In this document: positions 1 to 64,000 of the stretch, in pieces
Position numbering within the stretch: position 1 is the first letter of the stretch
How the letters are laid out: the number at the start of each line of letters is the position of its first letter
Assembly (NCBI RefSeq): GCF_036860695.1
Contig: NZ_JAYKGJ010000001.1
Location: 992,001-1,056,000 of the forward strand
From: Rosettibacter firmus
GTDB lineage: Bacteria; Bacteroidota; Ignavibacteria; Ignavibacteriales; Melioribacteraceae
Direction: 5' to 3'
Length of the DNA stretch: 64,000 nt
Program-made: the position numbers and the translations under genes
The notes under the pieces: generated by a model
Told to the model about the DNA's origin: nothing
The model's input: the letters and a program-made list of their open reading frames with translations, nothing else
Databases searched by the model: none

Positions 1-1756
1 CTTTATAAGGTGGGTCAATTCTTATTCCTTCTCCCTGATAATTTAAGCTAATCAAATCTACAACTTCAGGCAAAGGCATATCAGGTTTGGCATAATTCAT
101 TGCAGTAGTAGTTGGTCTTGTTGGATCTTCTTCTTTAATAATATCATTTAATTTTCTTGCTATTGCAGCACCTTCTTCACCAGTATATTGTTCACCGACT
201 TCATTACCAAAACTCCAGATAATTACAGATGGACAATTTCGATCTCTTCGAATAAATGCTCGTAAATCCTGTTCATACCAATCAGGGAAAATTAGATGAA
301 AATCGAGTGGTGTTTTTTTTCTTTCCCATACATCAAAAATTTCATCCATAACAAGAAAGCCCATTTTATCTGTCAATTCAAGAAATTCAGGTGCTGGTGG
401 ATTATGAGCAGTTCGTATTGCATTACATCCCATTTCTCGTAACATTTTTAGTTGACGCTCTGCTGCATGAATATTAAAAGCTGCACCAAGTGGACCTAAA
501 TCGTGATGTAAGTTTGCTCCTTTAATTTTAATTCTTTCGCCATTTACAAAAATTCCAGAATCAGGATCAAACTTTAATGAACGAATACCAAAACGTGTTT
601 CATATTGATCGAGTAATTTATTATTGTGCCAGATGCTTGTTAAAGCAACATAAAGATTTGGAATTTGATTGGGTGGAGGACCCCAGAGCTTTGGATTTTT
701 TACTTCAACTAAGTTATTAATTTTTATTGTACTATTTTGTTTAATTACGACATCTACAGGTAAAGATGTAGCAACAGGGTTTGAAGATTTATTATAATGT
801 TCATCTAGATTAAATATTTCTGTTTTGATTTTTATTGAATACTCGCTAATTGAATTATTCTTTACTGTTATTTCTAAATTAATATCTGCTTTGTCTTTAG
901 AGATGTGATTTGTTATTACATATGTTCCCCATTGTGCAACATGAACAGGATTTACTTTAACGAGCCACACATTTCTATAAATTCCAGCACCTGGATACCA
1001 TCGTGATGAATTTGGTGGGTTATCAAGTCTAATTGCTATTTGATTATCTTTTCCAAAATTTATGTAAGGTGTAATATTTAATCTCCATGATGCATATCCA
1101 TATGGCCATCCTCCTGCAAGGTTCCCATTAATCCAGACCATTGCATAAGACATAGCTCCATCTATATCAAGATAAATTGTTTTACCACTATCAGATACTG
1201 GAATAAAAATTTTTTTACGATACCAGGCAACTCCATGAACTGGAAGACGCCCCATGCTTCCTCCAATTTCAGAATCCCATCCTTGAAGAAAAGGACCTTT
1301 AATTGCCCAATCGTGCGGTAGATTAACAACTTCCCAAGAGTCATCATCAAAATTTAATTGCGTAAAAGGAAAATCTTTTCCGGGATTTCCTTCCGGTCTA
1401 ATAAATCTCTTTGAAGAATCTTTAATAAAATCGTTGCCGGTTGGAAGAATCCATGGTTTCAATATTTTTTTGTTCGATTTAATTCTTACTGCTTCAGTAG
1501 GCATTGCATCTGCTGGTTTATCGTCTCTTTTATCATTTACTTCTGGACGAATATCATAAATAAGACTATCGGCTTGTTCTAAAGATGAATATCTAAAAAA
1601 TCGCCATCCCTCATTAATTAAAATTCTTTGTCTTACTTTGTTCTCTTTTTCTGCATCATCTAATTTGCCAAATAATTCAGCATTAACTATAAAGAAAAAA
1701 AGTAGAACAATAAATCTTACTATGTTGATAACTATGGAGTAAAAATATTTTTTCAT
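1..1756 (-). CDS. Glycoside hydrolase family 2 enzyme (beta-galactosidase/beta-glucuronidase type), C-terminus outside window
   Basis: I translated this open frame by hand; it is unbroken from the ATG to the window edge (about 585 codons), so the C-terminal part is missing. Residues 1-30 form a hydrophobic signal sequence. The order that follows fits GH2: a jelly-roll sugar-binding domain (LPHDWAIKGPF, RLPVHGVAWYRK), an Ig-like domain, then the TIM barrel with GANLHHDLGPLG, IRTAHNPP and WSFGNEVGEQ. The Glu of NEV, about residue 519, is the expected general acid/base; the nucleophile Glu lies beyond the edge. It follows the GH95 gene by about 100 bp on the same strand. It probably removes terminal beta-linked galactose or glucuronic acid outside the cytoplasm. 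Family is sure, substrate is not. Confidence 0.9.
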   Translation of the reverse strand, partial: MKKYFYSIVINIVRFIVLLFFFIVNAELFGKLDDAEKENKVRQRILINEGWRFFRYSSLEQADSLIYDIRPEVNDKRDDKPADAMPTEAVRIKSNKKILKPWILPTGNDFIKDSSKRFIRPEGNPGKDFPFTQLNFDDDSWEVVNLPHDWAIKGPFLQGWDSEIGGSMGRLPVHGVAWYRKKIFIPVSDSGKTIYLDIDGAMSYAMVWINGNLAGGWPYGYASWRLNITPYINFGKDNQIAIRLDNPPNSSRWYPGAGIYRNVWLVKVNPVHVAQWGTYVITNHISKDKADINLEITVKNNSISEYSIKIKTEIFNLDEHYNKSSNPVATSLPVDVVIKQNSTIKINNLVEVKNPKLWGPPPNQIPNLYVALTSIWHNNKLLDQYETRFGIRSLKFDPDSGIFVNGERIKIKGANLHHDLGPLGAAFNIHAAERQLKMLREMGCNAIRTAHNPPAPEFLELTDKMGFLVMDEIFDVWERKKTPLDFHLIFPDWYEQDLRAFIRRDRNCPSVIIWSFGNEVGEQYTGEEGAAIARKLNDIIKEEDPTRPTTTAMNYAKPDMPLPEVVDLISLNYQGEGIRIDPPYK

Positions 1757-1860
1757 ATTCAACTCAAACATTTTTTGATTACAAATTTTTTACAATTATT
1801 CCAGGTTATCTAAAAAATTATCTTCAAAACATGTAATATTTTTATTTAATAAATGAGATT

Positions 1861-4356
1861 TCAGTTATTATCATTAACGACTATAATTTTTTCACCTGGT
1901 TTAGTTTCAATATCGTAGACAAATGTATTTTTCAAACTTATGTTTTTAATTTCAGCTTGATTTGAAATTAATGGTTGTTTTACCTGCGGAGTAAAGTAAA
2001 ATGGATTTTTATTTTCGCCAGTTGCTTTATGTAGAATTTTTCCTTCAGCTTTTAATTTTGAATAAGAACGAATTCTGCAATTCCCTCCAAAATTTGATTT
2101 TAATATCAATCTGGATAATTCACCATTCTTCCATTCCATCAATTCAATTTCAAAACCTCCACGTAAACGAATACCTTTAATGAAGCCGTCATTCCAGTTA
2201 TCTGGTAGAGCAGGCAAAAGAAAAACAAATCCATCATGAGATTGCACAAGCATTTCAATTACACCAGATGTAAATCCAAAATTCCCATCAATTTGAAATG
2301 GTGGATGAGAATCAAACATATTTGGGTATGTACCACCTTTATGTTTTCCATCAGGTAGAATAGCTGGGGATAATTGATCTTTGATTAATTTAAAAGCATG
2401 ATTACCATCAAGAAGTCGTGCCCATAGATTAATTTTCCAGCCCATTGACCAGCCTGTTGATTCATCGCCTCTTGCAATCAAAGAAGTCTTAGCAGCAGAA
2501 AAAAGTTCAGGTGTACTATAAGGTGAAATTTGATTTGATGGAAAAAGTCCATATAAATGTGAAACATGACGATGTTTGTCACCGGGATTATCCCAGTCTT
2601 GCATCCATTCCTGTAATTGTCCCCAGCTACCAATTTGCATTGGTGGTAAACGATCGAGTATATTTTTTATTTTTTTTCTGAATTGTTTATCTACATTTAA
2701 AATTTCTGCAGCTCTAATTGTTTTTGTAAATAAATCGAATAGTAATTGATTATCCATCGTTGTTCCAGCTGCAATAGAAACTTTAGGATGAATTGAAGGA
2801 GCATTTTCTGGTGATATTGAAGGACAAACAACAAGCCAGCCATGTTCAGGTTCTTCGATTAAAAAATCAAGATAAAATTCAACTGCACTTTTCATTACAG
2901 GATAGACTGATTTCAAATATTCCTTATTACCATTGTATTCATACTTTTCCCAGAGATGCTGACATAACCATGCACTCCCCATTGGCCACATTCCCCAGAA
3001 AGCTCCATCTACAGGTCCAGTAATTCTCCATATATCTGTATTATGATGAAGTACCCAGCCATTAGCTCCATACATAACTTTTGCAGTATGTTTTCCTGTA
3101 ATAGATAATTCACGAATCATTTGAATTAATGGCTCATTCATTTCAGATAGATTTGCTGGTTCAGATGGCCAGTAATTCATTTCAGTATTTATATTGACTG
3201 TATACTTGCTATCCCATGGTGGATACAATTGATAATTCCAGATTCCTTGAAGATTTGCAGGTTGTCCACCTGGTCTCGATGATGAAATGAGTAAATATCT
3301 ACCAAACTGAAAATAGAGAGCTACAAGTTGAGGGTCATCTGTATTTGCAAATTCTTTTATACGAATATCGGTTGGATTCTTTACTGCATCAGTTACTCCA
3401 AGATTAATATCAACTCTTTTAAAATATTTCTGATAGTCAGCAATATGATCTCTTAAAATTTCTTTATAATTTTTTCTAAAAGCATTTTGCAAAAAAGATT
3501 TTGCTTTTTCAGAAGCATTTCCACTTATGTCATTATAATTATTAAAACTGGTTGCAATTGAGATATACAAAGTTGCTGTATCTGCATTTATAACACTTAA
3601 ATTATTATCTTCTGCATAAATCGAACCTCCATTCACAACAACCTGAAGGATTACCTGAAACTTTACTGCACCTTTAATTGAATCACAATCACCTGTAACC
3701 CCGGACATAATTAATCTATTATTATCTTCTGATGATATATCAACAGGCGAAGGATAACTAAATGCAGCACTGAAATTAATGCTATTACTTTTACTCGCAG
3801 TAATTCTACAAATAATTATTTGATCTGGATAAGATGAAAATACTTCTCGCTTATAAGTTATTCCATTCACATTATAAATGGTTGTTGCAACTGCAGTTTC
3901 GAGATTTAATTCGCGATAATAATCAGTATAAACTTCGTGTCCAGGAAAAGAAATTAAAAGTTCTCCTGCTGTTTGATAAGGCATTCCATGTGAATTTTTA
4001 CTTATGAATTTTTGATTCACCAGATCCTGAGCCTCTCTATATTTCCCCTCGAAAATAAGTTTTCTTACAAGTGGTAATGCATCTTTAGCATCGGGATTAT
4101 CATTACAATGTGGTTGTCCAGCCCAAATTGTATTTTCATTCAATTGAATTTTTTCTATATCAGGTCTTCCAAAAATCATTGCACCCAAACGTCCGTTCCC
4201 AATTGGTAAAGCTTCAATCCAATCTGTAGCAGGTTTATTGTACCATAATTTTAAAAGTGTTGTACTTTGTGCAAATGAATTTAATTCTGCAATCAAGAAT
4301 AATAAATAAATTAATGTAGATCTTATCACGTACTTATAGGTTGGAAGCTTAAACAC
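1861..4356 (-). CDS. Glycoside hydrolase family 95 (alpha-L-fucosidase/alpha-L-galactosidase type), secreted
   Basis: The 831-residue protein starts with a signal sequence (cleavage near residue 30, after SFAQ) followed by the GH95 N-terminal signature LPIGNGRLGAMIFG. Residues matching the catalytic set known for Bifidobacterium AfcA are visible: the Asn pair of VNINTEMNYW (Asn388, Asn390), the acid Glu517 in SISPENA and Asp690 in FQIDGNFG. The length is normal for the family. These inverting enzymes remove alpha-1,2-fucose or L-galactose from side chains such as those of xyloglucan. It sits between GH127 and GH2 genes, suggesting a set for debranching plant or algal glycans. The start is GTG with a poor ribosome binding site; a GTG nine codons later is an alternative. 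Family certain, sugar specificity uncertain. Confidence 0.93.
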   Translation of the reverse strand: MFKLPTYKYVIRSTLIYLLFLIAELNSFAQSTTLLKLWYNKPATDWIEALPIGNGRLGAMIFGRPDIEKIQLNENTIWAGQPHCNDNPDAKDALPLVRKLIFEGKYREAQDLVNQKFISKNSHGMPYQTAGELLISFPGHEVYTDYYRELNLETAVATTIYNVNGITYKREVFSSYPDQIIICRITASKSNSINFSAAFSYPSPVDISSEDNNRLIMSGVTGDCDSIKGAVKFQVILQVVVNGGSIYAEDNNLSVINADTATLYISIATSFNNYNDISGNASEKAKSFLQNAFRKNYKEILRDHIADYQKYFKRVDINLGVTDAVKNPTDIRIKEFANTDDPQLVALYFQFGRYLLISSSRPGGQPANLQGIWNYQLYPPWDSKYTVNINTEMNYWPSEPANLSEMNEPLIQMIRELSITGKHTAKVMYGANGWVLHHNTDIWRITGPVDGAFWGMWPMGSAWLCQHLWEKYEYNGNKEYLKSVYPVMKSAVEFYLDFLIEEPEHGWLVVCPSISPENAPSIHPKVSIAAGTTMDNQLLFDLFTKTIRAAEILNVDKQFRKKIKNILDRLPPMQIGSWGQLQEWMQDWDNPGDKHRHVSHLYGLFPSNQISPYSTPELFSAAKTSLIARGDESTGWSMGWKINLWARLLDGNHAFKLIKDQLSPAILPDGKHKGGTYPNMFDSHPPFQIDGNFGFTSGVIEMLVQSHDGFVFLLPALPDNWNDGFIKGIRLRGGFEIELMEWKNGELSRLILKSNFGGNCRIRSYSKLKAEGKILHKATGENKNPFYFTPQVKQPLISNQAEIKNISLKNTFVYDIETKPGEKIIVVNDNN

Positions 4357-4496
4357 TTTTTTCTTATCACATATGTTAATTATATAATTAATTTAATTAA
4401 AATTAGTTTATGTAATGTAGCCAAACATCGATAAAAAATAGCCAGATAGCGTCATTGACTAATTAGGTAATAAATTTTTAATTCTATTTTTACTTT

Positions 4497-6434
4497 CTAT
4501 TGTTTTTCGGGAAACCATACTTTCATCTTACCAATTCCTCTATTCGACCATAAGTAATATGGAATCAAGATAAAATCTTTCTCATTAATTTTTCCAGATA
4601 GTGAAATAAATTTTTCTGATGAAATATTTTTTAATTCAGGTTTAAGGTTCAATTCTTCTGGAATAATTATTTCAGAAATATTTTCATTATCAATTTCTTC
4701 TGCACAATAAACAAAAGGACCATACTCAAAAGCAATTTTATTTTTATCTTCTTCAACTTTCTCATTCGCAATAACTTTGCGTATTTCCATAGGTAAAATT
4801 AATTCGACTTTATCACCATCTAACCACTTTTTAGAAATCACTGCATATCCTTTTTCAAAATTTAGATTTTGTGTTCTGTTATTGATCATTAATACAATTT
4901 TATCTTCAATTTTATTTACGTAAGAATATAAATCACCAGGAACTGCCTGGTTTTTAGCCCAGTATGGAATTCGTATCTTCAAAGTAAAATTAGTTTCCTT
5001 TTCTGTTTTGATATTAATTGTGATTTTTCCATCCCACGGATAATCAGTAACTTGATTTAATTGTATTTGATTTCCATTAATTGTCATTTGAGTATTGCTT
5101 GCAATAAATAAATTCACATAAACAGTGTCTTTATTTGTAGCATATATTAAAGAAGGAATTGAAGGAATAAATCTAATTAAATTAGTTGGACAACATGAAC
5201 AATCGAACCATGGTTGTCTTGTACATGCACCCATATTGAATTGAAACTTACCATCACTTTCTAAAGGATTTGGATAGAAAAAATTTTTGCCATCCAGTGA
5301 AATACCAGAAATCAAACCATTATAAAGAGTCCGTTCAATTATATCAAAATATTTTGAATTGCCAGTAAGAAGAAACAGGCGATGATTCCAGTAAACACTT
5401 GCAATTGCAGCACATGTTTCGTTATATGCTGTCAGGTTTGGAAGTTCGTAGTTACTACCAAAAGCTTCTCCTTCATGTTTAGAACCCAATCCACCAGTGA
5501 TATACATTTTTTTTGTTGTAATATTTTCCCAGATTTTATTTACTGCATTAAGATAATTTGTATCTTTAAATATCACTGCAATATCTGTCATACCTGCATA
5601 CATATAAAGTGCTCTTACAGCATGACCCACTGCTTCAGTTTGTTTTATAACTGGAAGATGATCCTGACTGTATTCACCATATAATTTATGAGTAGTTGAA
5701 TCACCTCTTATATCAAGAAAATATTTTGCAAGTTGTAGATATTTATTGTTACCAGTAATCTGATAAAGTTTAATTAACCCTGTTTCAACTATCTGATGCC
5801 CGGGCGGAGCATGTAACTTTTCTGGACCAAAATTCTCAACAAGTAAATCAGCATTTTTAATTGCAATATCCAGAAAATTTCTTTTGCCTGTTGCATAATA
5901 ATGAGCTGCAGCAGCTTCAAATAGATGACCACTATTATAAAGTTCATGACTGCTTATTTCATTTTCCCATCTATTCTTAGAAGGCTTAACCCACCAGGCT
6001 GGTGGTTTTTCTCTGTCTATTGTAAACCATGTTGTAATATAACCATCAGGTTCCTGACCAATTTTAATGATTGAAATTATTGAATCAAGATACTTATCTA
6101 AATCTGATGAATAATTACTTATTAATGAATAAGACGCTCCTTCAATTATCTTGTAAAGATCCGTATCATCGAAAGGCATTTTACCTTTGTATGTTCCTTT
6201 TTTCTTTCCACCTGCAACCAGAAAATTATCCATTCTCCCTTCTTTTTCGCATTTATCAAATGCGTGTGGGATTGTTACATTCTGAATTTTATTAATCTTT
6301 GGTAACCAGAAATTATCGTTGAGTTTTACATTTCTTATACTTACAGAAGAAATTGGATAACTTGAGTAGTTTGAAATTTCTTGTGTGTGGATTGTAATGT
6401 AAAACAACAATGAAAAAAATATAATTCTTTTCAT
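4497..6434 (-). CDS. Glycoside hydrolase family 127 (beta-L-arabinofuranosidase, DUF1680 type), secreted
   Basis: This 645-residue protein has the hallmarks of GH127: RNVKLNDNFWLPK near the N-terminus, PFDDTDLYKIIEGASYS, and the zinc/cysteine active site. In the characterised enzyme HypBA1 a zinc is held by Glu338, Cys340, Cys417 and Cys418, with Cys417 as nucleophile. The matching residues here are Glu339 and Cys341 (YNETCA) and Cys414 and Cys415 (DCSCCPTN). A short hydrophobic signal sequence covers residues 1-17. The family removes beta-L-arabinofuranose from hydroxyproline-linked or other arabinans. AAAGGTG precedes the ATG. It lies 140 bp upstream of the GH95 gene in the same direction. 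Related families GH146 and GH142 share the fold, so the exact linkage is an inference. Confidence 0.93.
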   Translation of the reverse strand: MKRIIFFSLLFYITIHTQEISNYSSYPISSVSIRNVKLNDNFWLPKINKIQNVTIPHAFDKCEKEGRMDNFLVAGGKKKGTYKGKMPFDDTDLYKIIEGASYSLISNYSSDLDKYLDSIISIIKIGQEPDGYITTWFTIDREKPPAWWVKPSKNRWENEISSHELYNSGHLFEAAAAHYYATGKRNFLDIAIKNADLLVENFGPEKLHAPPGHQIVETGLIKLYQITGNNKYLQLAKYFLDIRGDSTTHKLYGEYSQDHLPVIKQTEAVGHAVRALYMYAGMTDIAVIFKDTNYLNAVNKIWENITTKKMYITGGLGSKHEGEAFGSNYELPNLTAYNETCAAIASVYWNHRLFLLTGNSKYFDIIERTLYNGLISGISLDGKNFFYPNPLESDGKFQFNMGACTRQPWFDCSCCPTNLIRFIPSIPSLIYATNKDTVYVNLFIASNTQMTINGNQIQLNQVTDYPWDGKITINIKTEKETNFTLKIRIPYWAKNQAVPGDLYSYVNKIEDKIVLMINNRTQNLNFEKGYAVISKKWLDGDKVELILPMEIRKVIANEKVEEDKNKIAFEYGPFVYCAEEIDNENISEIIIPEELNLKPELKNISSEKFISLSGKINEKDFILIPYYLWSNRGIGKMKVWFPEKQ

Positions 6435-6546
6435 TTATAACACCTTTTAATTTTGATAAATAATTTATTGAAAAAAAGTATTAGGTACTTCACATTAATT
6501 TAATTATCTAATATAAATTTTATGACTTCAAAAAGTTCATCATAAA

Positions 6547-7386
6547 CTATTTTTCTTGAACTATGATTTCTACTTTTAAATTTCTCATAAAGATCAATAA
6601 CAAAGTAGAAGATATTATTGTAATGAAAGTGAATATTATTGCTATTGATATATCATTTTCAAATCCACTCAAGTAGAGCACGATCATCATTCCAATAATT
6701 GCTAATTCCATAAATAAACTAAAGCTTAAAAGAATGGGAGTTAATATAAAAGCGATAGGCTTTCTTTTCATCAATAAAATTGCAGTAATAATAAAGGCTG
6801 GAAGTATTATAGATAGATCCAGTACATGGACAGGATTGGTAAGAATACCATTTTCAATTACACTTTTCGGAAGTTCATTTTTAATTAATGCAGTAATTAT
6901 CTCAGATAACCACAACATATAAAACAACAATGAGAGAAATATTAAAAATATGCTGGTAAGTTTTATTAATTTATTATTTATTGAATAATTACTGCTAATA
7001 TTCGATAGTGATATTAAATTGAAAACAAATAAATAAAATGAGAGACCAAATATTGCACAATAGACAAGGAACAAAAAATTAAAATGCATCGAAAAGCAAT
7101 AAATTGCGTATGAGTATAACAAATACAATAAAATGCCACTCCAAATAGTAAGTGCATTATCATTTTTTCTATAGGAAAGAATTAATGTGACTATCATTGC
7201 AGGTATAACGATTATTAAGTTGACAATGTCCTGTCCAATACCCTGATATGCAAAATATTTTACTTCTCTAATGTAAGTTTCTTTAATAAAAACACCCGAT
7301 GAACTTGCAACCAGAACAAGAATAATTAAAAGGAGTGATAACAAAAATGAAATTTGCCCTCCTCTTGAAAATCCCTCTTTGTTCAT
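6547..7386 (-). CDS. Multi-pass membrane protein of unknown function
   Basis: I do not recognise this 279-residue protein. It is almost wholly hydrophobic, with about seven or eight predicted membrane helices (for example residues 15-32, 55-72, 80-100, 105-128, 145-165, 190-208, 212-235 and 248-268) joined by short loops, and no soluble domain or catalytic motif that I can name. GAGGTTATAATG gives a convincing start. The GH94 terminator lies just upstream, so it probably has its own promoter or starts a unit with GH127. Its place within the glycoside hydrolase cluster hints at a link to carbohydrate use but proves nothing. Confidence 0.7.
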   Translation of the reverse strand: MNKEGFSRGGQISFLLSLLLIILVLVASSSGVFIKETYIREVKYFAYQGIGQDIVNLIIVIPAMIVTLILSYRKNDNALTIWSGILLYLLYSYAIYCFSMHFNFLFLVYCAIFGLSFYLFVFNLISLSNISSNYSINNKLIKLTSIFLIFLSLLFYMLWLSEIITALIKNELPKSVIENGILTNPVHVLDLSIILPAFIITAILLMKRKPIAFILTPILLSFSLFMELAIIGMMIVLYLSGFENDISIAIIFTFITIISSTLLLIFMRNLKVEIIVQEK

Positions 7387-7417
7387 TATAACCTCAATTT
7401 AATAATTATAATGAACA

Positions 7418-7457
7418 AATAAAGAAAAGTGTGGATGTAAAACAAGCATCCACACTA
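7418..7457 (-). terminator. Rho-independent terminator after the GH94 gene
   Basis: A 10-bp perfect stem (AGTGTGGATG paired with CATCCACACT) with a 9-nt loop is followed on the minus strand by TTTTCTTT. It begins just past the stop codon of the phosphorylase gene and closes the symporter/GH5/GH94 unit. Confidence 0.85.
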
Positions 7458-7462
7458 AAATT

Positions 7463-9901
7463 TTATCCCATCACAACTTCGACATTATGAATCTTACCAT
7501 CATTTAATGGTGGGATTTTATTACCAGAAATTGGTTTACCATCAAGTAATATTGATTTTACTCCTTTACTTATTTTTTCTTGATTAATAATCGTGATAAC
7601 GTAAGTACAATTTCTAAATTTTCTTGTTACTGTAAACTTTTCCCAGTTATCTGGGATACATGGATCAACAATTAAACCATCAAAATCCGGGCGAATTCCC
7701 AGAATATATTGCGATATTGCTACAAAAGACCATGCTGCAGTTCCAGTAAGCCATGAATTTTTTCCTTCTCCTGCCGTAGGAGCATCTCTACCAGCTGTCA
7801 TTTGACTATAGACATAAGGTTCAGAACGATATATATCAATTTGTTCTTCTTTAGTTGGTGGACAAATACTTTTATAATATTCAAATGCCTGATTACCTCT
7901 ACCAATAATTGTTTCGGCTATTTGAATCCATGTATTATTGTGTGTAAATATTCCAGCATTTTCTTTATAGCCTGGTGGATAAGAACTAATTTCACCAAGA
8001 TGAACATAATATTTTGAATATGCAGGTTGCTGAAGTATTATTCCATTTGGTGTTGCAAGATATTTTTTTACACTATCGAGAGCTTTTACTGCATATCCAT
8101 TATCAAGACCAACTTTTCCCAGTACACACCAGCCCTGGCTTTCGATAAAAATTTTTCCTTCTTCATTTTCTGATGATCCAATTTTTCTACCGAATGCATC
8201 ATATGCTCTTAAAAACCATTCACCATCCCAGCCGTACTCATAAATTGTTCTTCGCATATTTTCTGCATGATTCAAATATTCTTTTGATTCATTTTCTTTT
8301 CCAATAAATTTCAATATACCAGCCATTTCTTCACATGCTTTACAAAATAATCCGGCAATCATCACAGATTCGGCAACTTTATCATTTTCAATATGTCCCG
8401 CTGTTTGAAAACTTTCACCAGGAGTTGTAGAAAAACAATTAAGATTAAGACAATCATTCCAATCTGCATGACCAATTAAAGGCAGACCATGTGGACCTCT
8501 ATTTTTTAAGGTATAATTAAGTGATAAATGTAAATGATCTAACAAAGTCGAATCGGAATCTGGATTATCTGCATAGCCACACTTTTCATTTAAAATGCTA
8601 ATATCTCCTGTTTCTTTTATATAAGCTGAAGTTGATAAAATTAACCAGAGAGGATCATCATTAAATCCACCACCAATTTCAGTATTCCCTTTTTTAGTTA
8701 AAGGTTGATATTGATGATAGCAGGTTCCATCGGAAAGTTGAGTAGAAGCCAGATCAAGAATTCTCTGCCGTGCTCTTGATGGAATCATATGCACAAATCC
8801 AAGTATATCCTGATTGCTATCACGATAACCCATTCCTCTACCAATACCTGATTCATATAAAGAAGCAGAACGTGACATATTAAAAGTTACCATACATTGA
8901 TATTGATTCCAGATATTAACCATACGATTGACAATAGTATCTGGTGTTTCAGTTTTATAGATTGATAATAAATTACTCCAGTAATTTTTTAATTCATCAA
9001 AAGCGGCAAGGATATTGGAAGTATCAAGAAGCTTTGATTTTACTTTTTCAAATTCATCTTTTCTTATTTTACCATTATCAAGATACTTTTTGTCATCAGG
9101 ATTTTCTGCATAACCTAAAATAAAGTTCACAAATTTTGTTTCTCCAGCTTTTAATTCCAGATCTATTTGATGAACTCCAATTGGAAGCCAGCCATAAGCA
9201 GTACTATTTTTACAATTTCCATCAAGAATAGCCTTTGGTGCATCCAATCCATAATGAACACCAACAAATGCATCTCTGCTACTATCATATCCACTAACTT
9301 TTTCACTACAGGCAAAATATCCGTAATGATTTCTTCGTTCACGATATTCAGTGATATGAAAGATAGTACCTTCTTCTATTTCAACCTGTCCAGTTGAATA
9401 ATTTCTCTGGAAATTTGTCATATCATCATAAGCTTCCCACAAACACCATTCAATGAAACTCCACATTCTAACTTTTTTATTTTCATTAGAATTATTTTTT
9501 AATGTTACATGCCATACTTCATTTCGATATCCTAAAGGAATAAAATATAATACCGAAACTTCAAGACCATTTTTCTCGCCTGTTATTTTAGTATATGTAA
9601 GACCATGTCGACATTCATATTTATCCAGATTAACTCGCATTGGTTTCCACATTGGATTCCAGATTGTATCGCCATCTTTGATATAAAGATAACGACCATT
9701 GCTATCCATTGGAATATTATTGTAGCGATAACGAGTTAAACGTAACTTACGTGCATCTCTATAAAAACAATAACCTCCAGCAGTATTTGATATTATTCCA
9801 AAAAAATCTTCTGTACCCAAATAATTAATCCATGGTAGTGGTGTATCTGGTTTTGTTATTACATATTCTTTTTGTGCATCATCAAAATACCCGTATTTCA
9901 T
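7463..9901 (-). CDS. Cellobiose phosphorylase (GH94), cytoplasmic
   Basis: The 812-residue protein has no signal peptide and closely resembles clostridial cellobiose phosphorylases from its first residues ([52 protein letters not shown]). The catalytic acid is Asp483 in [10 protein letters not shown], equivalent to Asp490 of the Cellvibrio gilvus enzyme. It splits cellobiose with phosphate into glucose 1-phosphate and glucose, saving ATP. The length fits cellobiose phosphorylase and is shorter than cellodextrin phosphorylase; diacetylchitobiose phosphorylase is the closest alternative. The gene follows the secreted GH5 gene after 14 bp and is preceded by AGAGGT, so the two are almost certainly cotranscribed. 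A strong terminator follows. Confidence 0.94.
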
Positions 9902-9915
9902 TTTAACCTCTTTAT

Positions 9916-10950
9916 TTAGTCTTTGAGTGATTCAAAAATAGTTTTATTAAATGATTTAATTTTTCCTCTAATAAATTTTCCTGAATCTGTAAGTTCATCA
10001 TCCTGCCAGTTACCATCTGGTTTGTTATCAACCTTAAGAGCAGCAGATGTTTCTTTTTTATCTGCAATAGACCAATTGCACCAGCTAATATGATTATCTT
10101 CCATAAATTTAATCCACTTATCAGTTTCTTCGTAATCAAGATAACCACTCCCTGTGTATTCACAAGTTCCAAATTCACTTACAAAAATTGCTATCCCTTT
10201 TTCTAATGCTTTAATTGCTTTATCTCTTAATGCTTGCTTATGACTTGCAGCATAAAAGTGAAGAGCATAAACGATGTTATCAAATTTTAATGGATCATCT
10301 GCTGCTATATCAACATCTTGAGACCATGTGGATGTTCCTACAATAATTAAATTATCTGGATCAATTTCACGAATGCTTTTAATTACAGCTTCTGCATAAG
10401 GTTTAATATCATTTTCCCAGGAAATCTGCATTGGTTCATTATAAATTTCATAAATAAGATTTGGTTTATCGCCATAAAGTTTAGCTATTCTTTTAAAAAA
10501 ATCTATTGCAAGTTCAGGATGTTTATGAGCATTATGATCATGCCAATCGACAATAACATAAATTCCTAAATCAATACAAGCTTCGATAACTGTTTTTATT
10601 TTATTAAACTCTTCATCAGGATTTTTTATATAACCATATTTTCCATCAGCTTCTTCAATTCCCATAGAAGCACGAACTACTGTACAGTTCCAATCATCTC
10701 GCAGCCATTTAATGCAATCATAATTATAATATTTCCCCATTAATTGACTCCAGAAGAGACTCATCCCTCTTAAAACAACTGGATTTCCATTTTTGTCTAA
10801 AATTTTTGTTCCTTTTACTTGCAAATTACCAAACTTCTCAACTACGCTTTTAGAACTATCCATTTGTATGCAAAAGGTTTTTGATAATAAAATGAATATT
10901 GAAAAAAACAAAAATAAAAACGTACTCTTAGGTTTTAGTAATTTACTCAT
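9916..10950 (-). CDS. GH5 endoglucanase (cellulase), secreted
   Basis: This 344-residue protein has an N-terminal signal sequence (about residues 1-28, ending near KTFC) and a single GH5 domain, probably subfamily 2: [32 protein letters not shown], the acid/base Glu172 in YEIYNEPM and the nucleophile Glu259 in FVSEFGTC. It lacks a carbohydrate-binding module and the T9SS C-terminal domain found in other secreted proteins of the window, so it probably stays periplasmic or is released by another route. It would cut beta-1,4-glucan into oligosaccharides for the neighbouring symporter and cellobiose phosphorylase. AGGGG precedes the ATG. The cysteine near the signal end could be a lipid attachment site, but the context is a poor lipobox. 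Confidence 0.93.
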
Positions 10951-11052
10951 TTCTACCCCTATAATTAATTTTCAAATTACTCACTTTGTTTATGAGATGA
11001 AGAATTTATATTAATGCAAAGTAATTATTACTATATTTGTTTATATGGCAAT

Positions 11053-13008
11053 TTACTTTTCTTCAACCAAAGCTGGTTTTTCAATTGAAGATAAATCTAA
11101 TTCTGAAGGTTGACCACCATAATTTTCTTCAAGTTTATCCCACCAGTTAAATTTCAGTATCAATGAAGTTATAATTAAAACAGAAACGCTAATTATTAAT
11201 GACTTATATTCTCTTAAAACCAGAAATACAGGTGAAGACATTAAAGTAATTTGCCAGGCCATTCCTATTACAATATTAAACATGTCTCTTTTAAAATTTT
11301 TATTTGCTTTAAATTCTGGATCTAACTTGATAACTTTTTCATGAATTGGTTTCCAGAAGCCCCATGGGCGAACATTATGATAAAATTTCATCAATACATT
11401 TTCGTTTACTGGTTTAGTAAGAAAAGTACCTAATAAACATCCAATAATAGAATTAATAAATATAATAGGAAAAGAGTTCATACTGGGATTGGCAAGTAAT
11501 GGCCAATTATTTATAAAAGTTATTATCCCAATTTTTTCAAGCATGAGTAAAATTAAAGAAGTTGACATACCGGCAACCATTCCCCAGAAATAACCATAAC
11601 CATTAAAACGCCACCAATACCATTTCAAAACATTTGCTGCAGTATAACCACCCCAGAGAGAAGAGACAATCCATAATGCTATTTGATTAATTGATTCAAC
11701 AAAAAAGCCAATACTAATACCAACAATTACGACACCAAGGGAAGCCAGATAACTCATTCTAACATATTTTTTAGGATGTGCATCGGGATTTATATAACGT
11801 TTATAAATATCATTAACAATATAAGCAGGAGCTGCATTAACGGTAGCTGCAAAATTACTCATAAATGCTGCAATAAAACCTGCCATTAAAAGTCCAAGTA
11901 AACCTGCCGGGACATAATGAGCCAGCACTTCTGGTAAAATTGCTTCAAAATCCGGACTGGTTATAGAACTTTTATATAAGTTATCAAAATTTGTAAGAGC
12001 CAATACAGTTAATCCAGCAGCCATAAAATATCTTGTTGGATTAAGAACAACATTAACAAGAGAATTCATCTTAGCAGCTTCTTTAGGATTTCTTGTAGAT
12101 AGAATTCTTTGCATATCATAATTAGGAGCAGGACCAGCAGCTGCTACAAATATTCCTTTAAATATCATCATACCAAAAAATAATCCAAACATTGAATAGC
12201 CATCATTAAGAATCCAGTTATTAAATGCTTTTACTTTAGTAGCAGCTTCTGAAGTAACTGTAGACCAATCCAGATTCAAACTCCAGCCAAATGATAAACT
12301 TTTCCATCCTTCAGGTACAACATTGTTAATCATTTCAGGTGAAATATTATACATTGCAATTATTCCCAGTGCAATTGCAGAAACCGATAAAATACAATAT
12401 TGCAAAACTTCTGTAGCAACAACACTCATCATACCACCTTTTACTACATAAAGAGTTGTTATGCCCATTAAAATTAATGCATACAGATTAGCATTAATTT
12501 GAGGATATTGCATCAAAACTTCAGGATCGGTTACTAATGGTGGTAAGAATGCCGCAGCAAATTTACCTATTCCTTTAAATCCATATGATAGAAAACCAAT
12601 TACACTTATTAATGCAAATATAACTACAATAAAGTGAGAAAGTGTTGCACCTTTATCTGTTCCAAATCTTGTTTTAATCCATTCAGCTCCTGTCATAACA
12701 TTTGATCTTCTAAGCCATGGTGATAAATAAACCATCAAAAATATTTGATTAAAAACTGGCCATATCCATGGAATCCACATACTTTTCATTCCATATACTG
12801 TAAGCCAGTAAACAATGAGCATTGTTCCAGCAATATCGAACATGCCAGATGCATCTGAAACTCCAAGCATCCACCATGGAAGACGATTTCCACCAAGGAA
12901 ATAATTATGAATATCCTTAGAAGCCCTTTTTGAAATTACAAATCCTATAATTATTGTTGTTGTTAGGTATAACAAAATTATAATGATATCGATTATATGA
13001 AGGTACAT
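11053..13008 (-). CDS. Sodium:solute symporter (SSS family), probable sugar importer
   Basis: The 651-residue protein has about 13-14 membrane helices and typical SSS motifs: an early FVISKRASKDIHNYFLGGNRLPWW segment, and GLLGLLMAGFIAAFMSNFAATVNAAPAY, which corresponds to the sodium-binding fifth-repeat region. SSS proteins couple sodium entry to uptake of sugars, inositol, proline and similar solutes. It lies 102 bp upstream of GH5 and GH94 on the same strand, so cellobiose or short cellodextrins are the most reasonable substrate, which is inference. AGGAG is placed 7 nt before the ATG. The long C-terminal cytoplasmic stretch (from about residue 565) is wider than in small sugar symporters. 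An upstream hairpin is described separately. Confidence 0.9.
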   Translation of the reverse strand: MYLHIIDIIIILLYLTTTIIIGFVISKRASKDIHNYFLGGNRLPWWMLGVSDASGMFDIAGTMLIVYWLTVYGMKSMWIPWIWPVFNQIFLMVYLSPWLRRSNVMTGAEWIKTRFGTDKGATLSHFIVVIFALISVIGFLSYGFKGIGKFAAAFLPPLVTDPEVLMQYPQINANLYALILMGITTLYVVKGGMMSVVATEVLQYCILSVSAIALGIIAMYNISPEMINNVVPEGWKSLSFGWSLNLDWSTVTSEAATKVKAFNNWILNDGYSMFGLFFGMMIFKGIFVAAAGPAPNYDMQRILSTRNPKEAAKMNSLVNVVLNPTRYFMAAGLTVLALTNFDNLYKSSITSPDFEAILPEVLAHYVPAGLLGLLMAGFIAAFMSNFAATVNAAPAYIVNDIYKRYINPDAHPKKYVRMSYLASLGVVIVGISIGFFVESINQIALWIVSSLWGGYTAANVLKWYWWRFNGYGYFWGMVAGMSTSLILLMLEKIGIITFINNWPLLANPSMNSFPIIFINSIIGCLLGTFLTKPVNENVLMKFYHNVRPWGFWKPIHEKVIKLDPEFKANKNFKRDMFNIVIGMAWQITLMSSPVFLVLREYKSLIISVSVLIITSLILKFNWWDKLEENYGGQPSELDLSSIEKPALVEEK

Positions 13009-13029
13009 TTTAAACTCCTAAAAGTGATA

Positions 13030-13060
13030 AAATTTTGCCTTCACTTTTTGTGAAGGCAAA
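13030..13060 (-). promoter_or_regulatory. Terminator-like hairpin in the leader of the SSS symporter gene
   Basis: An 11-bp perfect stem (TTTGCCTTCAC with GTGAAGGCAAA, 5-nt loop) ends only about 26 nt before the symporter ATG; on the minus strand it is followed by ATTTTATC, a modest T-run. The space to the AGGAG site is too short for a promoter, so the hairpin must lie inside any transcript that covers the gene. It may be a leaky terminator after the SGNH/TPR gene, an attenuator, or a 5' stabilising structure. A second weaker inverted repeat (GAAGATT/AATCTTC) lies at 13074-13095. Confidence 0.55.
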
Positions 13061-13245
13061 TAAAGTAGCATCGAAGATTTTTATTAGAATCTTCTTTTTA
13101 AGCATTAATTGTATCAACAGCACACAAATGATAAAAATAAACTTCACTCAAAAGATTTTGTGCATTATATTTTACTAAATCTATTCTCTTACTTCATTTA
13201 CCAGATCATAAATCTCATTACAAAGAGTTTTATATACAATCAATA

Positions 13246-15156
13246 TCAATTAATTTCTATCTTAGGTATTTCATAATTATTTTTAACTAATGTTCTTAAT
13301 CTTGACAAGTAAAAGTAGTATTTAGATCTTGGAGCAATATTTTGAAGTATATAAAAGTAATTATCTCCTTCTATTACTTGTTTTTTATAATAATAAGCTC
13401 GACACAAATTAAAGACCACCTGTGGATCCTGTAAATTTGCTTTCTTTAAGTAAAAAATTGCTTGAGAGAAATTATTTCTTAATAATTCAATCTGTCCCAA
13501 CCATTTATAAGCAAAAGAAGTACTTCTATATGTAAGTGAATTTTTAAGAATATTAAATGCTTCATCATATTTTTTCATTTTAATTAATACAGTAGCAGCA
13601 TTAATCTGGAATTCAACTTCCTGAGGTATAGAATTAATCAAAGCATTATATTCAAGTAATGCTTTATCAAATTGATTTTTTTCTTCGTAATACTTGCCCA
13701 AGTCCATATGAGCAGTTTCAATACTATATTCGGGATCCTTCAATATTTTTATAGACAATTCTTCTAAAATATTCGAAGGCACAAAATCTGTAAAAAAACT
13801 ATTTGGTTTGTTTTTTGGTACAAAAGGCCAGCTACTTTTAAGTCGCTTAACAGATAGATCGGCATAGACACTGTCCAACTCTGTTATGCCAACATTTTTT
13901 TCTTCGTCCAGATTTATATCGTTCCATAAAGTGTCAATTATTTTATAAGCTTTCAAAGTGTTGTAAAAAGCTTTTGCAATTAAGAAATAACCATCTTTAT
14001 TTGGATGAAGATGTTCGAGCATTAAATTATTTCCAATTAATTCATGTGGAGATTCTTTTTCGAAATAATCAACCAAAGGAACGATAGGAACGTTATACTT
14101 ATTTGCCAATGAATGAAGAATAGAATTAAATTCTTCTGGTGCTCTAAATCTTAATGCATCCAGATCTTTTGATTTTATATAAAATTCTTTCGCTTTAATA
14201 TAATCACCAATACTTTCATAATACTTTGCCTTTTGATAAAAACTATCTGCGTTACCATACCTATCATTTATTGAAATAAATGGCTTTTGATCTCTTAAAT
14301 TACTTACAAGTTCACTCAAGATAATCTTAACATTTCTTGCTTTAGCAATTTTAATAATACGTTCAATATTTTCTTTAAATTGAATTTTCCCTTCTTCATA
14401 CATTGAGCTTTTATATGGAATAATTTGTTCGGCAACAACTTCTTCCATTAAAGTAGCAGATTGATTTTGAATATTATTCTTATTCAGAATTGCATCGAAT
14501 TTAATTTTAAGCCATGCGATAATATCTTTAATAAATAAAAATGTTCTAAACTTTTCCATTTCAAGATAAGTTCTTACAAGCCATCTTAAATTACCTATAG
14601 ATTGAGTTGAACCAACTCCAAGTGCACCATAATATTCATTGTGACCAGTATAAATTAGAAGAGCATCAGGTTGATACTCAACAATTTCATCTACCAGATC
14701 CAACAATGCATATGAATTAATAGCAGCCATAGATATGTTAATTACTTCTATTTCTTTATCAGGAAATGTTTTTTTTAATATCCTTCTCAAGTACATCGGG
14801 AAAGAAGCATTATTACCATAAGGGAATCCAGCAGTTGAAGATTCACCGATTACAAAAATTCTAAATCCATTTGAAGGTTTTATCTTAAGCATTAATTGTT
14901 TTGGTGGAGTAGGAACAATTGACTGATATGTAAAATATCGTCTTGCAACATTTGGATTACATCTTAAATAATTTTCGTAACCTTCAGGACCTTCAATAAA
15001 CAAATCAAGATTACCACCATAGTTAATCAATTGTAAAAAAATTTCTAGCACAATTAAAAAAATAATTGGTATCGAAAGAGTTATTAACCAAAATACTTTA
15101 CGTTTTAGTGGAGATAAGTTATTTTCATTATAAACATTTTGGTTAGATCTTTTCAT
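13246..15156 (-). CDS. Membrane-anchored SGNH-hydrolase-like protein with C-terminal TPR region
   Basis: One membrane helix (about residues 22-44) is followed by an SGNH/GDSL-like domain: block I IGESSTAG (nucleophile Ser), block III TGHNEYYG, and a final EHLHPNKDGY, where the usual catalytic Asp of DxxH is Glu. From about residue 450 the chain has TPR-like helices (YYEEKNQFDKALLEYNALI, KYDEAFNILKNS, NNFSQAIFYLKKA). Such proteins are common in Bacteroidota and relatives and might deacylate envelope glycans; the substrate is unknown. An in-frame TTG six codons upstream also opens the frame, but I chose the first ATG. It lies between a terminator and the symporter hairpin, so it appears to be transcribed on its own. 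Confidence 0.8.
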   Translation of the reverse strand: MKRSNQNVYNENNLSPLKRKVFWLITLSIPIIFLIVLEIFLQLINYGGNLDLFIEGPEGYENYLRCNPNVARRYFTYQSIVPTPPKQLMLKIKPSNGFRIFVIGESSTAGFPYGNNASFPMYLRRILKKTFPDKEIEVINISMAAINSYALLDLVDEIVEYQPDALLIYTGHNEYYGALGVGSTQSIGNLRWLVRTYLEMEKFRTFLFIKDIIAWLKIKFDAILNKNNIQNQSATLMEEVVAEQIIPYKSSMYEEGKIQFKENIERIIKIAKARNVKIILSELVSNLRDQKPFISINDRYGNADSFYQKAKYYESIGDYIKAKEFYIKSKDLDALRFRAPEEFNSILHSLANKYNVPIVPLVDYFEKESPHELIGNNLMLEHLHPNKDGYFLIAKAFYNTLKAYKIIDTLWNDINLDEEKNVGITELDSVYADLSVKRLKSSWPFVPKNKPNSFFTDFVPSNILEELSIKILKDPEYSIETAHMDLGKYYEEKNQFDKALLEYNALINSIPQEVEFQINAATVLIKMKKYDEAFNILKNSLTYRSTSFAYKWLGQIELLRNNFSQAIFYLKKANLQDPQVVFNLCRAYYYKKQVIEGDNYFYILQNIAPRSKYYFYLSRLRTLVKNNYEIPKIEIN

Positions 15157-15213
15157 CGCATGGTAAATTAACAAAAGAGATACAGTTTATATTAAATTAT
15201 AAAATTAATTTTT

Positions 15214-15248
15214 CATAAAAGAGCGTCTACTAAATTTAGTAGACGCTT
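15214..15248 (-). terminator. Perfect-palindrome terminator closing the uptake operon
   Basis: A 26-nt perfect palindrome, AGCGTCTACTAAA followed by its complement, lies 12 bp past the stop codon of the CBM9 protein gene. On the minus strand it is followed by CTTTTATG, a short T-rich tract. It probably ends the six-gene operon. It could also work weakly in the other direction. Confidence 0.8.
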
Positions 15249-15259
15249 ATAAATAATTA

Positions 15260-16894
15260 TTATTTTATCAGCATCATTTTGCGTGTTAAGTTAACATTAT
15301 TTGTTATAAGTTTATAGAAGTATACGCCGCTTGACATATTATTAGCATTGAAATCAACGGTGTAAACTCCTGCTTTTTGATACTGATTTATCAAAGTTTT
15401 AATTTCATTTCCAAGAATATCATATACAGCAAGTTTTACATAACCATCATTTGGCAATGCATATGTAATTTTAGTTGTAGGGTTAAAAGGATTTGGATAA
15501 TTTTGTTCTAATCTATAATTCTGAACCAAAACAGGTTCATATCTTACACTAGTCTTTTTACCAGTTAGAATTGCTGTACCAAATAAAGATGCATTTTGCC
15601 ATGTGTTACCATCTGTTGTCCACCAGTGTCTAACATCATTTCTACTACCTTTATCTCTATCGGCATTTGAAATTTCAAATCCAATTTCTTGATCATCTTT
15701 TAAAGGCATATATGGTTCTACCTGAGCTTTTGGAATTGCAACTTCAAGATTATAACCATCATCTGTTTTCTTAAATACATAAGTCCCAGGTCCACTACTA
15801 ATTCGCTGGCTTTCTTCTAATTTATCATCACCATATACCCATCTCCACTGGACATCATTTACTCCATCGTATGTAGTCCCTTTTGAATTATCGCCATCTA
15901 GGAATAATTCAACACAATCATTCATCCATGGTTCTCCCCTATTTGAGGCATCTAATTCTTCATCAGTAACTTTAACAAACAAATAAAAGTTATTGTCATC
16001 CCACAAGCACCAGAATGAAGACAAATGGTCATTCCATGATGTATATATTGTATCACTTAGTGGTGCACCTTCTAATCTTGTTAAACTGTATTCAAGCGAA
16101 TTATTCCATGTATCATCAAAATCACCATCAATAATTGGGGCCGACTCAGTGTAATTAATTTTCAATACTTCATCAACTTCATTGGGGTCAAGAACTGCAG
16201 TACCAAATAAAGATGCATTTTGCCAGGTATTGCCATCTGTTGTCCACCAGTGAATTACATGATCTCTATTTCCCTGGTCTCTATCAGCATTCGAAATTTC
16301 AAATCCAATTTCTTGTTCATCTGTTAATGGCATATATGGTTCTACCTGAGCTTTTGGAATTGCAACTTCAAGATTATAACCCTCCTCGGTTTGTTTGAAA
16401 ACAAAATCTCCAGGACCACTGCTAATTCGTTGACTTTGTTCTAATTTATCATCACCATATACCCATCTCCACTGGACATCATTTACTCCATCGTATGTAC
16501 TTCCTTTTGAATTATCGCCATCGAGGAATAATTCGACACAATCATTCATCCATGGCTCTCCCCTGTTTGATGCATCTAATTCATCATCAATTACCTGCAC
16601 AAACAGGTAAAAGTTATTATCATCCCACAATACACGGAAAAACGAGGAATGATCATCATATACTTTATCTGTATCTGAACTGCCACTTTCAAATTTTTGT
16701 AATGGAATTGCTGTTGTAAGAAGCCAGATATTATCTAACTCACCATCTATAACTGGTGGAACTGCTGTTTTTGGAATTATTAGAACATCATTCACAATTG
16801 ATTTTAAATTAATAACCCTTTTAGGTCCAGCATTTAGAGTAAAAGCTACTGCCAGTAACAAAAACGTGGTTAACAACACAGTGAATTTTTTCAT
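15260..16894 (-). CDS. Secreted protein with two tandem CBM9-like domains and a T9SS type A sorting domain
   Basis: The 544-residue protein has a signal peptide (residues 1-22), two CBM9-like beta-sandwich domains (about 35-240 and 243-445) and a T9SS sorting domain (about 455-544) with NYPNPFNPTTKI, YDILGNEI and SGVYFYKL. The two middle domains are close copies, each with RGEPWMNDCVELFLDGDN, VQWRWVYGDDKLE and FEISNADRD. CBM9 domains bind reducing ends or glycans in xylanases; here no catalytic domain is attached, so a surface glycan-binding role is likely. A strong AGGAGGT precedes the ATG. It is the last gene of the operon, directly before the palindromic terminator. Function as a cell-surface binding protein is inference. 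Confidence 0.88.
   Translation of the reverse strand: MKKFTVLLTTFLLLAVAFTLNAGPKRVINLKSIVNDVLIIPKTAVPPVIDGELDNIWLLTTAIPLQKFESGSSDTDKVYDDHSSFFRVLWDDNNFYLFVQVIDDELDASNRGEPWMNDCVELFLDGDNSKGSTYDGVNDVQWRWVYGDDKLEQSQRISSGPGDFVFKQTEEGYNLEVAIPKAQVEPYMPLTDEQEIGFEISNADRDQGNRDHVIHWWTTDGNTWQNASLFGTAVLDPNEVDEVLKINYTESAPIIDGDFDDTWNNSLEYSLTRLEGAPLSDTIYTSWNDHLSSFWCLWDDNNFYLFVKVTDEELDASNRGEPWMNDCVELFLDGDNSKGTTYDGVNDVQWRWVYGDDKLEESQRISSGPGTYVFKKTDDGYNLEVAIPKAQVEPYMPLKDDQEIGFEISNADRDKGSRNDVRHWWTTDGNTWQNASLFGTAILTGKKTSVRYEPVLVQNYRLEQNYPNPFNPTTKITYALPNDGYVKLAVYDILGNEIKTLINQYQKAGVYTVDFNANNMSSGVYFYKLITNNVNLTRKMMLIK
15571..16006 (-). repeat. Intragenic duplication, copy 2 (C-terminal CBM9 module)
   Basis: This stretch aligns without a gap to the copy exactly 624 bp (208 codons) further along. 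Over 15841-15900 I count 57 identical bases out of 60, including third codon positions. Such silent-site identity points to a recent duplication or gene conversion. Divergence increases toward both ends. Confidence 0.85.
16195..16630 (-). repeat. Intragenic duplication, copy 1 (N-terminal CBM9 module)
   Basis: Partner of the repeat 624 bp to its left within the same gene. The match covers the core of the CBM9-like module, from the DGDN and VQWRWVYGDD motifs to the WWTTDGNTWQNAS segment, and fades toward the start of the domain. Confidence 0.85.
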
Positions 16895-16919
16895 ATTACC
16901 TCCTGATTTTAGTTAGTTA

Positions 16920-18143
16920 TTATAAATTATCTCTTCCGTAATACGGTGCACTTGTATTCACCATACCCATTCTGTAAACACGAACAGAATCTCTGGTTAA
17001 AGTAATTCCTCTATTTAAGTAGAGATAAAATGAGTTGCCCCAGACAATTTGATCTATAAATTTGGGAAGTATATTTGCCTTGTAATAAGGTGATAAAGTT
17101 CCATCACTTTCTAAAACAAACAACGAATAATTAGGATGATTTTTAAGAACTACCAGCATCATCCCATCTTTATCAAAAGTTATCGAACTAATTGTAGCTC
17201 TACTAAAATCTGCCCCTTGATTTTTTACATTTAATACTGGTTCTTGATCTCCAAGTGTGCCATTATTGTCGAGTATTCTATGTTTCCAGATATTTTCTGC
17301 ACTTGTTACATATAAATAATTATTAAAAACTCTTATATCTGTAATTATTACACTCTGATAAAGATTAGTTGTGATTATTGATTTATCTGGTTTAACAATA
17401 AATAAACCATCTTTTTTTGCTGTGTATAGATTATTATATTGATCAAAATCTAATCTATCACATTCTTTAGGAAGCGTAAGATATTTTTCTTCGGCACCAG
17501 TATTTGGATCCAATCTGTACAAAACATTTTTGCTCACCAATGCATATAAGAATCCACCCGGTCCAAATTTTAAATCACTAACTCTTGAAAAGTCGCTTGG
17601 CAGTTGACCCCCAACTCTAACAATTTCTTTCCCATCATATTTTAACAATGCTCTTCTTGTGGCTATATATAAATTTTCCTGTTTATCAACTTCTATTGCA
17701 AACAAATTATATGTATAATTATTAAAGTCGCCGTATTGTTCATAAGGAATGTTTATCTTATAGTTTTTAATTTTAGCCAGTTCAAGAGCTTTCTGAACTG
17801 AGATAACAACATCAAGAGGTTTGTTGTATTTTGAGAGTTCAAGTTGAGGTCTATAAATTACTATTTGATTTGGTGATAAACTTTTTATTTCTGTTATTTT
17901 ACCTCCTACAAAAACGATTGTATTGTTATCTGGAGTAACTCCAAAATTTTCTCCATTAATTATAATTTCTCGTACACCTGCACGGGCAGAATCTTTTGGA
18001 ATTATTGAACTTACTTTTGGAGATGGGGCTAATTGCAGACTTTCTGGATTAAAAATTAATGGTGGTTCCTCATACTTTGTACATTTTATCAAACCAGCAA
18101 TTGTTATAACTACAATAAAAATAACAAACTTTCTTCCTTTCAT
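16920..18143 (-). CDS. IPT/TIG-domain lipoprotein with beta-propeller-like region
   Basis: The 407-residue protein begins with a lipoprotein signal (hydrophobic stretch, then GLIKC, predicted lipidation at Cys21). Residues about 42-130 form an IPT/TIG domain (VSSIIPKDSARAGVREIIIN, GENFGVTPDNN). The rest, with repeats such as IEVDKQENLYIATRRALLKYDG and LKFGPGGFLYALVSKNVLYRLDP, resembles NHL or SMP-30-like beta-propeller blades. AAGGTGA precedes the ATG and it follows the PorV-like gene by 14 bp. In related SusC/SusD loci, IPT/TIG lipoproteins act as surface glycan-binding proteins. Since no SusD is present here, this is a candidate for the extracellular lid or binding partner of the TonB receptor, which is inference. 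Confidence 0.82.
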   Translation of the reverse strand: MKGRKFVIFIVVITIAGLIKCTKYEEPPLIFNPESLQLAPSPKVSSIIPKDSARAGVREIIINGENFGVTPDNNTIVFVGGKITEIKSLSPNQIVIYRPQLELSKYNKPLDVVISVQKALELAKIKNYKINIPYEQYGDFNNYTYNLFAIEVDKQENLYIATRRALLKYDGKEIVRVGGQLPSDFSRVSDLKFGPGGFLYALVSKNVLYRLDPNTGAEEKYLTLPKECDRLDFDQYNNLYTAKKDGLFIVKPDKSIITTNLYQSVIITDIRVFNNYLYVTSAENIWKHRILDNNGTLGDQEPVLNVKNQGADFSRATISSITFDKDGMMLVVLKNHPNYSLFVLESDGTLSPYYKANILPKFIDQIVWGNSFYLYLNRGITLTRDSVRVYRMGMVNTSAPYYGRDNL

Positions 18144-18157
18144 GGTTTCACCTTTTT

Positions 18158-19132
18158 TTAAAATGAAATTCTTGCAGTTATTCTTTGAACATTATTAAAA
18201 ATTCCATAAGGAGTGTATGAATAATCGATATTAAACCCTGAATAAGTAATTCCAACCCCAAATGTTATATTATCTTCGTAATTACCAATAATATAGCCTC
18301 CTCTTAAATAAATGATATTCATAAATTGATATTCCGTTCCTATCTTTAATTGTTCTGGTCTTGATCTTGGGTGTGTGTAATCAATAGAAACCAGTAATGT
18401 TTGATTGTTCAATCCTACATTAACAAAATCAAAGAGATTTGCAGAAATGCCTATTACAAAATTCAAGGGGAGTTGAAATCCTTCTTCTTCATATTTAACT
18501 TCTTTAGAAAAATTTCTTACAGACATTCCGAAGGTAATGCTCTTAAATCCAGTTTTATAAACTGTACCAAAGTCGAATGCTAATGCATTTGCTTTGTTTT
18601 CTTTTTCTACTGTACCGTCTTTTGTTGGAACTATACTTTCTCCTAATTTTTGATAAACATATCTAACCTGTCCACCCACACCAAATTTATCATTCAACAT
18701 TTTTGCATAACCAATTCCAACAGCTAAGGCTGTAGGTTTCATTATTTTAGTATCTACATAACCTTTTTCATTATTAGCAACCATAGTACCTTCAACTTCG
18801 CCGTAATCAACTGATTGGATACTAAAACCAATAACTCCCATATCACCATTAAATGGAGATATAATCATGCTTGCAGTAATGTGTTTTATATCTGCAATCC
18901 ACTGATTTATACTAAAATTTGCATTAAAGAATTTATCCATTTGTGCCATACTTGCAGGGTTATAAAATAGAGCACCTGAATAATTCTGGAATGATGTTAC
19001 AGCTTCTCCAATTGCACTTGCTCTTGCATCATTTGAAACACTCAGGAAATTAAAACCTGTTTGAGCTAACTTCTGTTGTGCATTTATATTAGTAACAATT
19101 ATGAATAAAAAAATTAACATTAAAGTTTTCAC
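18158..19132 (-). CDS. PorV/PorQ-family outer-membrane beta-barrel protein
   Basis: The mature protein matches the PorV/PorQ (FadL-like) family: after the signal peptide comes GFNFLSVSNDARASAIGEA, then YNPASMAQ and repeated amphipathic strands ending in TARISF. PorV is the T9SS component that shuttles cargo to the sortase PorU; paralogues are frequent in these phyla. An ATG 27 nt upstream overlaps the previous stop codon, but GTAGGAG lies 8 nt before the GTG chosen here, and this start gives a clean signal peptide (MKTLMLIFLF). It sits between two secreted partners of the operon, suggesting a dedicated delivery or anchoring role. That specific role is inference. Confidence 0.85.
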   Translation of the reverse strand: MKTLMLIFLFIIVTNINAQQKLAQTGFNFLSVSNDARASAIGEAVTSFQNYSGALFYNPASMAQMDKFFNANFSINQWIADIKHITASMIISPFNGDMGVIGFSIQSVDYGEVEGTMVANNEKGYVDTKIMKPTALAVGIGYAKMLNDKFGVGGQVRYVYQKLGESIVPTKDGTVEKENKANALAFDFGTVYKTGFKSITFGMSVRNFSKEVKYEEEGFQLPLNFVIGISANLFDFVNVGLNNQTLLVSIDYTHPRSRPEQLKIGTEYQFMNIIYLRGGYIIGNYEDNITFGVGITYSGFNIDYSYTPYGIFNNVQRITARISF

Positions 19133-19155
19133 TTTATTATCTCCTACAATTTTTT

Positions 19156-21315
19156 TCATCTTATAACAATCAACTTTTTGTAAACGCTATCACCTTTCTT
19201 AAATATCAAATTGCCATTACTATCTTTATAATCTTCTGTAACTTCAATATGAATTATGTATAACCCGCTAACAATCACCTGTCGAGATGATGTTAATGAA
19301 TGCCAGAGTTCATCTCCGCTGTAATTTTTATGATCAATTGTTTCGATCAGTTCTCCAGATTCAGTAAATATTCTAATTTTGCAAACGGGAGGTAATCCAT
19401 AAAATGCAATTCTGTCTGGTGCATCGATGCCAAATTGCAAATCTCTTGCTCTAATATTGTAAGGATTAGGAACTATTCTAATGTTTGAAAGATTATTACC
19501 CGGTGAACGTGTAAGAAATGCTTCTCTGTTTGTCATTGTATAATATTTACTACTTACTAACGGAACACCAGGTTCAATGTCATTTGTTGAACCATCATCT
19601 TTAGATTGAATGTAATAGTAATAATTGAAACCTCGTTTAGCGGTTGTATCCAAAAAAGTAGTATTTGTATTATTCTTATCAGTCTCGAATATTAATGTAA
19701 AGACAGTATCAGTTCTTCCTTCGGCTCTATAAATTCTATAACCATTGAAATTTGGCCATGATCTTGCATTATCAGACCATTCCAATAATATACCTCCACC
19801 TGCAGATCTTACAATAAATCTTTCGGGTGGTGGTGGTGGTTGAGGAATATTAAAATTCCTATTAAAGTTATCCATAGCCCTTCTAAAAGCTTGGAAGAGT
19901 GAATCCTTACCGCTGAAAACCCATAAATTTTTATATAAATTTCTGTCATTCGTTGTAGAGCCATCAGGTAAAACATAAGGTGGGATTCTATTAAACCATT
20001 TATTTACAACCTCTCTATTTTTAGTTCTATCTATACCAGCTACAGCCTCGGCAACAACAATACGAATACTATCTCCTGGTTCTAAGTCATATGGACCAAA
20101 ACCTTGAGTTGCAGAATAACCTCCAGCATCATCTCCCCAAGTATTAGCAAAAGCAGTAGGTAAACCAGTTACTGGATCTTTACCAATTTGTTCAGCATGA
20201 CTCTGGCGTAGATGACCTCCCATCATAAATTCAGTGTATTTTCTTGTCATTAAATTTTCGTTATACTGGTCTACTGGTTGAACAGGGCTATCTGATCCAG
20301 TAAATATTGTAGTAATTGGTTGATTGGGGTCATCTGATTTATCTTTTGCAGATTTGTCAGCATGCAATACAACAACACCTGCAAAATTTGTCCCGGCCAT
20401 TATAGCACCATCTGGTCTCGGTTCACCAATATCTTCTGCAAGCCCTCCTCCAGGTCCATTAGAATGAGGACCATAATAAGCCCATATTGCCCTGAATGGA
20501 CCCGGATGATATGGTGTACCCATTACATCATTAATAGTATTTCTACCCCAACTTGCACCCTGTGGAAACCATCCTCTTGTGTATGCTTCGCCTGCAAATC
20601 CATATCTATATTCCCAGAAAAAAATTACACCTGTTAATTTTTTGGGTTTGCTTATTAATTTTGGTTTCCCCTCAGAGTTATCAATTATAAGTCCCGTATT
20701 CTTAAATGTATATTCATATATATAATAATTATCGTGATACTGTTGAGAAAATGCTAAAACTCGTCTTTTTATTGTTATACCTATATTTGTATGAACAACA
20801 TTTTCAAGAACTCTATCGGCAGGTAAATTTGGATCAACTTCATCTACTTCATCATCATAATCTCTGTTCGATGCATTTATATCATCTACTATTACTTGTG
20901 GATGTTCAAATTTTCCAATTAATTTAAGTTTCTCCTGATATACATCGCTTCCTAAGTAAACTTCTCTTGGTCCAATACAAATTACTTTATATGGAAATGT
21001 TTTTCCTTTCAGCGTTCCTGTTTCTTCTACATAATTTGTTGTACCTATCCAGAGTGCCTTAGAAGCACTTACACCTTTATTGTTAATATATTCAGAAGGC
21101 CAGATTAAACCATCTAATTGATCAACATTTACAAACCCACTTCTACCTCTGCGCCCAAATTCAATTTCTGCTCCTGCGCTCGAAAACCAATTTCGTAATG
21201 ACCCAACAGAAATCCATTTGACTTCTTGCTGTTGAGTACCATATACCTGTGCATTAGATGATTTATATGTCACAATTATCATTATAAGCAATAGCATTAA
21301 ATAAATTTTCTTCAT
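19156..21315 (-). CDS. Large secreted protein with fibronectin type III domain and sorting-type C-terminus
   Basis: This 719-residue protein has a signal peptide (about 1-22), a long N-terminal region of about 480 residues that I cannot assign to a named family, a proline run (IPQPPPPPE) and an FN3 domain (about 500-590; GGGILLEWSDNARSWPNFNGYRIYRAE region). The C-terminus from about residue 620 (IRIVPNPYN, RIFTESGELIETI, SGLYIIHIEV, KKLIVIR) resembles T9SS or FlgD-like sorting domains. AAGGAG precedes the ATG. It starts 19 bp after the TonB receptor gene and overlaps the longer frame of the PorV-like gene, so it is clearly part of the operon. It is probably exposed at the cell surface. Confidence 0.8.
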   Translation of the reverse strand: MKKIYLMLLLIMIIVTYKSSNAQVYGTQQQEVKWISVGSLRNWFSSAGAEIEFGRRGRSGFVNVDQLDGLIWPSEYINNKGVSASKALWIGTTNYVEETGTLKGKTFPYKVICIGPREVYLGSDVYQEKLKLIGKFEHPQVIVDDINASNRDYDDEVDEVDPNLPADRVLENVVHTNIGITIKRRVLAFSQQYHDNYYIYEYTFKNTGLIIDNSEGKPKLISKPKKLTGVIFFWEYRYGFAGEAYTRGWFPQGASWGRNTINDVMGTPYHPGPFRAIWAYYGPHSNGPGGGLAEDIGEPRPDGAIMAGTNFAGVVVLHADKSAKDKSDDPNQPITTIFTGSDSPVQPVDQYNENLMTRKYTEFMMGGHLRQSHAEQIGKDPVTGLPTAFANTWGDDAGGYSATQGFGPYDLEPGDSIRIVVAEAVAGIDRTKNREVVNKWFNRIPPYVLPDGSTTNDRNLYKNLWVFSGKDSLFQAFRRAMDNFNRNFNIPQPPPPPERFIVRSAGGGILLEWSDNARSWPNFNGYRIYRAEGRTDTVFTLIFETDKNNTNTTFLDTTAKRGFNYYYYIQSKDDGSTNDIEPGVPLVSSKYYTMTNREAFLTRSPGNNLSNIRIVPNPYNIRARDLQFGIDAPDRIAFYGLPPVCKIRIFTESGELIETIDHKNYSGDELWHSLTSSRQVIVSGLYIIHIEVTEDYKDSNGNLIFKKGDSVYKKLIVIR

Positions 21316-21334
21316 ATTTATAGCTCCTTATCGT

Positions 21335-24300
21335 TTACAGATTAAACGAAATATTAATACCAAAGAACACCTGTCTCGGATTTAAGAAATTAAACGAAGT
21401 ATTGTTTGGCATATCGATATATGCTTTATCTTCAAGAATTTTTTGCATCTTAGCATTATCAACTTCAGACCATTCATTATTAACATAATTCATGTATTTC
21501 TTTGTAGTCTTATCATAATAGATTACTATAGGATTCGGATTGGATACTTCATAAACATTTACAACCTGTTCTATAGGCTGGTATGGAACTCCTTCTTTTC
21601 TATAATCACCAACTCTATCGTTACCTGGTATATTATCATATGCTGGACTTGGAGGTAGATGTAAGGATTGCAAATAGAATAATTGATCAAAATTATCATA
21701 AAAGCCGGCACCGGATAATCTCTTGAAATTAAACAAGTTTCTAACATCAATTAAAAATGTAATCTGGAAAGGCTTAAGATCAACAGTCTTACTTAATAAT
21801 AAATCAACATTCCAGTAGTCTGTAACCTGAACATTATTAATTATTTCTCTAATACCATTAGGATTATAAGTTATATATTCTCCTGCTCTCCATTCACCAA
21901 GAATATTTAATGTCCAGTTACCAAATGGATATAAACCGCCAAAACTTGGACCATATTGTGAAGGTGTAAAGAATGTGAGGTTTAAATTTGCTCTCGGTTG
22001 AGGAACAGGTTTTTGTTGATATAATGTAATTGTATTTTGATCTATTAATTTTTGTTGACTTGGATCTTCATTAATAACCTGCTTACCAAATGCACCTCTT
22101 GTATTAACCTGATATGTATAAGTTAAAAATCCTCTTATCCAATTGCCGCCAGTTTTCTTTAATGTAATTTCAAGTCCTCGAATATCTTCATAGCTGTTAT
22201 TATTAGCTCTGAAATAGCCTATCCCTTTTCTATCGCTCAGATATTGTGTAAATGAAAGTTGATTGGAAATATCATTATAAAAAGCTGAGATTTGAATTAA
22301 AAATGTATTAAACAGCAAATGGTCGTAACCCAATTCATAAGAAATTGTTTTTGCTTGTTGTAAATTCGGATCTCCATAATTCAATAGTGTTCCATTTGAT
22401 GCTCTTCCCAATCTAAATATTTCTTCGTAAGCTGGTAATTGTTTGAAGTGACCAAAATTAAAGTACAATTTTGAATTCTCTGTAATAGGATGTGAGATAC
22501 CAAGTCGTGGACTAAAAGCAAGATCAATTTTGGCTCTCTTTTTTGGATATTCTTTGTTGGGATTATAACTTGAAGAGAAAAATGTTTTATCGAATGGATC
22601 AACATCATACCAATCGGTATTTGGATTACTTAAATCCATCCTCACACCAACATTAGCAACAAATCCAAAAGCTTCAATTTTATCTTGTATATATGCCGAA
22701 ATTCGATAAGGATTCCAGCGTTCTTTTACATAATTCAAATCGTTAAAGTAAGTATTAACAGCTCCATAATTAAGATTAAGATCATAGTAAGCAAACTCAA
22801 CTCCTGCTTTAATTAAATGAATATGAGTAATTTGATTTGTATAATTAGCTTTGATTAGAGTTGAACTTAATCTGCTCGTGTCTCTTATAGTTGAAGAATG
22901 TCCACCAAAAAACATTCCTGTTAAACCAGTTAGAGGGCGAGGATCAAATCCAAATGGCGCTTCGTCAACAAAATATCCTGGCACAATTTCATATTTTTTT
23001 GTTGTATCTCTTTGTCTGATTGGTCCTGTTTTATAAGCTCTTAATACATGTTCAAAACTTACTTCTAATAACGACTTATCACTTAGAAAATTTGTTAGTT
23101 TACCAGCAAATGTAGCATGATTAAGTATTGCCTGACTATACCATGAATCTGTAAATATACGACTCGGTCTTTGTTCATTTGTTATCTCTGCAATTGTATA
23201 TGGTGTTCGCATAAACGCAGTAGGACTCCAGAACTGAACACCATTTATTCCCCACGCAGGATTATTAAACTGGCTATCATCTCTATTCATTGCTACATTA
23301 AAGGATTTTCCTGTATTTGCACTTATTACTAATTTTAGTTTATTGCTTATATCAGAGTTCAACTTTAAGGAGTAATTATACTCCAGGTAATCCGGACGAC
23401 TTAAAGGAATAAGGAGTGCTTCGCGATTATACCAGAAACTTGTAAAGAATCTTAGATTACCTAAACTTTTACTAATTACTGGTATTGGACCTCCAAAGCT
23501 TGCATCGATAATATAATCTGGTTCAATTGTAGGCCTTCTTCTTCTTTCCCACATCCACACTTTTTGAGCTGCAGCAGGAGAAAGATCATTATTTGGATCG
23601 TTATCACTTAATAATTTCTGCGATATAGCATTCCATCCTTCAAAACGTGGATATTGTCTTTGAGTATATATATCCCAGGCTCCATTTTCCGTTCCTGTCC
23701 ATGCTACTGCAGGATCTAAATAAGGTCTATTCCACATTGAATTAGGATCAAATACAGAAATCCCAAAATGCTTTGGTGTGGGTGGGCTATACTTCACATT
23801 CACTGCACCGTAATAATTATTGATACTTCCTTCTTTCTGGATTATGTTGACAATTCCAGATCTAACCTGACCATACTCTGCATTAAAGCCTCCTCGTTCA
23901 ATTGAAATTTCCTGTATTGAACTTAATGCTAAAGTTGTAATTGGTGAATTATTTCTCGGATCTCTTAATGTTACTCCATCAACCTGAAATAATAATTGTG
24001 TTGCACTGCCACCTCTAATTACAAAACCTTCTTCCACTCCTGCTTGTAGACTTGCAATTCTATCAATCCTTGTTATAGGCAAAGTTGTAATTTCTTCTGA
24101 TCTAACTGTAGCAACACTTGTCGAAACATCTTTTTTAACTATTTCTCTTTCGGCTGTTATAACTATACTTCCTAATTCAATAGCTTCTGGAACCATTTCA
24201 ATATTTACTGTAGATGTCTGATCAATTCTTACTTCAACATCATTTACAGTAACAGTAGCATAACCAACCATACTGGCAACAATTGTCTGTAACCCTGGTG

Positions 24301-24514
24301 GAACATGAAGTATTACATAATAACCATCTACATCTGTAGTAGCACCCAATGTTGTCCCTTTTACAACAACATTTACACCGATTAAAGGTTCTTTTGTTTG
24401 TTTATCAACAATTCGACCGGCAATTTTTCCTGTTGTACCTGCTATCGATATACCAACATAAACAACTACGCAAATGAACATCATTAAAATTATTCTGTAT
24501 TTCTTTTCCCTCAT
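21335..24514 (-). CDS. TonB-dependent outer-membrane receptor with CarboxypepD_reg-like N-terminal domain (SusC-like)
   Basis: The protein of about 1059 residues has a signal peptide, a carboxypeptidase-regulatory-like domain (GKIAGRIVDKQTKEPLIGVN, about 28-110), a plug domain (ITRIDRIASLQAGVEEGFVIRGG, QVDGVTLRDPRNN, ISIERGGFNAEYGQVRSGIVNI) and a long beta-barrel ending in a typical terminal strand (FFGINISFNL). These receptors import glycans or other large nutrients using TonB energy. AAAAGGAG runs directly into an upstream ATG, so I prefer the ATG two codons later, which has correct spacing. The gene lies 29 bp after an SSS symporter gene and is followed by secreted partner genes, but no SusD gene is present. 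Confidence 0.92.
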   Translation of the reverse strand: MREKKYRIILMMFICVVVYVGISIAGTTGKIAGRIVDKQTKEPLIGVNVVVKGTTLGATTDVDGYYVILHVPPGLQTIVASMVGYATVTVNDVEVRIDQTSTVNIEMVPEAIELGSIVITAEREIVKKDVSTSVATVRSEEITTLPITRIDRIASLQAGVEEGFVIRGGSATQLLFQVDGVTLRDPRNNSPITTLALSSIQEISIERGGFNAEYGQVRSGIVNIIQKEGSINNYYGAVNVKYSPPTPKHFGISVFDPNSMWNRPYLDPAVAWTGTENGAWDIYTQRQYPRFEGWNAISQKLLSDNDPNNDLSPAAAQKVWMWERRRRPTIEPDYIIDASFGGPIPVISKSLGNLRFFTSFWYNREALLIPLSRPDYLEYNYSLKLNSDISNKLKLVISANTGKSFNVAMNRDDSQFNNPAWGINGVQFWSPTAFMRTPYTIAEITNEQRPSRIFTDSWYSQAILNHATFAGKLTNFLSDKSLLEVSFEHVLRAYKTGPIRQRDTTKKYEIVPGYFVDEAPFGFDPRPLTGLTGMFFGGHSSTIRDTSRLSSTLIKANYTNQITHIHLIKAGVEFAYYDLNLNYGAVNTYFNDLNYVKERWNPYRISAYIQDKIEAFGFVANVGVRMDLSNPNTDWYDVDPFDKTFFSSSYNPNKEYPKKRAKIDLAFSPRLGISHPITENSKLYFNFGHFKQLPAYEEIFRLGRASNGTLLNYGDPNLQQAKTISYELGYDHLLFNTFLIQISAFYNDISNQLSFTQYLSDRKGIGYFRANNNSYEDIRGLEITLKKTGGNWIRGFLTYTYQVNTRGAFGKQVINEDPSQQKLIDQNTITLYQQKPVPQPRANLNLTFFTPSQYGPSFGGLYPFGNWTLNILGEWRAGEYITYNPNGIREIINNVQVTDYWNVDLLLSKTVDLKPFQITFLIDVRNLFNFKRLSGAGFYDNFDQLFYLQSLHLPPSPAYDNIPGNDRVGDYRKEGVPYQPIEQVVNVYEVSNPNPIVIYYDKTTKKYMNYVNNEWSEVDNAKMQKILEDKAYIDMPNNTSFNFLNPRQVFFGINISFNL

Positions 24515-24543
24515 GTTCATCTCCTTTTCATTTATAATTTTTT

Positions 24544-26091
24544 CTATATATTAAGTAGATTTGTTATATCTACAACCAACATATAAACCGGGAATACAAA
24601 TAATAATTTTTCTTCAATGCTTTTTTTTGAAACCGATTTTGAAGGTAATACTAATCGTGCTTTGCTTAATAGAAGCAATAAAATGAATGAAAATGAGAAG
24701 ATAAAAATTGAATACTCAAGAAAATCCAGATTTATCAACCATTTCAATACAATAAAACTAAATTGATATTTGCTGAAAAATATTTCGCAAATAACTTTAA
24801 AGGCTATTAGAATTAAACCGGAAAGAAAAATTGAAATTGCCGCACTATTCGGGATAGAATTAAATAATAATCCCCCTAACAAAAATGCAGCTATAATTGA
24901 AATTACATAGAAAAATAGATTGAATAGATTAAAATAAAATCTAACTTCGCCATAACTTACAACTGATAGTAATAGTATCGATATAAACAACAATACTATT
25001 ACTGTAATTCTTCCAACCAGTACCAGTTCACGTTCTGATACATTTGGTTTTAAAGCACTATAAAAATCAAATGTTAAAAGATAGGCTGTATTATTGAAGC
25101 AGCTTAATAATAAAGATGTTAACACAAACATTAAGGTAATTATAAATGCTCCTTTCATGAACTCTGGTAAAAAGCCTTCTCCTGAAAATATATTCTTAAT
25201 CTCTTCTGAAGTTTTTTGTGGGAATAAATTAAAAATGATAACAGCAATAAGAGTAAAAAACAAAACAGGAATTATTTGATATAACATCGAAACTATCGAA
25301 GACCTTTTCAGATAATCAATATTCTTTACAGTAATAGTTCTCTGAATCATAATTTGATCGGCACATACAAACCAGAATCCTAATATCAAAAAAGCCAGTA
25401 ATGATTTTATAATTGATACGTTTAAATTAGAACTCAATAACGGCAGATATAAAAATTCATTTGTCCCGAATTTGTCTGCTTGATATTGATGAAAAAACCA
25501 GAAAGCAAATCCAATAGTAAAAAGTGCAATAAACAACATATTAAATGCGTTGATGTAGAGTTCTGCTTTTAATCCAGAGATGATTAGTGATATGCATGAT
25601 ATAATGAGAAAGAATAAAAGTGTAAAGTAAGAATCGAGATTGGTAAATAAATTAATTAATATATTTCCGGCTGCAAGTACTAAAACAAGTCGAATACCAA
25701 TATTTATGAATATGTATGTTGAAGAAATTATATGTCGAAAAGTTTTATTATATCTGATTTCAAAGTATTGTGGGATTGTCTTAATATTTATTTTTGAATA
25801 ATAAGGAATTAATATCCAGCCATAGATATAAAATAAAAATGCTGTGATTATTCCATAAATTACAGGAAACCCTCCAAGATATCCGGATCTTGTTAATCCC
25901 AGAATATAAGGACTGATGAAAGTGGCAGCTGTTAGAGAGATTCCATGAGTTATCCAGTGAATACTTTTATCTGCAAAGAAATATCTTTCCGAATTCATTT
26001 CTTTAATAATCGATAAATATATACTTACTGCTATCATCAACAGTGGATAACAAAAAAATAAAATGAATTCTATTATGGATATCTCAAACAA
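24544..26091 (-). CDS. Sodium:solute symporter (SSS family), first gene of the TonB operon
   Basis: This 515-residue membrane protein has about 13 predicted helices and SSS features such as SERYFFADKSIHWITHGISL and GFWFVCADQIMIQRTITVKN, which matches the QR(Y/A)LxA-type segment of the family. It is only distantly similar to the other symporter of the window. The start is TTG, supported by AAAGGAG with 5-nt spacing; no better ATG exists close by. With the TonB receptor it could form a two-step route: outer-membrane uptake, then sodium-driven passage through the inner membrane. The solute is unknown. Confidence 0.87.
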   Translation of the reverse strand: MFEISIIEFILFFCYPLLMIAVSIYLSIIKEMNSERYFFADKSIHWITHGISLTAATFISPYILGLTRSGYLGGFPVIYGIITAFLFYIYGWILIPYYSKINIKTIPQYFEIRYNKTFRHIISSTYIFINIGIRLVLVLAAGNILINLFTNLDSYFTLLFFLIISCISLIISGLKAELYINAFNMLFIALFTIGFAFWFFHQYQADKFGTNEFLYLPLLSSNLNVSIIKSLLAFLILGFWFVCADQIMIQRTITVKNIDYLKRSSIVSMLYQIIPVLFFTLIAVIIFNLFPQKTSEEIKNIFSGEGFLPEFMKGAFIITLMFVLTSLLLSCFNNTAYLLTFDFYSALKPNVSERELVLVGRITVIVLLFISILLLSVVSYGEVRFYFNLFNLFFYVISIIAAFLLGGLLFNSIPNSAAISIFLSGLILIAFKVICEIFFSKYQFSFIVLKWLINLDFLEYSIFIFSFSFILLLLLSKARLVLPSKSVSKKSIEEKLLFVFPVYMLVVDITNLLNI

Positions 26092-26552
26092 ATTAACTCC
26101 TTTTACTCTGCCTCGAAGTATTGTTTAATAGCCTTAAATCAATGATTATACCAAGAGATAAAAGCAAAAGAAAATCTTATTAAAACGCTTAAGTAATGAG
26201 CTGGTTATTTCAAATTGATAAAAGGATGATGTGCAGGCTAAATCAAAATGATAAAATAAATTTATGTGAGTCTATAGTGGTTGTAATCTTAATACAAAAT
26301 TTTCTATTAAACTACTTAATTAAATTTTAGAAAAATTGCTTATGCTTTTATTTGCATGATAAAAATTTTATCCAATCTTTTATCAAAAATATATAACGAT
26401 ATTCAAATAATAATTATTTATTCAAAAAAATTTACAAAATGAATCAGGTATAATTATTGACAAAAAATTAAGTTTATGAATCTACCTTCATACACACTCC
26501 AAATTCGCCTGTAGAAATTTTCTGCAGGCGATTTTATTTTGTAATTTGAACA
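26092..26552. other. 461-bp divergent intergenic region
   Basis: This region carries the control sites for the minus-strand uptake operon and the plus-strand CotH gene. On the minus strand, TATTTTTG at 26391-26384 fits the TAnnTTTG promoter element and would give a leader of nearly 290 nt. An inverted repeat TTGTA-N7-TACAA lies at 26281-26297 and could be an operator. On the plus side a TATAAT-like segment lies at 26450-26455 and a terminator-like hairpin at 26506-26530. I see no gene of normal size, tRNA or repeat here. Confidence 0.5.
26476..26542 (+). promoter_or_regulatory. Leader hairpin with possible 12-codon leader peptide before the CotH gene
   Basis: A hairpin of 11 bp (one G-T wobble) with a 3-nt loop spans 26506-26530, begins CGCCTG and ends CAGGCG, and is followed by ATTTTATTTT. 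It looks like an intrinsic terminator pointing into the CotH gene, whose ATG is only 22 nt away, leaving no room for a promoter. A short frame from ATG at 26476 encodes MNLPSYTLQIRL and stops at TAG 26512-26514, inside the left arm of the hairpin, as leader peptides do in attenuators. It has no ribosome binding site, and so short a frame can occur by chance. Confidence 0.4.
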
Positions 26553-29450
26553 ATGAAATTAACTGATAACTTTATGGTTTTAAAACTTACTTCAAAAAAC
26601 AAACTTTTTTTATTAAAATTTTTCTTTGCCTTACATTACTTGATGGCTCAATCATTAGATACACCAGATATATCCATGCCTGCAGGATTTTATTACAATA
26701 ATTTTGAAGTTGAAATTAGCTCAATAAATGGTGCACAAATTAAATATACACTTGATGGTTCAGATCCCATACACTCACCAACAGCAATCATTAAAGATTC
26801 TCCTGTGTTAATAACAATAGATCCAGAAAGTACAGAAGGTAATAGAGGAAAAACTCCAGGTGTTGTTTTAAGGGCTTGCACTTTCTACAATAATCAATTC
26901 AGTCAATCAGTAAGCAGGACTTATATTTTTATAAACAAAATTGTAGAATTATCTCCTGAAGGATTTAAACCTGGTGCTGATTGGCCTGCACCCACAAAAA
27001 GTCCAAATCCTCAATTTATAGATTATGGTCTTGCAGCAGATGTAGTCAATAATCCTCAGTACAAAGATTTAATTGATGACGCATTTTTATCAATTCCAAC
27101 AATTTCATTAGTAACAGATTTAAAAAATTTATTCGATCTTAAAACTGGAATTTATATGAATGCTATGATGGACGGTATTGAATGGGAACGACCAGCATCA
27201 ATTGAATTGATTTATCCTGATGGGAAAAAAGGATTTCAGATTAATTGCGGTGTAAGAATACGTGGAGGCTGGAGTCGTCATGGAGATAATCCTAAACATG
27301 CATTCAGATTTTTTTTCCGAAATGAATATGGTAAAGGAAAATTAAATTATCCACTTTTTGAAAATGAAGGTGTAGATGAATTTGATAAACTTGATTTAAG
27401 AACAAGTCAGAATTATTCCTGGAGTTACCCTGGACATCTCAGTAAATATAATACAATGAATCGAGATGTCTTTTCAAGAGACTTACAAAGAGAAACTGGT
27501 CAACCTTATACCAGAAGCAGATATTATCATTTATTTATCAATGGAGTTTATTGGGGAATTTATCAGACACAAGAAAGACCCGAAGCAAGTTTTGCACAGA
27601 GTTATTTTGGCGGCAATGAAGAAGATTATGATGTAATTAAACCTGGAGATAATAATCATCAGATTGAAGCTACTGATGGAAATCTTAATGCATATCAGGA
27701 AATTTGGAATATGTGCTTGAAAGGATTTACTTCAAACGAAAATTATTTCAAACTACTCGGGAAAAATCCTGATGGAACACGCAATCCTAATTACAAAGTA
27801 CTGGTCGATATCGATAATTTAATAGACTTTATGTTAATAATATTTTATACAGGAAATTTTGATAGTCCCACCTCCAAATTTGGAAATGATAATTTGCCTA
27901 ATAACTTTTTCTGTATCTACAATCGTAATGGTAATGAAGGTTTTAAATTCTTTATTCACGATGCAGAACACACATTAAGAACAACTCAAGGTGAAGGTCC
28001 AGGTATAGGACTTAACGAAAATCGTGTTAATATTAACATGTATGTTAACAACGTTTTTGGTTTTCATCCTCAATGGCTTCATTATAAACTAACAAGTAAT
28101 CCTGAATATAGAATATTATTTGCAGATCATATATTCAAACATTTTTTTAATAATGGATGTATGACATCACAAAAAGCTACCAGATTATTTCTTTTACGTG
28201 CTGCTGAAATCGATACAGCAATTATTGCTGAATCTGCAAGATGGGGAAATACAAATAATTTTATTTCATATACACAAAAAGATTGGCAATGGGCAATCGA
28301 TGATATTGTTAATAATTACTTCCCCCAAAGAACTGATATTGTCCTTAATCAACTGAAAAATGCAAATCTCTATCCAAATATTAATCCTCCCATTTACAAA
28401 ACTTCCAATAACGAAATAACAGATAAATTTATAACTGTTGAGCCCGGGACTAAAATAAAATTAGTGAATCCAGATGTAACAAAAGGAACCATTAAATATA
28501 CAATTGATGGAACCGATCCGAGAGCAATTGGTGGAGCTATAAATATTTCTGCAAAAGATGGTGGCAACGAAGTTGAATTAACTATTAATTCAACCACTGT
28601 AATTAAATCAAGAATTCTAAATGGAACAACCTGGAGTGCATTAAACGAAATAACTTTGTTTACCGGAAACAATGATAATTTAAAACTAACAGAAATTCAT
28701 TATCATCCTTTAGATAACGATACAATTAATAATGATGAATATGAATTTATAGAATTAAAAAATTGTGGAGATTCCCCCATCAATTTATCGAACGCATATT
28801 TTTCTTCTGGTATTCAATATACATTTCCTCCCAATACTATCATTAACCCAAAACAATTTCTCATTTTAGCATCGAATAGAAAAGAGTTCAATAATCGCTA
28901 TGGATTTTATCCTTACGGAGAATATAAAGGAAAGTTAGATAATGGTGGTGAAACTTTAAATCTACTTACTGCCACAAACGATACAATTTTTAGTTTTACA
29001 TATGATGATACCACTCCCTGGCCAGCAGAAGCAGATGGCACCGGTTATTCATTAGTTGCAAATGATATAAACGGCTCTGGCAACATGAATGATCCATCTT
29101 ACTGGAGAATTTCTTATTCAATTCATGGGTCACCAGGAAAAGACGATTTGCCAGTTTCCATTAAAGATAGAACAATAAAAAATGATTTTAAATTATTTCA
29201 TAATTATCCAAATCCCTTTAATCCAAAAACTATTATTACATATAAAATATCGGATGCTTGTAAAGTTGAATTAAAAATTTATGATGTGCTTGGCAATGAA
29301 ATTGCAACTTTAATTAATGAATACAAATTACCTGGCACTTACAGGATCGAATTCTCTGCAAGTAAATATCAATTATCAAGCGGAGTTTATTTCTATCAAT
29401 TAAGAGCAGGAAATAAAATAGACACAAAAAAAATGTTGTTTATAAAATGA
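26553..29450 (+). CDS. Secreted CotH-kinase-like protein with lamin-tail domain and T9SS sorting domain
   Basis: Domains of this 965-residue protein in order: signal sequence (about 1-33), a chitobiase C-terminal-like domain (IKYTLDGSDPIHSP, about 40-130), a CotH kinase domain (about 160-600; VRIRGGWSRHGDNPKHAFRF, FINGVYWGIYQTQERP, FFIHDAEHTL), a second chitobiase-like domain (IKYTIDGTDPRA, about 635-700), a lamin-tail domain (LTEIHYHPLDND, EYEFIELKN, about 710-830) and a T9SS type A sorting domain (NYPNPFNPKTI, YDVLGNEIAT, SGVYFYQL). CotH proteins are atypical protein kinases known from spore coats and secreted effectors. In place of the classical DxD metal motif this subfamily shows HDAEH. 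Its cell-surface target is unknown. The start has no ribosome binding site. Confidence 0.88.
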   Translation: MKLTDNFMVLKLTSKNKLFLLKFFFALHYLMAQSLDTPDISMPAGFYYNNFEVEISSINGAQIKYTLDGSDPIHSPTAIIKDSPVLITIDPESTEGNRGKTPGVVLRACTFYNNQFSQSVSRTYIFINKIVELSPEGFKPGADWPAPTKSPNPQFIDYGLAADVVNNPQYKDLIDDAFLSIPTISLVTDLKNLFDLKTGIYMNAMMDGIEWERPASIELIYPDGKKGFQINCGVRIRGGWSRHGDNPKHAFRFFFRNEYGKGKLNYPLFENEGVDEFDKLDLRTSQNYSWSYPGHLSKYNTMNRDVFSRDLQRETGQPYTRSRYYHLFINGVYWGIYQTQERPEASFAQSYFGGNEEDYDVIKPGDNNHQIEATDGNLNAYQEIWNMCLKGFTSNENYFKLLGKNPDGTRNPNYKVLVDIDNLIDFMLIIFYTGNFDSPTSKFGNDNLPNNFFCIYNRNGNEGFKFFIHDAEHTLRTTQGEGPGIGLNENRVNINMYVNNVFGFHPQWLHYKLTSNPEYRILFADHIFKHFFNNGCMTSQKATRLFLLRAAEIDTAIIAESARWGNTNNFISYTQKDWQWAIDDIVNNYFPQRTDIVLNQLKNANLYPNINPPIYKTSNNEITDKFITVEPGTKIKLVNPDVTKGTIKYTIDGTDPRAIGGAINISAKDGGNEVELTINSTTVIKSRILNGTTWSALNEITLFTGNNDNLKLTEIHYHPLDNDTINNDEYEFIELKNCGDSPINLSNAYFSSGIQYTFPPNTIINPKQFLILASNRKEFNNRYGFYPYGEYKGKLDNGGETLNLLTATNDTIFSFTYDDTTPWPAEADGTGYSLVANDINGSGNMNDPSYWRISYSIHGSPGKDDLPVSIKDRTIKNDFKLFHNYPNPFNPKTIITYKISDACKVELKIYDVLGNEIATLINEYKLPGTYRIEFSASKYQLSSGVYFYQLRAGNKIDTKKMLFIK

Positions 29451-29638
29451 AGACTTTTCTAAGAGTGAATTAAAATATCTGATAGAAATATTTAATTAAA
29501 AATTTATCTGCAATATTAAAGCAAAGTAACATTACTATTTTCATCTATAATTCTTCGAATTTAGCCTGCCCTATCTAAAGATTAAAAATATGAAATATGT
29601 TATATTAGATTTAATAATAAAAAATATTTCATAAAAAA

Positions 29639-31867
29639 ATGAAAGAACCTGAAGTTAATTTACAATTAGCCATAGAACACGGCTTAACAGAAGAAGAATA
29701 TAACTGGATTTGTGAAAGATTGGGTAGAACTCCTACTTTCACAGAACTTGGTATTTTTAGTGTAATGTGGAGTGAGCATTGCAGTTATAAAAATTCAATT
29801 GCTTTATTAAAAACTCTTCCAAGGTCGGGTGGAAAATTATTAGTGGGTGCTGGCGAAGAAAATGCTGGACTTGTCGATATTGGAGATGGTCTGGCAATAG
29901 CATTCAAAATTGAAAGTCATAATCATCCATCAGCAGTTGAACCTTATCAAGGAGCTGCAACAGGAGTAGGTGGAATTCTTAGAGATATCTTTACAATGGG
30001 TGCTCGACCAATTGCCTGTCTTAATTCACTTAGATTTGGTTCACTTGAAGATCCAAGAACAAGATATCTTTTTGAAGGGGTTATAAAGGGAATTGCAGAT
30101 TATGGAAATTGTTTTGGAGTTCCTACGGTAGGTGGAGAAGTATATTTTGATGACTGCTACAAAAATAATCCACTTGTAAATGCAATGGCTATTGGAATTG
30201 TCGATACAAAAAGAATTGTCTCGGCTGTAGCAAAAGGTTCTGGCAATCCTGTTATGATTGTTGGTTCTGCTACAGGCAGAGATGGAATTCATGGAGCTAC
30301 ATTTGCTTCAGAAGAAATATCTGAAAAATCAGAATCAAAAAGACCTTCTGTTCAGGTTGGAGATCCATTCACAGAAAAACTTTTACTCGAAGCTACACTG
30401 GAAATTATAAAACAGGATTTAGTAGTTGGTATTCAGGATATGGGAGCAGCTGGAATTTCATGTTCAACTTCAGAAATGAGTGCAAAAGGTAAGTCGGGTA
30501 TGAAAATAGATTTAGATAAAGTTCCTTTGAGAGAAACCGAAATGAGTGCTTATGAAATAATGCTTTCAGAAAGTCAGGAAAGAATGTTAGTTGTTGCAAA
30601 AAAAGGATGCGAAGAAAAAGTAAAAGAAATTTTTCAAAAATGGGATCTGAATTGCGAAATAATTGGTGAAGTTACAGATGAACAAATACTCAAAATTTAT
30701 CATCATGGCGAAAAGAAAGCAGAGATTCCACCTTACGAACTTGTACTTGGCGGCGGAGCTCCAGTCTACATAAGAGAAACTAAAGAACCAGAATACTTAA
30801 AAGAAGTTTCTAACTTTAATTTTAATGAATTACCAGAGCCAGATAGTATAGCAGATGTTTTTGAAAAATTATTTTCATCACCAAACATTGCCTCAAAACG
30901 ATGGGTTTATGAACAATATGATTCAATGGTAAGAACAAATACAATTGTTGGTCCAGGTTCAGATGCAGCAGTTATAATGATTAAAGGAACAAATAAAGCT
31001 ATTGCAGCTTCTACAGATTGCAATGGTAGATATGTTTACCTCAATCCAAAAGAAGGAACAAAAATCGCAGTTGCCGAAGCTGCAAGAAATGTGGTCTGCT
31101 CAGGTGCAATACCTCTTGCAATTACAAATTGCCTTAATTTTGGAAATCCTTATAAACCAGAAGTTTACTGGACATTTAAACAGGCAATCGAAGGAATGGG
31201 AGAAGCTTGCAGATTTTTCAATACTCCAGTTACTGGTGGAAATGTAAGCTTTTATAACGAAAGTCCAGATACAACTGTTTATCCTACTCCAGTTATTGGA
31301 ATGGTTGGACTGATTGAAAAATTAGAAAATGTTACAACAGCAGAATTTAAAAATGAAGGTGATCTGATTTATGTTCTTGGAGAAGATTATGAAGAAATTG
31401 GTGGAAGTGAATATTTAAAAGTGATTCATGGACTTGTTAAAGGCAAAATTCCTAAAATTGATTTACAGGCAGAAAAAGATCTTCATTCATTGCTTTTACA
31501 ATTAATTGATCAAAAACTCATTAATTCAGCTCACGATATTTCTGAAGGTGGAATAATGACAGCTCTTGCAGAATGCTGTATTTTAAATCCTGAAAATATG
31601 ATTGGAGCAAAGGTAAATATTCATATAAAAACACGAGAAGACTTCTCTTTATTTTCAGAAAGTCAGTCGAGAGTTATTGTTAGCGTTAGTCCCGAAAACA
31701 AAAGCAATTTTGAAAAAATTGTCTCGAAAAGTTTTACTCCATACATGCTAATAGGAGAAACTATTCCAAAAAGATTTATTGTAAATGACCAATATGATTT
31801 TTCACTAAAAACTCTGTCTCATCTTTACTACGATTCCATTGCCGAGAAAATGAGTATTCATGTTTAA
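29639..31867 (+). CDS. purL: Phosphoribosylformylglycinamidine synthase subunit PurL
   Basis: The 742-residue protein matches the small PurL of the PurLQS system: [73 protein letters not shown] and, in the second half, [15 protein letters not shown] and [12 protein letters not shown]. It carries out the fourth step of purine synthesis, turning FGAR into FGAM with ATP and ammonia delivered by PurQ, in the cytoplasm. PurQ and PurS are not in this window. There is no clear ribosome binding site before the ATG. The last codons overlap the next gene by 8 bp, suggesting cotranscription. Confidence 0.97.
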
Positions 31868-32780
31868 TATTAACATGAAAAAATTTTTTGAAAAAATAAA
31901 ATTAAAAGCGTTCTTTCATTCACTAAGTTATTATTTCACTGGACTCTTAAAAAGAATTGATGAACATAATATTTTTTTATCTGGAGCTGGAATAGCCTAT
32001 TCACTTCTTCTTAGTTTAATTCCATTAATACTTTTTATTTTTTCTTTATTAGGTAACATATTTGAACCAGATACACTCAATAAAATCATTAATGATATTA
32101 TTGAAACATTAATTCCTTATCCTACTTATTCAGATTATGTAAAAAATATTATAAGAACTCGATTACCACAGGTTATAGTATATAAAAATATTGCTGGATA
32201 TGTTGGAATTATTGGTTTACTTTTAACATCTACCTGGATCTTTAGTAGCATGAGAACTTTACTAAATCAAATATATCAAACTAATATTAAAAAGAATGCT
32301 TTAATTGGTCTTATACGCGACGTTGGAATGGTTTTTCTTTTAATTATCTTCATTTCACTTTCTACTTTAATATTCCCTGTTCTAAATTTATTCTTTGAAA
32401 TAGCTCGCAACTCACCATTATCGGTACTTTCAAAGTTTAGTGAAGTTTGGGATTCAATAGTACGATTCAGTACTTTGCTAATAATGTTAATTTTATTTTT
32501 TATTCTTTACTATTTGATTCCATATGAAAAAATACCTAAAAGAGTTGCTGCTGTAAGTGCTATTTCAACCACAATTTTATGGGAATTAGCCAGAATGTTT
32601 TTTGGTTATTATATTCAGAATTTTTTAGGAACAAATCCTTTTTATGGTGCATTTATATTAATAATTGTAATACTCTTCTGGGTATTTTACTCTTCATGCA
32701 TTTTTATAGTTGGTGCTGAGATTGGTCAACTATTTCGAGAAAAATTAATTTTAAGAAAGGAACAAAATGAAAAGATATAA
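31860..32780 (+). CDS. YihY/BrkB-family inner-membrane protein
   Basis: The 306-residue protein has six membrane helices arranged as in the YihY/BrkB family (formerly annotated RNase BN). Recognisable segments are [20 protein letters not shown] near the N-terminus, [25 protein letters not shown] in the middle and [34 protein letters not shown] at the end. The biochemical role of the family is unsettled. The start overlaps purL; a Met five codons on is an alternative. Its end overlaps the hemerythrin gene by 14 bp. Confidence 0.88.
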
Positions 32781-33204
32781 AAGTTTAGTTCGCCTATCAA
32801 AAGAACATCACGATGGACTTATATTAGCACAGTTTATTAAAAAAGGAGCTCCACCTTACAAAGGAATGCCTACTGATTTAAATGGCAAAAAAGATTATAC
32901 AATAACTTTCTTTGAAAACTATTTAATTAAACATTTTGATGACGAAGAAAATATTTTAATGGCAACATTAAAAAATAAAGATGAACAACTTGATAAATTA
33001 TTCGACCAGATGCTTAGAGAACATATTGAATTAAAATCGCTTATTAATAAAATTAAAACAGAAGAAAATTTTGAAGACCTGCTGAATGAATTTGGTTTTG
33101 CATTAGAAAGTCATATTCGAATGGAAGAGAGAGAACTCTTCGAAAGAATTCAGCAAGTATTTGATGAATCAACATTAAATAATCTTGTTGATAAATTAAT
33201 TTAA
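32767..33204 (+). CDS. Hemerythrin-like HHE domain protein
   Basis: This 145-residue helical protein shows the spaced ligands of a hemerythrin di-iron site: KEHHDG near residue 13, KHFDDEEN near 58, REHIEL near 82 and HIRMEERELFE near 117. These proteins bind oxygen or sense it, or handle iron and nitric oxide. The gene starts inside the end of the YihY gene with AAAGGAAC well placed before the ATG, so translation is probably coupled. It lacks any extra domain. Which small molecule it binds cannot be told from sequence. Confidence 0.85.
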   Translation: MKRYKSLVRLSKEHHDGLILAQFIKKGAPPYKGMPTDLNGKKDYTITFFENYLIKHFDDEENILMATLKNKDEQLDKLFDQMLREHIELKSLINKIKTEENFEDLLNEFGFALESHIRMEERELFERIQQVFDESTLNNLVDKLI

Positions 33205-33236
33205 AAAATACTTGACACATAAAAGGAAAGGTTTTT

Positions 33237-34214
33237 ATGAATAAGATTCTTAAAATATTTTTCACTCTATTTTTTCTTTTGCTGCCATTAATATCTCTAA
33301 CTATTGTAGTTAATTTTATAAATACCGAAAGTAATGCACAGGTAGAAAATAGTAATTCACTTAAGAAAAAAAGAGAGATTATAGATCAAAATGCAAAAGA
33401 GTTAAAAAAGGCAAAAGAATTAAAAGTAAAAGTGCGAAAAAAATATGCTGGATTTTTTGGTAGCAATAATTCTTATCCAAAGAATATGGTACTTGTTGAA
33501 GAAGTATTATTTGATGAAAATGGGAATAGAAAAAAACATATTAGATACAAAAGTACAGGCGATGTAGATCTTAATTATGAATTCAAATATGATCAAAATG
33601 GAAATTTAATTTCCATGGATACATACGATGGCTATGGAAATCTCAAAGGACGAAAAGTATCGCAATACGATAAAAATAATAATGAGATTCTAAGAAAAAT
33701 TATTGATAGTCGAGATCCAGGAGAATTAAAAACAGAATTAAAATACGATCAAGAAAAAAGACTAATTCAAATAATTAATTATTCCAAAAAAGGAGAAATA
33801 GCATCAATACAACAAAATGAATATGATGGTGAACTATTGATAAAATCTACTATAAAAAATGCCGAAGGAAAACAACTTTCGGAAAATACTTTTCAGTATA
33901 ATTCAAATGGATTTTTAATTAAAGAAACACAAAATGGAATTCAAGGAAATAATGTTATTAATTATAAATATGATTCTAAAGGAAATTTAATTGAAATATC
34001 CGATAAGCAAACCAGAAGAATTATGAAATATGATGTCAATGGAAATTTAATAGAAGACAAATTATTTTTATCTGATGGTACACGTCAATTTAGAATAACA
34101 TTTTCTTATTACGAAAACGGATTGCAAAAAGAAGAAATTAGATATTCAAATGATGATAGACCAGCTTTTATAGCTAAATACGAATACGAATTTTATAATT
34201 CTCGAAAAAAATAA
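33237..34214 (+). CDS. Secreted protein with YD/RHS-like repeats
   Basis: The 325-residue protein has a signal sequence (about 1-35), a short charged helical part, then seven or eight repeats of about 20-30 residues with the YD motif: YDQNGNLISM, YDGYGNLKGR, YDKNNNEILR, YNSNGFLIKE, YDSKGNLIEI, YDVNGNLIED. YD repeats form an extended beta surface as in RHS and teneurin proteins, but this one is far too short to build an RHS shell and has no toxin tip. A periplasmic or surface role is likely; no enzymatic activity is apparent. AAAGGAAAGG precedes the ATG and its stop is 3 bp before the next start. Confidence 0.78.
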   Translation: MNKILKIFFTLFFLLLPLISLTIVVNFINTESNAQVENSNSLKKKREIIDQNAKELKKAKELKVKVRKKYAGFFGSNNSYPKNMVLVEEVLFDENGNRKKHIRYKSTGDVDLNYEFKYDQNGNLISMDTYDGYGNLKGRKVSQYDKNNNEILRKIIDSRDPGELKTELKYDQEKRLIQIINYSKKGEIASIQQNEYDGELLIKSTIKNAEGKQLSENTFQYNSNGFLIKETQNGIQGNNVINYKYDSKGNLIEISDKQTRRIMKYDVNGNLIEDKLFLSDGTRQFRITFSYYENGLQKEEIRYSNDDRPAFIAKYEYEFYNSRKK

Positions 34215-34217
34215 TTG

Positions 34218-35585
34218 ATGATAAAATTTATACCACTTGGTGGTGCTGACGAAGTAGGAGCTTCCTGCTTTTACATAAATATTAATGGCACTGGAATATT
34301 ACTCGATTGTGGTATTCATCCTCGCAAAAAAGGGATTGAAGCTCTCCCTGAATTTAATTTACTCAAAGAACTACCACTTGACTTTGTTTTAATTTCACAT
34401 GCACATCAAGATCATATTGGCTCTCTTCCATTTTTAATTCAGCAATATCCTCATGTAATAATCTATACTACTACTCAAACAAAAGAAATAGCATCAGTTA
34501 CACTTCATAATGCTGCAAACATTTTACAGGAAAGCTATGTTGAGAACAGCTTTAAAATTTACACTCACGAAGAAATTGATCTACTTGTTCGAAGTATAAT
34601 CAGTATCGATTATAATGAAACAATATCTGTAAAAGGATTAAGACAAAATACTTCTGAGCCAATAAATATAACATTTATAGATGCAGGACATATACTTGGC
34701 TCGGCATCAATTTTAATTGAATATGATAATCAACGATTGCTTTACACAGGTGATATTAATTTAAGTGAACAAACACTAATGATTGGTGCTGAACAGGAAA
34801 ATTTAAAAAATATAAATACCTTAATTCTTGAATCTACTTATGGCTCAACTGATTCAAAAACTTTAGGTACCTGGGAATCAGAAACTAAAAAATTTGTCAA
34901 ATCATTAAATATGATTCTTCACAATGGGGGCTCTGTTTTAGTACCAGTTTTTGCACTCGGTAAAACTCAGGAAATGCTTGCATTAATTTTTAATATGATG
35001 AAAAACAAAAAATTGATTGAAACTAATTTATACACAGGTGGAATAGGAAGAGAAATTTCCAGAATTTATGATAATAATCGCTACATTGTAAGAAGAAAAA
35101 ATCCAGAACTTGATTTAAAAGAAATACCACAATTAAACTTAAGTGAAATTGAAGACTACAATGAATTCAGAAAAAATCCTGGAATTGTTTTAGCATCAAG
35201 TGGTATGATGCTTGAAGGTACAACTTCTTACAAACTTCTGGATTTCTGGTTAAATCAAAAAGACTTTGCAATTTTTGGTGTTGGTTATATGGATCCAGAA
35301 ACACCTGGCTATAAAGTATTAAATTCGCACAAAGGTGATTATATTAATCTTAACGAATATAGCTCACCAAAATTTGTTAACTTTGAAATCGAAAAATTTC
35401 ACTTTCCTTCTCATTCAAAAAGAGAAGATTTATTAAAAATTGTAGAATTAACCAGTGCACAAAATGTCATTCTGGTTCATGGAGATATAAATTCTAAAGA
35501 TTGGCTTGGTTATAACATACTAAAAAAGTTTAAAGATATTAATCTATATTCTGCAGAAAATAGAAAAGAAATTAATCTTCCATAA
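34218..35585 (+). CDS. Beta-CASP metallo-beta-lactamase-fold RNA-processing exonuclease-like protein
   Basis: The metal-binding motif HAHQDH (residues 61-66), the later DAGHILGSASI and LYTGDI segments, and the C-terminal block (GIVLASSGMMLEGTTSYKL, then HFPSHSKREDLL and ILVHGD) define a beta-CASP MBL protein related to CPSF-73/archaeal-type RNA nucleases. It probably cleaves or trims RNA in the cytoplasm. The ATG chosen is one codon after a TTG that also opens the frame. The 3' end overlaps the convergent glycosyltransferase gene by 14 bp. The 455-residue length is normal for bacterial members. Confidence 0.87.
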   Translation: MIKFIPLGGADEVGASCFYININGTGILLDCGIHPRKKGIEALPEFNLLKELPLDFVLISHAHQDHIGSLPFLIQQYPHVIIYTTTQTKEIASVTLHNAANILQESYVENSFKIYTHEEIDLLVRSIISIDYNETISVKGLRQNTSEPINITFIDAGHILGSASILIEYDNQRLLYTGDINLSEQTLMIGAEQENLKNINTLILESTYGSTDSKTLGTWESETKKFVKSLNMILHNGGSVLVPVFALGKTQEMLALIFNMMKNKKLIETNLYTGGIGREISRIYDNNRYIVRRKNPELDLKEIPQLNLSEIEDYNEFRKNPGIVLASSGMMLEGTTSYKLLDFWLNQKDFAIFGVGYMDPETPGYKVLNSHKGDYINLNEYSSPKFVNFEIEKFHFPSHSKREDLLKIVELTSAQNVILVHGDINSKDWLGYNILKKFKDINLYSAENRKEINLP

Positions 35586-36891
35586 TATTTCTAAACAATA
35601 AATTATTTTGTTTCCAGTTCGTAATTTTCCCGAACAATCCGAGCTCTAATAACATAAACAATATTACAGGAATATATTCAACTAATAAAACTAAAGTATA
35701 CTCTTTCCACACACCATTTAATTGATAGCTTAAAATAGTAAATGCTGTTAAGCTACTTAACGACGAATACATTATTCCACTCCATACAGGAATAAGTGGT
35801 ATCAACACAGTTAACCAGCTTATATACCAGGGATGAACTACAGGTGAAAAAATGAATAATAGTAAAATTGAGTAATAAAATTTTTTTATTGAATCGAACT
35901 TTTTAAAATAAACAGGGATTAATGTTAATAAAAACAATATTGCACAAACAATCCGAGTCTTTTGATTATGTTCAATAAATGAATTAAGTAGAGAAAAAAT
36001 ACTTCCATTAAATGACCAGTGTTTTGCATAAATAAACAATGACTCAAATGGATTTGATGAAAAAATATAAGGTATAAATTGAACAAAAAAAGTAATAAAT
36101 GGAATGAAAATAATTTTTAATTTATCTATGACTAACTTTTCTCTAAAAAACAAAATAGGCATTAATAAAATACCTACTGGTTTAATTGAAAAAGATAATC
36201 CAAGAAATATTAATGACAAGGACAATTTCTTTTTGTAATAAAACAAAATTGATAAGACAATTAACAACAATCCATAACCATCAAGATGTGAGTCAATTGC
36301 AAATTGAAAGGTTGGGAGTGGACACAGTATATAAAGTAAAATTAATTTTGTTGACTTTTCTGATAGCTTTAAAACATTGTAAAGTGTTAGTATTGTAAAT
36401 AAATCAAAAATTAATAAAAGTAATTTATAACCCCATACGTGCTCGCCACTTAAATTATAACCTATAAAAAAAATCCATTGACTAAAAGGGAAATAAATTG
36501 TCTTGAGATTTGGGAAATTGACTTTTGCAGGTAAAATATCTGAATGTAAAGAAGCTAAGTTTGAGTCTATCGGTGCATATTGATAAGGATTAATTCCCAT
36601 AGATTGAACTTTACCATCCCACATATATCTATAAATATCATCAGAACCAATTGGAGTGGTTGTAATAAAAGAAATTCTCAATATTATTCCTGATAATGCT
36701 GAAATTAAAATAATATTTTTACCAAACTCATATTTCAGAATAATAATTGATAGAATTAAAAAAATTATTGAAGAACAGATATAAGAAAAAGTATATGTTT
36801 GAACTGGTGTTCTATAAAAAAAATGAATTGATAGAATTATTAGAAAGAAGACAAAAAGAAAACTTAAAAATATGATATGATATTTTTTCAT
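35572..36891 (-). CDS. GT-C type membrane glycosyltransferase (GT87/mannosyltransferase-like)
   Basis: The 439-residue protein has about 11-12 membrane helices and a conserved first loop with GSDDIYRYMWDGKVQSMGINPY, typical of GT-C enzymes that use polyprenyl-phosphate sugars (the DD pair is the likely catalytic or metal-binding acid site). FAIDSHLDGYGLLLI and GLSFSIKPVGILLMPI follow as in GT87 and PIG-M-like proteins. It would add a sugar outside the inner membrane to a lipid or envelope glycan. Acceptor and donor are unknown. It stands alone between two convergent or separate units. Confidence 0.78.
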   Translation of the reverse strand: MKKYHIIFLSFLFVFFLIILSIHFFYRTPVQTYTFSYICSSIIFLILSIIILKYEFGKNIILISALSGIILRISFITTTPIGSDDIYRYMWDGKVQSMGINPYQYAPIDSNLASLHSDILPAKVNFPNLKTIYFPFSQWIFFIGYNLSGEHVWGYKLLLLIFDLFTILTLYNVLKLSEKSTKLILLYILCPLPTFQFAIDSHLDGYGLLLIVLSILFYYKKKLSLSLIFLGLSFSIKPVGILLMPILFFREKLVIDKLKIIFIPFITFFVQFIPYIFSSNPFESLFIYAKHWSFNGSIFSLLNSFIEHNQKTRIVCAILFLLTLIPVYFKKFDSIKKFYYSILLLFIFSPVVHPWYISWLTVLIPLIPVWSGIMYSSLSSLTAFTILSYQLNGVWKEYTLVLLVEYIPVILFMLLELGLFGKITNWKQNNLLFRNIMED

Positions 36892-36971
36892 TAAAAAATT
36901 ATCACAAATAAATTCCTCATCAAAAAATAGTTTATATAATTTTAAAAAAGAATAACAATTTATATAAAAGC

Positions 36972-37412
36972 TTACTTACCCTCTTCAAAGTCAATTAATT
37001 TACTATCACGAAAGTAAAAAGTTACTTTACCATAATAATATTGAGTAAATGTCCCCCACTTTTGAACATTCTTTTCAATCTTATCTGGTTTACCCCAGCT
37101 GGCAAGTAACATTTTTTCTGTCATTCCTTTCCATACCTGTTTATTATAAATTCTTCGTCCTATCTCCCTACCAAATTTTTTAATATAAAGATTTTCTATT
37201 TCCTGGTTTAATAAATCTATTTTACCATCAATTAATGAAGATTCTTTTTTCAAGCTATCGATGTTTTTTTGTAATAATTTTTTCTCTTCTAAAAGTATTG
37301 ATTGAAATTTCTTTAATGAATCTCTCTCCTGCTGGTAATTATCAAAATTAATTATTGGTTGTGCACTTAATTTTATTGTAATATAAAATATTATTAATAA
37401 GATGTTTTTCAT
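36972..37412 (-). CDS. Periplasmic coiled-coil protein with SmpA/OmlA-like C-terminus
   Basis: I do not recognise a named family for this 146-residue protein. It has a signal sequence (1-17), a heptad-rich coiled coil (about 25-75, DSLKKFQSILLEEKKLLQK) and a C-terminal part (WKGMTEKMLLASWGKPDKIEKN, TQYYYGKVTFYFRDSKL) that resembles the small BamE/SmpA-like fold, in which a short helix pair reads MTxxxVxxxWGxP. It may have a structural role in the periplasm. It is preceded by a strong minus-strand terminator, noted separately. Confidence 0.65.
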   Translation of the reverse strand: MKNILLIIFYITIKLSAQPIINFDNYQQERDSLKKFQSILLEEKKLLQKNIDSLKKESSLIDGKIDLLNQEIENLYIKKFGREIGRRIYNKQVWKGMTEKMLLASWGKPDKIEKNVQKWGTFTQYYYGKVTFYFRDSKLIDFEEGK

Positions 37413-37437
37413 AACTAAAGTCGTTTAGTTCTATTTA

Positions 37438-37514
37438 ATAAAAAAAATCCTGTCAATAAATGACAGGATTGCAAGTAGTGAAGAAATTATTTTAAAAAAA
37501 TTTGTTTATTAGTA
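37438..37514 (-). ncRNA. Possible small RNA or attenuated leader
   Basis: On the minus strand TATATTTG (37527-37520) fits the TAnnTTTG promoter element. About 45 nt after the expected start is a 10-bp perfect stem (AATCCTGTCA with TGACAGGATT, 5-nt loop at 37446-37470) followed by eight T residues. This would make an RNA of about 75 nt. It may be a free small RNA or the leader of the coiled-coil protein gene, whose ATG is 25 nt past the T-run. No known RNA family is recognised. Confidence 0.4.
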
Positions 37515-37658
37515 CGGTTCAAATATAAATTTAGTATGTGATAAATGCTATAAAAATTTTTACGAAATACTTTCACTAATTTCAAAAAATTTGGTTTATT
37601 TACATATTCTTGAAGTTTGAATGTATAGTCTTTATATTTACAACCCAAATTTATTATT

Positions 37659-37732
37659 GGCGAGGTAGCTCAGCAGGTTAGAGCAGTGGAATCATAATCC
37701 ACGTGTCGGGGGTTCGAATCCCTCCCTCGCTA
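37659..37732 (+). tRNA. tRNA with CAU anticodon (elongator Met or Ile2)
   Basis: A complete cloverleaf of 74 nt is visible: acceptor GGCGAGG/CCTCGCT (G1-U72), D-arm GCTC/GAGC, anticodon stem GTGGA/TCCAC with loop ATCATAA (anticodon CAU), a 5-nt variable loop, T-arm with TTCGAAT, discriminator A. CCA is not encoded. The first pair is G-U rather than the unpaired C-A of initiator tRNA, so it is not initiator tRNA. CAU can also mark tRNA-Ile2, where TilS (encoded in this window) makes lysidine; the two cannot be told apart safely by eye. Confidence 0.93.
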
Positions 37733-37754
37733 CATTTTATAATGGAGACAAAGG

Positions 37755-38087
37755 ATGTATACAATATTAGTTTTATTAGCATTATTTATTTCATTTTTAC
37801 TGATTGTAGTTGTACTGCTTCAATCAAGTAAAGGGGGAGGTTTAGCTGGTACATTTGGTGGTGGCCAGTTTGGAACTGTTTTTGGAACAAGAAGAACAGC
37901 TGATTTTCTAAGCAAAGCAACCTGGTGGTTAGCAGGTGCTTTAATAGTTCTTTCTATTTTAATTAATTTATTTTTCTTACCAGGTAAATCAACAGTAGAA
38001 CAAAGAGAGAGTGTAATTCAAGGGGAACAACAAACTATTCCTACTACCCCTGTATTACCACAACAATCGTCTCAACCAACAAAATAA
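37755..38087 (+). CDS. secG: Preprotein translocase subunit SecG
   Basis: The 110-residue protein has two membrane helices (about 3-22 and 55-75) around the conserved SecG loop LLQSSKGGGLAGTFGGGQFGTVFGTRR. SecG supports SecYE during protein export at the inner membrane. The tail beyond residue 80 is polar and rich in Gln and Pro. It begins 22 bp after the tRNA gene and may be transcribed with it. A 13-bp hairpin follows. Confidence 0.95.
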   Translation: MYTILVLLALFISFLLIVVVLLQSSKGGGLAGTFGGGQFGTVFGTRRTADFLSKATWWLAGALIVLSILINLFFLPGKSTVEQRESVIQGEQQTIPTTPVLPQQSSQPTK

Positions 38088-38091
38088 ATTT

Positions 38092-38126
38092 AATGGTTGA
38101 TTGGTATAAGCCAATCAACCATTTAT
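38092..38126 (+). terminator. Terminator after secG
   Basis: A 13-bp perfect stem (AATGGTTGATTGG with CCAATCAACCATT, 6-nt loop) starts 5 nt past the secG stop codon. The following tract is only moderately T-rich (TATTG), so its strength is uncertain. Confidence 0.7.
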
Positions 38127-38177
38127 TGAAATGATAATGAAGCACACCAAAAATCACATCGAAAAATCAAGGGCAAA

Positions 38178-38984
38178 ATGAAAAAGCAAGTAAAACCTGT
38201 AAAAGCATATAATAATATCGAATTTCTTAACTCAAAAGATGCAAGAACTATAAGGATTTTAGCTGAATACTACGAGCCTAAAGCAAGATTCGAAAAAAAT
38301 AAAATTATTGACACAATTGTTTTTTTTGGATCTTCAAGAATTATCTCAAGGAGAGAAGCTCTTAAGTTAGTCAATGAAACAAAAAAAGGGAACACACCTT
38401 CCCTGAAAAAGAAATTTGAACGAGCAGTCAAATTACTTGAGATGTCAAAATATTATGAAGATGCTGTTGAGTTATCAAGAAGACTTACAGAATGGTCAAT
38501 GAAATTAGATGGGAATGGGAATAGATTTATCATTTGCACAGGTGGTGGTCCTGGAATAATGGAAGCTGCAAATAAAGGTGCATATTTAGCAGGTGGCCGA
38601 TCAATTGGATTAAATATAAGTATACCTTATGAGCAATTTGTAAATAAATATGTAGATCCCGAATTATCATTCGAATTTCATTACTTTTTTATGCGTAAAT
38701 TATGGTTTGTTTATTTGGCAAAAGCATTAATAGTCTTTCCAGGCGGTTTTGGAACTATGGACGAGCTTATGGAAGTTCTTACATTAGTTCAAACTAAAAA
38801 AGTTGTTAAAAAAATGAAGATTATTATTTACGACGAAGCTTACTGGCGAGAAATTATAAATTTTGATGCTTTAATTGAACATGGAACAATTAGTAAAGAA
38901 GATATGAAATTATTCGATTTCTGTAATTCAATTGATGAAGCTTTCGAAAAAATAACTAATCATTTTAAAAAATACTTTCTCTAA
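38178..38984 (+). CDS. LOG-family protein (TIGR00730-like Rossmann fold)
   Basis: The 268-residue protein has both signature motifs of the family: CTGGGPGIMEAANKGA (about residue 115) and FPGGFGTMDELMEVLT (about residue 190). Proteins of this group include cytokinin riboside 5'-monophosphate phosphoribohydrolases (LOG) and other nucleotide-processing enzymes. It is longer than plant-type LOG proteins (about 190 residues) because of an N-terminal helical extension of about 85 residues. It probably releases a base or ribose 5-phosphate from nucleotides in the cytoplasm; the physiological substrate is not known. AAGGGC precedes the ATG. Confidence 0.85.
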   Translation: MKKQVKPVKAYNNIEFLNSKDARTIRILAEYYEPKARFEKNKIIDTIVFFGSSRIISRREALKLVNETKKGNTPSLKKKFERAVKLLEMSKYYEDAVELSRRLTEWSMKLDGNGNRFIICTGGGPGIMEAANKGAYLAGGRSIGLNISIPYEQFVNKYVDPELSFEFHYFFMRKLWFVYLAKALIVFPGGFGTMDELMEVLTLVQTKKVVKKMKIIIYDEAYWREIINFDALIEHGTISKEDMKLFDFCNSIDEAFEKITNHFKKYFL

Positions 38985-39012
38985 AAATAAAAAAACCCGT
39001 TTAAAACGGGTC
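38983..39012 (-). terminator. Terminator after rpsU
   Basis: The stem ACCCGTTT/AAACGGGT is followed on the minus strand by TTTTTTATTTTT, a good terminator for rpsU. The convergent plus-strand LOG gene ends 1 bp before the structure and may share it. Confidence 0.8.
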
Positions 39013-39035
39013 TTCCTTTCAAATTGCCAAAAAAA

Positions 39036-39239
39036 TCAGCCTTTCTTCTCTTTGAGTGCCTGCTCTCTTGAAGCTCTCCGTTTTGCTTTAATTAAATCCA
39101 TTCTTTTTTCAATTGATGGCTTTACATAAAAGGTTCTTTTTTTGAATTCCTTTAATATCCCTGAACGTTCGTATTTTTTCTTAAAGCGTTTTAGAGCTTT
39201 ATCGATACTTTCATTTTCTTGAACTGTAATTCCTACCAC
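39036..39239 (-). CDS. rpsU: 30S ribosomal protein S21
   Basis: The 67-residue basic protein matches bS21: ITVQENESIDKALKRFKKKY, GILKEFKKRTFY, KPSIEKRMDLIKAKRRA. It binds the small ribosomal subunit near the 3' end of 16S rRNA. The start is GTG, preceded by an unusually extended AAGGAAGGTGAT, of which AGGTGAT can pair continuously with the anti-Shine-Dalgarno region. The gene is 63 bp downstream of UspA and ends in a strong terminator. Confidence 0.95.
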   Translation of the reverse strand: MVGITVQENESIDKALKRFKKKYERSGILKEFKKRTFYVKPSIEKRMDLIKAKRRASREQALKEKKG

Positions 39240-39302
39240 TCTATATCACCTTCCTTTTATTAGTTTTTAAAATTTTGTGCACCAAACTTAATCTTTTCGA
39301 AT

Positions 39303-39764
39303 TTAATTGTCAACCTTACTTTGGGGTGTTATTACAAGGACAGGGCACTTAGCATATCTTATAACTTTTTCAGCTACACTTCCAAGTAGTGTATGCAAAA
39401 TTCCAGTTCTACCATGTGTTGCAATTACAATTAAACCTTTTTCTACTTCATTAGAATATTTAACTATTTCTTCATAATCAATTCCTTTTCTTAAGACCTG
39501 AATTATTTCTACATTTGAATCATTTTGCAGTTTCTGGGCTGTTTCATTTAACTGTCTTTTGGCTTCTTCTTCCATATTATTCATTATTTCATCTTCGGAA
39601 ACATCAAGAGAATGAACAGCCAGAAATGGTGGAGTCTTTTCCAATACATAAATAAGATGAATCTTAGCTCCTATCTTTTCTGCCAAATCTACTGCATAAT
39701 CGAATGCAGAAAAAGATAATGAACTAAAATCTGTTGGTATTATTATGTTTTTAATGTCAAACAT
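39303..39764 (-). CDS. Universal stress protein (UspA family)
   Basis: A single Usp domain of 153 residues with the start IKNIIIPTDFSSLSFSAFDYAVDLA and the ATP-binding signature THGRTG followed by GSVAEKVIR and CPVLVI. Proteins with this motif usually bind ATP. It follows the ECF sigma factor gene by 12 bp on the same strand, so the two are surely cotranscribed, which points to a stress response under that sigma factor. Confidence 0.93.
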   Translation of the reverse strand: MFDIKNIIIPTDFSSLSFSAFDYAVDLAEKIGAKIHLIYVLEKTPPFLAVHSLDVSEDEIMNNMEEEAKRQLNETAQKLQNDSNVEIIQVLRKGIDYEEIVKYSNEVEKGLIVIATHGRTGILHTLLGSVAEKVIRYAKCPVLVITPQSKVDN

Positions 39765-39776
39765 AATTAACTCTAT

Positions 39777-40397
39777 TTAATTATTATCAAAACTTTTATT
39801 TTTTCTTTTGGAGAAAATATAACCTTTATCTTTAGCATAATCATACAATAAAGAATAGAGCATTTTTCGTGCACGGTGCAATCTTGATCTTACTGTTCCA
39901 ACTGGTATATCGACAAAATCAGCTATTTCTTCGTAACTAAATCCTTCAATATCACTAAGAATTATTACAGTTCTAAAATCTTCTGGCAATTTGTTGATTG
40001 CTTCGGAGATTTCATCGTCCAGTGTTTTACTAAAAGCATCTTCTTCGTAATGATTAGATTGAACTTCATCTGATTTTATTGTTTCATAAAAATTCTGAAC
40101 ATCTTCATAATCAACTTTGTTAGGTTCTTTAATATGTTTTCTATAATCGTTGATGAAGGAATTTTTCATTATTCTAAAAAGCCAGGCTTTACAGTTTGTT
40201 CCTTTTTCGAACTTGTCAAAAAATCGAAATGCTTTTAAATAAGTTTCCTGAACAAGATCATCGGCATCTTCTTCGTCGCCAGTTAATCTGAGAGCAAAAT
40301 TATACAACGCATTCATATGAGGAATAGCTTCTTTCTGAAAATCTTCATAAAGCTCTTTTAACCTATCGTTCGATATTTCATTTTCCAGTTCTTGCAT
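39777..40397 (-). CDS. ECF-type RNA polymerase sigma factor
   Basis: This 206-residue protein has region 2 (FALRLTGDEEDADDLVQETYLKAFRFFDKF, WLFRIMKNSFINDYRK) and region 4 (LPEDFRTVIILSDIEGFSYEEIADF, VGTVRSRLHRARKML) of group IV sigma factors, joined by an acidic linker. It resembles the SigR/RpoE-like branch. It lies 28 bp after the M14 peptidase gene and directly before UspA. No anti-sigma gene is next to it, which is unusual for this type. The target promoters are unknown. Confidence 0.93.
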   Translation of the reverse strand: MQELENEISNDRLKELYEDFQKEAIPHMNALYNFALRLTGDEEDADDLVQETYLKAFRFFDKFEKGTNCKAWLFRIMKNSFINDYRKHIKEPNKVDYEDVQNFYETIKSDEVQSNHYEEDAFSKTLDDEISEAINKLPEDFRTVIILSDIEGFSYEEIADFVDIPVGTVRSRLHRARKMLYSLLYDYAKDKGYIFSKRKNKSFDNN

Positions 40398-40425
40398 TTC
40401 AATTTCATAAATTATATATGTAAAA

Positions 40426-41817
40426 TTAATGAATAATAAGACTATTTAATATTCTTGTTTCTGAATCATTCAGAATTTGAAAAAATCCATTAATAACAAT
40501 ATAAGTTTTATCTTTTCCTTTGCTGATGATCAAATTTGCATATTCATCCACAGCTAATTGAGGTTTGTAGTTATCATAACATAACATATTAATCGGTAAA
40601 TTAATATAGTCCTTTGTAAATTTATTATTAAATCTAATATATCCATAACCAGCAGAAAGTAAAGATTTATATTGAAGTTTTTCAAAATCCATTTGTTCTG
40701 TAGCTGAATAAATTTTTGTTACATCAACATTATAACCATCAAGTATATATTCTTCGATACCAAATTTAATTGATAAATCTCCTATCTCTTTTATTTTACC
40801 TACAAAATAAAAGTTATTGGTTTCACTATCATATTTTCTTTCTCTATTAATTCCTATATCTACTGTAAAGGAATTATCATTCTTTTTGATTTTTAAATTT
40901 CTTAAAAGCAAATCGAACAGCAACTGATTATTTTCTGGAATTGAAAAGTAATCTAAATAGTTACTTTCATTAAATTTTTCTGTGGCAATAAAATAAAAAG
41001 CAGAAAGTAAAGAAATAAAATTTAATTTTCTGATTTTTGTTTTTGTCGGATCTTCTCTTAAGAAACCTGATTCAATTAATATAGAACTTATGCCTGTTTT
41101 TGTAAAATTATCTCCAAATGATCTTGGTTCGTGGTCATCATCATATCTTGCAATATTAAATGGAATAAATTCTTTCAATATTTCTGATATTTTAACGATG
41201 AGTTTCATACTTATCTTACGAGTTTCTGTAATACTTTTATCAAAATCTGATGGTGGTGCAAGCATAGAAATTGCTGCTAAGTTATTGCTTCTACCAGCAG
41301 TGTAATAATTATTCTGGTCGTGAAGATTAAAAGCAAATTTAGGTTTTATTCTATTTGCAATATCCCATAAAATTTTTGATTCATACGATTCACATCTTAT
41401 AGCATCTCGATTCAAATCAATATTAAGTGAATTTTCTCTTTGAAATTTTTCTGCTCCATCTGGATTTAACATTGGTATAAAAAATATTTTTAATTTATTA
41501 AGAATCATTTCTTTCTCGTGTTTATACTCATCATCTTCAAGAAAAAAGTTTATCAAGTCAAATATAGTTGCTGTTGCTGTAGGTTCATCACCATGCATCT
41601 GACTCCATGCAAGAACACAAATATTTCCTTCCCCAAGCGAAATAGAATAAATTTCTCTACCTTCAATTGAATAACCAGCTAATTCTACACTAACATTATT
41701 TTTCTCTTTTAAACTTTCAATCAAATTTTTTATTTGTGAATGTTTTAATAAAGGTAGCGATAATTTTTTTTCTATATACTTTTCGTAATTTTCATAAATT
41801 GATTTGAAACTCATCAT
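40426..41817 (-). CDS. M14-family zinc carboxypeptidase-like protein, cytoplasmic
   Basis: The N-terminal half (about 40-280) is an M14 domain: zinc ligands in MHGDEPTATA (HxxE) and NLHDQNNYY, plus IDLNRDA and ILIESGF, which carry the substrate-binding Arg and the catalytic Glu. The remaining 180 residues are an unassigned beta-rich C-terminal part. No signal peptide is seen, so it acts inside the cell, unlike many secreted M14 enzymes. Peptide or amino-acyl substrates are likely. Two ATG codons in tandem begin the frame. It is the first gene of the run with the sigma factor and UspA. Confidence 0.82.
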   Translation of the reverse strand: MMSFKSIYENYEKYIEKKLSLPLLKHSQIKNLIESLKEKNNVSVELAGYSIEGREIYSISLGEGNICVLAWSQMHGDEPTATATIFDLINFFLEDDEYKHEKEMILNKLKIFFIPMLNPDGAEKFQRENSLNIDLNRDAIRCESYESKILWDIANRIKPKFAFNLHDQNNYYTAGRSNNLAAISMLAPPSDFDKSITETRKISMKLIVKISEILKEFIPFNIARYDDDHEPRSFGDNFTKTGISSILIESGFLREDPTKTKIRKLNFISLLSAFYFIATEKFNESNYLDYFSIPENNQLLFDLLLRNLKIKKNDNSFTVDIGINRERKYDSETNNFYFVGKIKEIGDLSIKFGIEEYILDGYNVDVTKIYSATEQMDFEKLQYKSLLSAGYGYIRFNNKFTKDYINLPINMLCYDNYKPQLAVDEYANLIISKGKDKTYIVINGFFQILNDSETRILNSLIIH

Positions 41818-41918
41818 ATTTAATTTATGTTTTATTTATTGATTTATGTTACTAACTTAATGCAAATTTAATTAGCAAGTTATAATTATTAAAGTACAAT
41901 AAAAAATACGGAGCTATT

Positions 41919-42458
41919 ATGTCAACTGATACACTAAAAATAGGCTCAAAAGCACCTGATTTTAATTTACCTGCAGTCGATGGTAATACCTATTCTCTAA
42001 ATTCATTTAAAGACAAGGAAGCTTTAATTGTAATTTTTAGTTGCAATCATTGTCCATATGTTCGTGCATACGAAGATAGAATTATTCAAATTCAGAATGA
42101 TTATAAAGACAAACTACAAATTGTAGCTATTAATTCGAATGATACTAAAAATTATCCAGAAGATTCTTTCGAAGAGATGATAAAAAGAGCAAAAGAAAAA
42201 AAATTTAATTTCCCTTATTTGAGAGACGAGACTCAGGAAATTGCAAAAGCTTATGGTGCAACACACACTCCTGAAATATTTTTATTCGATAAAGAGCGTA
42301 AACTTGTTTTTCACGGAAAGATAGATGATAACTGGCAGGAACCAGAAAAAGTTAAAACTCCATATCTTAGAAATGCAATCGATGAATTACTATCTGGAAA
42401 AGCAATTTCAGTCCCTGAAACATTTACAATTGGTTGTACTATCAAGTGGAAAACTTAA
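41919..42458 (+). CDS. Thioredoxin-fold/AhpC-TSA-type protein
   Basis: The 179-residue protein begins with the peroxiredoxin-like APDFNLPAVDGNTYSLNSFK and has a redox motif CNHCPYVRAYEDR (CxxC) at about residues 46-49. The later GATHTPEIFLFDKERKLVFHGKIDD contains the cis-proline of thioredoxin folds. It is the widespread thioredoxin family protein type found as a single gene in many phyla, possibly a thiol peroxidase or reductase in the cytoplasm. CGGAG is well placed before the ATG. No signal peptide. Confidence 0.87.
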   Translation: MSTDTLKIGSKAPDFNLPAVDGNTYSLNSFKDKEALIVIFSCNHCPYVRAYEDRIIQIQNDYKDKLQIVAINSNDTKNYPEDSFEEMIKRAKEKKFNFPYLRDETQEIAKAYGATHTPEIFLFDKERKLVFHGKIDDNWQEPEKVKTPYLRNAIDELLSGKAISVPETFTIGCTIKWKT

Positions 42459-42517
42459 AACTCAAGAGTCTAAATAATAAGTGTAAATAAAAAGTAAAAA
42501 TCAGGGATTATAAAATT

Positions 42518-43246
42518 TTATAACAAAATTTCACCAAAATTATCTTCATAATGTTGAATTTCTTTTAATGGTTGTGGTGAAATTGCAAAACAATAGAGTG
42601 GATATAATTGAGTAATCATTTTTATTGTTTCAAGTATAATTTCATCAGAGAATAAAATTTTATCAGGAATATTTTTATTCCTTTCTAAAAGGATAAAATC
42701 AATATTTTCTAAAAAATGAAGATGATTTTGTGAATTGAATTTTTTTACTATTAATTGTGAATTATTCTCAAGATCAGAAAGAGAATAGTTGTTATCAATT
42801 TTGTATTTGTTGCATATATTAATAATTTCTTTTTTGTACCTTAAAAGATTTTGTCCGAAATAAAGATTATTTCCCTTTTTACGATTAATAAACATTCCCA
42901 TAGCAAAACTTCGTGAATCAAAGTAAAGATAAAATTCACTGTCAAGTTTAAATCTACCAAAATGAATCAACAAAAAAGTTCTATACGGCTCCCCTTTTGC
43001 AAATCGCATATCTTTATTAAGTCGCATTATCGTTTCGTTAAACTTTGGTTCGGAGCGAATAGCAGGATTTAATCTATTTAAGAAAGGAGCAATTTCAGAA
43101 ATAAAAGATTTAGCAGGTTCAATTAAATATTTTTGATATCGTAATTTATTCTTATGAAACCATTCTATATTATTATTTTTTTCGAGATCTCTGAAAAATT
43201 TAAATACTTCTTCACTAAATCCATTAAACTTTGTATTGCTTTTCAA
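42518..43246 (-). CDS. DUF2461-family protein
   Basis: The 242-residue protein shows the DUF2461 (TIGR02453) pattern: FRDLEKNNNIEWFHKNKLRYQ near the N-terminus, then a block with RLNKDMRFAKGEPYRTF and a later FYLYFDSRSFAMGMF. The biochemical function of the family is unknown. The gene overlaps the beta-barrel protein gene by 4 bp in the ATGA manner, suggesting translational coupling. Confidence 0.8.
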   Translation of the reverse strand: MKSNTKFNGFSEEVFKFFRDLEKNNNIEWFHKNKLRYQKYLIEPAKSFISEIAPFLNRLNPAIRSEPKFNETIMRLNKDMRFAKGEPYRTFLLIHFGRFKLDSEFYLYFDSRSFAMGMFINRKKGNNLYFGQNLLRYKKEIINICNKYKIDNNYSLSDLENNSQLIVKKFNSQNHLHFLENIDFILLERNKNIPDKILFSDEIILETIKMITQLYPLYCFAISPQPLKEIQHYEDNFGEILL

Positions 43247-43884
43247 TACATTATTCCAAGATTTAATGTTAAATAAAAATGTCCAAAATTTTTTCTAAAT
43301 CTATCCTTCATATTTTCAACACCTTTGTCAAAAAGGTGAACATAGTAGTATCTGATATTTATACCAGCAAGATTTTTTTTACTAATTCCAAAATTAGCAC
43401 CAAGTCCTATATATCCCCCAACAGCATAATGCATTTTTGCTTTATTAAATGCCGAGAAAAAATCTGTTGTATATGGTTTTGAAACTACAAAAGTAGGACC
43501 AATTCCTGCATTAATATATGGTCGTAAATTATCTGTAAGAATATCATAAAACAATCTATATTGAACACCAAAATTTAATGGTATTAAAAAAACATTATTT
43601 ACTTTTCCCAGTACAAATGTATTACCATACCAATCAACATATTCAACTTCACGTTCATCTTTTGATTCGGAGATTGAAATATCTGCAAAGCCAGTTATTG
43701 TTGGAGTAAAATTCTTTCTAATGAATGCACCTAATCCAAATCCCCCTTCTCCAAACATTAAATCAATTCCCCAGCTATGTTCTGGAAATTTTTCAGGTTC
43801 TTTTTCTGGTGCTAATTCTCCTATTCTTTGAGCACTAATTTGCACCGATGTAATTATAGCCAATAAATAAATAAATTTTTTCAT
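43243..43884 (-). CDS. Outer-membrane beta-barrel protein (porin/OmpA-barrel-like)
   Basis: The 213-residue protein has a signal peptide (1-18, ending ISAQ) and alternating amphipathic strands with Gly and aromatic residues (GFGLGAFIRKNFTPTITGFADI, NFGVQYRLFYDI, RPYINAGIGPTFVV, AGINIRYYYVHLF). It ends in a long strand (HFYLTLNLGIMY). It is predicted to be an 8-stranded outer-membrane barrel of unknown role. AGAGATGAGA lies before the ATG. Confidence 0.78.
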   Translation of the reverse strand: MKKFIYLLAIITSVQISAQRIGELAPEKEPEKFPEHSWGIDLMFGEGGFGLGAFIRKNFTPTITGFADISISESKDEREVEYVDWYGNTFVLGKVNNVFLIPLNFGVQYRLFYDILTDNLRPYINAGIGPTFVVSKPYTTDFFSAFNKAKMHYAVGGYIGLGANFGISKKNLAGINIRYYYVHLFDKGVENMKDRFRKNFGHFYLTLNLGIMY

Positions 43885-43992
43885 ATTCTCATCTCTTTCA
43901 TAAACTTGTTATTAAAATTATATTTTATATATTAAAAATCAATAAAGGAATTTTTAAATGTTTTACAAACTAATAATTCGTCAGGTTCTCAG

Positions 43993-44508
43993 ATGGCAAC
44001 TAATCTTGAATTAAAAATTAAAATTGATTCGCCAATTCCTTACGAGAGAAAATTAAAAACTAATGGAATTAAACACATTCAAACATTAAAACAAAAAGAT
44101 ATTTATTATAAATACAATGATAGTCTTTTGAAATTACGCATTGAAAAAAACAAATATTATTTAATCAAGTACTTAAGAAATGAAATTGGTAAACGATGGA
44201 GTAATTATGAAATACTTGAATTAAAAGGGAAAAATCCAGAAAAATTTTTATCGAATATTTTTTGTATCGAGAATATAATAGAAAAAACAAGGAAATTATA
44301 TCTTTATAAAAATACAAGAATCCACATAGATAATGTAAAAAATCTGGGCTGGTTTTTAGAATTAGAATCAGTTGTTAATAGTAACAAAAAAGAAGCTTCG
44401 AAAGAATTTAAAGAAGTAGTTAATTTTCTTGAAATTGATTTATCGAATCAAATTAGAAAATCATATAAAGAATTATTAAAAAATGATTCTAACAAAATTA
44501 AACATTGA
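43993..44508 (+). CDS. Divergent CYTH-domain protein
   Basis: A 171-residue single-domain protein that resembles class IV adenylate cyclase/CYTH proteins: NLELKIKID at the N-terminus stands where ExExK is expected, followed by KQKDIYYKYNDSLLKLRIEKNKYYLIKY, the typical substrate-binding strand pair, and later WFLELESV. In the first motif the second acidic residue is Lys (ExKxK), so catalysis as a cyclase or triphosphatase is doubtful. It overlaps the next gene by 26 bp, implying coupling with the AddB-like nuclease. Confidence 0.7.
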   Translation: MATNLELKIKIDSPIPYERKLKTNGIKHIQTLKQKDIYYKYNDSLLKLRIEKNKYYLIKYLRNEIGKRWSNYEILELKGKNPEKFLSNIFCIENIIEKTRKLYLYKNTRIHIDNVKNLGWFLELESVVNSNKKEASKEFKEVVNFLEIDLSNQIRKSYKELLKNDSNKIKH

Positions 44509-47500
44509 AAAAGTTGATATTGATTATCTCATTAATGAAAAAATAACAGATAATACAGTATCTGAGCTTCTACTTATTGTACCGACAAATAGAAAAGTAA
44601 GAAATCTCAAGAAAGATATAATTTCATTAATGCCTTCACGTTCTGCTGTAGAATTAAATATAGAAACATTGGGCACTTTTTCATCTAAAATTTTAAATCA
44701 TATAAAACCTTTTAGACAATTAAGTGAAGCAGCATCTATTGTTTTTATCAAACAATGTTTTACAGAAATAAAACCAAAATATTTTTCTATCTACAAAAAT
44801 GAAGTTCCTTTCGGTACACTTGATAGAATAAAGAATGTAATTACTGAATATAAACGTCATGGAATAACACCGTCTCATCTACGGGAAGAAGCAGAAAAAC
44901 TTAATAAGTCAGAAAAATTTAAAACTCTCGATATAGCAGATATATACGAAAAGTATATTAACAAATGTTATACTGTCAATTCATTTGATATAGGTGATGT
45001 GTATACAAATCTACTTAACATAAACCAAGAAGTGTTCTGCAAACATTTTTCATCTTTATATCGAGAAGTAAAAATAGTAATCATAACTGGATTTAATGAA
45101 TTTACAAATCCTGAAATAGAAATAATAAATCGTCTTTCACATTTTAGTAAGATTAAACTTTACATCAACTTAGATTACAATGAAAATAATAAACTTCTTT
45201 TTTCTCATCTGGATAAGTGTTATAGAAAGTTTGTCGATTTAGGTTTTAAAAATGTAGAAGATATAAGTGAATCGCACCTGCCTGAATTTAGAATGTTAAT
45301 TCGGAATGAGTTATTTAAACAATTTCCAGAAGAAAAAAAATACGATTATAGACACAATATTTATAAAATAATTGGATTCGATAGAGAAAATGAAGTAGAA
45401 CTGATTTCAAAACAAATAAAAAATTTAATACGTACCGAAAATGTAAATCCTGATAAAATTTGTGTTGCATTTAATTTAATACAGAACTATTCATTAATTG
45501 TAAGAGATGTTTTTTCAAAAAATGGTATCCCTTTCAATCTTACTGATAGACTCAGACTTGACAATTCAAATCCAGTCAAAGCAATAATCAATTTACTTGA
45601 GATAGCAGAAAATGATTATTACTATCAAAATATTTTTCGAGCATTAAACAGTGGATTTATAAATCTAAACAATATCGATTTATTTAATCTGTATAAAATT
45701 TCTTCGGAATTAAAAATTGTTTCTGGAAAAGAAAACTGGATTAATATTATTAATGATCATCTCAACAACATAGAAACATATGATGAAAATGATAATAGAA
45801 AAGATAAAATTGCAGCATTAACCAAAGCTTTAGAAGATATTAAATTGATTACAACTTTATTAGAACCTTTCGAACAAAAACAAACTATAAATCAATTCAG
45901 AGAAAATCTTTTCAATTTAATTATAAAATCAGGATTGCCGCTAAAGTTATTATCGTTAGAATATAATCAGGAAGAAAACATTAGAGGTTTTAATAAATTC
46001 ATAGAAACAATAAATGAAATTTTCGATTTACTTGAAGAAGAAAAAGGAAAAGATGAAAAATATTCTCTCCACTTTTTTATGGATCAAATTAGAACAGCAT
46101 GCAGCTGGGCAAGATTTAATATCAAAGAAAAATCCAGTTATGGAGTTCTAATTACAAACTTAGAAGAAATACGTGGACTTAACTTCGATTATTTATTTAT
46201 TGGTGGATTGTGCGATGGTGATATTCCAACAAGATATAATCCCGAAATTTTTTCAACTGGAAAATTTAGAAAGCAAGCTTTTATTCATCAAACCGAAGAA
46301 AGAAATCTTTTTTATCAAGCTCTTAATTGCTGGAATAAAAAATTATTTTTGAGTTATCCACTTACAGATAATGGAAGAGAAACTGTTGCCTCTGCATTTT
46401 TAAAAGAGTTTGATAAAATATTTATTACCAGTGAAATAAAAGAAAATGAATTATTTACGAAAATTTATTCACTTGAAGAATTACAAGTATATGCAGGCAA
46501 AAATCTCTGGGCATTAAACTTACTTCAAAAAAATTTTAATGTTGATAAAGATCATCTTCAGAAATCAATTGATGTAGAAAAACAAAGAGAAGAAAACATT
46601 TTATCCGAATCAATTTATAATGGCTTTTTATTGACAGACGTAGATTATAAGATAAATATTGAAGAAATATTAAATTCATTTACCCAGAAACAATATTCAA
46701 TATCACAACTCGAAACTTACGCTTTATGTCCATTCAAATTTTTCATTGAAAGAGTATTGGGAATTAAAATAATTGAAGAACCAAAAGAAGAAATCGAAGC
46801 AATTGAGCTTGGTAGAATTTTACATTCCATTTTGTTTGAGTTCTATACAAAAATTAAAAAAGTAAAAATAGATTTAAGAAATTGCAGTAATGCAGAACTT
46901 GAAAATGCAAAGGAATTAATTCTTAATATTGCAAATAAAAAAATAGAACAATCACTTTTTAAATCACCATTAACATTTTATGAAAAAGAATTACTCACAG
47001 GAATAGATGGAAATTTAGATGATTCAATTTTAGGAAAATTTATTGAATATGAATCATCTTTACACGATGAGTATGAACCCAGATTTTTTGAAGTGCAGTT
47101 TGGAGCAATGAATGTTGAAGAAGCAGATAATGAACTAAGTACACTGGAACCAATTAAAATTGATCAACTTAAATTACGTGGAAAGATTGACAGAATAGAA
47201 TTATCTAATAATGATAACTCTTTTAATATTGTTGATTATAAATTAAGTGGAGACAAACCCAAAACACGAGAACTCAAACATGGAATCTCTTTACAACTGC
47301 CAGTTTACTTATATGCTGCTTCAGAATTACTGAAAGATAAGTATGGATACAATTTCACCCCAAACGAAATGATAATCTATTCATTGAAATACTCAGAAGA
47401 AGAATTTGGCAAACAAAAAATTTCTTTAGGAAGAAGTAAAGAATTTCAGAGTATGCAGGAATTAATTGACAATACCATTTTACATATTAAAAACTATGTA

Positions 47501-47611
47501 ACTTCAATATCAAAAGGAAGATTTAATTTATCACCCCATGACGATAGAGAAAAAATTATCTGTCGATACTGTCAATTTAAGCCCATTTGTAGAATACAGG
47601 AAACTTTATAA
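44483..47611 (+). CDS. AddB-like PD-(D/E)XK nuclease/helicase-related subunit with Fe-S cysteines
   Basis: The 1042-residue protein has an inactive helicase-like N-terminal half without a Walker A motif and a C-terminal nuclease of the RecB/AddB type: SISQLETYALCPFKFFIER (about residue 740), RGKIDRIEL and NIVDYKLSG (the D...DxK acid site near 902-917), and cysteines CRYCQFKPIC (about 1027-1036) that with Cys749 form the AddB-type iron-sulfur staple. AddAB resects DNA ends for recombination repair. The partner AddA is not in this window. The start lies inside the previous gene. Confidence 0.85.
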   Translation: MILTKLNIEKVDIDYLINEKITDNTVSELLLIVPTNRKVRNLKKDIISLMPSRSAVELNIETLGTFSSKILNHIKPFRQLSEAASIVFIKQCFTEIKPKYFSIYKNEVPFGTLDRIKNVITEYKRHGITPSHLREEAEKLNKSEKFKTLDIADIYEKYINKCYTVNSFDIGDVYTNLLNINQEVFCKHFSSLYREVKIVIITGFNEFTNPEIEIINRLSHFSKIKLYINLDYNENNKLLFSHLDKCYRKFVDLGFKNVEDISESHLPEFRMLIRNELFKQFPEEKKYDYRHNIYKIIGFDRENEVELISKQIKNLIRTENVNPDKICVAFNLIQNYSLIVRDVFSKNGIPFNLTDRLRLDNSNPVKAIINLLEIAENDYYYQNIFRALNSGFINLNNIDLFNLYKISSELKIVSGKENWINIINDHLNNIETYDENDNRKDKIAALTKALEDIKLITTLLEPFEQKQTINQFRENLFNLIIKSGLPLKLLSLEYNQEENIRGFNKFIETINEIFDLLEEEKGKDEKYSLHFFMDQIRTACSWARFNIKEKSSYGVLITNLEEIRGLNFDYLFIGGLCDGDIPTRYNPEIFSTGKFRKQAFIHQTEERNLFYQALNCWNKKLFLSYPLTDNGRETVASAFLKEFDKIFITSEIKENELFTKIYSLEELQVYAGKNLWALNLLQKNFNVDKDHLQKSIDVEKQREENILSESIYNGFLLTDVDYKINIEEILNSFTQKQYSISQLETYALCPFKFFIERVLGIKIIEEPKEEIEAIELGRILHSILFEFYTKIKKVKIDLRNCSNAELENAKELILNIANKKIEQSLFKSPLTFYEKELLTGIDGNLDDSILGKFIEYESSLHDEYEPRFFEVQFGAMNVEEADNELSTLEPIKIDQLKLRGKIDRIELSNNDNSFNIVDYKLSGDKPKTRELKHGISLQLPVYLYAASELLKDKYGYNFTPNEMIIYSLKYSEEEFGKQKISLGRSKEFQSMQELIDNTILHIKNYVTSISKGRFNLSPHDDREKIICRYCQFKPICRIQETL

Positions 47612-47702
47612 AAGTCAAGTACCAGATAAAAAAAATCATTACTTTCTTGATAACAACACTTAGCTTTTATAATTTCATATCAAAATAAATTTAATTTTTA
47701 TT

Positions 47703-48566
47703 ATGACATTGTTACGATTATTACTATTAACCTCGATTATTGCCTGTTTCTTTCAGGCTTATAGATTTAGAAAGCATGAAATGTTTTATTATTTCTATAT
47801 ACTCGCTGCAGCTGATCCTGTAAATTTATTAAGATCTTACATCATAAAAAGTAATAACTTTGATGTATATTACTTTTCTATAATTTCAGTATTGTTAGTT
47901 TTTTCACTTCCCAAATTAAATATAAAATATAAACTTGCAGTTCTTTTGAGTATAATGACATATTTCATATTAGACCCATACCACATTAAAATATTGTTAA
48001 TATTTAATCTTTTACAATTCTTTATAATGCTTTATTTTATTAATAATATTATTAATGAGTGGTGGAACGATAAAGATATAAAATTTTTTATGGTCATACT
48101 TATAATCCAGCATCTATTTTTAATTATTAAAAGATACTTATTTTATACAGATATAAATACCTATTTAAATTTTTATACATATTTCCTGCTTCTTGATATA
48201 TTTTATACTTTCATTATAGTTATACTGGGTCCCCATAAAGGATTCTCATTAAATATCAAATGGTTAGATAAATTAACAGGAAGAAGAAAAATTATAGTTT
48301 ATGGCAATGGAAACCAGACATTTGATTTAAGTGACCTAATAAAATATGGATTAACCGAGAGAGAAATTGAGGTACTAAAATTAATAAGTCAAGGTTATAC
48401 ATCTAAGGAAATTGCAGAAAAGTTATATCTTTCGAAAAAAACTATTGATTATTATCGTAGCAATATTCGTGCAAAACTCAATCTTTCAAAAAAATCAGAA
48501 ATTATACGATTCTTAAAAGAGAGAAACTTTATTTCTGAACCGAATGAAATTTATCAGACAAAATAA
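47703..48566 (+). CDS. Membrane-bound LuxR-type transcription regulator
   Basis: About 180 N-terminal residues form six or seven membrane helices; residues about 205-280 are a LuxR/GerE helix-turn-helix domain (GLTEREIEVLKLISQGYTSKEIAEKLYLSKKTIDYYRSNIRAKL). There is no receiver domain, so it probably senses a membrane or envelope signal directly and regulates DNA from the membrane. The following 240-bp region contains repeated AATTGCT and TTAGTATT motifs which could be its operators. Its neighbours are two unknown membrane proteins. Confidence 0.82.
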   Translation: MTLLRLLLLTSIIACFFQAYRFRKHEMFYYFYILAAADPVNLLRSYIIKSNNFDVYYFSIISVLLVFSLPKLNIKYKLAVLLSIMTYFILDPYHIKILLIFNLLQFFIMLYFINNIINEWWNDKDIKFFMVILIIQHLFLIIKRYLFYTDINTYLNFYTYFLLLDIFYTFIIVILGPHKGFSLNIKWLDKLTGRRKIIVYGNGNQTFDLSDLIKYGLTEREIEVLKLISQGYTSKEIAEKLYLSKKTIDYYRSNIRAKLNLSKKSEIIRFLKERNFISEPNEIYQTK

Positions 48567-48627
48567 TCTCTTCTAAACATTTCCTTAATTTTTAAAAAAA
48601 ATTACCTGTCAAATAAATTATCCTTAT

Positions 48628-48732
48628 TAATTGCTAATAATTGCTCAATTAGTATTTTTTTAGTATTTCTATCACAAAAATTAGTACTAAATCCTAATGC
48701 GTAGACTTCATTATTATACTATTTTTGCGATA
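48628..48732 (+). promoter_or_regulatory. Promoter region with repeated motifs before the 157-residue membrane protein gene
   Basis: TATTTTTG at 48720-48727 fits TAnnTTTG. Upstream are direct repeats about 10-12 bp apart (one helical turn): TAATTGCT twice at 48628-48645 and TTAGTATT-like copies near 48649, 48660 and 48681. Such spacing is common for regulator binding, possibly the LuxR-type protein encoded just upstream. Confidence 0.4.
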
Positions 48733-48748
48733 AAGTTTTGAGGGCACC

Positions 48749-48794
48749 AATTGACCGGTTGAAAGCTAATGCAAGTAAACCGGTCAATAATTGG
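48749..48794 (+). repeat. Long inverted repeat in the leader of the membrane protein gene
   Basis: CCAATTGACCGGTT pairs with AACCGGTCAATAATTGG (one bulged A), enclosing a 17-nt loop. The stem is between the promoter and the ATG at 48807, so it would fold in the mRNA leader. No T-run follows, so it is not a normal terminator. It may be a regulatory RNA hairpin or a DNA operator. Confidence 0.6.
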
Positions 48795-48806
48795 TTAAAG
48801 CTATTA

Positions 48807-49280
48807 ATGTATAAAAATTTAAGATATTTTTTTTATAAACATCTAATGTTTATTAATCTCATTTACACTGTGGGATACTGGTCATTAATTATTTTCTCAA
48901 CTTATTTAGGTATTTATAATATAATTTATCCAAAAACATTGGTGGATGAATTCCAGGCTTCATTCAAAATATATGATAATTTATTAATCTTACTTACCAC
49001 ATGTATTTCACTGATACAAATCACAATTGCATTACTTATGATGTTAAGATTACATATTAAGCCAATATTACTCATTTCTGCTATAATATTTGCAATTTTA
49101 GCCTTTATTGAGTTTTTGCCCTCAATAGAAATAGTACCACCTTTTGAATATATAAACCAAATAACAATTATTAATCACCAGAAAGTAATAAAATTTTTAA
49201 TCTATTTATTCTTCTATTTGATTTCTCTAATTCTTTACTTTAAAACAAAAAACACTTATTCAGATATTAACCTTTCATAA
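48807..49280 (+). CDS. Small membrane protein of unknown function
   Basis: I do not recognise this 157-residue protein. It has four predicted membrane helices (about residues 15-40, 58-80, 84-105 and 130-150), with acidic loop residues near FIEFLPSIEI. A TTG 69 nt upstream opens the same frame, but it would place a strong hairpin in the coding part and add a polar stretch, so I prefer the ATG. It stops 1 bp before the stop of the convergent gene. Confidence 0.6.
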   Translation: MYKNLRYFFYKHLMFINLIYTVGYWSLIIFSTYLGIYNIIYPKTLVDEFQASFKIYDNLLILLTTCISLIQITIALLMMLRLHIKPILLISAIIFAILAFIEFLPSIEIVPPFEYINQITIINHQKVIKFLIYLFFYLISLILYFKTKNTYSDINLS

Positions 49281-49281
49281 A

Positions 49282-49929
49282 TTAACCTGTGAGTTTTTTC
49301 ATATTTCTTAAGAAAAGCAAGTAACTTAAAATTAATAATATCTCACCAATCAAAAATATTAATAAAGGAAATTCTACTGGACTTATTGAAGCAACCCTCT
49401 TTTGAAAATCATAAGTAAAAGAAAAGAGAATTAATACAACACCTACAAAAGCTGTCAATGTACTAAATTTATCAGTCTTTAATACATATCCTTTTTGTTG
49501 CAGGTAAAAACTTATTAAAGAAAAAATAATCATACTTATTGCAATTGTAACTGGAGCATAAACAGGTGCAATCCATGGTACAGGAATTAAAAATAAAATA
49601 TCATCAGTCATCAACGATTCAGGCCAGTTTAAAAACAACTTGAGCCACACATAATAAAAAATATCCCACACTCCAAAACAAAAAATGAAATAGAAAAATC
49701 TTTCTATAAAAAATTTTCCACACAAAATACCTATTGAAAGTAACATTACAATAGTCGAAAATTCTCTTATTAATTCTATTATAAAAATTTTTGTAGGAAT
49801 TAATTTCAAAGGAAAATGAAAACCCTCTGGATAGTATAATTCTCTCAAATATACAACAATAACAGCTTCAAGATTTGCCATAAAAAGGCTAAATACAAAT
49901 AATAGAATTAACTTGTGATGTAATTTCAT
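49282..49929 (-). CDS. Membrane protein of unknown function
   Basis: A 215-residue protein with about six predicted helices (residues 5-25, 50-70, 75-95, 118-140, 158-175 and 186-208). I cannot assign a family. GAGGGTTTC precedes the ATG. It is convergent with the neighbouring small membrane protein with no room for a terminator between them. Confidence 0.65.
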   Translation of the reverse strand: MKLHHKLILLFVFSLFMANLEAVIVVYLRELYYPEGFHFPLKLIPTKIFIIELIREFSTIVMLLSIGILCGKFFIERFFYFIFCFGVWDIFYYVWLKLFLNWPESLMTDDILFLIPVPWIAPVYAPVTIAISMIIFSLISFYLQQKGYVLKTDKFSTLTAFVGVVLILFSFTYDFQKRVASISPVEFPLLIFLIGEILLILSYLLFLRNMKKLTG

Positions 49930-49995
49930 TTTGAAACCCTCATATTATTAGTAAATAACTATTGAAAACTTCATATATAATTTTTATTTTTTCAA

Positions 49996-50027
49996 TGCCA
50001 CTGCAAAACGCGGTGGCAATTTTTTTT
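49996..50027 (+). terminator. Intrinsic terminator upstream of greA
   Basis: Stem TGCCACTGC/GCGGTGGCA (one T-G pair) is followed by ATTTTTTTT. The nearest plus-strand gene upstream ends over 700 bp earlier at 49280, so the terminator would stop a transcript running antisense through the 215-residue membrane protein gene. Confidence 0.8.
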
Positions 50028-50054
50028 GAGTTCATACCACTCATTATAATTTTG
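50025..50054 (+). promoter_or_regulatory. greA promoter
   Basis: TTTG at 50025-50028 and TAATTTTG at 50047-50054 are 18 bp apart, matching the -33 TTTG and -7 TAnnTTTG consensus of Bacteroidota-type promoters. The -33 element is made by the end of the terminator T-run. Confidence 0.65.
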
Positions 50055-50084
50055 TTTTTTTAGCAACAAAAAAGGAGTAAGACG

Positions 50085-50555
50085 GTGTCAAATTTTGTTT
50101 ATCTAAGTAAAGAACGTATAAGAGAATTAGAAAAAGAATTAGCTGAACTTAAGAATCATGGCAGAAAACAAATGGCAGAACGGATTGCAGAAGCCAGATC
50201 TCATGGCGATCTTTCAGAAAATGCTGAATATGATGCTGCAAAAGAAGAACAGGGATTACTTGAATTAAAAATTAGTAAACTCGAAGACCTGCTCTCAAGA
50301 GCAAGAGTTATTGATACTTCAAATATGCCAAAGGATCAGGTTCATATTCTCTCAAAAGTTAAAGTGAAAAATCTTAACAATAATAAAATATTTGAATATA
50401 TACTTGTATCTCCAGAAGAAGCAGATTTAGAAAAAGGTAAAATTTCTATTTCTTCTCCTGTTGGTCAGGCATTAATGGGTGCTAAAGCTGGTCAGATAGT
50501 CGAAGCAAAAGTACCGGCCGGTATTATAAAATTCGAAATCTTGGGAATTGAATAA
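50085..50555 (+). CDS. greA: Transcription elongation factor GreA
   Basis: The 156-residue protein has the N-terminal coiled coil with LSKERIRELEKELAELK and ARSHGDLSENAEYDAAKEEQ (the tip acids D and E that act in the RNA polymerase secondary channel), and the C-terminal FKBP-like domain ending ISSPVGQALMGAKAGQ. It rescues backtracked polymerase by stimulating transcript cleavage. The start is GTG with AAGGAG at good spacing. It overlaps ribD. Confidence 0.96.
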   Translation: MSNFVYLSKERIRELEKELAELKNHGRKQMAERIAEARSHGDLSENAEYDAAKEEQGLLELKISKLEDLLSRARVIDTSNMPKDQVHILSKVKVKNLNNNKIFEYILVSPEEADLEKGKISISSPVGQALMGAKAGQIVEAKVPAGIIKFEILGIE

Positions 50556-51648
50556 TTTGCTGGACGAATCATATTTACAAATTGCTCTGGAATTAGCTAA
50601 GAAGGGGAAAGGCAAAGTAAGTCCATCTCCTCTTGTTGGAGCTTTACTCGTAAAAAATGATAAAATAATAGGAGCAGCTTATAGAAATTCTCCTTCAGAA
50701 ATAAGTACAGAAATTTTAGCTATAAAAAAATCAAAAGAGAATACTGAAGGTGCAACTCTTTATACTAACTTAGAACCATGTACACTTTCAACCGATACAC
50801 AGGATTGCATCGATTTCATTATTCAATCTGGAATTAAGAAAGTTGTCATTGGTTCATTAAATCCAAGACCAGACTACAAGGGTCAATCTATTAAAAAATT
50901 AAGGAAAGCTGGTATTGAAGTTAAAACTGGCATACTTGAAAATGAATGTATCGATATAAATAAATTTTATTTTAAATATATCTCAACTTCACTTCCTTAC
51001 ATCACATTAAAAATGGCAATTACTATTGATGGAAAAATAGCAGATACTTCTGGTAATTCTAAATGGTTAACATCCGTTGAATCGAGATGTCTGGTTCATG
51101 AACTCCGTTCAGAATATGATGCAGTTATGGTTGGTTTTAAAAGTGTAAAAATTGATAATCCTGAACTAACCGTTAGACTTGTTGAAGGTAGAAATCCCAA
51201 AAGAATCATACTCGATTCTAAACTTCAGTTAAGCTTAGAATCAAATCTTGTAAAAAAGAATCTTGATAAAAATTTGATAATTGTTACTTCACAAAAAAAT
51301 CAAAACAAGAAGAAAAAAATTAATGCTTATCTTAAAAGAGGGATAAAGATTTTATTTGTTCCAGAAAAAAGTAATGGCAAATTAGACCTGCTGAAAACTC
51401 TTTCCATTCTCTCTGAAGAGAAAATCACATCTGTACTTGTTGAGGGTGGTAGCAAAGTTTTCACCAGTTTTATAAAACAAAAACTCGAAGATGAGATTTT
51501 AATTTTTATATCACCTAAAATACTTGGACGTGGCTTACCACTCTGCTCTAATCTTGGAATAAAAAGTTTATCAGAAGCTATAAATTATTCTATAAAAGAA
51601 GTCGAAAAAATAGGTGATGATGCTTTAATTAAATTAATGAGAAGATAA
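50548..51648 (+). CDS. ribD: RibD-type riboflavin biosynthesis protein with a degenerate deaminase domain
   Basis: The 366-residue protein keeps the RibD order: deaminase domain (about 1-145) and reductase domain (about 150-366; LKMAITIDGKIADTSGNSKW, DAVMVGFKSVKIDNPELTVR, VLVEGGSKVFTSF). In the deaminase part the zinc-binding HAE is STE (Ser53-Thr54-Glu55) and the usual PCSHxGRTPPC is PCTLSTDTQDC; the Cys pair (78 and 87) and the Glu remain. Loss of the His ligand suggests weak or absent deaminase activity, as in plant PyrR. The reductase seems intact. The start is TTG within greA; a TTG three codons later is also possible. Confidence 0.85.
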   Translation: MNNLLDESYLQIALELAKKGKGKVSPSPLVGALLVKNDKIIGAAYRNSPSEISTEILAIKKSKENTEGATLYTNLEPCTLSTDTQDCIDFIIQSGIKKVVIGSLNPRPDYKGQSIKKLRKAGIEVKTGILENECIDINKFYFKYISTSLPYITLKMAITIDGKIADTSGNSKWLTSVESRCLVHELRSEYDAVMVGFKSVKIDNPELTVRLVEGRNPKRIILDSKLQLSLESNLVKKNLDKNLIIVTSQKNQNKKKKINAYLKRGIKILFVPEKSNGKLDLLKTLSILSEEKITSVLVEGGSKVFTSFIKQKLEDEILIFISPKILGRGLPLCSNLGIKSLSEAINYSIKEVEKIGDDALIKLMRR

Positions 51649-51675
51649 TCTTTTTAAAAGCTACCAATTAATTTC

Positions 51676-53034
51676 ATGAAAAGTTTAGAACAAAAAATAA
51701 TTAACTTTATTGCAAGGTATAATTTAATTGAAAAAAATGATAACTTATTAATATCATTTAGCGGAGGTCCCGATTCTGTTTTTGCTTTATACTTTTTCAA
51801 TAAGTTCAAAAAGAAATACAAGATTAAAATTGCTGCAATTCATTTTAATCATCAACTAAGAGGTAAAGAATCTGACGAAGACGAAATGTTTTGCTCGGAG
51901 TTTTGCAAGAAATTAGATATTCCTTTCTACTCATTCAGACTTAATGTTAAAGATTATGCAAAGAAAAATAAACTTTCAATCGAAGAAGCAGCAAGAGAAC
52001 TCCGCTATAATTTTCTCGATAAATTTTCCATAGAAGAAAATTATAATAAAATTCTTACTGCTCACAATCTAAACGATAACACAGAAACAATTTTATTAAA
52101 TTTATTCAGTGGAACAGGTTTTTCAGGTTTATCGGGTATACCAATTAAACGTGGTAAAATTATTCGTCCATTACTTTGTATATCAAAAGATGAGATTCTG
52201 GAATATCTCAATCAAAACAACATCAACTATAGGATTGATTCTTCTAATCTTCAAAATGATTTTAAAAGAAATATCATAAGAAACGAAATCTTGCCTTTGA
52301 TAAGAAAAAATTTAAATCCAAAAGTTGATAGTGCAATTTTCAGATCATCAAAACTTCTCGAAAATTTTAATTCTATTATAGAAAAACACATAAATGAACT
52401 TACTGAAAAATATATCAGAATCTCCAGAGGGAACATATTCATCAAATTATCCGCTCAAAAAATTGATGATGGTATCTTAGGTGAAATTCTTAAAAGAATA
52501 TTAAAAGATAATTTTAATTATTCTATTGAATATGATGATTTAATGAAAATCAAATCATTATTCGATAAACAAACAGGAAAAGAAATTAATATATCTAAAA
52601 AAATTAAGGCAATTAGAGAAAGAAATTACATAAGTATTTCTTTGAAAAAAGAAGAAAGCAATTCGTTCTTTAATTTAAAAGTTGGAGAGAAAATAAAAAT
52701 TAACAATAAAACTTTGGGTATTGAAGAAGTTGATAAAAACAAAATAAAATTAATAAAAAGAAAAAATATTGAATATATTTCTGCCGATAAATTGAGTAAC
52801 GATTTTATTTTACGAAAATGGGAAGCTGGCGATAAATTCATACCATTAGGCATGAAGAAACTGAAAAAGGTTTCTGATTTTTTAACTGATGAAAAAATAA
52901 AATCTTCAGAAAAAAAAGATAAATTTGTATTAGTGAACAATAATTTAATTGTCTGGGTTGTAGGTCATAGAATAGATGACCGAGTAAAAATTACTTCACA
53001 AACTAAAAGGATATTAAAACTGTGGATAAAATAG
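51676..53034 (+). CDS. tilS: tRNA(Ile)-lysidine synthase TilS
   Basis: The PP-loop SFSGGPDSVFAL (about residue 30), HFNHQLRGKESDEDE and LTAHNLNDNTETILLNL identify TilS; the C-terminal domain has RKWEAGDKFIPLGMKKLKKVSDF, typical of the tRNA-binding tail. It converts C34 of tRNA-Ile2 (CAU) into lysidine using ATP and lysine. The 452-residue length is normal for the long form. It overlaps hpt by 13 bp. No clear ribosome binding site. Confidence 0.95.
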   Translation: MKSLEQKIINFIARYNLIEKNDNLLISFSGGPDSVFALYFFNKFKKKYKIKIAAIHFNHQLRGKESDEDEMFCSEFCKKLDIPFYSFRLNVKDYAKKNKLSIEEAARELRYNFLDKFSIEENYNKILTAHNLNDNTETILLNLFSGTGFSGLSGIPIKRGKIIRPLLCISKDEILEYLNQNNINYRIDSSNLQNDFKRNIIRNEILPLIRKNLNPKVDSAIFRSSKLLENFNSIIEKHINELTEKYIRISRGNIFIKLSAQKIDDGILGEILKRILKDNFNYSIEYDDLMKIKSLFDKQTGKEINISKKIKAIRERNYISISLKKEESNSFFNLKVGEKIKINNKTLGIEEVDKNKIKLIKRKNIEYISADKLSNDFILRKWEAGDKFIPLGMKKLKKVSDFLTDEKIKSSEKKDKFVLVNNNLIVWVVGHRIDDRVKITSQTKRILKLWIK

Positions 53035-53585
53035 ATATTCAAAGTGCAAAAGAATTGTGGATTGGAACTGAAAAATTTGTTCCTTTTATAACAGAAGAAC
53101 AAATTCAAAAAAGAATAGCAGAATTAGGTAAAGAAATATCAAACGACTATAAAGCTAAATTACCTATATTCATTGGAGTTTTGAACGGCTCTTTTATGTT
53201 CATGGCCGATTTAATGAAACATATAACCATTAATTGCGAAATTGATTTTTTTAAACTTTCCAGTTATGGCGATGCAAAAATAAGCTCTGGAAAAGTAAAA
53301 CTTATTAAAGACTTAAATGCCGATATTACAGACAGACATCTAATAATAGTTGAAGATATTGTTGATACTGGATTATCTATTAAATACATAGAAAAATTAA
53401 TGGAAAGCCATAGCCCTGCAAGCATGAAAGTTGCATCGCTACTGGTGAAAGAAGATAGTATAAAATATGATGTGAAAATTGATTATATTGGATTCAAAAT
53501 TCAGAACAAATTTGTAATTGGATACGGATTGGATTATGCTCAGAAATACAGAAATTTAAAATCTATTTATGTGTTAAGTGAATAA
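53022..53585 (+). CDS. hpt: Hypoxanthine phosphoribosyltransferase
   Basis: This 187-residue protein has the PRPP-binding motif IIVEDIVDTGLS (about residues 104-115), LPIFIGVLNGSFMFMADL and the C-terminal FVIGYGLDYAQKYRNL typical of Hpt. It salvages hypoxanthine (and often guanine) to the nucleotide. It starts with GTG inside the end of tilS. The order tilS-hpt-ftsH is conserved across many bacteria, which supports both assignments. Confidence 0.95.
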   Translation: MDKIDIQSAKELWIGTEKFVPFITEEQIQKRIAELGKEISNDYKAKLPIFIGVLNGSFMFMADLMKHITINCEIDFFKLSSYGDAKISSGKVKLIKDLNADITDRHLIIVEDIVDTGLSIKYIEKLMESHSPASMKVASLLVKEDSIKYDVKIDYIGFKIQNKFVIGYGLDYAQKYRNLKSIYVLSE

Positions 53586-53606
53586 ATAAAGGTGTAAATT
53601 TAAATT

Positions 53607-55679
53607 ATGGCAAATAACGACAATCGACATAAGAATAACAAATCAAAACCTCCTTTTGGTAATGGTTCTCAAAAACCTGAAGGTGATTTTGATTGGTCAA
53701 AAATTATTAGAACTGTAATCAGCTGGGGTACGGTAATAATTGCTGCAGTTATTATTATGCAATTTATGAAATCCGGAACCCCTAATATGATTGATGTTCC
53801 CTACGATGTTTACGAAAAGTTCCTGGAAAGTGGAAAAATTGCAAGCGCTAAAATCATAAAAACTGATGTAAACGATTATAGATTTGAAGGTAAATTAATT
53901 CAAAAAGAAAAAATATTCTTAAATGGTGCTTATGTTGATGTTCAAAACTTTAGCGTAACATTAATTGAACCTGTTCTTCAGGATCAGGTTAAGATATGGA
54001 AAGAAAAGAATATTAAATTTACTTTTGTCAAAGAATCAAATGAATGGACTTCTATACTCTTTGGGCTTATACCATGGATTATAATTTTTGGTATCTGGAT
54101 CTTAATCTTTAGAAGAATGCAAGCTGGAGCCGGTGGAACAAAAGGAATCTTTAACTTTGGTAAAAGTAGAGCCAAATTAATAACAGAATCATCAATTAAA
54201 GTAACATTTAAAGATGTTGCTGGTGCTGACGAAGCAAAATTAGAATTAGAAGAAATAATTGAATTCCTTAAGGAACCTGCTAAATTTCAAAGACTTGGTG
54301 GTAAAATTCCACGTGGTGTTTTATTATTAGGACCTCCTGGAACAGGAAAAACTTTATTAGCAAGAGCTGTTGCTGGCGAGGCTGGAGTTCCTTTCTTTTC
54401 AATCTCGGGAGCAGACTTTGTTGAAATGTTTGTCGGTGTTGGTGCAAGTCGTGTTCGCGATCTTTTTGAACAAGGTAAAAAGAATGCCCCATGCATAATC
54501 TTCATTGACGAGATTGATGCTGTCGGAAGACATCGTGGAGCCGGATTAGGTGGTGGACACGATGAACGTGAACAAACCTTAAATCAATTACTTGTTGAAA
54601 TGGACGGCTTCGAACAAAATAGTGGTGTAATTATAATTGCTGCTACAAATCGCCCGGATGTTCTTGATCCTGCTTTGTTAAGACCAGGAAGATTTGATAG
54701 ACAAATTGTAGTCGACCGCCCTGATGTTAAAGGTAGAGAAGGAATTCTTAAAGTTCATACAAGAAAAATACCTCTCGATTCTGATGTAGATTTAGCTGTA
54801 CTTGCCAAAGCTACACCTGGACTTGCTGGTGCAGAATTGGCAAATATGGTTAACGAAGCTGCTTTACTTGCAGCAAGAAAAAATAAAAAGAAAGTTTCGA
54901 TGGAAGACTTTGAAGAAGCTAAAGATAAAGTAATGATGGGAATAGAAAGAAAGAGTTTAATAATTTCAGAAGAAGAGAAAAAAATCACTGCTTATCACGA
55001 AATTGGTCATGTACTTGTTGCTAAAATGCTTCCCGAAGCCGATCCGGTTCATAAAGTTACAATCATTCCTCGTGGAAGAGCTCTTGGTGTTACTACTTAT
55101 TTACCTGTAGACGAAAAACACACTTATTCAAAAGAATATCTCGAAGCAATGATTACATATGCACTTGGCGGAAGAGCAGCAGAAAAAATTGTATTTAAGA
55201 GATTTACTACAGGTGCAGGTAATGATATAGAAAAAGCAACCAGTATTGCTCGCAAAATGGTTTGTGAATGGGGAATGAGCGAAAAATTAGGTCCACTGGC
55301 TTATGGCGCTAAAGAAGAAGAGATCTTCCTTGGTAGAGAAATAACAAAACACAAAGATTATAGCGAAAAGACCGCACAGGAAATTGATGAAGAAGTTAAA
55401 AAGATTGTTATGACATGTATGGAAAGAGCAGAAAAAATTCTTCAGGAAAATATCGAATTATTACATAAACTCTCAAAAGAACTACTCGAAAGAGAAATTC
55501 TTGATTCTGAAGAAATAGATAAAATTATGAAAGGAGAAGAATTACCACCGATTAAGAAAAATGGCGGGGAAAATAATGCTGAAAAAAATCAGGAAATCCC
55601 TGAACATGTAAAAAAACTATTAGAAGAAAGGGAAAAAAGAGAATCCTCCAAAAATTCTGATAAGGCAAATGGTAGCTAG
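53607..55679 (+). CDS. ftsH: ATP-dependent zinc metalloprotease FtsH
   Basis: The 690-residue protein has two membrane helices (about 33-50 and 150-170) around a periplasmic domain, an AAA module (Walker A GPPGTGKT about residue 242, Walker [16 protein letters not shown] region [20 protein letters not shown]) and a zinc protease site HEIGH (464-468), where most FtsH have HEAGH. It degrades misfolded and regulatory membrane proteins. The C-terminus after about residue 645 is charged and low in complexity. The stop overlaps the next gene. Confidence 0.97.
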
Positions 55680-56337
55680 TGAACACGCAACTATCGATTA
55701 TCAAAGTGAAGTTCTAAGAAAAACAATTCATCTTTGTTCACTTTCTATTCCAGTTATTTATTATTTTATTACAAAAGAACTGGCATTAAAAATATTAATC
55801 CCTCTCTTAATTTTATCACTTATTATTGATCTCGGTAGATATTATTTCAAACCAATACAAGATTTTTTTTATAACCTGTTTGGATTCCTTCTAAGAAGAC
55901 ACGAAAAAGATCATCAAAAGAAAAATCTTAATGGTGCTACTTACGTTTTAATTTCCGCTGTTCTGGTTATTCTTATATTTCCAAAAGTATTTGTTGTTAC
56001 TTCTTTTTCCGTGCTCATAATTGGCGATATTGCAGCAGCTCTGATTGGCAGAAAATATGGTAGAAGAAAATTTTTATTAAAAAGTCTGGAAGGTACTTTA
56101 GCATTTTTCTTTTTTTCGTGTATAGTTATTCTTTTTACTCCCAAAATAGAAGGAAATATTCTTGAATTTATTATAGGATTTATTTCCGTTGCAGTTGGAG
56201 CCATCGCAGAAAATATATCTATTGGCTGGGCAGACGATAATCTTACAATTCCTATTACTGTTGGATTAACCATGTGGATTTTATACTCAATTTTATTCCC
56301 ACATATGCCCTTAATTCTTCCTAACGTCCCAAATTAA
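55669..56337 (+). CDS. Diacylglycerol/polyprenol kinase-family membrane protein
   Basis: A 222-residue protein with about six to seven membrane helices and the SEC59/dolichol-kinase/phytol-kinase pattern: [40 protein letters not shown] and [13 protein letters not shown], then a final [13 protein letters not shown]. It may phosphorylate a polyprenol, phytol or similar lipid using CTP. It overlaps ftsH by 11 bp. The substrate cannot be predicted. Confidence 0.83.
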
Positions 56338-56378
56338 TGAAACAAAATAATTTAATTAAAGTATAAGACCTAAAAATT

Positions 56379-57485
56379 ATGATAAGAAAAATGAAATCGA
56401 AAAAATATTTCTTTAGCATATTAATGTCTTTACCAATATTTTTTTTTCTTGCTTCATGTAATGTTAAGAAACCTGCTACTGGAAACGAAGACGATATTTA
56501 TGTTTTTGCAGATTCCACCGAATATTACGAACTTGAAGGTTCATTACTCACCGTATTCAACAAAATAATTTACACTCCTCAACCTGAAAATCTTTTTAAT
56601 TTAATAAGAAAAGATATTACAACTCTTGAAAAATATAAAAACAAAAAAAATATAATTATAATAGCTCCCCTTAATTCCAATTCAGAAACTTCAAAATATA
56701 TTAATCAACTTCTAAGTGATGATGTTAAAAAAATGGTTTATGCAGATTCAGTTTGTGTAATAAACAAATATAATCTCTGGGCAGATAATCAACTTGTAAT
56801 GATTCTAACTTCACCTACAATTGAACAATTAAATAAAAATATTCTTAAAGAGAATGAAAACCTACTTTATTACTTTCAGAAAATATCAAACGATAGATTA
56901 TTCAAAAGTTTGTATAACTCACGTTATGAACAAAAAGATGTAGAAGCAAGATTCCTTAGAGATTATGGCTGGATGATTTATGTTCAAACAGATTTTATTC
57001 TTGCAATTGAAAATCCTAAAGAAAGATTTGTGTGGTTAAGACGAGCTCCTGGAACCGATATGGAAAGATGGATATTTGTCCACTGGATCGATAATGCATC
57101 TCCTATTCTTTTAAATCGCGACTCTATTTACTCTATCAGAAATAAATTAACAGAAAAATTCTACAGAACTACAGACGATTCAAGTTATGTAGAGATATCT
57201 GATGATTTTAGAACAACCAAAGAAGTTAACTTCCTTAATCGTTACGCTTTAATGACACAGGGATTATGGCGAATGAAAGATGGTTCAATGGGCGGACCAT
57301 TCATTAATTATACTTTCTATGATGAACCTACAAAAAGAATTTATATGCTCGATGGTTCAATTTATGCACCTAAGTACTACAAGAAAAAATTAATACAACA
57401 ACTTGATGTTCTGCTGAGATCATTCTTAACAAAAAGAGAAGTTGATAAAGAAAGATATGAAGAATTAATGGAAGAACTTGAGTAG
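56379..57485 (+). CDS. DUF4837-family lipoprotein
   Basis: The 368-residue protein begins with a lipoprotein signal (IFFFLASC, lipid Cys near residue 27) and shows the DUF4837 pattern found in Bacteroidota: an early DIYVFADSTEYYELEGSL, a central RFVWLRRAPGTDMERWIFVHW and a late GGPFINYTFYD. The function is unknown. It follows the polyprenol kinase-like gene by 41 bp on the same strand. A Met four codons later is an alternative start. Confidence 0.78.
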   Translation: MIRKMKSKKYFFSILMSLPIFFFLASCNVKKPATGNEDDIYVFADSTEYYELEGSLLTVFNKIIYTPQPENLFNLIRKDITTLEKYKNKKNIIIIAPLNSNSETSKYINQLLSDDVKKMVYADSVCVINKYNLWADNQLVMILTSPTIEQLNKNILKENENLLYYFQKISNDRLFKSLYNSRYEQKDVEARFLRDYGWMIYVQTDFILAIENPKERFVWLRRAPGTDMERWIFVHWIDNASPILLNRDSIYSIRNKLTEKFYRTTDDSSYVEISDDFRTTKEVNFLNRYALMTQGLWRMKDGSMGGPFINYTFYDEPTKRIYMLDGSIYAPKYYKKKLIQQLDVLLRSFLTKREVDKERYEELMEELE

Positions 57486-59384
57486 TTATTTATTTTCAAT
57501 TAGTTTCAAAATATTTGATGGTATTTCAAAATTTTTCAATTCATTTCTAATTTTAGAAAGATAAATTTTTGCCAGTTCATATTTACCATATTGTATTTCA
57601 TACATTGCTCTTAATGTTAGCATTGTTCCAACTATATTTTCAATAAAATTTATGTATTTATTTCTATTTTCTGGAAATCTTATTTTAAATTCTGGTAGTG
57701 GAGCAGGCACATATTCATTTCCCTTTACAACTTTAAATAAAAATAAATGCGGAATAACTTGATAACCATCTGGCAACTTAAATTCTCCTCTTTGCATTTC
57801 ATTTTGAATAAGTTCTAATCCTATGTAAAAATCTCTTCTATCAATATTTTGAGAAATTAATCCAGTCAATATTCTTTGATAATATTTTTCTAATAATTGC
57901 GAATCATAACTTTCGGAGCGTTCAAATGGCTTTAATGCCAAAAGAAAATTGTTAATATCACTCTTAAGATTTTTTAATACATCTGGATTATTCCTTTCTA
58001 TTTGATTATAGTACCAAGACCTTCTTAACAATTCTTTATCAATTACAACTACATCTTTTCTTTCATTCTCTACGTATTGAAAGTAGTATGATGGAGAAAC
58101 AAAATAATCCCATTGATAAGTTAATATAATAGAATTTTTCCCCACACTATTTAAAATTGATCGAGTATAATCTTCAAATGTGTAAACATCCGATTGGTTT
58201 ACCTTCGAGTAATTCTTTACAAACAATATGATAATGAAAACAACAGAAATGACAATTGAGTAATTGATATTATTAAGTTTTTCAAAAATAAATTTTATTC
58301 CATAAGCGGCTATTGATATTAAAATTATATATGTCAATAAAAAATATGAATCAATATCAACTATATCATAATTTATTGTGTATAAAAGTGCAAATAAAAA
58401 TGTTATTAAATAGACATAAAAAAGTTTTTTATTAGATAAGAAGAATTCATAAAGACCTAAAAAAATAAGAACCAATCCAACGTATGCAAATTCATCTGGT
58501 AAATTCTGAATATAATAACTTAACTGCTTTTTTGCAGAATCAAACGAAGAAAATAACCACACCTGATATTGCTTACCTGTAAAGTGTCGCCAGAAATTTT
58601 CAAAATTAATGGGATTCCCCCAATTCAATTCTGGATTATTTGATGCTCGCACTGGAAGATAAAGATACAACAAAGATAATATTACAACCGATATGATAAG
58701 AGTTACACCAAACTTCTTAAGTCCATTATTTTTTTCTTTAATCAAAAAAAGAATTCCTGGAAATGGTAGCACAAGCAATGTAGTCATATGATTGGCAAAA
58801 CCAAATGCAATTGCAATTCCAGCTCCAATCCATCCATACAAATTATTTTCACTTTTATAAAATGATTTTAATGTTAGATAAATAATTAAATTAAAGAGAA
58901 AGATTTGCAATGAATAAACTTCAACAGATGTTGATTGAAACCAGTATGTTTTACTGAAAGCTAAAAATAATCCACTTATTAAAGATATGATAATAACTAT
59001 ATTATTAATGTTCTTATCGTTCTTATTTTCTTTTTTCTTCTTGCGTTTTAATACTTCAAGCCGATTAAAATTAGAATTACTCAAAATTAGTTTTATGGAT
59101 TTTATAAAAAATATAATTCCAGCAGCACACCATATCGATGCAAATAAATTTGCCAGATAGATTTTTGTAAATGGTAATGGAATTTTAAGAAACATATATC
59201 CCAGTATTGTAAAAATTGGATAACCTGTTGGATGAGCAATACCAAGAGTAGCTTGAACTGCTGCTAATTCACCAGAATCAATCTGAATAACACTCGGAGC
59301 TAATGTTAATAAATAAAAAAGAAATACAACAAGTCCTGCTAATTCAGCGTAGTATTTTCCAATAATCTTAGACTTTGCCAACAT
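57486..59384 (-). CDS. DUF2723-family GT-C membrane protein
   Basis: The N-terminal region has VVFLFYLLTLAPSVIQIDSGELAAVQ and LGIAHPTGYPIF, the signature of DUF2723, with about 12 membrane helices and a C-terminal soluble part of about 230 residues. The family resembles protein O-mannosyltransferases and is common in Bacteroidota and Ignavibacteria; it probably transfers a lipid-linked sugar. The frame opens at a TTG, but the ATG three codons later is preferred. It overlaps glnE by 17 bp, so the two may be coupled. Confidence 0.82.
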   Translation of the reverse strand: MLAKSKIIGKYYAELAGLVVFLFYLLTLAPSVIQIDSGELAAVQATLGIAHPTGYPIFTILGYMFLKIPLPFTKIYLANLFASIWCAAGIIFFIKSIKLILSNSNFNRLEVLKRKKKKENKNDKNINNIVIIISLISGLFLAFSKTYWFQSTSVEVYSLQIFLFNLIIYLTLKSFYKSENNLYGWIGAGIAIAFGFANHMTTLLVLPFPGILFLIKEKNNGLKKFGVTLIISVVILSLLYLYLPVRASNNPELNWGNPINFENFWRHFTGKQYQVWLFSSFDSAKKQLSYYIQNLPDEFAYVGLVLIFLGLYEFFLSNKKLFYVYLITFLFALLYTINYDIVDIDSYFLLTYIILISIAAYGIKFIFEKLNNINYSIVISVVFIIILFVKNYSKVNQSDVYTFEDYTRSILNSVGKNSIILTYQWDYFVSPSYYFQYVENERKDVVVIDKELLRRSWYYNQIERNNPDVLKNLKSDINNFLLALKPFERSESYDSQLLEKYYQRILTGLISQNIDRRDFYIGLELIQNEMQRGEFKLPDGYQVIPHLFLFKVVKGNEYVPAPLPEFKIRFPENRNKYINFIENIVGTMLTLRAMYEIQYGKYELAKIYLSKIRNELKNFEIPSNILKLIENK

Positions 59385-62139
59385 ATTTTTCAAACAGTAA
59401 TATGTTAGATTTTATAACGGAAATTAATTTTTGATTTAATTCTTCATTGCTCAAATTAAAGAAAGATGCTATCAAAGATTTTTTTTCTTCACTTGCAGGA
59501 AATATCACATTTGTAGTTGCAAAGATACATTGAATTGCAAACTCCAATTTTCTTAAGAATGTATAATTCTCATATATTAAAGTACAATCTTCTAAAGGTA
59601 AAAACTTTTTCAAGGTTTTTATAAAACCAAATGTGTTTCGACCTATTAACTGTGGTCTATTAAAAAATTGTGATTGTAAAATAAAATCTATTGTAATTAA
59701 ACCACCATTCTGTTTCTTTATATTAAATGAAGAATCAACAAATGAAGGAATGCTTTTAGTTATTGATTTGTACATCTGAATCATTTCTTTATTAACTTGA
59801 TTTTTATCCAGCAACTTTATGTGATTAACTAAAGTAATTTTGAATTTATTAAATAACTTTTTATTACCAGCTACAAATCGAAGTTTTGATAGAGCCTGAA
59901 ATTCCCATACTCGAGCTCTTGATTTTAAATAGTGCTTATAATTTTCAATATCCCAGACAAGTGGTGAACTTTTCCCTTCGGGACGTAAACGAAAATCAAC
60001 ATCGAAATATTTTAATTCATTCTTAAGATGTTGAAGAAACTTTTGAAAATCATTATGAATTTCTGGATACTTAATTACGTCATCAGTAACAATTATTAAA
60101 TCAATATCAGAAGAAAAATTTGGTACAGAAGCACCATAGCTACCAAGTGCTCCTATAAAAAAATTATACTTTGTGCTATATTCATACGATAGTTTGATAA
60201 TTTTAAAATCAATATATCTACATATAAAATCCGATACTTTTTCAGTTGAAATCAATCCGAGTGTAAACTGAACTAATAAGATAAAAAGCAGTTGATTTGT
60301 ATTATAATTAGCAATATAATCTTTAAGATTTTTTATCAATGCTTCATTCGATAAAAATAATTCTTCAACTGATTTATCTAATACCAATATTTCAATTGCT
60401 TTTGAACAATATTCACATATCTTAAGAAAGTTATTTAAATACTTTTTATTACTAAGTTGTGAATACCAGATTGAAGGAAATTTTGTTGCTCTAATTACTT
60501 TAACAAAATTATCAAGTGTAATATCTGGTGAAGTACATTTTTCAAGGTAATTTAGTAATAAAGGTTCAATCTGTTTAAACAAATCGATTGTTTTAAAATC
60601 AAATTCTTTCTGATCAAAATAGCCAAGACCACTACTTAGGTATTTAAAATTTTTTTCTGCTCTATTTAAATCCTTAAAACGAATGTTCTCCAAATTGAAT
60701 TTTTCTTCTTTAATATCATCACCAAGAATATTATTGTAAATATTTCTAACACTTTTTCTGAAATAGCTAAGTTCTTTTTGAAAAATTTTTTCATCCGCAT
60801 ATTGAAGATATTTACATAATTTATAAAGTAATTCACCTTCTGATGGAATTAAATGAGTTTGTGTATCATTCATAAGTTGTAAGAAATGTTCTATTTTCCT
60901 ATAAAGTATATATGCTTTAACAAGAATTTCCTTTTCATCTTTTTTAATAAGATTTTTTTGATATAACAATTCAATTGCTTTAAGAGTATTGCCAGTTCTT
61001 AATTCTTTAAAACGACCTCCATTTAAAAGCTGCAGTGCCTGTATAGAAAATTCAATATCTCTAATTCCTCCCTGAAATAACTTAACATTTTCTCTATCCT
61101 TATTATGCAACTCGATATTATGCTTCATCTTTTTTATCTGTTCAGTTAGAGATGTTGTAAAAGAAGATGGGAAAATATATGGTTGAAGAAAAGAATAGAA
61201 TTTATTATATAAATCGTAATTACCACAAACATAAGCCAATTTAATCAGCATCTGTCGTTCCCAGTCTTCGCCTCTTGTCTCATAATATTTTGTGTAATCA
61301 CTATAAGCTTTACACAAAGGTGAATATTTCCCATCAGGTCTCAACCTGAAATCAATTCTATAAATATAACCTCTATCAGTAATTTCAGTTGAAGATTTTA
61401 TAAATAACAATGCAGCTTCGGAAAGGATCTCGTGATATTCTTTCTTAATTACATCAATAAACTCATTTTCATCATAAAATAAAATTAAATCTACATCTGA
61501 ACTATAATTCAACTCATTACCACCAAGTTTACCAAGAGAGCATAAACAATATTTTCTCTCTGTCTGAATATTATATTTTGAAAGAATCTCGTTGTAACAC
61601 AATTCAAATAAAACATTGAGAATTGAATTAGCCAGTGCACTTAATTGTTCGGTTATTGTGAAAAGATCGTTTAGATGGAGTATGTCTGTTAAACCAATTT
61701 TTAAAATATATCTTTTCTTAAATTGACGAATATAATTGAGTTTAGCATTAAAAGTAGAATATTTATTTATACCTATTTTGAGTTCACTGATTAAATCTTC
61801 TAAAGTTATTCTTTTTGTAAGATAATCCTGATCAAACAACTGGTACAGGTATTCTGGATTCCTTACAACAATATCTGTTAAATAGTTACTGCTTGCAGCA
61901 ATAGCAATTATAATCTCGCTATGATGAGGATACCGTTCAAGTTCATTAAAAAAAGTATGTTTATCGTAAAGGGAATTAAATATTCTTAAAAGATTAGCTT
62001 CTGATGAAGCTGTAAAGTAATACTTCCCTGCTTCTTGTTCCATTAATTTTAAGACTCTATCAAAAACATCTGAAGATATTAATCCCTGTGTATAGTCAAT
62101 AAGCTTGTTTATAAAATTTTCTGAAAAAGAAAAATTCAT
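59368..62139 (-). CDS. glnE: Glutamine synthetase adenylyltransferase/deadenylylase-like protein GlnE
   Basis: The 923-residue protein carries two nucleotidyltransferase modules with the expected acid pairs: CSLGKLGGNELNYSSDVDLI (about residue 208) and GALGSYGASVPNFSSDIDLI (about residue 660), separated by a helical region, plus FRLRPDGKYSPL and FRLRPEGKSSPL. GlnE adds and removes AMP on glutamine synthetase according to nitrogen supply. In the second module the GG of the motif is replaced by SYGAS, so one activity may be altered. glnA and glnB are not in this window. No ribosome binding site. Confidence 0.9.
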   Translation of the reverse strand: MNFSFSENFINKLIDYTQGLISSDVFDRVLKLMEQEAGKYYFTASSEANLLRIFNSLYDKHTFFNELERYPHHSEIIIAIAASSNYLTDIVVRNPEYLYQLFDQDYLTKRITLEDLISELKIGINKYSTFNAKLNYIRQFKKRYILKIGLTDILHLNDLFTITEQLSALANSILNVLFELCYNEILSKYNIQTERKYCLCSLGKLGGNELNYSSDVDLILFYDENEFIDVIKKEYHEILSEAALLFIKSSTEITDRGYIYRIDFRLRPDGKYSPLCKAYSDYTKYYETRGEDWERQMLIKLAYVCGNYDLYNKFYSFLQPYIFPSSFTTSLTEQIKKMKHNIELHNKDRENVKLFQGGIRDIEFSIQALQLLNGGRFKELRTGNTLKAIELLYQKNLIKKDEKEILVKAYILYRKIEHFLQLMNDTQTHLIPSEGELLYKLCKYLQYADEKIFQKELSYFRKSVRNIYNNILGDDIKEEKFNLENIRFKDLNRAEKNFKYLSSGLGYFDQKEFDFKTIDLFKQIEPLLLNYLEKCTSPDITLDNFVKVIRATKFPSIWYSQLSNKKYLNNFLKICEYCSKAIEILVLDKSVEELFLSNEALIKNLKDYIANYNTNQLLFILLVQFTLGLISTEKVSDFICRYIDFKIIKLSYEYSTKYNFFIGALGSYGASVPNFSSDIDLIIVTDDVIKYPEIHNDFQKFLQHLKNELKYFDVDFRLRPEGKSSPLVWDIENYKHYLKSRARVWEFQALSKLRFVAGNKKLFNKFKITLVNHIKLLDKNQVNKEMIQMYKSITKSIPSFVDSSFNIKKQNGGLITIDFILQSQFFNRPQLIGRNTFGFIKTLKKFLPLEDCTLIYENYTFLRKLEFAIQCIFATTNVIFPASEEKKSLIASFFNLSNEELNQKLISVIKSNILLFEKYVGKV

Positions 62140-62218
62140 TTTAAATACTTAATTATTTTCGTTGTTTGTATAACAAAAATAATCCATCAAAACATAAATA
62201 GCACAATATTATTATTGG

Positions 62219-62311
62219 TATATTTGTAAAGTAAAATTAATGAAACTATTAAATAATGTAGCTTTATAAAGCACAGCAAAATGGAGTTCATTGCATTTCA
62301 GAACCCCATTA
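62219..62311 (+). promoter_or_regulatory. secA promoter and leader hairpin
   Basis: TATATTTG at 62219-62226 fits the TAnnTTTG element. In the predicted leader, AATGGAGTTC (62280-62289) pairs with GAACCCCATT (62301-62310) with one A-C mismatch and an 11-nt loop. No T-run follows, so this is not a terminator. It might influence secA expression. Confidence 0.45.
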
Positions 62312-62346
62312 TTTAACTTTCAAAATGAGAAAAACAGGAGAGATTA

Positions 62347-64000
62347 ATGTTTAGCACATTGCTAAAGAAAATATTTGGTGACAAAAATACCCGAGCACTT
62401 AAAGAATTATGGCCTATTGTTCACCAGATTAATGAAGAATTTGAAAAATTAAAAGATCTTACAGACGAAGAACTCAAAGCTAAAACAACACAATTTAAAG
62501 AATATATTCAGAAAGAAACTGAAGAATTAAGAAATAAAATTGATGATTTAAAAAAACAACTAACCCAAATACAATCTGCAGAAGAAAAGCATAAAATATA
62601 TGATGAAATAGAAGAACTTGAAAAAGAACTGGACGATAAATATGAAGAAATTTTGAATGAACTATTACCACAGGCATTTGCTGTAGTTAAAGAAACATGT
62701 CGTAGACTTGTTGGTAAATCATGGGAAGTAGCTGGTAATAAAATTACATGGGATATGGTTCCGTATGATGTACAATTACTTGGTGGTATTGTATTGCATC
62801 AGGGCAAAATTGCAGAAATGGCAACTGGTGAAGGTAAAACTCTTGTAGCCACTTTACCACTATATCTGAATGCATTGACTGGTCGTGGTGTTCATCTTGT
62901 AACTGTTAACGATTATCTCGCAAAACGAGATAGTCAATGGATGGGAGAAATTTTCAAATTCCATGGACTTACAGTTGGTTGTATTCTAAATTCTATGGAT
63001 ACAGAAGAAAGAATCAAACAATACCAGTGTGATATTACTTACGGAACCAATAATGAATTCGGATTTGATTACCTTCGCGATAATATGGCTGTTTCTAAAG
63101 ATCAATGTGTTCAAAGAGGTCATAATTATGCTATTGTTGATGAAGTTGACTCTGTTTTAATTGATGAAGCAAGAACTCCTCTTATAATTTCAGGACCAGT
63201 TGAAAAAACCGAGCATAAATTTGATGAAATGAAACCAAAAGTCGAGCGACTTTTTAGAAAACAAGCCAACCTTGTTGCATCAATTGTAAAAGAAGCTGAA
63301 CAACTTCTCCAATCAAATGATCCAAAGGATAGAGAAAAAGCTGGCATTTTATTACTTCGTGCATATAGAGGTTTTCCAAAAAATAAAGCTTTGATGAAAT
63401 TATTAGCTGAACCAGAGAATAAAAAACTTCTTCATCAAACAGAACTTGAATTCTTAAAAGAAAATGCAAAACGAATGCCCGAAATTGATGAAGAACTTTA
63501 TTTTGCTATAGATGAAAAACTTAATCAAATTGATTTAACAGAAAAAGGAAGAGAAGAATTAGCTCAAGGTTCATCTGAAGGGAAAGAATTTTTTGTAATA
63601 CCAGATTTAGGAACAGAAATCAGTAAAATTGAAAATGATCCATCTCTTACACCGGAAGAAAAACTACGAAAAAAAGAAGAGTTATATCATTTATATTCAG
63701 AAAGATCAGATAGAATTCACACAATAAATCAATTACTAAAAGCTTATGCACTTTTTGAAAAAGATGTAGAATATGTAGTTACAGAAGATGGAAAAATTGC
63801 AATTGTAGATGAATTCACAGGAAGAATTCTCCCCGGCAGAAGATATTCCGATGGATTACATCAAGCAATTGAAGCTAAAGAGAATGTAAAAGTTGAACGC
63901 GATACACAAACACTTGCTACAATTACACTTCAAAACTATTTCCGCCTGTATAAAAAATTAGCAGGAATGACCGGTACAGCCGAAACTGAAGAAGCTGAAT
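62347..64000 (+). CDS. secA: Preprotein translocase ATPase SecA, C-terminal part outside window
   Basis: Translated by hand from the ATG preceded by CAGGAG; the frame stays open to the window edge (551 codons). Visible motifs include Walker A MATGEGKT (about 158-165), [34 protein letters not shown] and the [15 protein letters not shown] helicase box, then [20 protein letters not shown] and [11 protein letters not shown]. Two large helical insertions, after residue 55 and after GPVEKTE, are typical of Bacteroidota/Chlorobi-group SecA. SecA drives export through SecYEG. It is transcribed away from glnE. Confidence 0.97.

Follow-up and report, generated by a model that had tools for sequence, protein, structure and literature searches.

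Within the window (the whole stretch of 64,000 nucleotides of Rosettibacter firmus DNA that was analyzed), six ORFs lie on the minus strand between positions 15260 and 26091. In order, they encode an SSS-family symporter, a TonB-dependent receptor, a 719-aa protein, a PorV-family barrel, an IPT/TIG protein, and a CBM9 protein with a T9SS tail. The intergenic gaps are 23, 19, −4, 14, and 25 bp if the first start of each ORF is used. If the receptor instead starts at its second ATG (24514) and the PorV-family gene at a candidate GTG (19132), which is preceded by GTAGGAGA, they become 29, 19, 23, 14, and 25 bp, the values given in the first-pass annotation; operon gap sizes therefore depend on the choice of start codons. 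Beyond the last gene, a 26-base perfect palindrome, AGCGTCTACTAAATTTAGTAGACGCT (15222 to 15247, minus strand), is identical to its own reverse complement and scored as terminator-like in a terminator scan, with a weak tail, CTTTTATGAA. The scan returned 8 sites relative to 4.8 ± 2.2 in shuffled sequences, a small excess, and the call of a probable intrinsic terminator rests on the palindrome. A promoter scan returned 55 sites relative to 72.6 in shuffles, which is below chance, and no promoters were taken from it. The first-pass annotation had described six tightly spaced minus-strand genes ending in a palindrome, and all of the ORFs and the palindrome were confirmed. Because the gene order recurs across phyla, the arrangement is more than chance.

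The core of the operon (receptor, T9SS-tailed surface protein, and PorV-family barrel, in fixed order) is found in eight cassettes in this genome and is hereafter called the module. The outermost genes are more variable. The first, an SSS-family sodium/solute symporter with a TTG start (24544 to 26091, minus strand), matches PF00474 (SSF) at 84.0 bits and TIGR00813 at 116.5 bits, below the cut-off of 184. The last (15260 to 16894, minus strand) encodes a tandem CBM9 protein (CBM9_1, PF06452, two stretches, 208.7 bits) with a type A T9SS sorting tail (Por_Secre_tail 36.3 bits; TIGR04183 39.5 bits, cut-off 23). Of 137 module genes, 5 have an SSS gene upstream (including L070, L075/L170, and L079), a count in which two are apparently on one contig and many contigs stop before 6 kb upstream. 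CBM9 occurs in 5 of the 81 loci whose downstream DNA spans 5.7 kb or more (4/46, 0/19, and 1/16), counted by CBM9 domains alone and with one of the five positives (L170) probably on the same contig as L075; it was rejected as a core part on this basis. The earlier description of an SSS-led operon with a CBM9 T9SS partner thus holds locally but not for the module, and, judged by gene content, both genes are local additions outside its core.

Further along the same strand, a sugar cluster (1861 to 13008) encodes GH95, GH127, a 279-aa protein without a Pfam match, GH94, GH5, and a second SSS symporter (Pfam assignments). With a TonB receptor clustered on one strand with CBM9, IPT-propeller, and GH5, GH94, GH95, and GH127 genes, the region is a PUL in the broad sense. 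Based on the CBM9 cargo and the adjacent glycoside hydrolase and SSS genes, the ligand in the window operon is most likely a plant-type oligosaccharide.

Receptor, surface protein, and the search for SusD

The TonB-dependent receptor (21335 to 24520, minus strand) features a CarbopepD_reg_2 domain (PF13715, 73.9 bits) and a plug (PF07715, 32.8 bits). It scores 84.5 bits against the SusC/RagA model TIGR04056, below the cut-off of 368.25, and the best stretch covers residues 32 to 207; at the profile level, the receptor is SusC-like mainly in its N-terminal part.

The adjoining gene encodes a 719-aa exported surface protein (19156 to 21315, minus strand), our proposed SusD-replacing lid, that has no match in Pfam (E 10) or NCBIfam (E 1). 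Its AlphaFold2 model (pLDDT 92.3, from an alignment of 97 sequences) predicts a beta-supersandwich, a fibronectin type III (FN3) domain, and a T9SS-type C-terminal domain (CTD) of the long kind. The earlier label of FN3 surface protein was therefore correct as to the FN3 domain but incomplete. Residues 28 to 490 (19846 to 21234, minus strand) are predicted to fold like the N-terminal part (about half) of GH94/GH116-type enzymes, a fold that we take to be the beta-supersandwich (VIA-align: Z 18.6, 254 residues, 3.2 Å). The 50 matches listed for this domain comprise glycosidases and glycoside phosphorylases, a cyclic glucan synthase, and other, related glycan enzymes; those listed for the whole model come mainly from glycoside enzymes and FN3 proteins. 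In the model, the catalytic (alpha/alpha)6 barrel that follows this domain in GH94/GH116 is absent, and the FN3 and C-terminal domains take its place. The FN3 domain (residues 495 to 602; 19510 to 19833, minus strand) also has a profile match to the Fn3-like structure 3mpc (E 0.00088).

In the putative T9SS-type domain (residues 606 to 719; 19159 to 19500, minus strand), Lys at −6 and a terminal Arg are present in all 100 family members examined, and Gly654 is invariant among the 97 sequences. The accessible text of a study of T9SS CTDs names two conserved motifs, a Lys in the last strand and a Gly where a loop joins strands 3 and 4 (PMC11285876), and both features are present in the aligned sequences, with the Gly placed by eye. 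Measured from the PNP motif to the C-terminus, the median length is 103.5 residues in this family, versus 78 for other cargo and 91 for the PorU of this genome. The domain is not recognized by the T9SS models, TIGR04183 included; when TIGR04183 was applied to seven sister surface proteins, three fell below the cut-off, three had no match, and one, L065, was above it (29.7 versus 23). Tails of the sister proteins match PorZ (E 1.8e-12 and 1e-4) and PorU (E 0.004), the attachment-complex proteins of P. gingivalis, at scores all far below the whole-model cut-offs.

SusD itself is a lipid-anchored protein with a TPR fold. The first-pass annotation had noted that no SusD is present and had named a SusD homologue hidden in the FN3 or lipoprotein gene as grounds for refutation, and our sequence-profile searches support the absence. 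SusD Pfam profiles had no match in the 719-aa or IPT/TIG protein (E 10), PF07980, PF14322, and PF12771 had none anywhere in the genome, and the same profiles detect SusD in a Bacteroides control. The 50 matches listed for either structural model include no SusD, and a SusD-like fold may still lie beyond that list. We rejected the idea that SusD and the module are mutually exclusive: a full-length-type module gene occurs in 65 of 245 genomes of the class (best E ≤ 1e-100, four candidates scored per genome), and 22 of the 57 SusD-positive genomes carry both.

The IPT/TIG and beta-propeller protein (16920 to 18143, minus strand; TIG, PF01833, 34.0 bits) is a candidate accessory surface binder. 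Its model (pLDDT 91.8) has as best PDB matches in Foldseek 4hw6 and 3tc9, Bacteroides auxiliary nutrient binding proteins of 11 to 12% identity whose source genomes are rich in SusD. The N-terminal Cys is invariant in 58 of 58 IPT-propeller relatives, and the lipobox −1 position is G, A, or S in 50 of them; it is Lys in the window protein and L070, so that the lipobox of the window protein, by its sequence, is non-canonical and poor. Among the eight cassettes of this genome, the gene is missing in six, and matches to its profile are confined to the window and L059 (fetched stretches, E up to 1). The lipoprotein, FN3 protein, PorV, and CBM9 protein had been suggested jointly to take the place of SusD. 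The most likely replacement among them is the 719-aa protein rather than the lipoprotein, which resembles solved Bacteroides IPT-propeller binders and is missing from those six cassettes.

Conservation, linkage, and co-divergence

Gene order was counted in 79 usable loci of 80 named, from Ignavibacteria, KSB1, Neomarinimicrobiota, Calditrichota, and Delongbacteria. Where enough DNA was available, the receptor adjoins the 719-aa-type gene in 59/60 loci, PorV follows that gene in 54/58, and the IPT-propeller lipoprotein is present in 47/51. In 20 loci of other classes, the corresponding counts are 20, 20, and 15; in 20 loci of the class to which this genome belongs, PorV does not follow in 7, and in 5 of those 7 it lies just upstream of the receptor. 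The gene order is thus conserved among relatives, and the lack of such conservation that the first-pass annotation had named as grounds for refutation was not observed. The gene set is not peculiar to Ignavibacteria and extends to other classes of the phylum and to other phyla.

The barrel gene (18158 to 19159, minus strand, with the GTG at 19132 as its probable start) belongs to the PorV/PorQ family of outer membrane proteins (PorV_fam, NF033709, 201.1 bits, cut-off 90) and falls below both equivalog cut-offs (PorV 89.3 of 250; PorQ 91.3 of 220). Twelve PorV-family genes in this genome are above the family cut-off. The genome also encodes SprA (1081 bits) and PorU (977 bits), the latter adjoining a PorV-family gene of 325.5 bits; on the strength of these matches, a T9SS translocon is encoded here. 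Of 137 module surface-protein genes, 101 have a same-strand PorV-family gene no more than 900 bp away, versus 5 of 115 genes for other type A T9SS cargo in the same stretches. This contrast is weaker in the stretches from this genome, where 4 of 13 other cargo genes also adjoin a PorV-family gene. The earlier suggestion of a separate PorV paralogue is supported insofar as such a gene is linked to the cassette. In double cassettes, one PorV is common to two receptor/surface-protein pairs. The PorV-family count was dropped as a proxy for the module, as all 245 class genomes are positive (up to eight candidates scored per genome).

Domain-wise co-divergence was computed over 81 operons. Receptor divergence tracks that of the supersandwich (r 0.86, partial 0.74), versus a partial of 0.10 with the C-terminal domain of the same protein. 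Conversely, the FN3 and C-terminal parts co-diverge with the PorV barrel (C-terminal domain: r 0.71, partial 0.30), for which the partial with the supersandwich is −0.24; receptor and PorV have a partial of 0.39. The split persists when the 54 loci with a single receptor are taken and when the outlier L060 is removed, and on the receptor side it is weaker in the window-like subtype (n = 49), at 0.53 for the supersandwich and 0.32 for the C-terminal domain. Lipoprotein distances have partials of 0.32 with PorV, 0.28 with the supersandwich, and 0.08 with the receptor. Co-divergence can have causes other than contact.

These data bear on two alternatives. First, rather than a T9SS partner, the barrel could be a pore of the FadL type that admits a small hydrophobic or aromatic product, with the operon importing such compounds. 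Matches to this family exist (Toluene_X, E 0.00031, for the window barrel; TodX 6z38, E 7.6e-08, for a profile from the eight own-genome copies), but the same eight-copy profile matches F. johnsoniae PorV (6h3i_F) far better, at E 5e-26. As the PorV-family genes are also linked to surface-protein genes, co-diverge with their tails, and have sugar genes as neighbors, we regard a pore as very unlikely. Second, the system could salvage peptidoglycan or cell-wall glycan rather than plant glycan, with the glycan type varying by subfamily. In E. coli, the GHL10 enzyme DigH cleaves denuded glycan of peptidoglycan, and a GHL10-type gene lies downstream of 27 of the 137 module genes; the four such genes used as seeds carry PF02638 and a T9SS tail (Pfam). 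The window, however, falls in another clade (35 rows, SH-aLRT 100) with no GHL10 or propeller-cargo label among its rows, several of which are on short contigs, and its own neighbors are GH5, GH94, GH95, and GH127. For the window operon, we therefore find this reading improbable.

A proposed uptake module and its relation to known systems

On balance, we lean toward an outer-membrane uptake module that performs the function of SusC/SusD, in which SusD is replaced by the 719-aa protein as a T9SS-exported lid with a dedicated PorV/PorQ-like barrel as its anchor. In this model, the T9SS would export the 719-aa protein, and the dedicated PorV-family paralogue would receive it from the translocon and retain it through an uncleaved C-terminal domain, as PorU is held on PorV and PorZ on PorQ in the P. 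gingivalis attachment complex (accessible text of PMC5562754). The supersandwich would be positioned over the receptor, either as its lid or as a partner in binding substrate, the IPT-propeller protein may serve as an additional binder, and the receptor would import the ligand, powered by TonB. One published result, from the accessible text of PMC11285876, counts against retention by a long uncleaved tail: the hairpin that lengthens PorU and PorZ tails did not stop cleavage when placed into RgpB.

Alternatively, the 719-aa protein could be T9SS cargo of the usual, cleaved kind or a scaffold that binds no substrate, with PorV as its shuttle and the receptor working alone or lidded by the lipoprotein. 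IPT-propeller proteins of the same fold are solved Bacteroides nutrient binders, and the lipoprotein is both widespread (47/51 loci) and related in its distances to PorV and the supersandwich. Nevertheless, the receptor co-diverges with the supersandwich (partial 0.66 to 0.74 across analyses, including that with the lipoprotein) and hardly with the lipoprotein (0.08), adjoins the surface-protein gene almost without exception, and in six own-genome cassettes has no IPT-propeller gene in the fetched stretches. We consider this alternative rather unlikely, though less so than the two above.

More tentatively, and as a possibility somewhat short of probable, the module may represent a second general architecture of TonB uptake in Ignavibacteria, KSB1, Neomarinimicrobiota, Calditrichota, and relatives, in which the N-domain of a glycoside enzyme whose catalytic barrel has been lost, exported by the T9SS and permanently tethered through an uncleaved CTD to a dedicated PorV/PorQ-like barrel, replaces SusD. 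If so, it would add to the kinds of cognate T9SS barrel-cargo pair, and dedicated barrels would explain the dozen PorV-family genes in this genome. To our knowledge, large-nutrient uptake in FCB-group phyla outside Bacteroidia is little studied. If correct, the model would answer how these phyla import large nutrients, give PorV-family paralogues a job, and tie type IX secretion directly to nutrient import. It would also provide an annotation rule (receptor, supersandwich-FN3-CTD protein, and PorV, often with an IPT-propeller protein) for substrate loci in uncultured genomes where susCD searches come up empty. We did not find the module described in the open PMC literature, as searched by abstract openings, or in the accessible text of PMC12611786 and PMC5317091, and it may still be published.

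The module resembles the SusC/SusD complexes of Bacteroidia in its receptor with CarboxypepD_reg and plug domains, adjoining surface-protein gene, accessory surface binder, glycoside hydrolases alongside, and several paralogous cassettes per genome. It differs in that no SusD was found, the window receptor is far below the SusC model, the partner pairs a glycoside-enzyme supersandwich fold with a T9SS-type tail, and the set includes a PorV-family barrel. With PorU-PorV and PorZ-PorQ, it shares a CTD-bearing surface protein, a PorV/PorQ-family barrel, and a long CTD (PMC5562754, accessible text). Unlike those pairs, as described there, it features one barrel per uptake cassette and a TonB receptor in the operon, no sortase domain was found in the window surface protein, and the binding of surface protein to barrel is a proposed one.

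Type B CTD cargo and PorP/SprF shuttles also form paralogous, operon-linked barrel/cargo pairs, sometimes with several cargoes per shuttle (PMC9143113 and PMC12618676, accessible portions). In contrast, the barrel here is of the PorV/PorQ family, the CTD is type A-like, and the partner is a TonB receptor rather than a gliding or adhesin machine. Finally, the atypical cellulose PUL chu_1276-1280 of Cytophaga hutchinsonii likewise combines a TonB-type barrel, other surface binders, and a glycosidase, with the canonical SusC/D pairs uninvolved; a PorV paralogue and a supersandwich protein are not mentioned in the accessible text of that report, according to which PULs of this type occur in three species (PMC12016534).

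Operon layout and the searches for SusD

The operon (15260-26091) comprises six minus-strand genes, in order an SSS symporter, the TonB receptor, the 719-aa surface protein (19156-21315), a PorV-family protein, the IPT/TIG protein (16920-18143), and a tandem CBM9 protein with a T9SS tail; all were called as ORFs and, except for the third, by domain labels. The gaps of 29, 19, 23, 14, and 25 bp in the first-pass annotation agree with the receptor's second ATG and a GTG start for PorV, and the perfect palindrome noted at the operon's end is present, spanning 26 bases and lying 12 bases past the last stop. Beyond the operon, the same strand carries a GDSL-TPR gene, a second SSS, GH5, GH94, a 279-aa protein (no match in a Pfam search), GH127, and GH95. 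The sugar cluster within this run (1861-13008; GH95, GH127, GH94, GH5, and the second, longer SSS symporter) is probably part of the operon's utilisation locus. Pointing away from the operon, a divergent CotH-kinase and lamin-tail-domain protein with a T9SS tail occupies 26553-29450.

The lack of SusD, initially read from the sequence, is supported by database searches with sequence profiles. SusD families found no match in the 719-aa or IPT protein with Pfam at E 10, and PF07980, PF14322, and PF12771 gave zero matches across the genome, with a positive Bacteroides control each time. The search is effective in this group, since PF07980 detects the family in 57 of the 245 Ignavibacteria genomes. 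The receptor has CarboxypepD_reg and plug domains in common with SusC but scores only 84.5 bits against the SusC model (cut-off 368.25). Among T9SS components, the genome also encodes SprA (1081 bits) and PorU (977 bits), the latter gene adjoined by a PorV-family gene (325.5 bits).

Recurrence of the receptor, surface protein and PorV-family genes

Receptor, 719-aa tail, and PorV-family matches coincide at eight places in the Rosettibacter firmus genome, and ORF lists give the order receptor, tailed surface protein, PorV-family gene at all eight. The surface protein is of the 719-aa type in three of these cassettes and of a longer, tail-related type (1033 to 1233 aa) in five; within the stretches fetched, only the window and L059, a sister cassette, have an IPT-propeller gene. 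Upstream of the latter (L059:13486-18756), ORFs resembling two-component regulators by eye are possibly its glycan sensor.

A search for the gene set in relatives, suggested at first pass, found the order kept across Ignavibacteria, other classes, and other phyla. Scanning named genomes with three related proteins as queries returned 230 relatives, and titles among the best 80 of the 230 cover Ignavibacteria/Melioribacteraceae, candidate division KSB1, Neomarinimicrobiota, Calditrichota, Delongbacteria, one WOR-3 bin, and unclassified bins. The surface-protein ORF was located in 79 of these 80 loci. Where contigs leave room, the receptor lies directly upstream in 59/60 (72/79 overall), a PorV-family gene downstream in 54/58, and an IPT gene in 47/51. 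A profile search of the phylum placed the family in 62 of 296 genomes at E <= 1e-60, 35 of them outside the class; one locus each from 20 of those 35 has the receptor in 20, PorV in 20, and IPT in 15. Among 20 hand-picked own-class loci (one per genome, from 65 genomes with E <= 1e-100), the receptor is present in 20, a downstream PorV in 13, and IPT in 17. Of the other seven, five carry PorV immediately before the receptor; L172 and L175 have it in neither position within the stretch fetched. Double cassettes, with two receptor/surface-protein pairs but one PorV and one IPT in view, occur in L086, L091, L111, L131, and L149.

The surface protein as a candidate two-ended adaptor

The AlphaFold2 model of the 719-aa protein (97 sequences; mean pLDDT 92.3) aligns structurally, from residue 28 to about 490, with the beta-supersandwich and adjoining linker at the N-terminus of glycoside enzymes, namely GH94 phosphorylases, GH116, and their relatives. 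The best match reaches Z 18.6 over 254 residues (3.2 A, 8% identity), far higher than the 7 to 8 that, by the tool's notes, is the best Z of models lacking a clear match; the match list barely probes residues beyond 28-538. FN3 and C-terminal domains follow in place of the catalytic helical barrel.

By sequence criteria, the C-terminal domain is type A-like. It matches a T9SS-tailed sister protein by profile (probability 96, E 3.4e-9), Lys at -6 and a terminal Arg are present in 100/100 family members, and Gly654 is invariant; TIGR04183 does not recognise the domain. Family members have a median length of 103.5 residues (88-147, n = 100) between the PNP motif and the C-terminus, against 78 (16-110, n = 71 of 72) for other type A cargo at these loci and 91 for the genome's own PorU. 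Against the PorZ model, sister-protein tails give E 1.8e-12 and 1e-4, and against the PorU model E 0.004; all these matches are well below whole-model cut-offs. According to PMC11285876, cleaved T9SS tails measure 67-88 residues and those of PorZ and PorU, which stay uncleaved, 96 and 108, Lys and Gly motifs such as those seen here are functional, and cleavage still occurred when a PorZ-type hairpin was put into RgpB.

The operon barrel is a PorV/PorQ family member below both equivalog cut-offs. Earlier studies describe PorV carrying bound PorU and PorQ bound PorZ in P. gingivalis (PMC5562754), cognate pairs of type B cargo and PorP/SprF barrels (PMC9143113, PMC12618676), and a cargo CTD enclosed by PorV loops inside SprA, with looser binding expected outside (PMC10994853). 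Of the 137 module surface-protein genes, 101 have a PorV-family gene on their own strand within 900 bp. Among 115 other cargo genes of type A, 5 do, and four of those five are among the 13 cargo genes of own-genome stretches. Separately, a pair of PorV-family genes, one scoring 137 bits and the other 65 (below cut-off), lies near a T9SS-tailed protein at L069:5104-8596, with no adjoining TonB receptor seen by eye.

Distance matrices for the surface protein's three parts were compared with those of its partners in 81 receptor/surface protein/PorV sets. The receptor follows the supersandwich (r 0.86, partial 0.74; C-terminal domain, partial 0.10), while PorV follows the C-terminal domain (r 0.71, partial 0.30) and FN3 (partial 0.26) rather than the supersandwich (r 0.54, partial -0.24); receptor and PorV share a partial of 0.39. 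The split holds when the comparison is restricted to the 54 single-receptor loci, and also when the outlier L060 is dropped. It is weaker in the window-like subtype (n 49; receptor, supersandwich 0.53 vs C-terminal domain 0.32; PorV, C-terminal domain 0.17 vs supersandwich -0.21) than in the remaining sets (n 32; 0.71 vs -0.02 and 0.37 vs -0.39). In 100 draws with receptor, supersandwich, and PorV trimmed to 101 columns, PorV prefers the C-terminal part every time and the receptor prefers the supersandwich 83 times. When the IPT protein is included (65 sets), receptor-supersandwich remains at 0.66 and PorV-C-terminal domain at 0.21. Such a pattern is expected of a two-ended adaptor, supersandwich to receptor and tail to barrel, and because of shared ancestry it is support, not proof.

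The surface protein would be exported via Sec and the T9SS, judging by its N-terminal hydrophobic segment, tail, and the presence of SprA. Linkage, tail type, and co-divergence suggest that the PorV-family barrel may capture and retain it; the supersandwich, by adjacency and co-divergence, would sit on the receptor. Neighbouring genes point to an oligosaccharide ligand, and import would be powered by TonB, as is established for this receptor family. The module is made of already known pieces; the literature searched yielded no description of their combination. The atypical C. hutchinsonii locus, in which SusC/D pairs are uninvolved according to PMC12016534, has partners different from those here.

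Accessory binders and variable cargo

In the IPT protein model (pLDDT 91.8), a beta-domain that matches TIG occupies the N-terminus and precedes a propeller-like series of strands. Its best PDB matches, 4hw6 and 3tc9, are Bacteroides proteins titled auxiliary nutrient binding proteins, and the model suggests an accessory binder of known kind. Its Cys is invariant (58/58); Lys precedes it in the operon copy, and lipidation of that copy is therefore uncertain. At 25 named loci (e.g., L073:9575-10279), an extra small protein, a putative lipoprotein, lies between surface protein and PorV. Its N-terminal Cys is invariant, with G/S/A preceding in 21/25, and Pfam gives no family except a weak HmuY match (E 0.0026) in one of the 25.

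In a surface-protein tree (137 sequences, quick method, SH-aLRT support only), the window's clade comprises eight rows, all with CBM9 (support 100), nested in a 35-row clade (support 100). In other clades, T9SS cargo of the propeller type follows the IPT gene, often together with a T9SS-tailed GHL10 glycosidase. Downstream sequence of 5.7 kb or more is available at 81 loci; among these, CBM9 occurs in at least 5, GHL10 in at least 25, and propeller cargo in at least 43, lower bounds given that some contigs end early. The core is thus constant and the enzymes and binders variable, as SusCD loci likewise have a fixed core with changing enzymes and binders.

A GHL10-type (PF02638) enzyme lies past the IPT gene at L155, L157, L165, L180, and 23 other module genes, with T9SS tails in all four Pfam-checked loci. 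Most GHL10-type loci fall outside the window's clade. Among 19 loci of other classes, 12 have such an enzyme, and this recurrence suggests a common substrate, possibly of cell-wall type. In a flanking-gene sample (107 of 251 ORFs), the commonest 25 of 135 Pfam families include T9SS tails (19) and sigma-54 activators (4), and LacI, ROK, FGGY kinases, sugar-binding proteins, GH94, GH31, and GH2 occur two to three times each.
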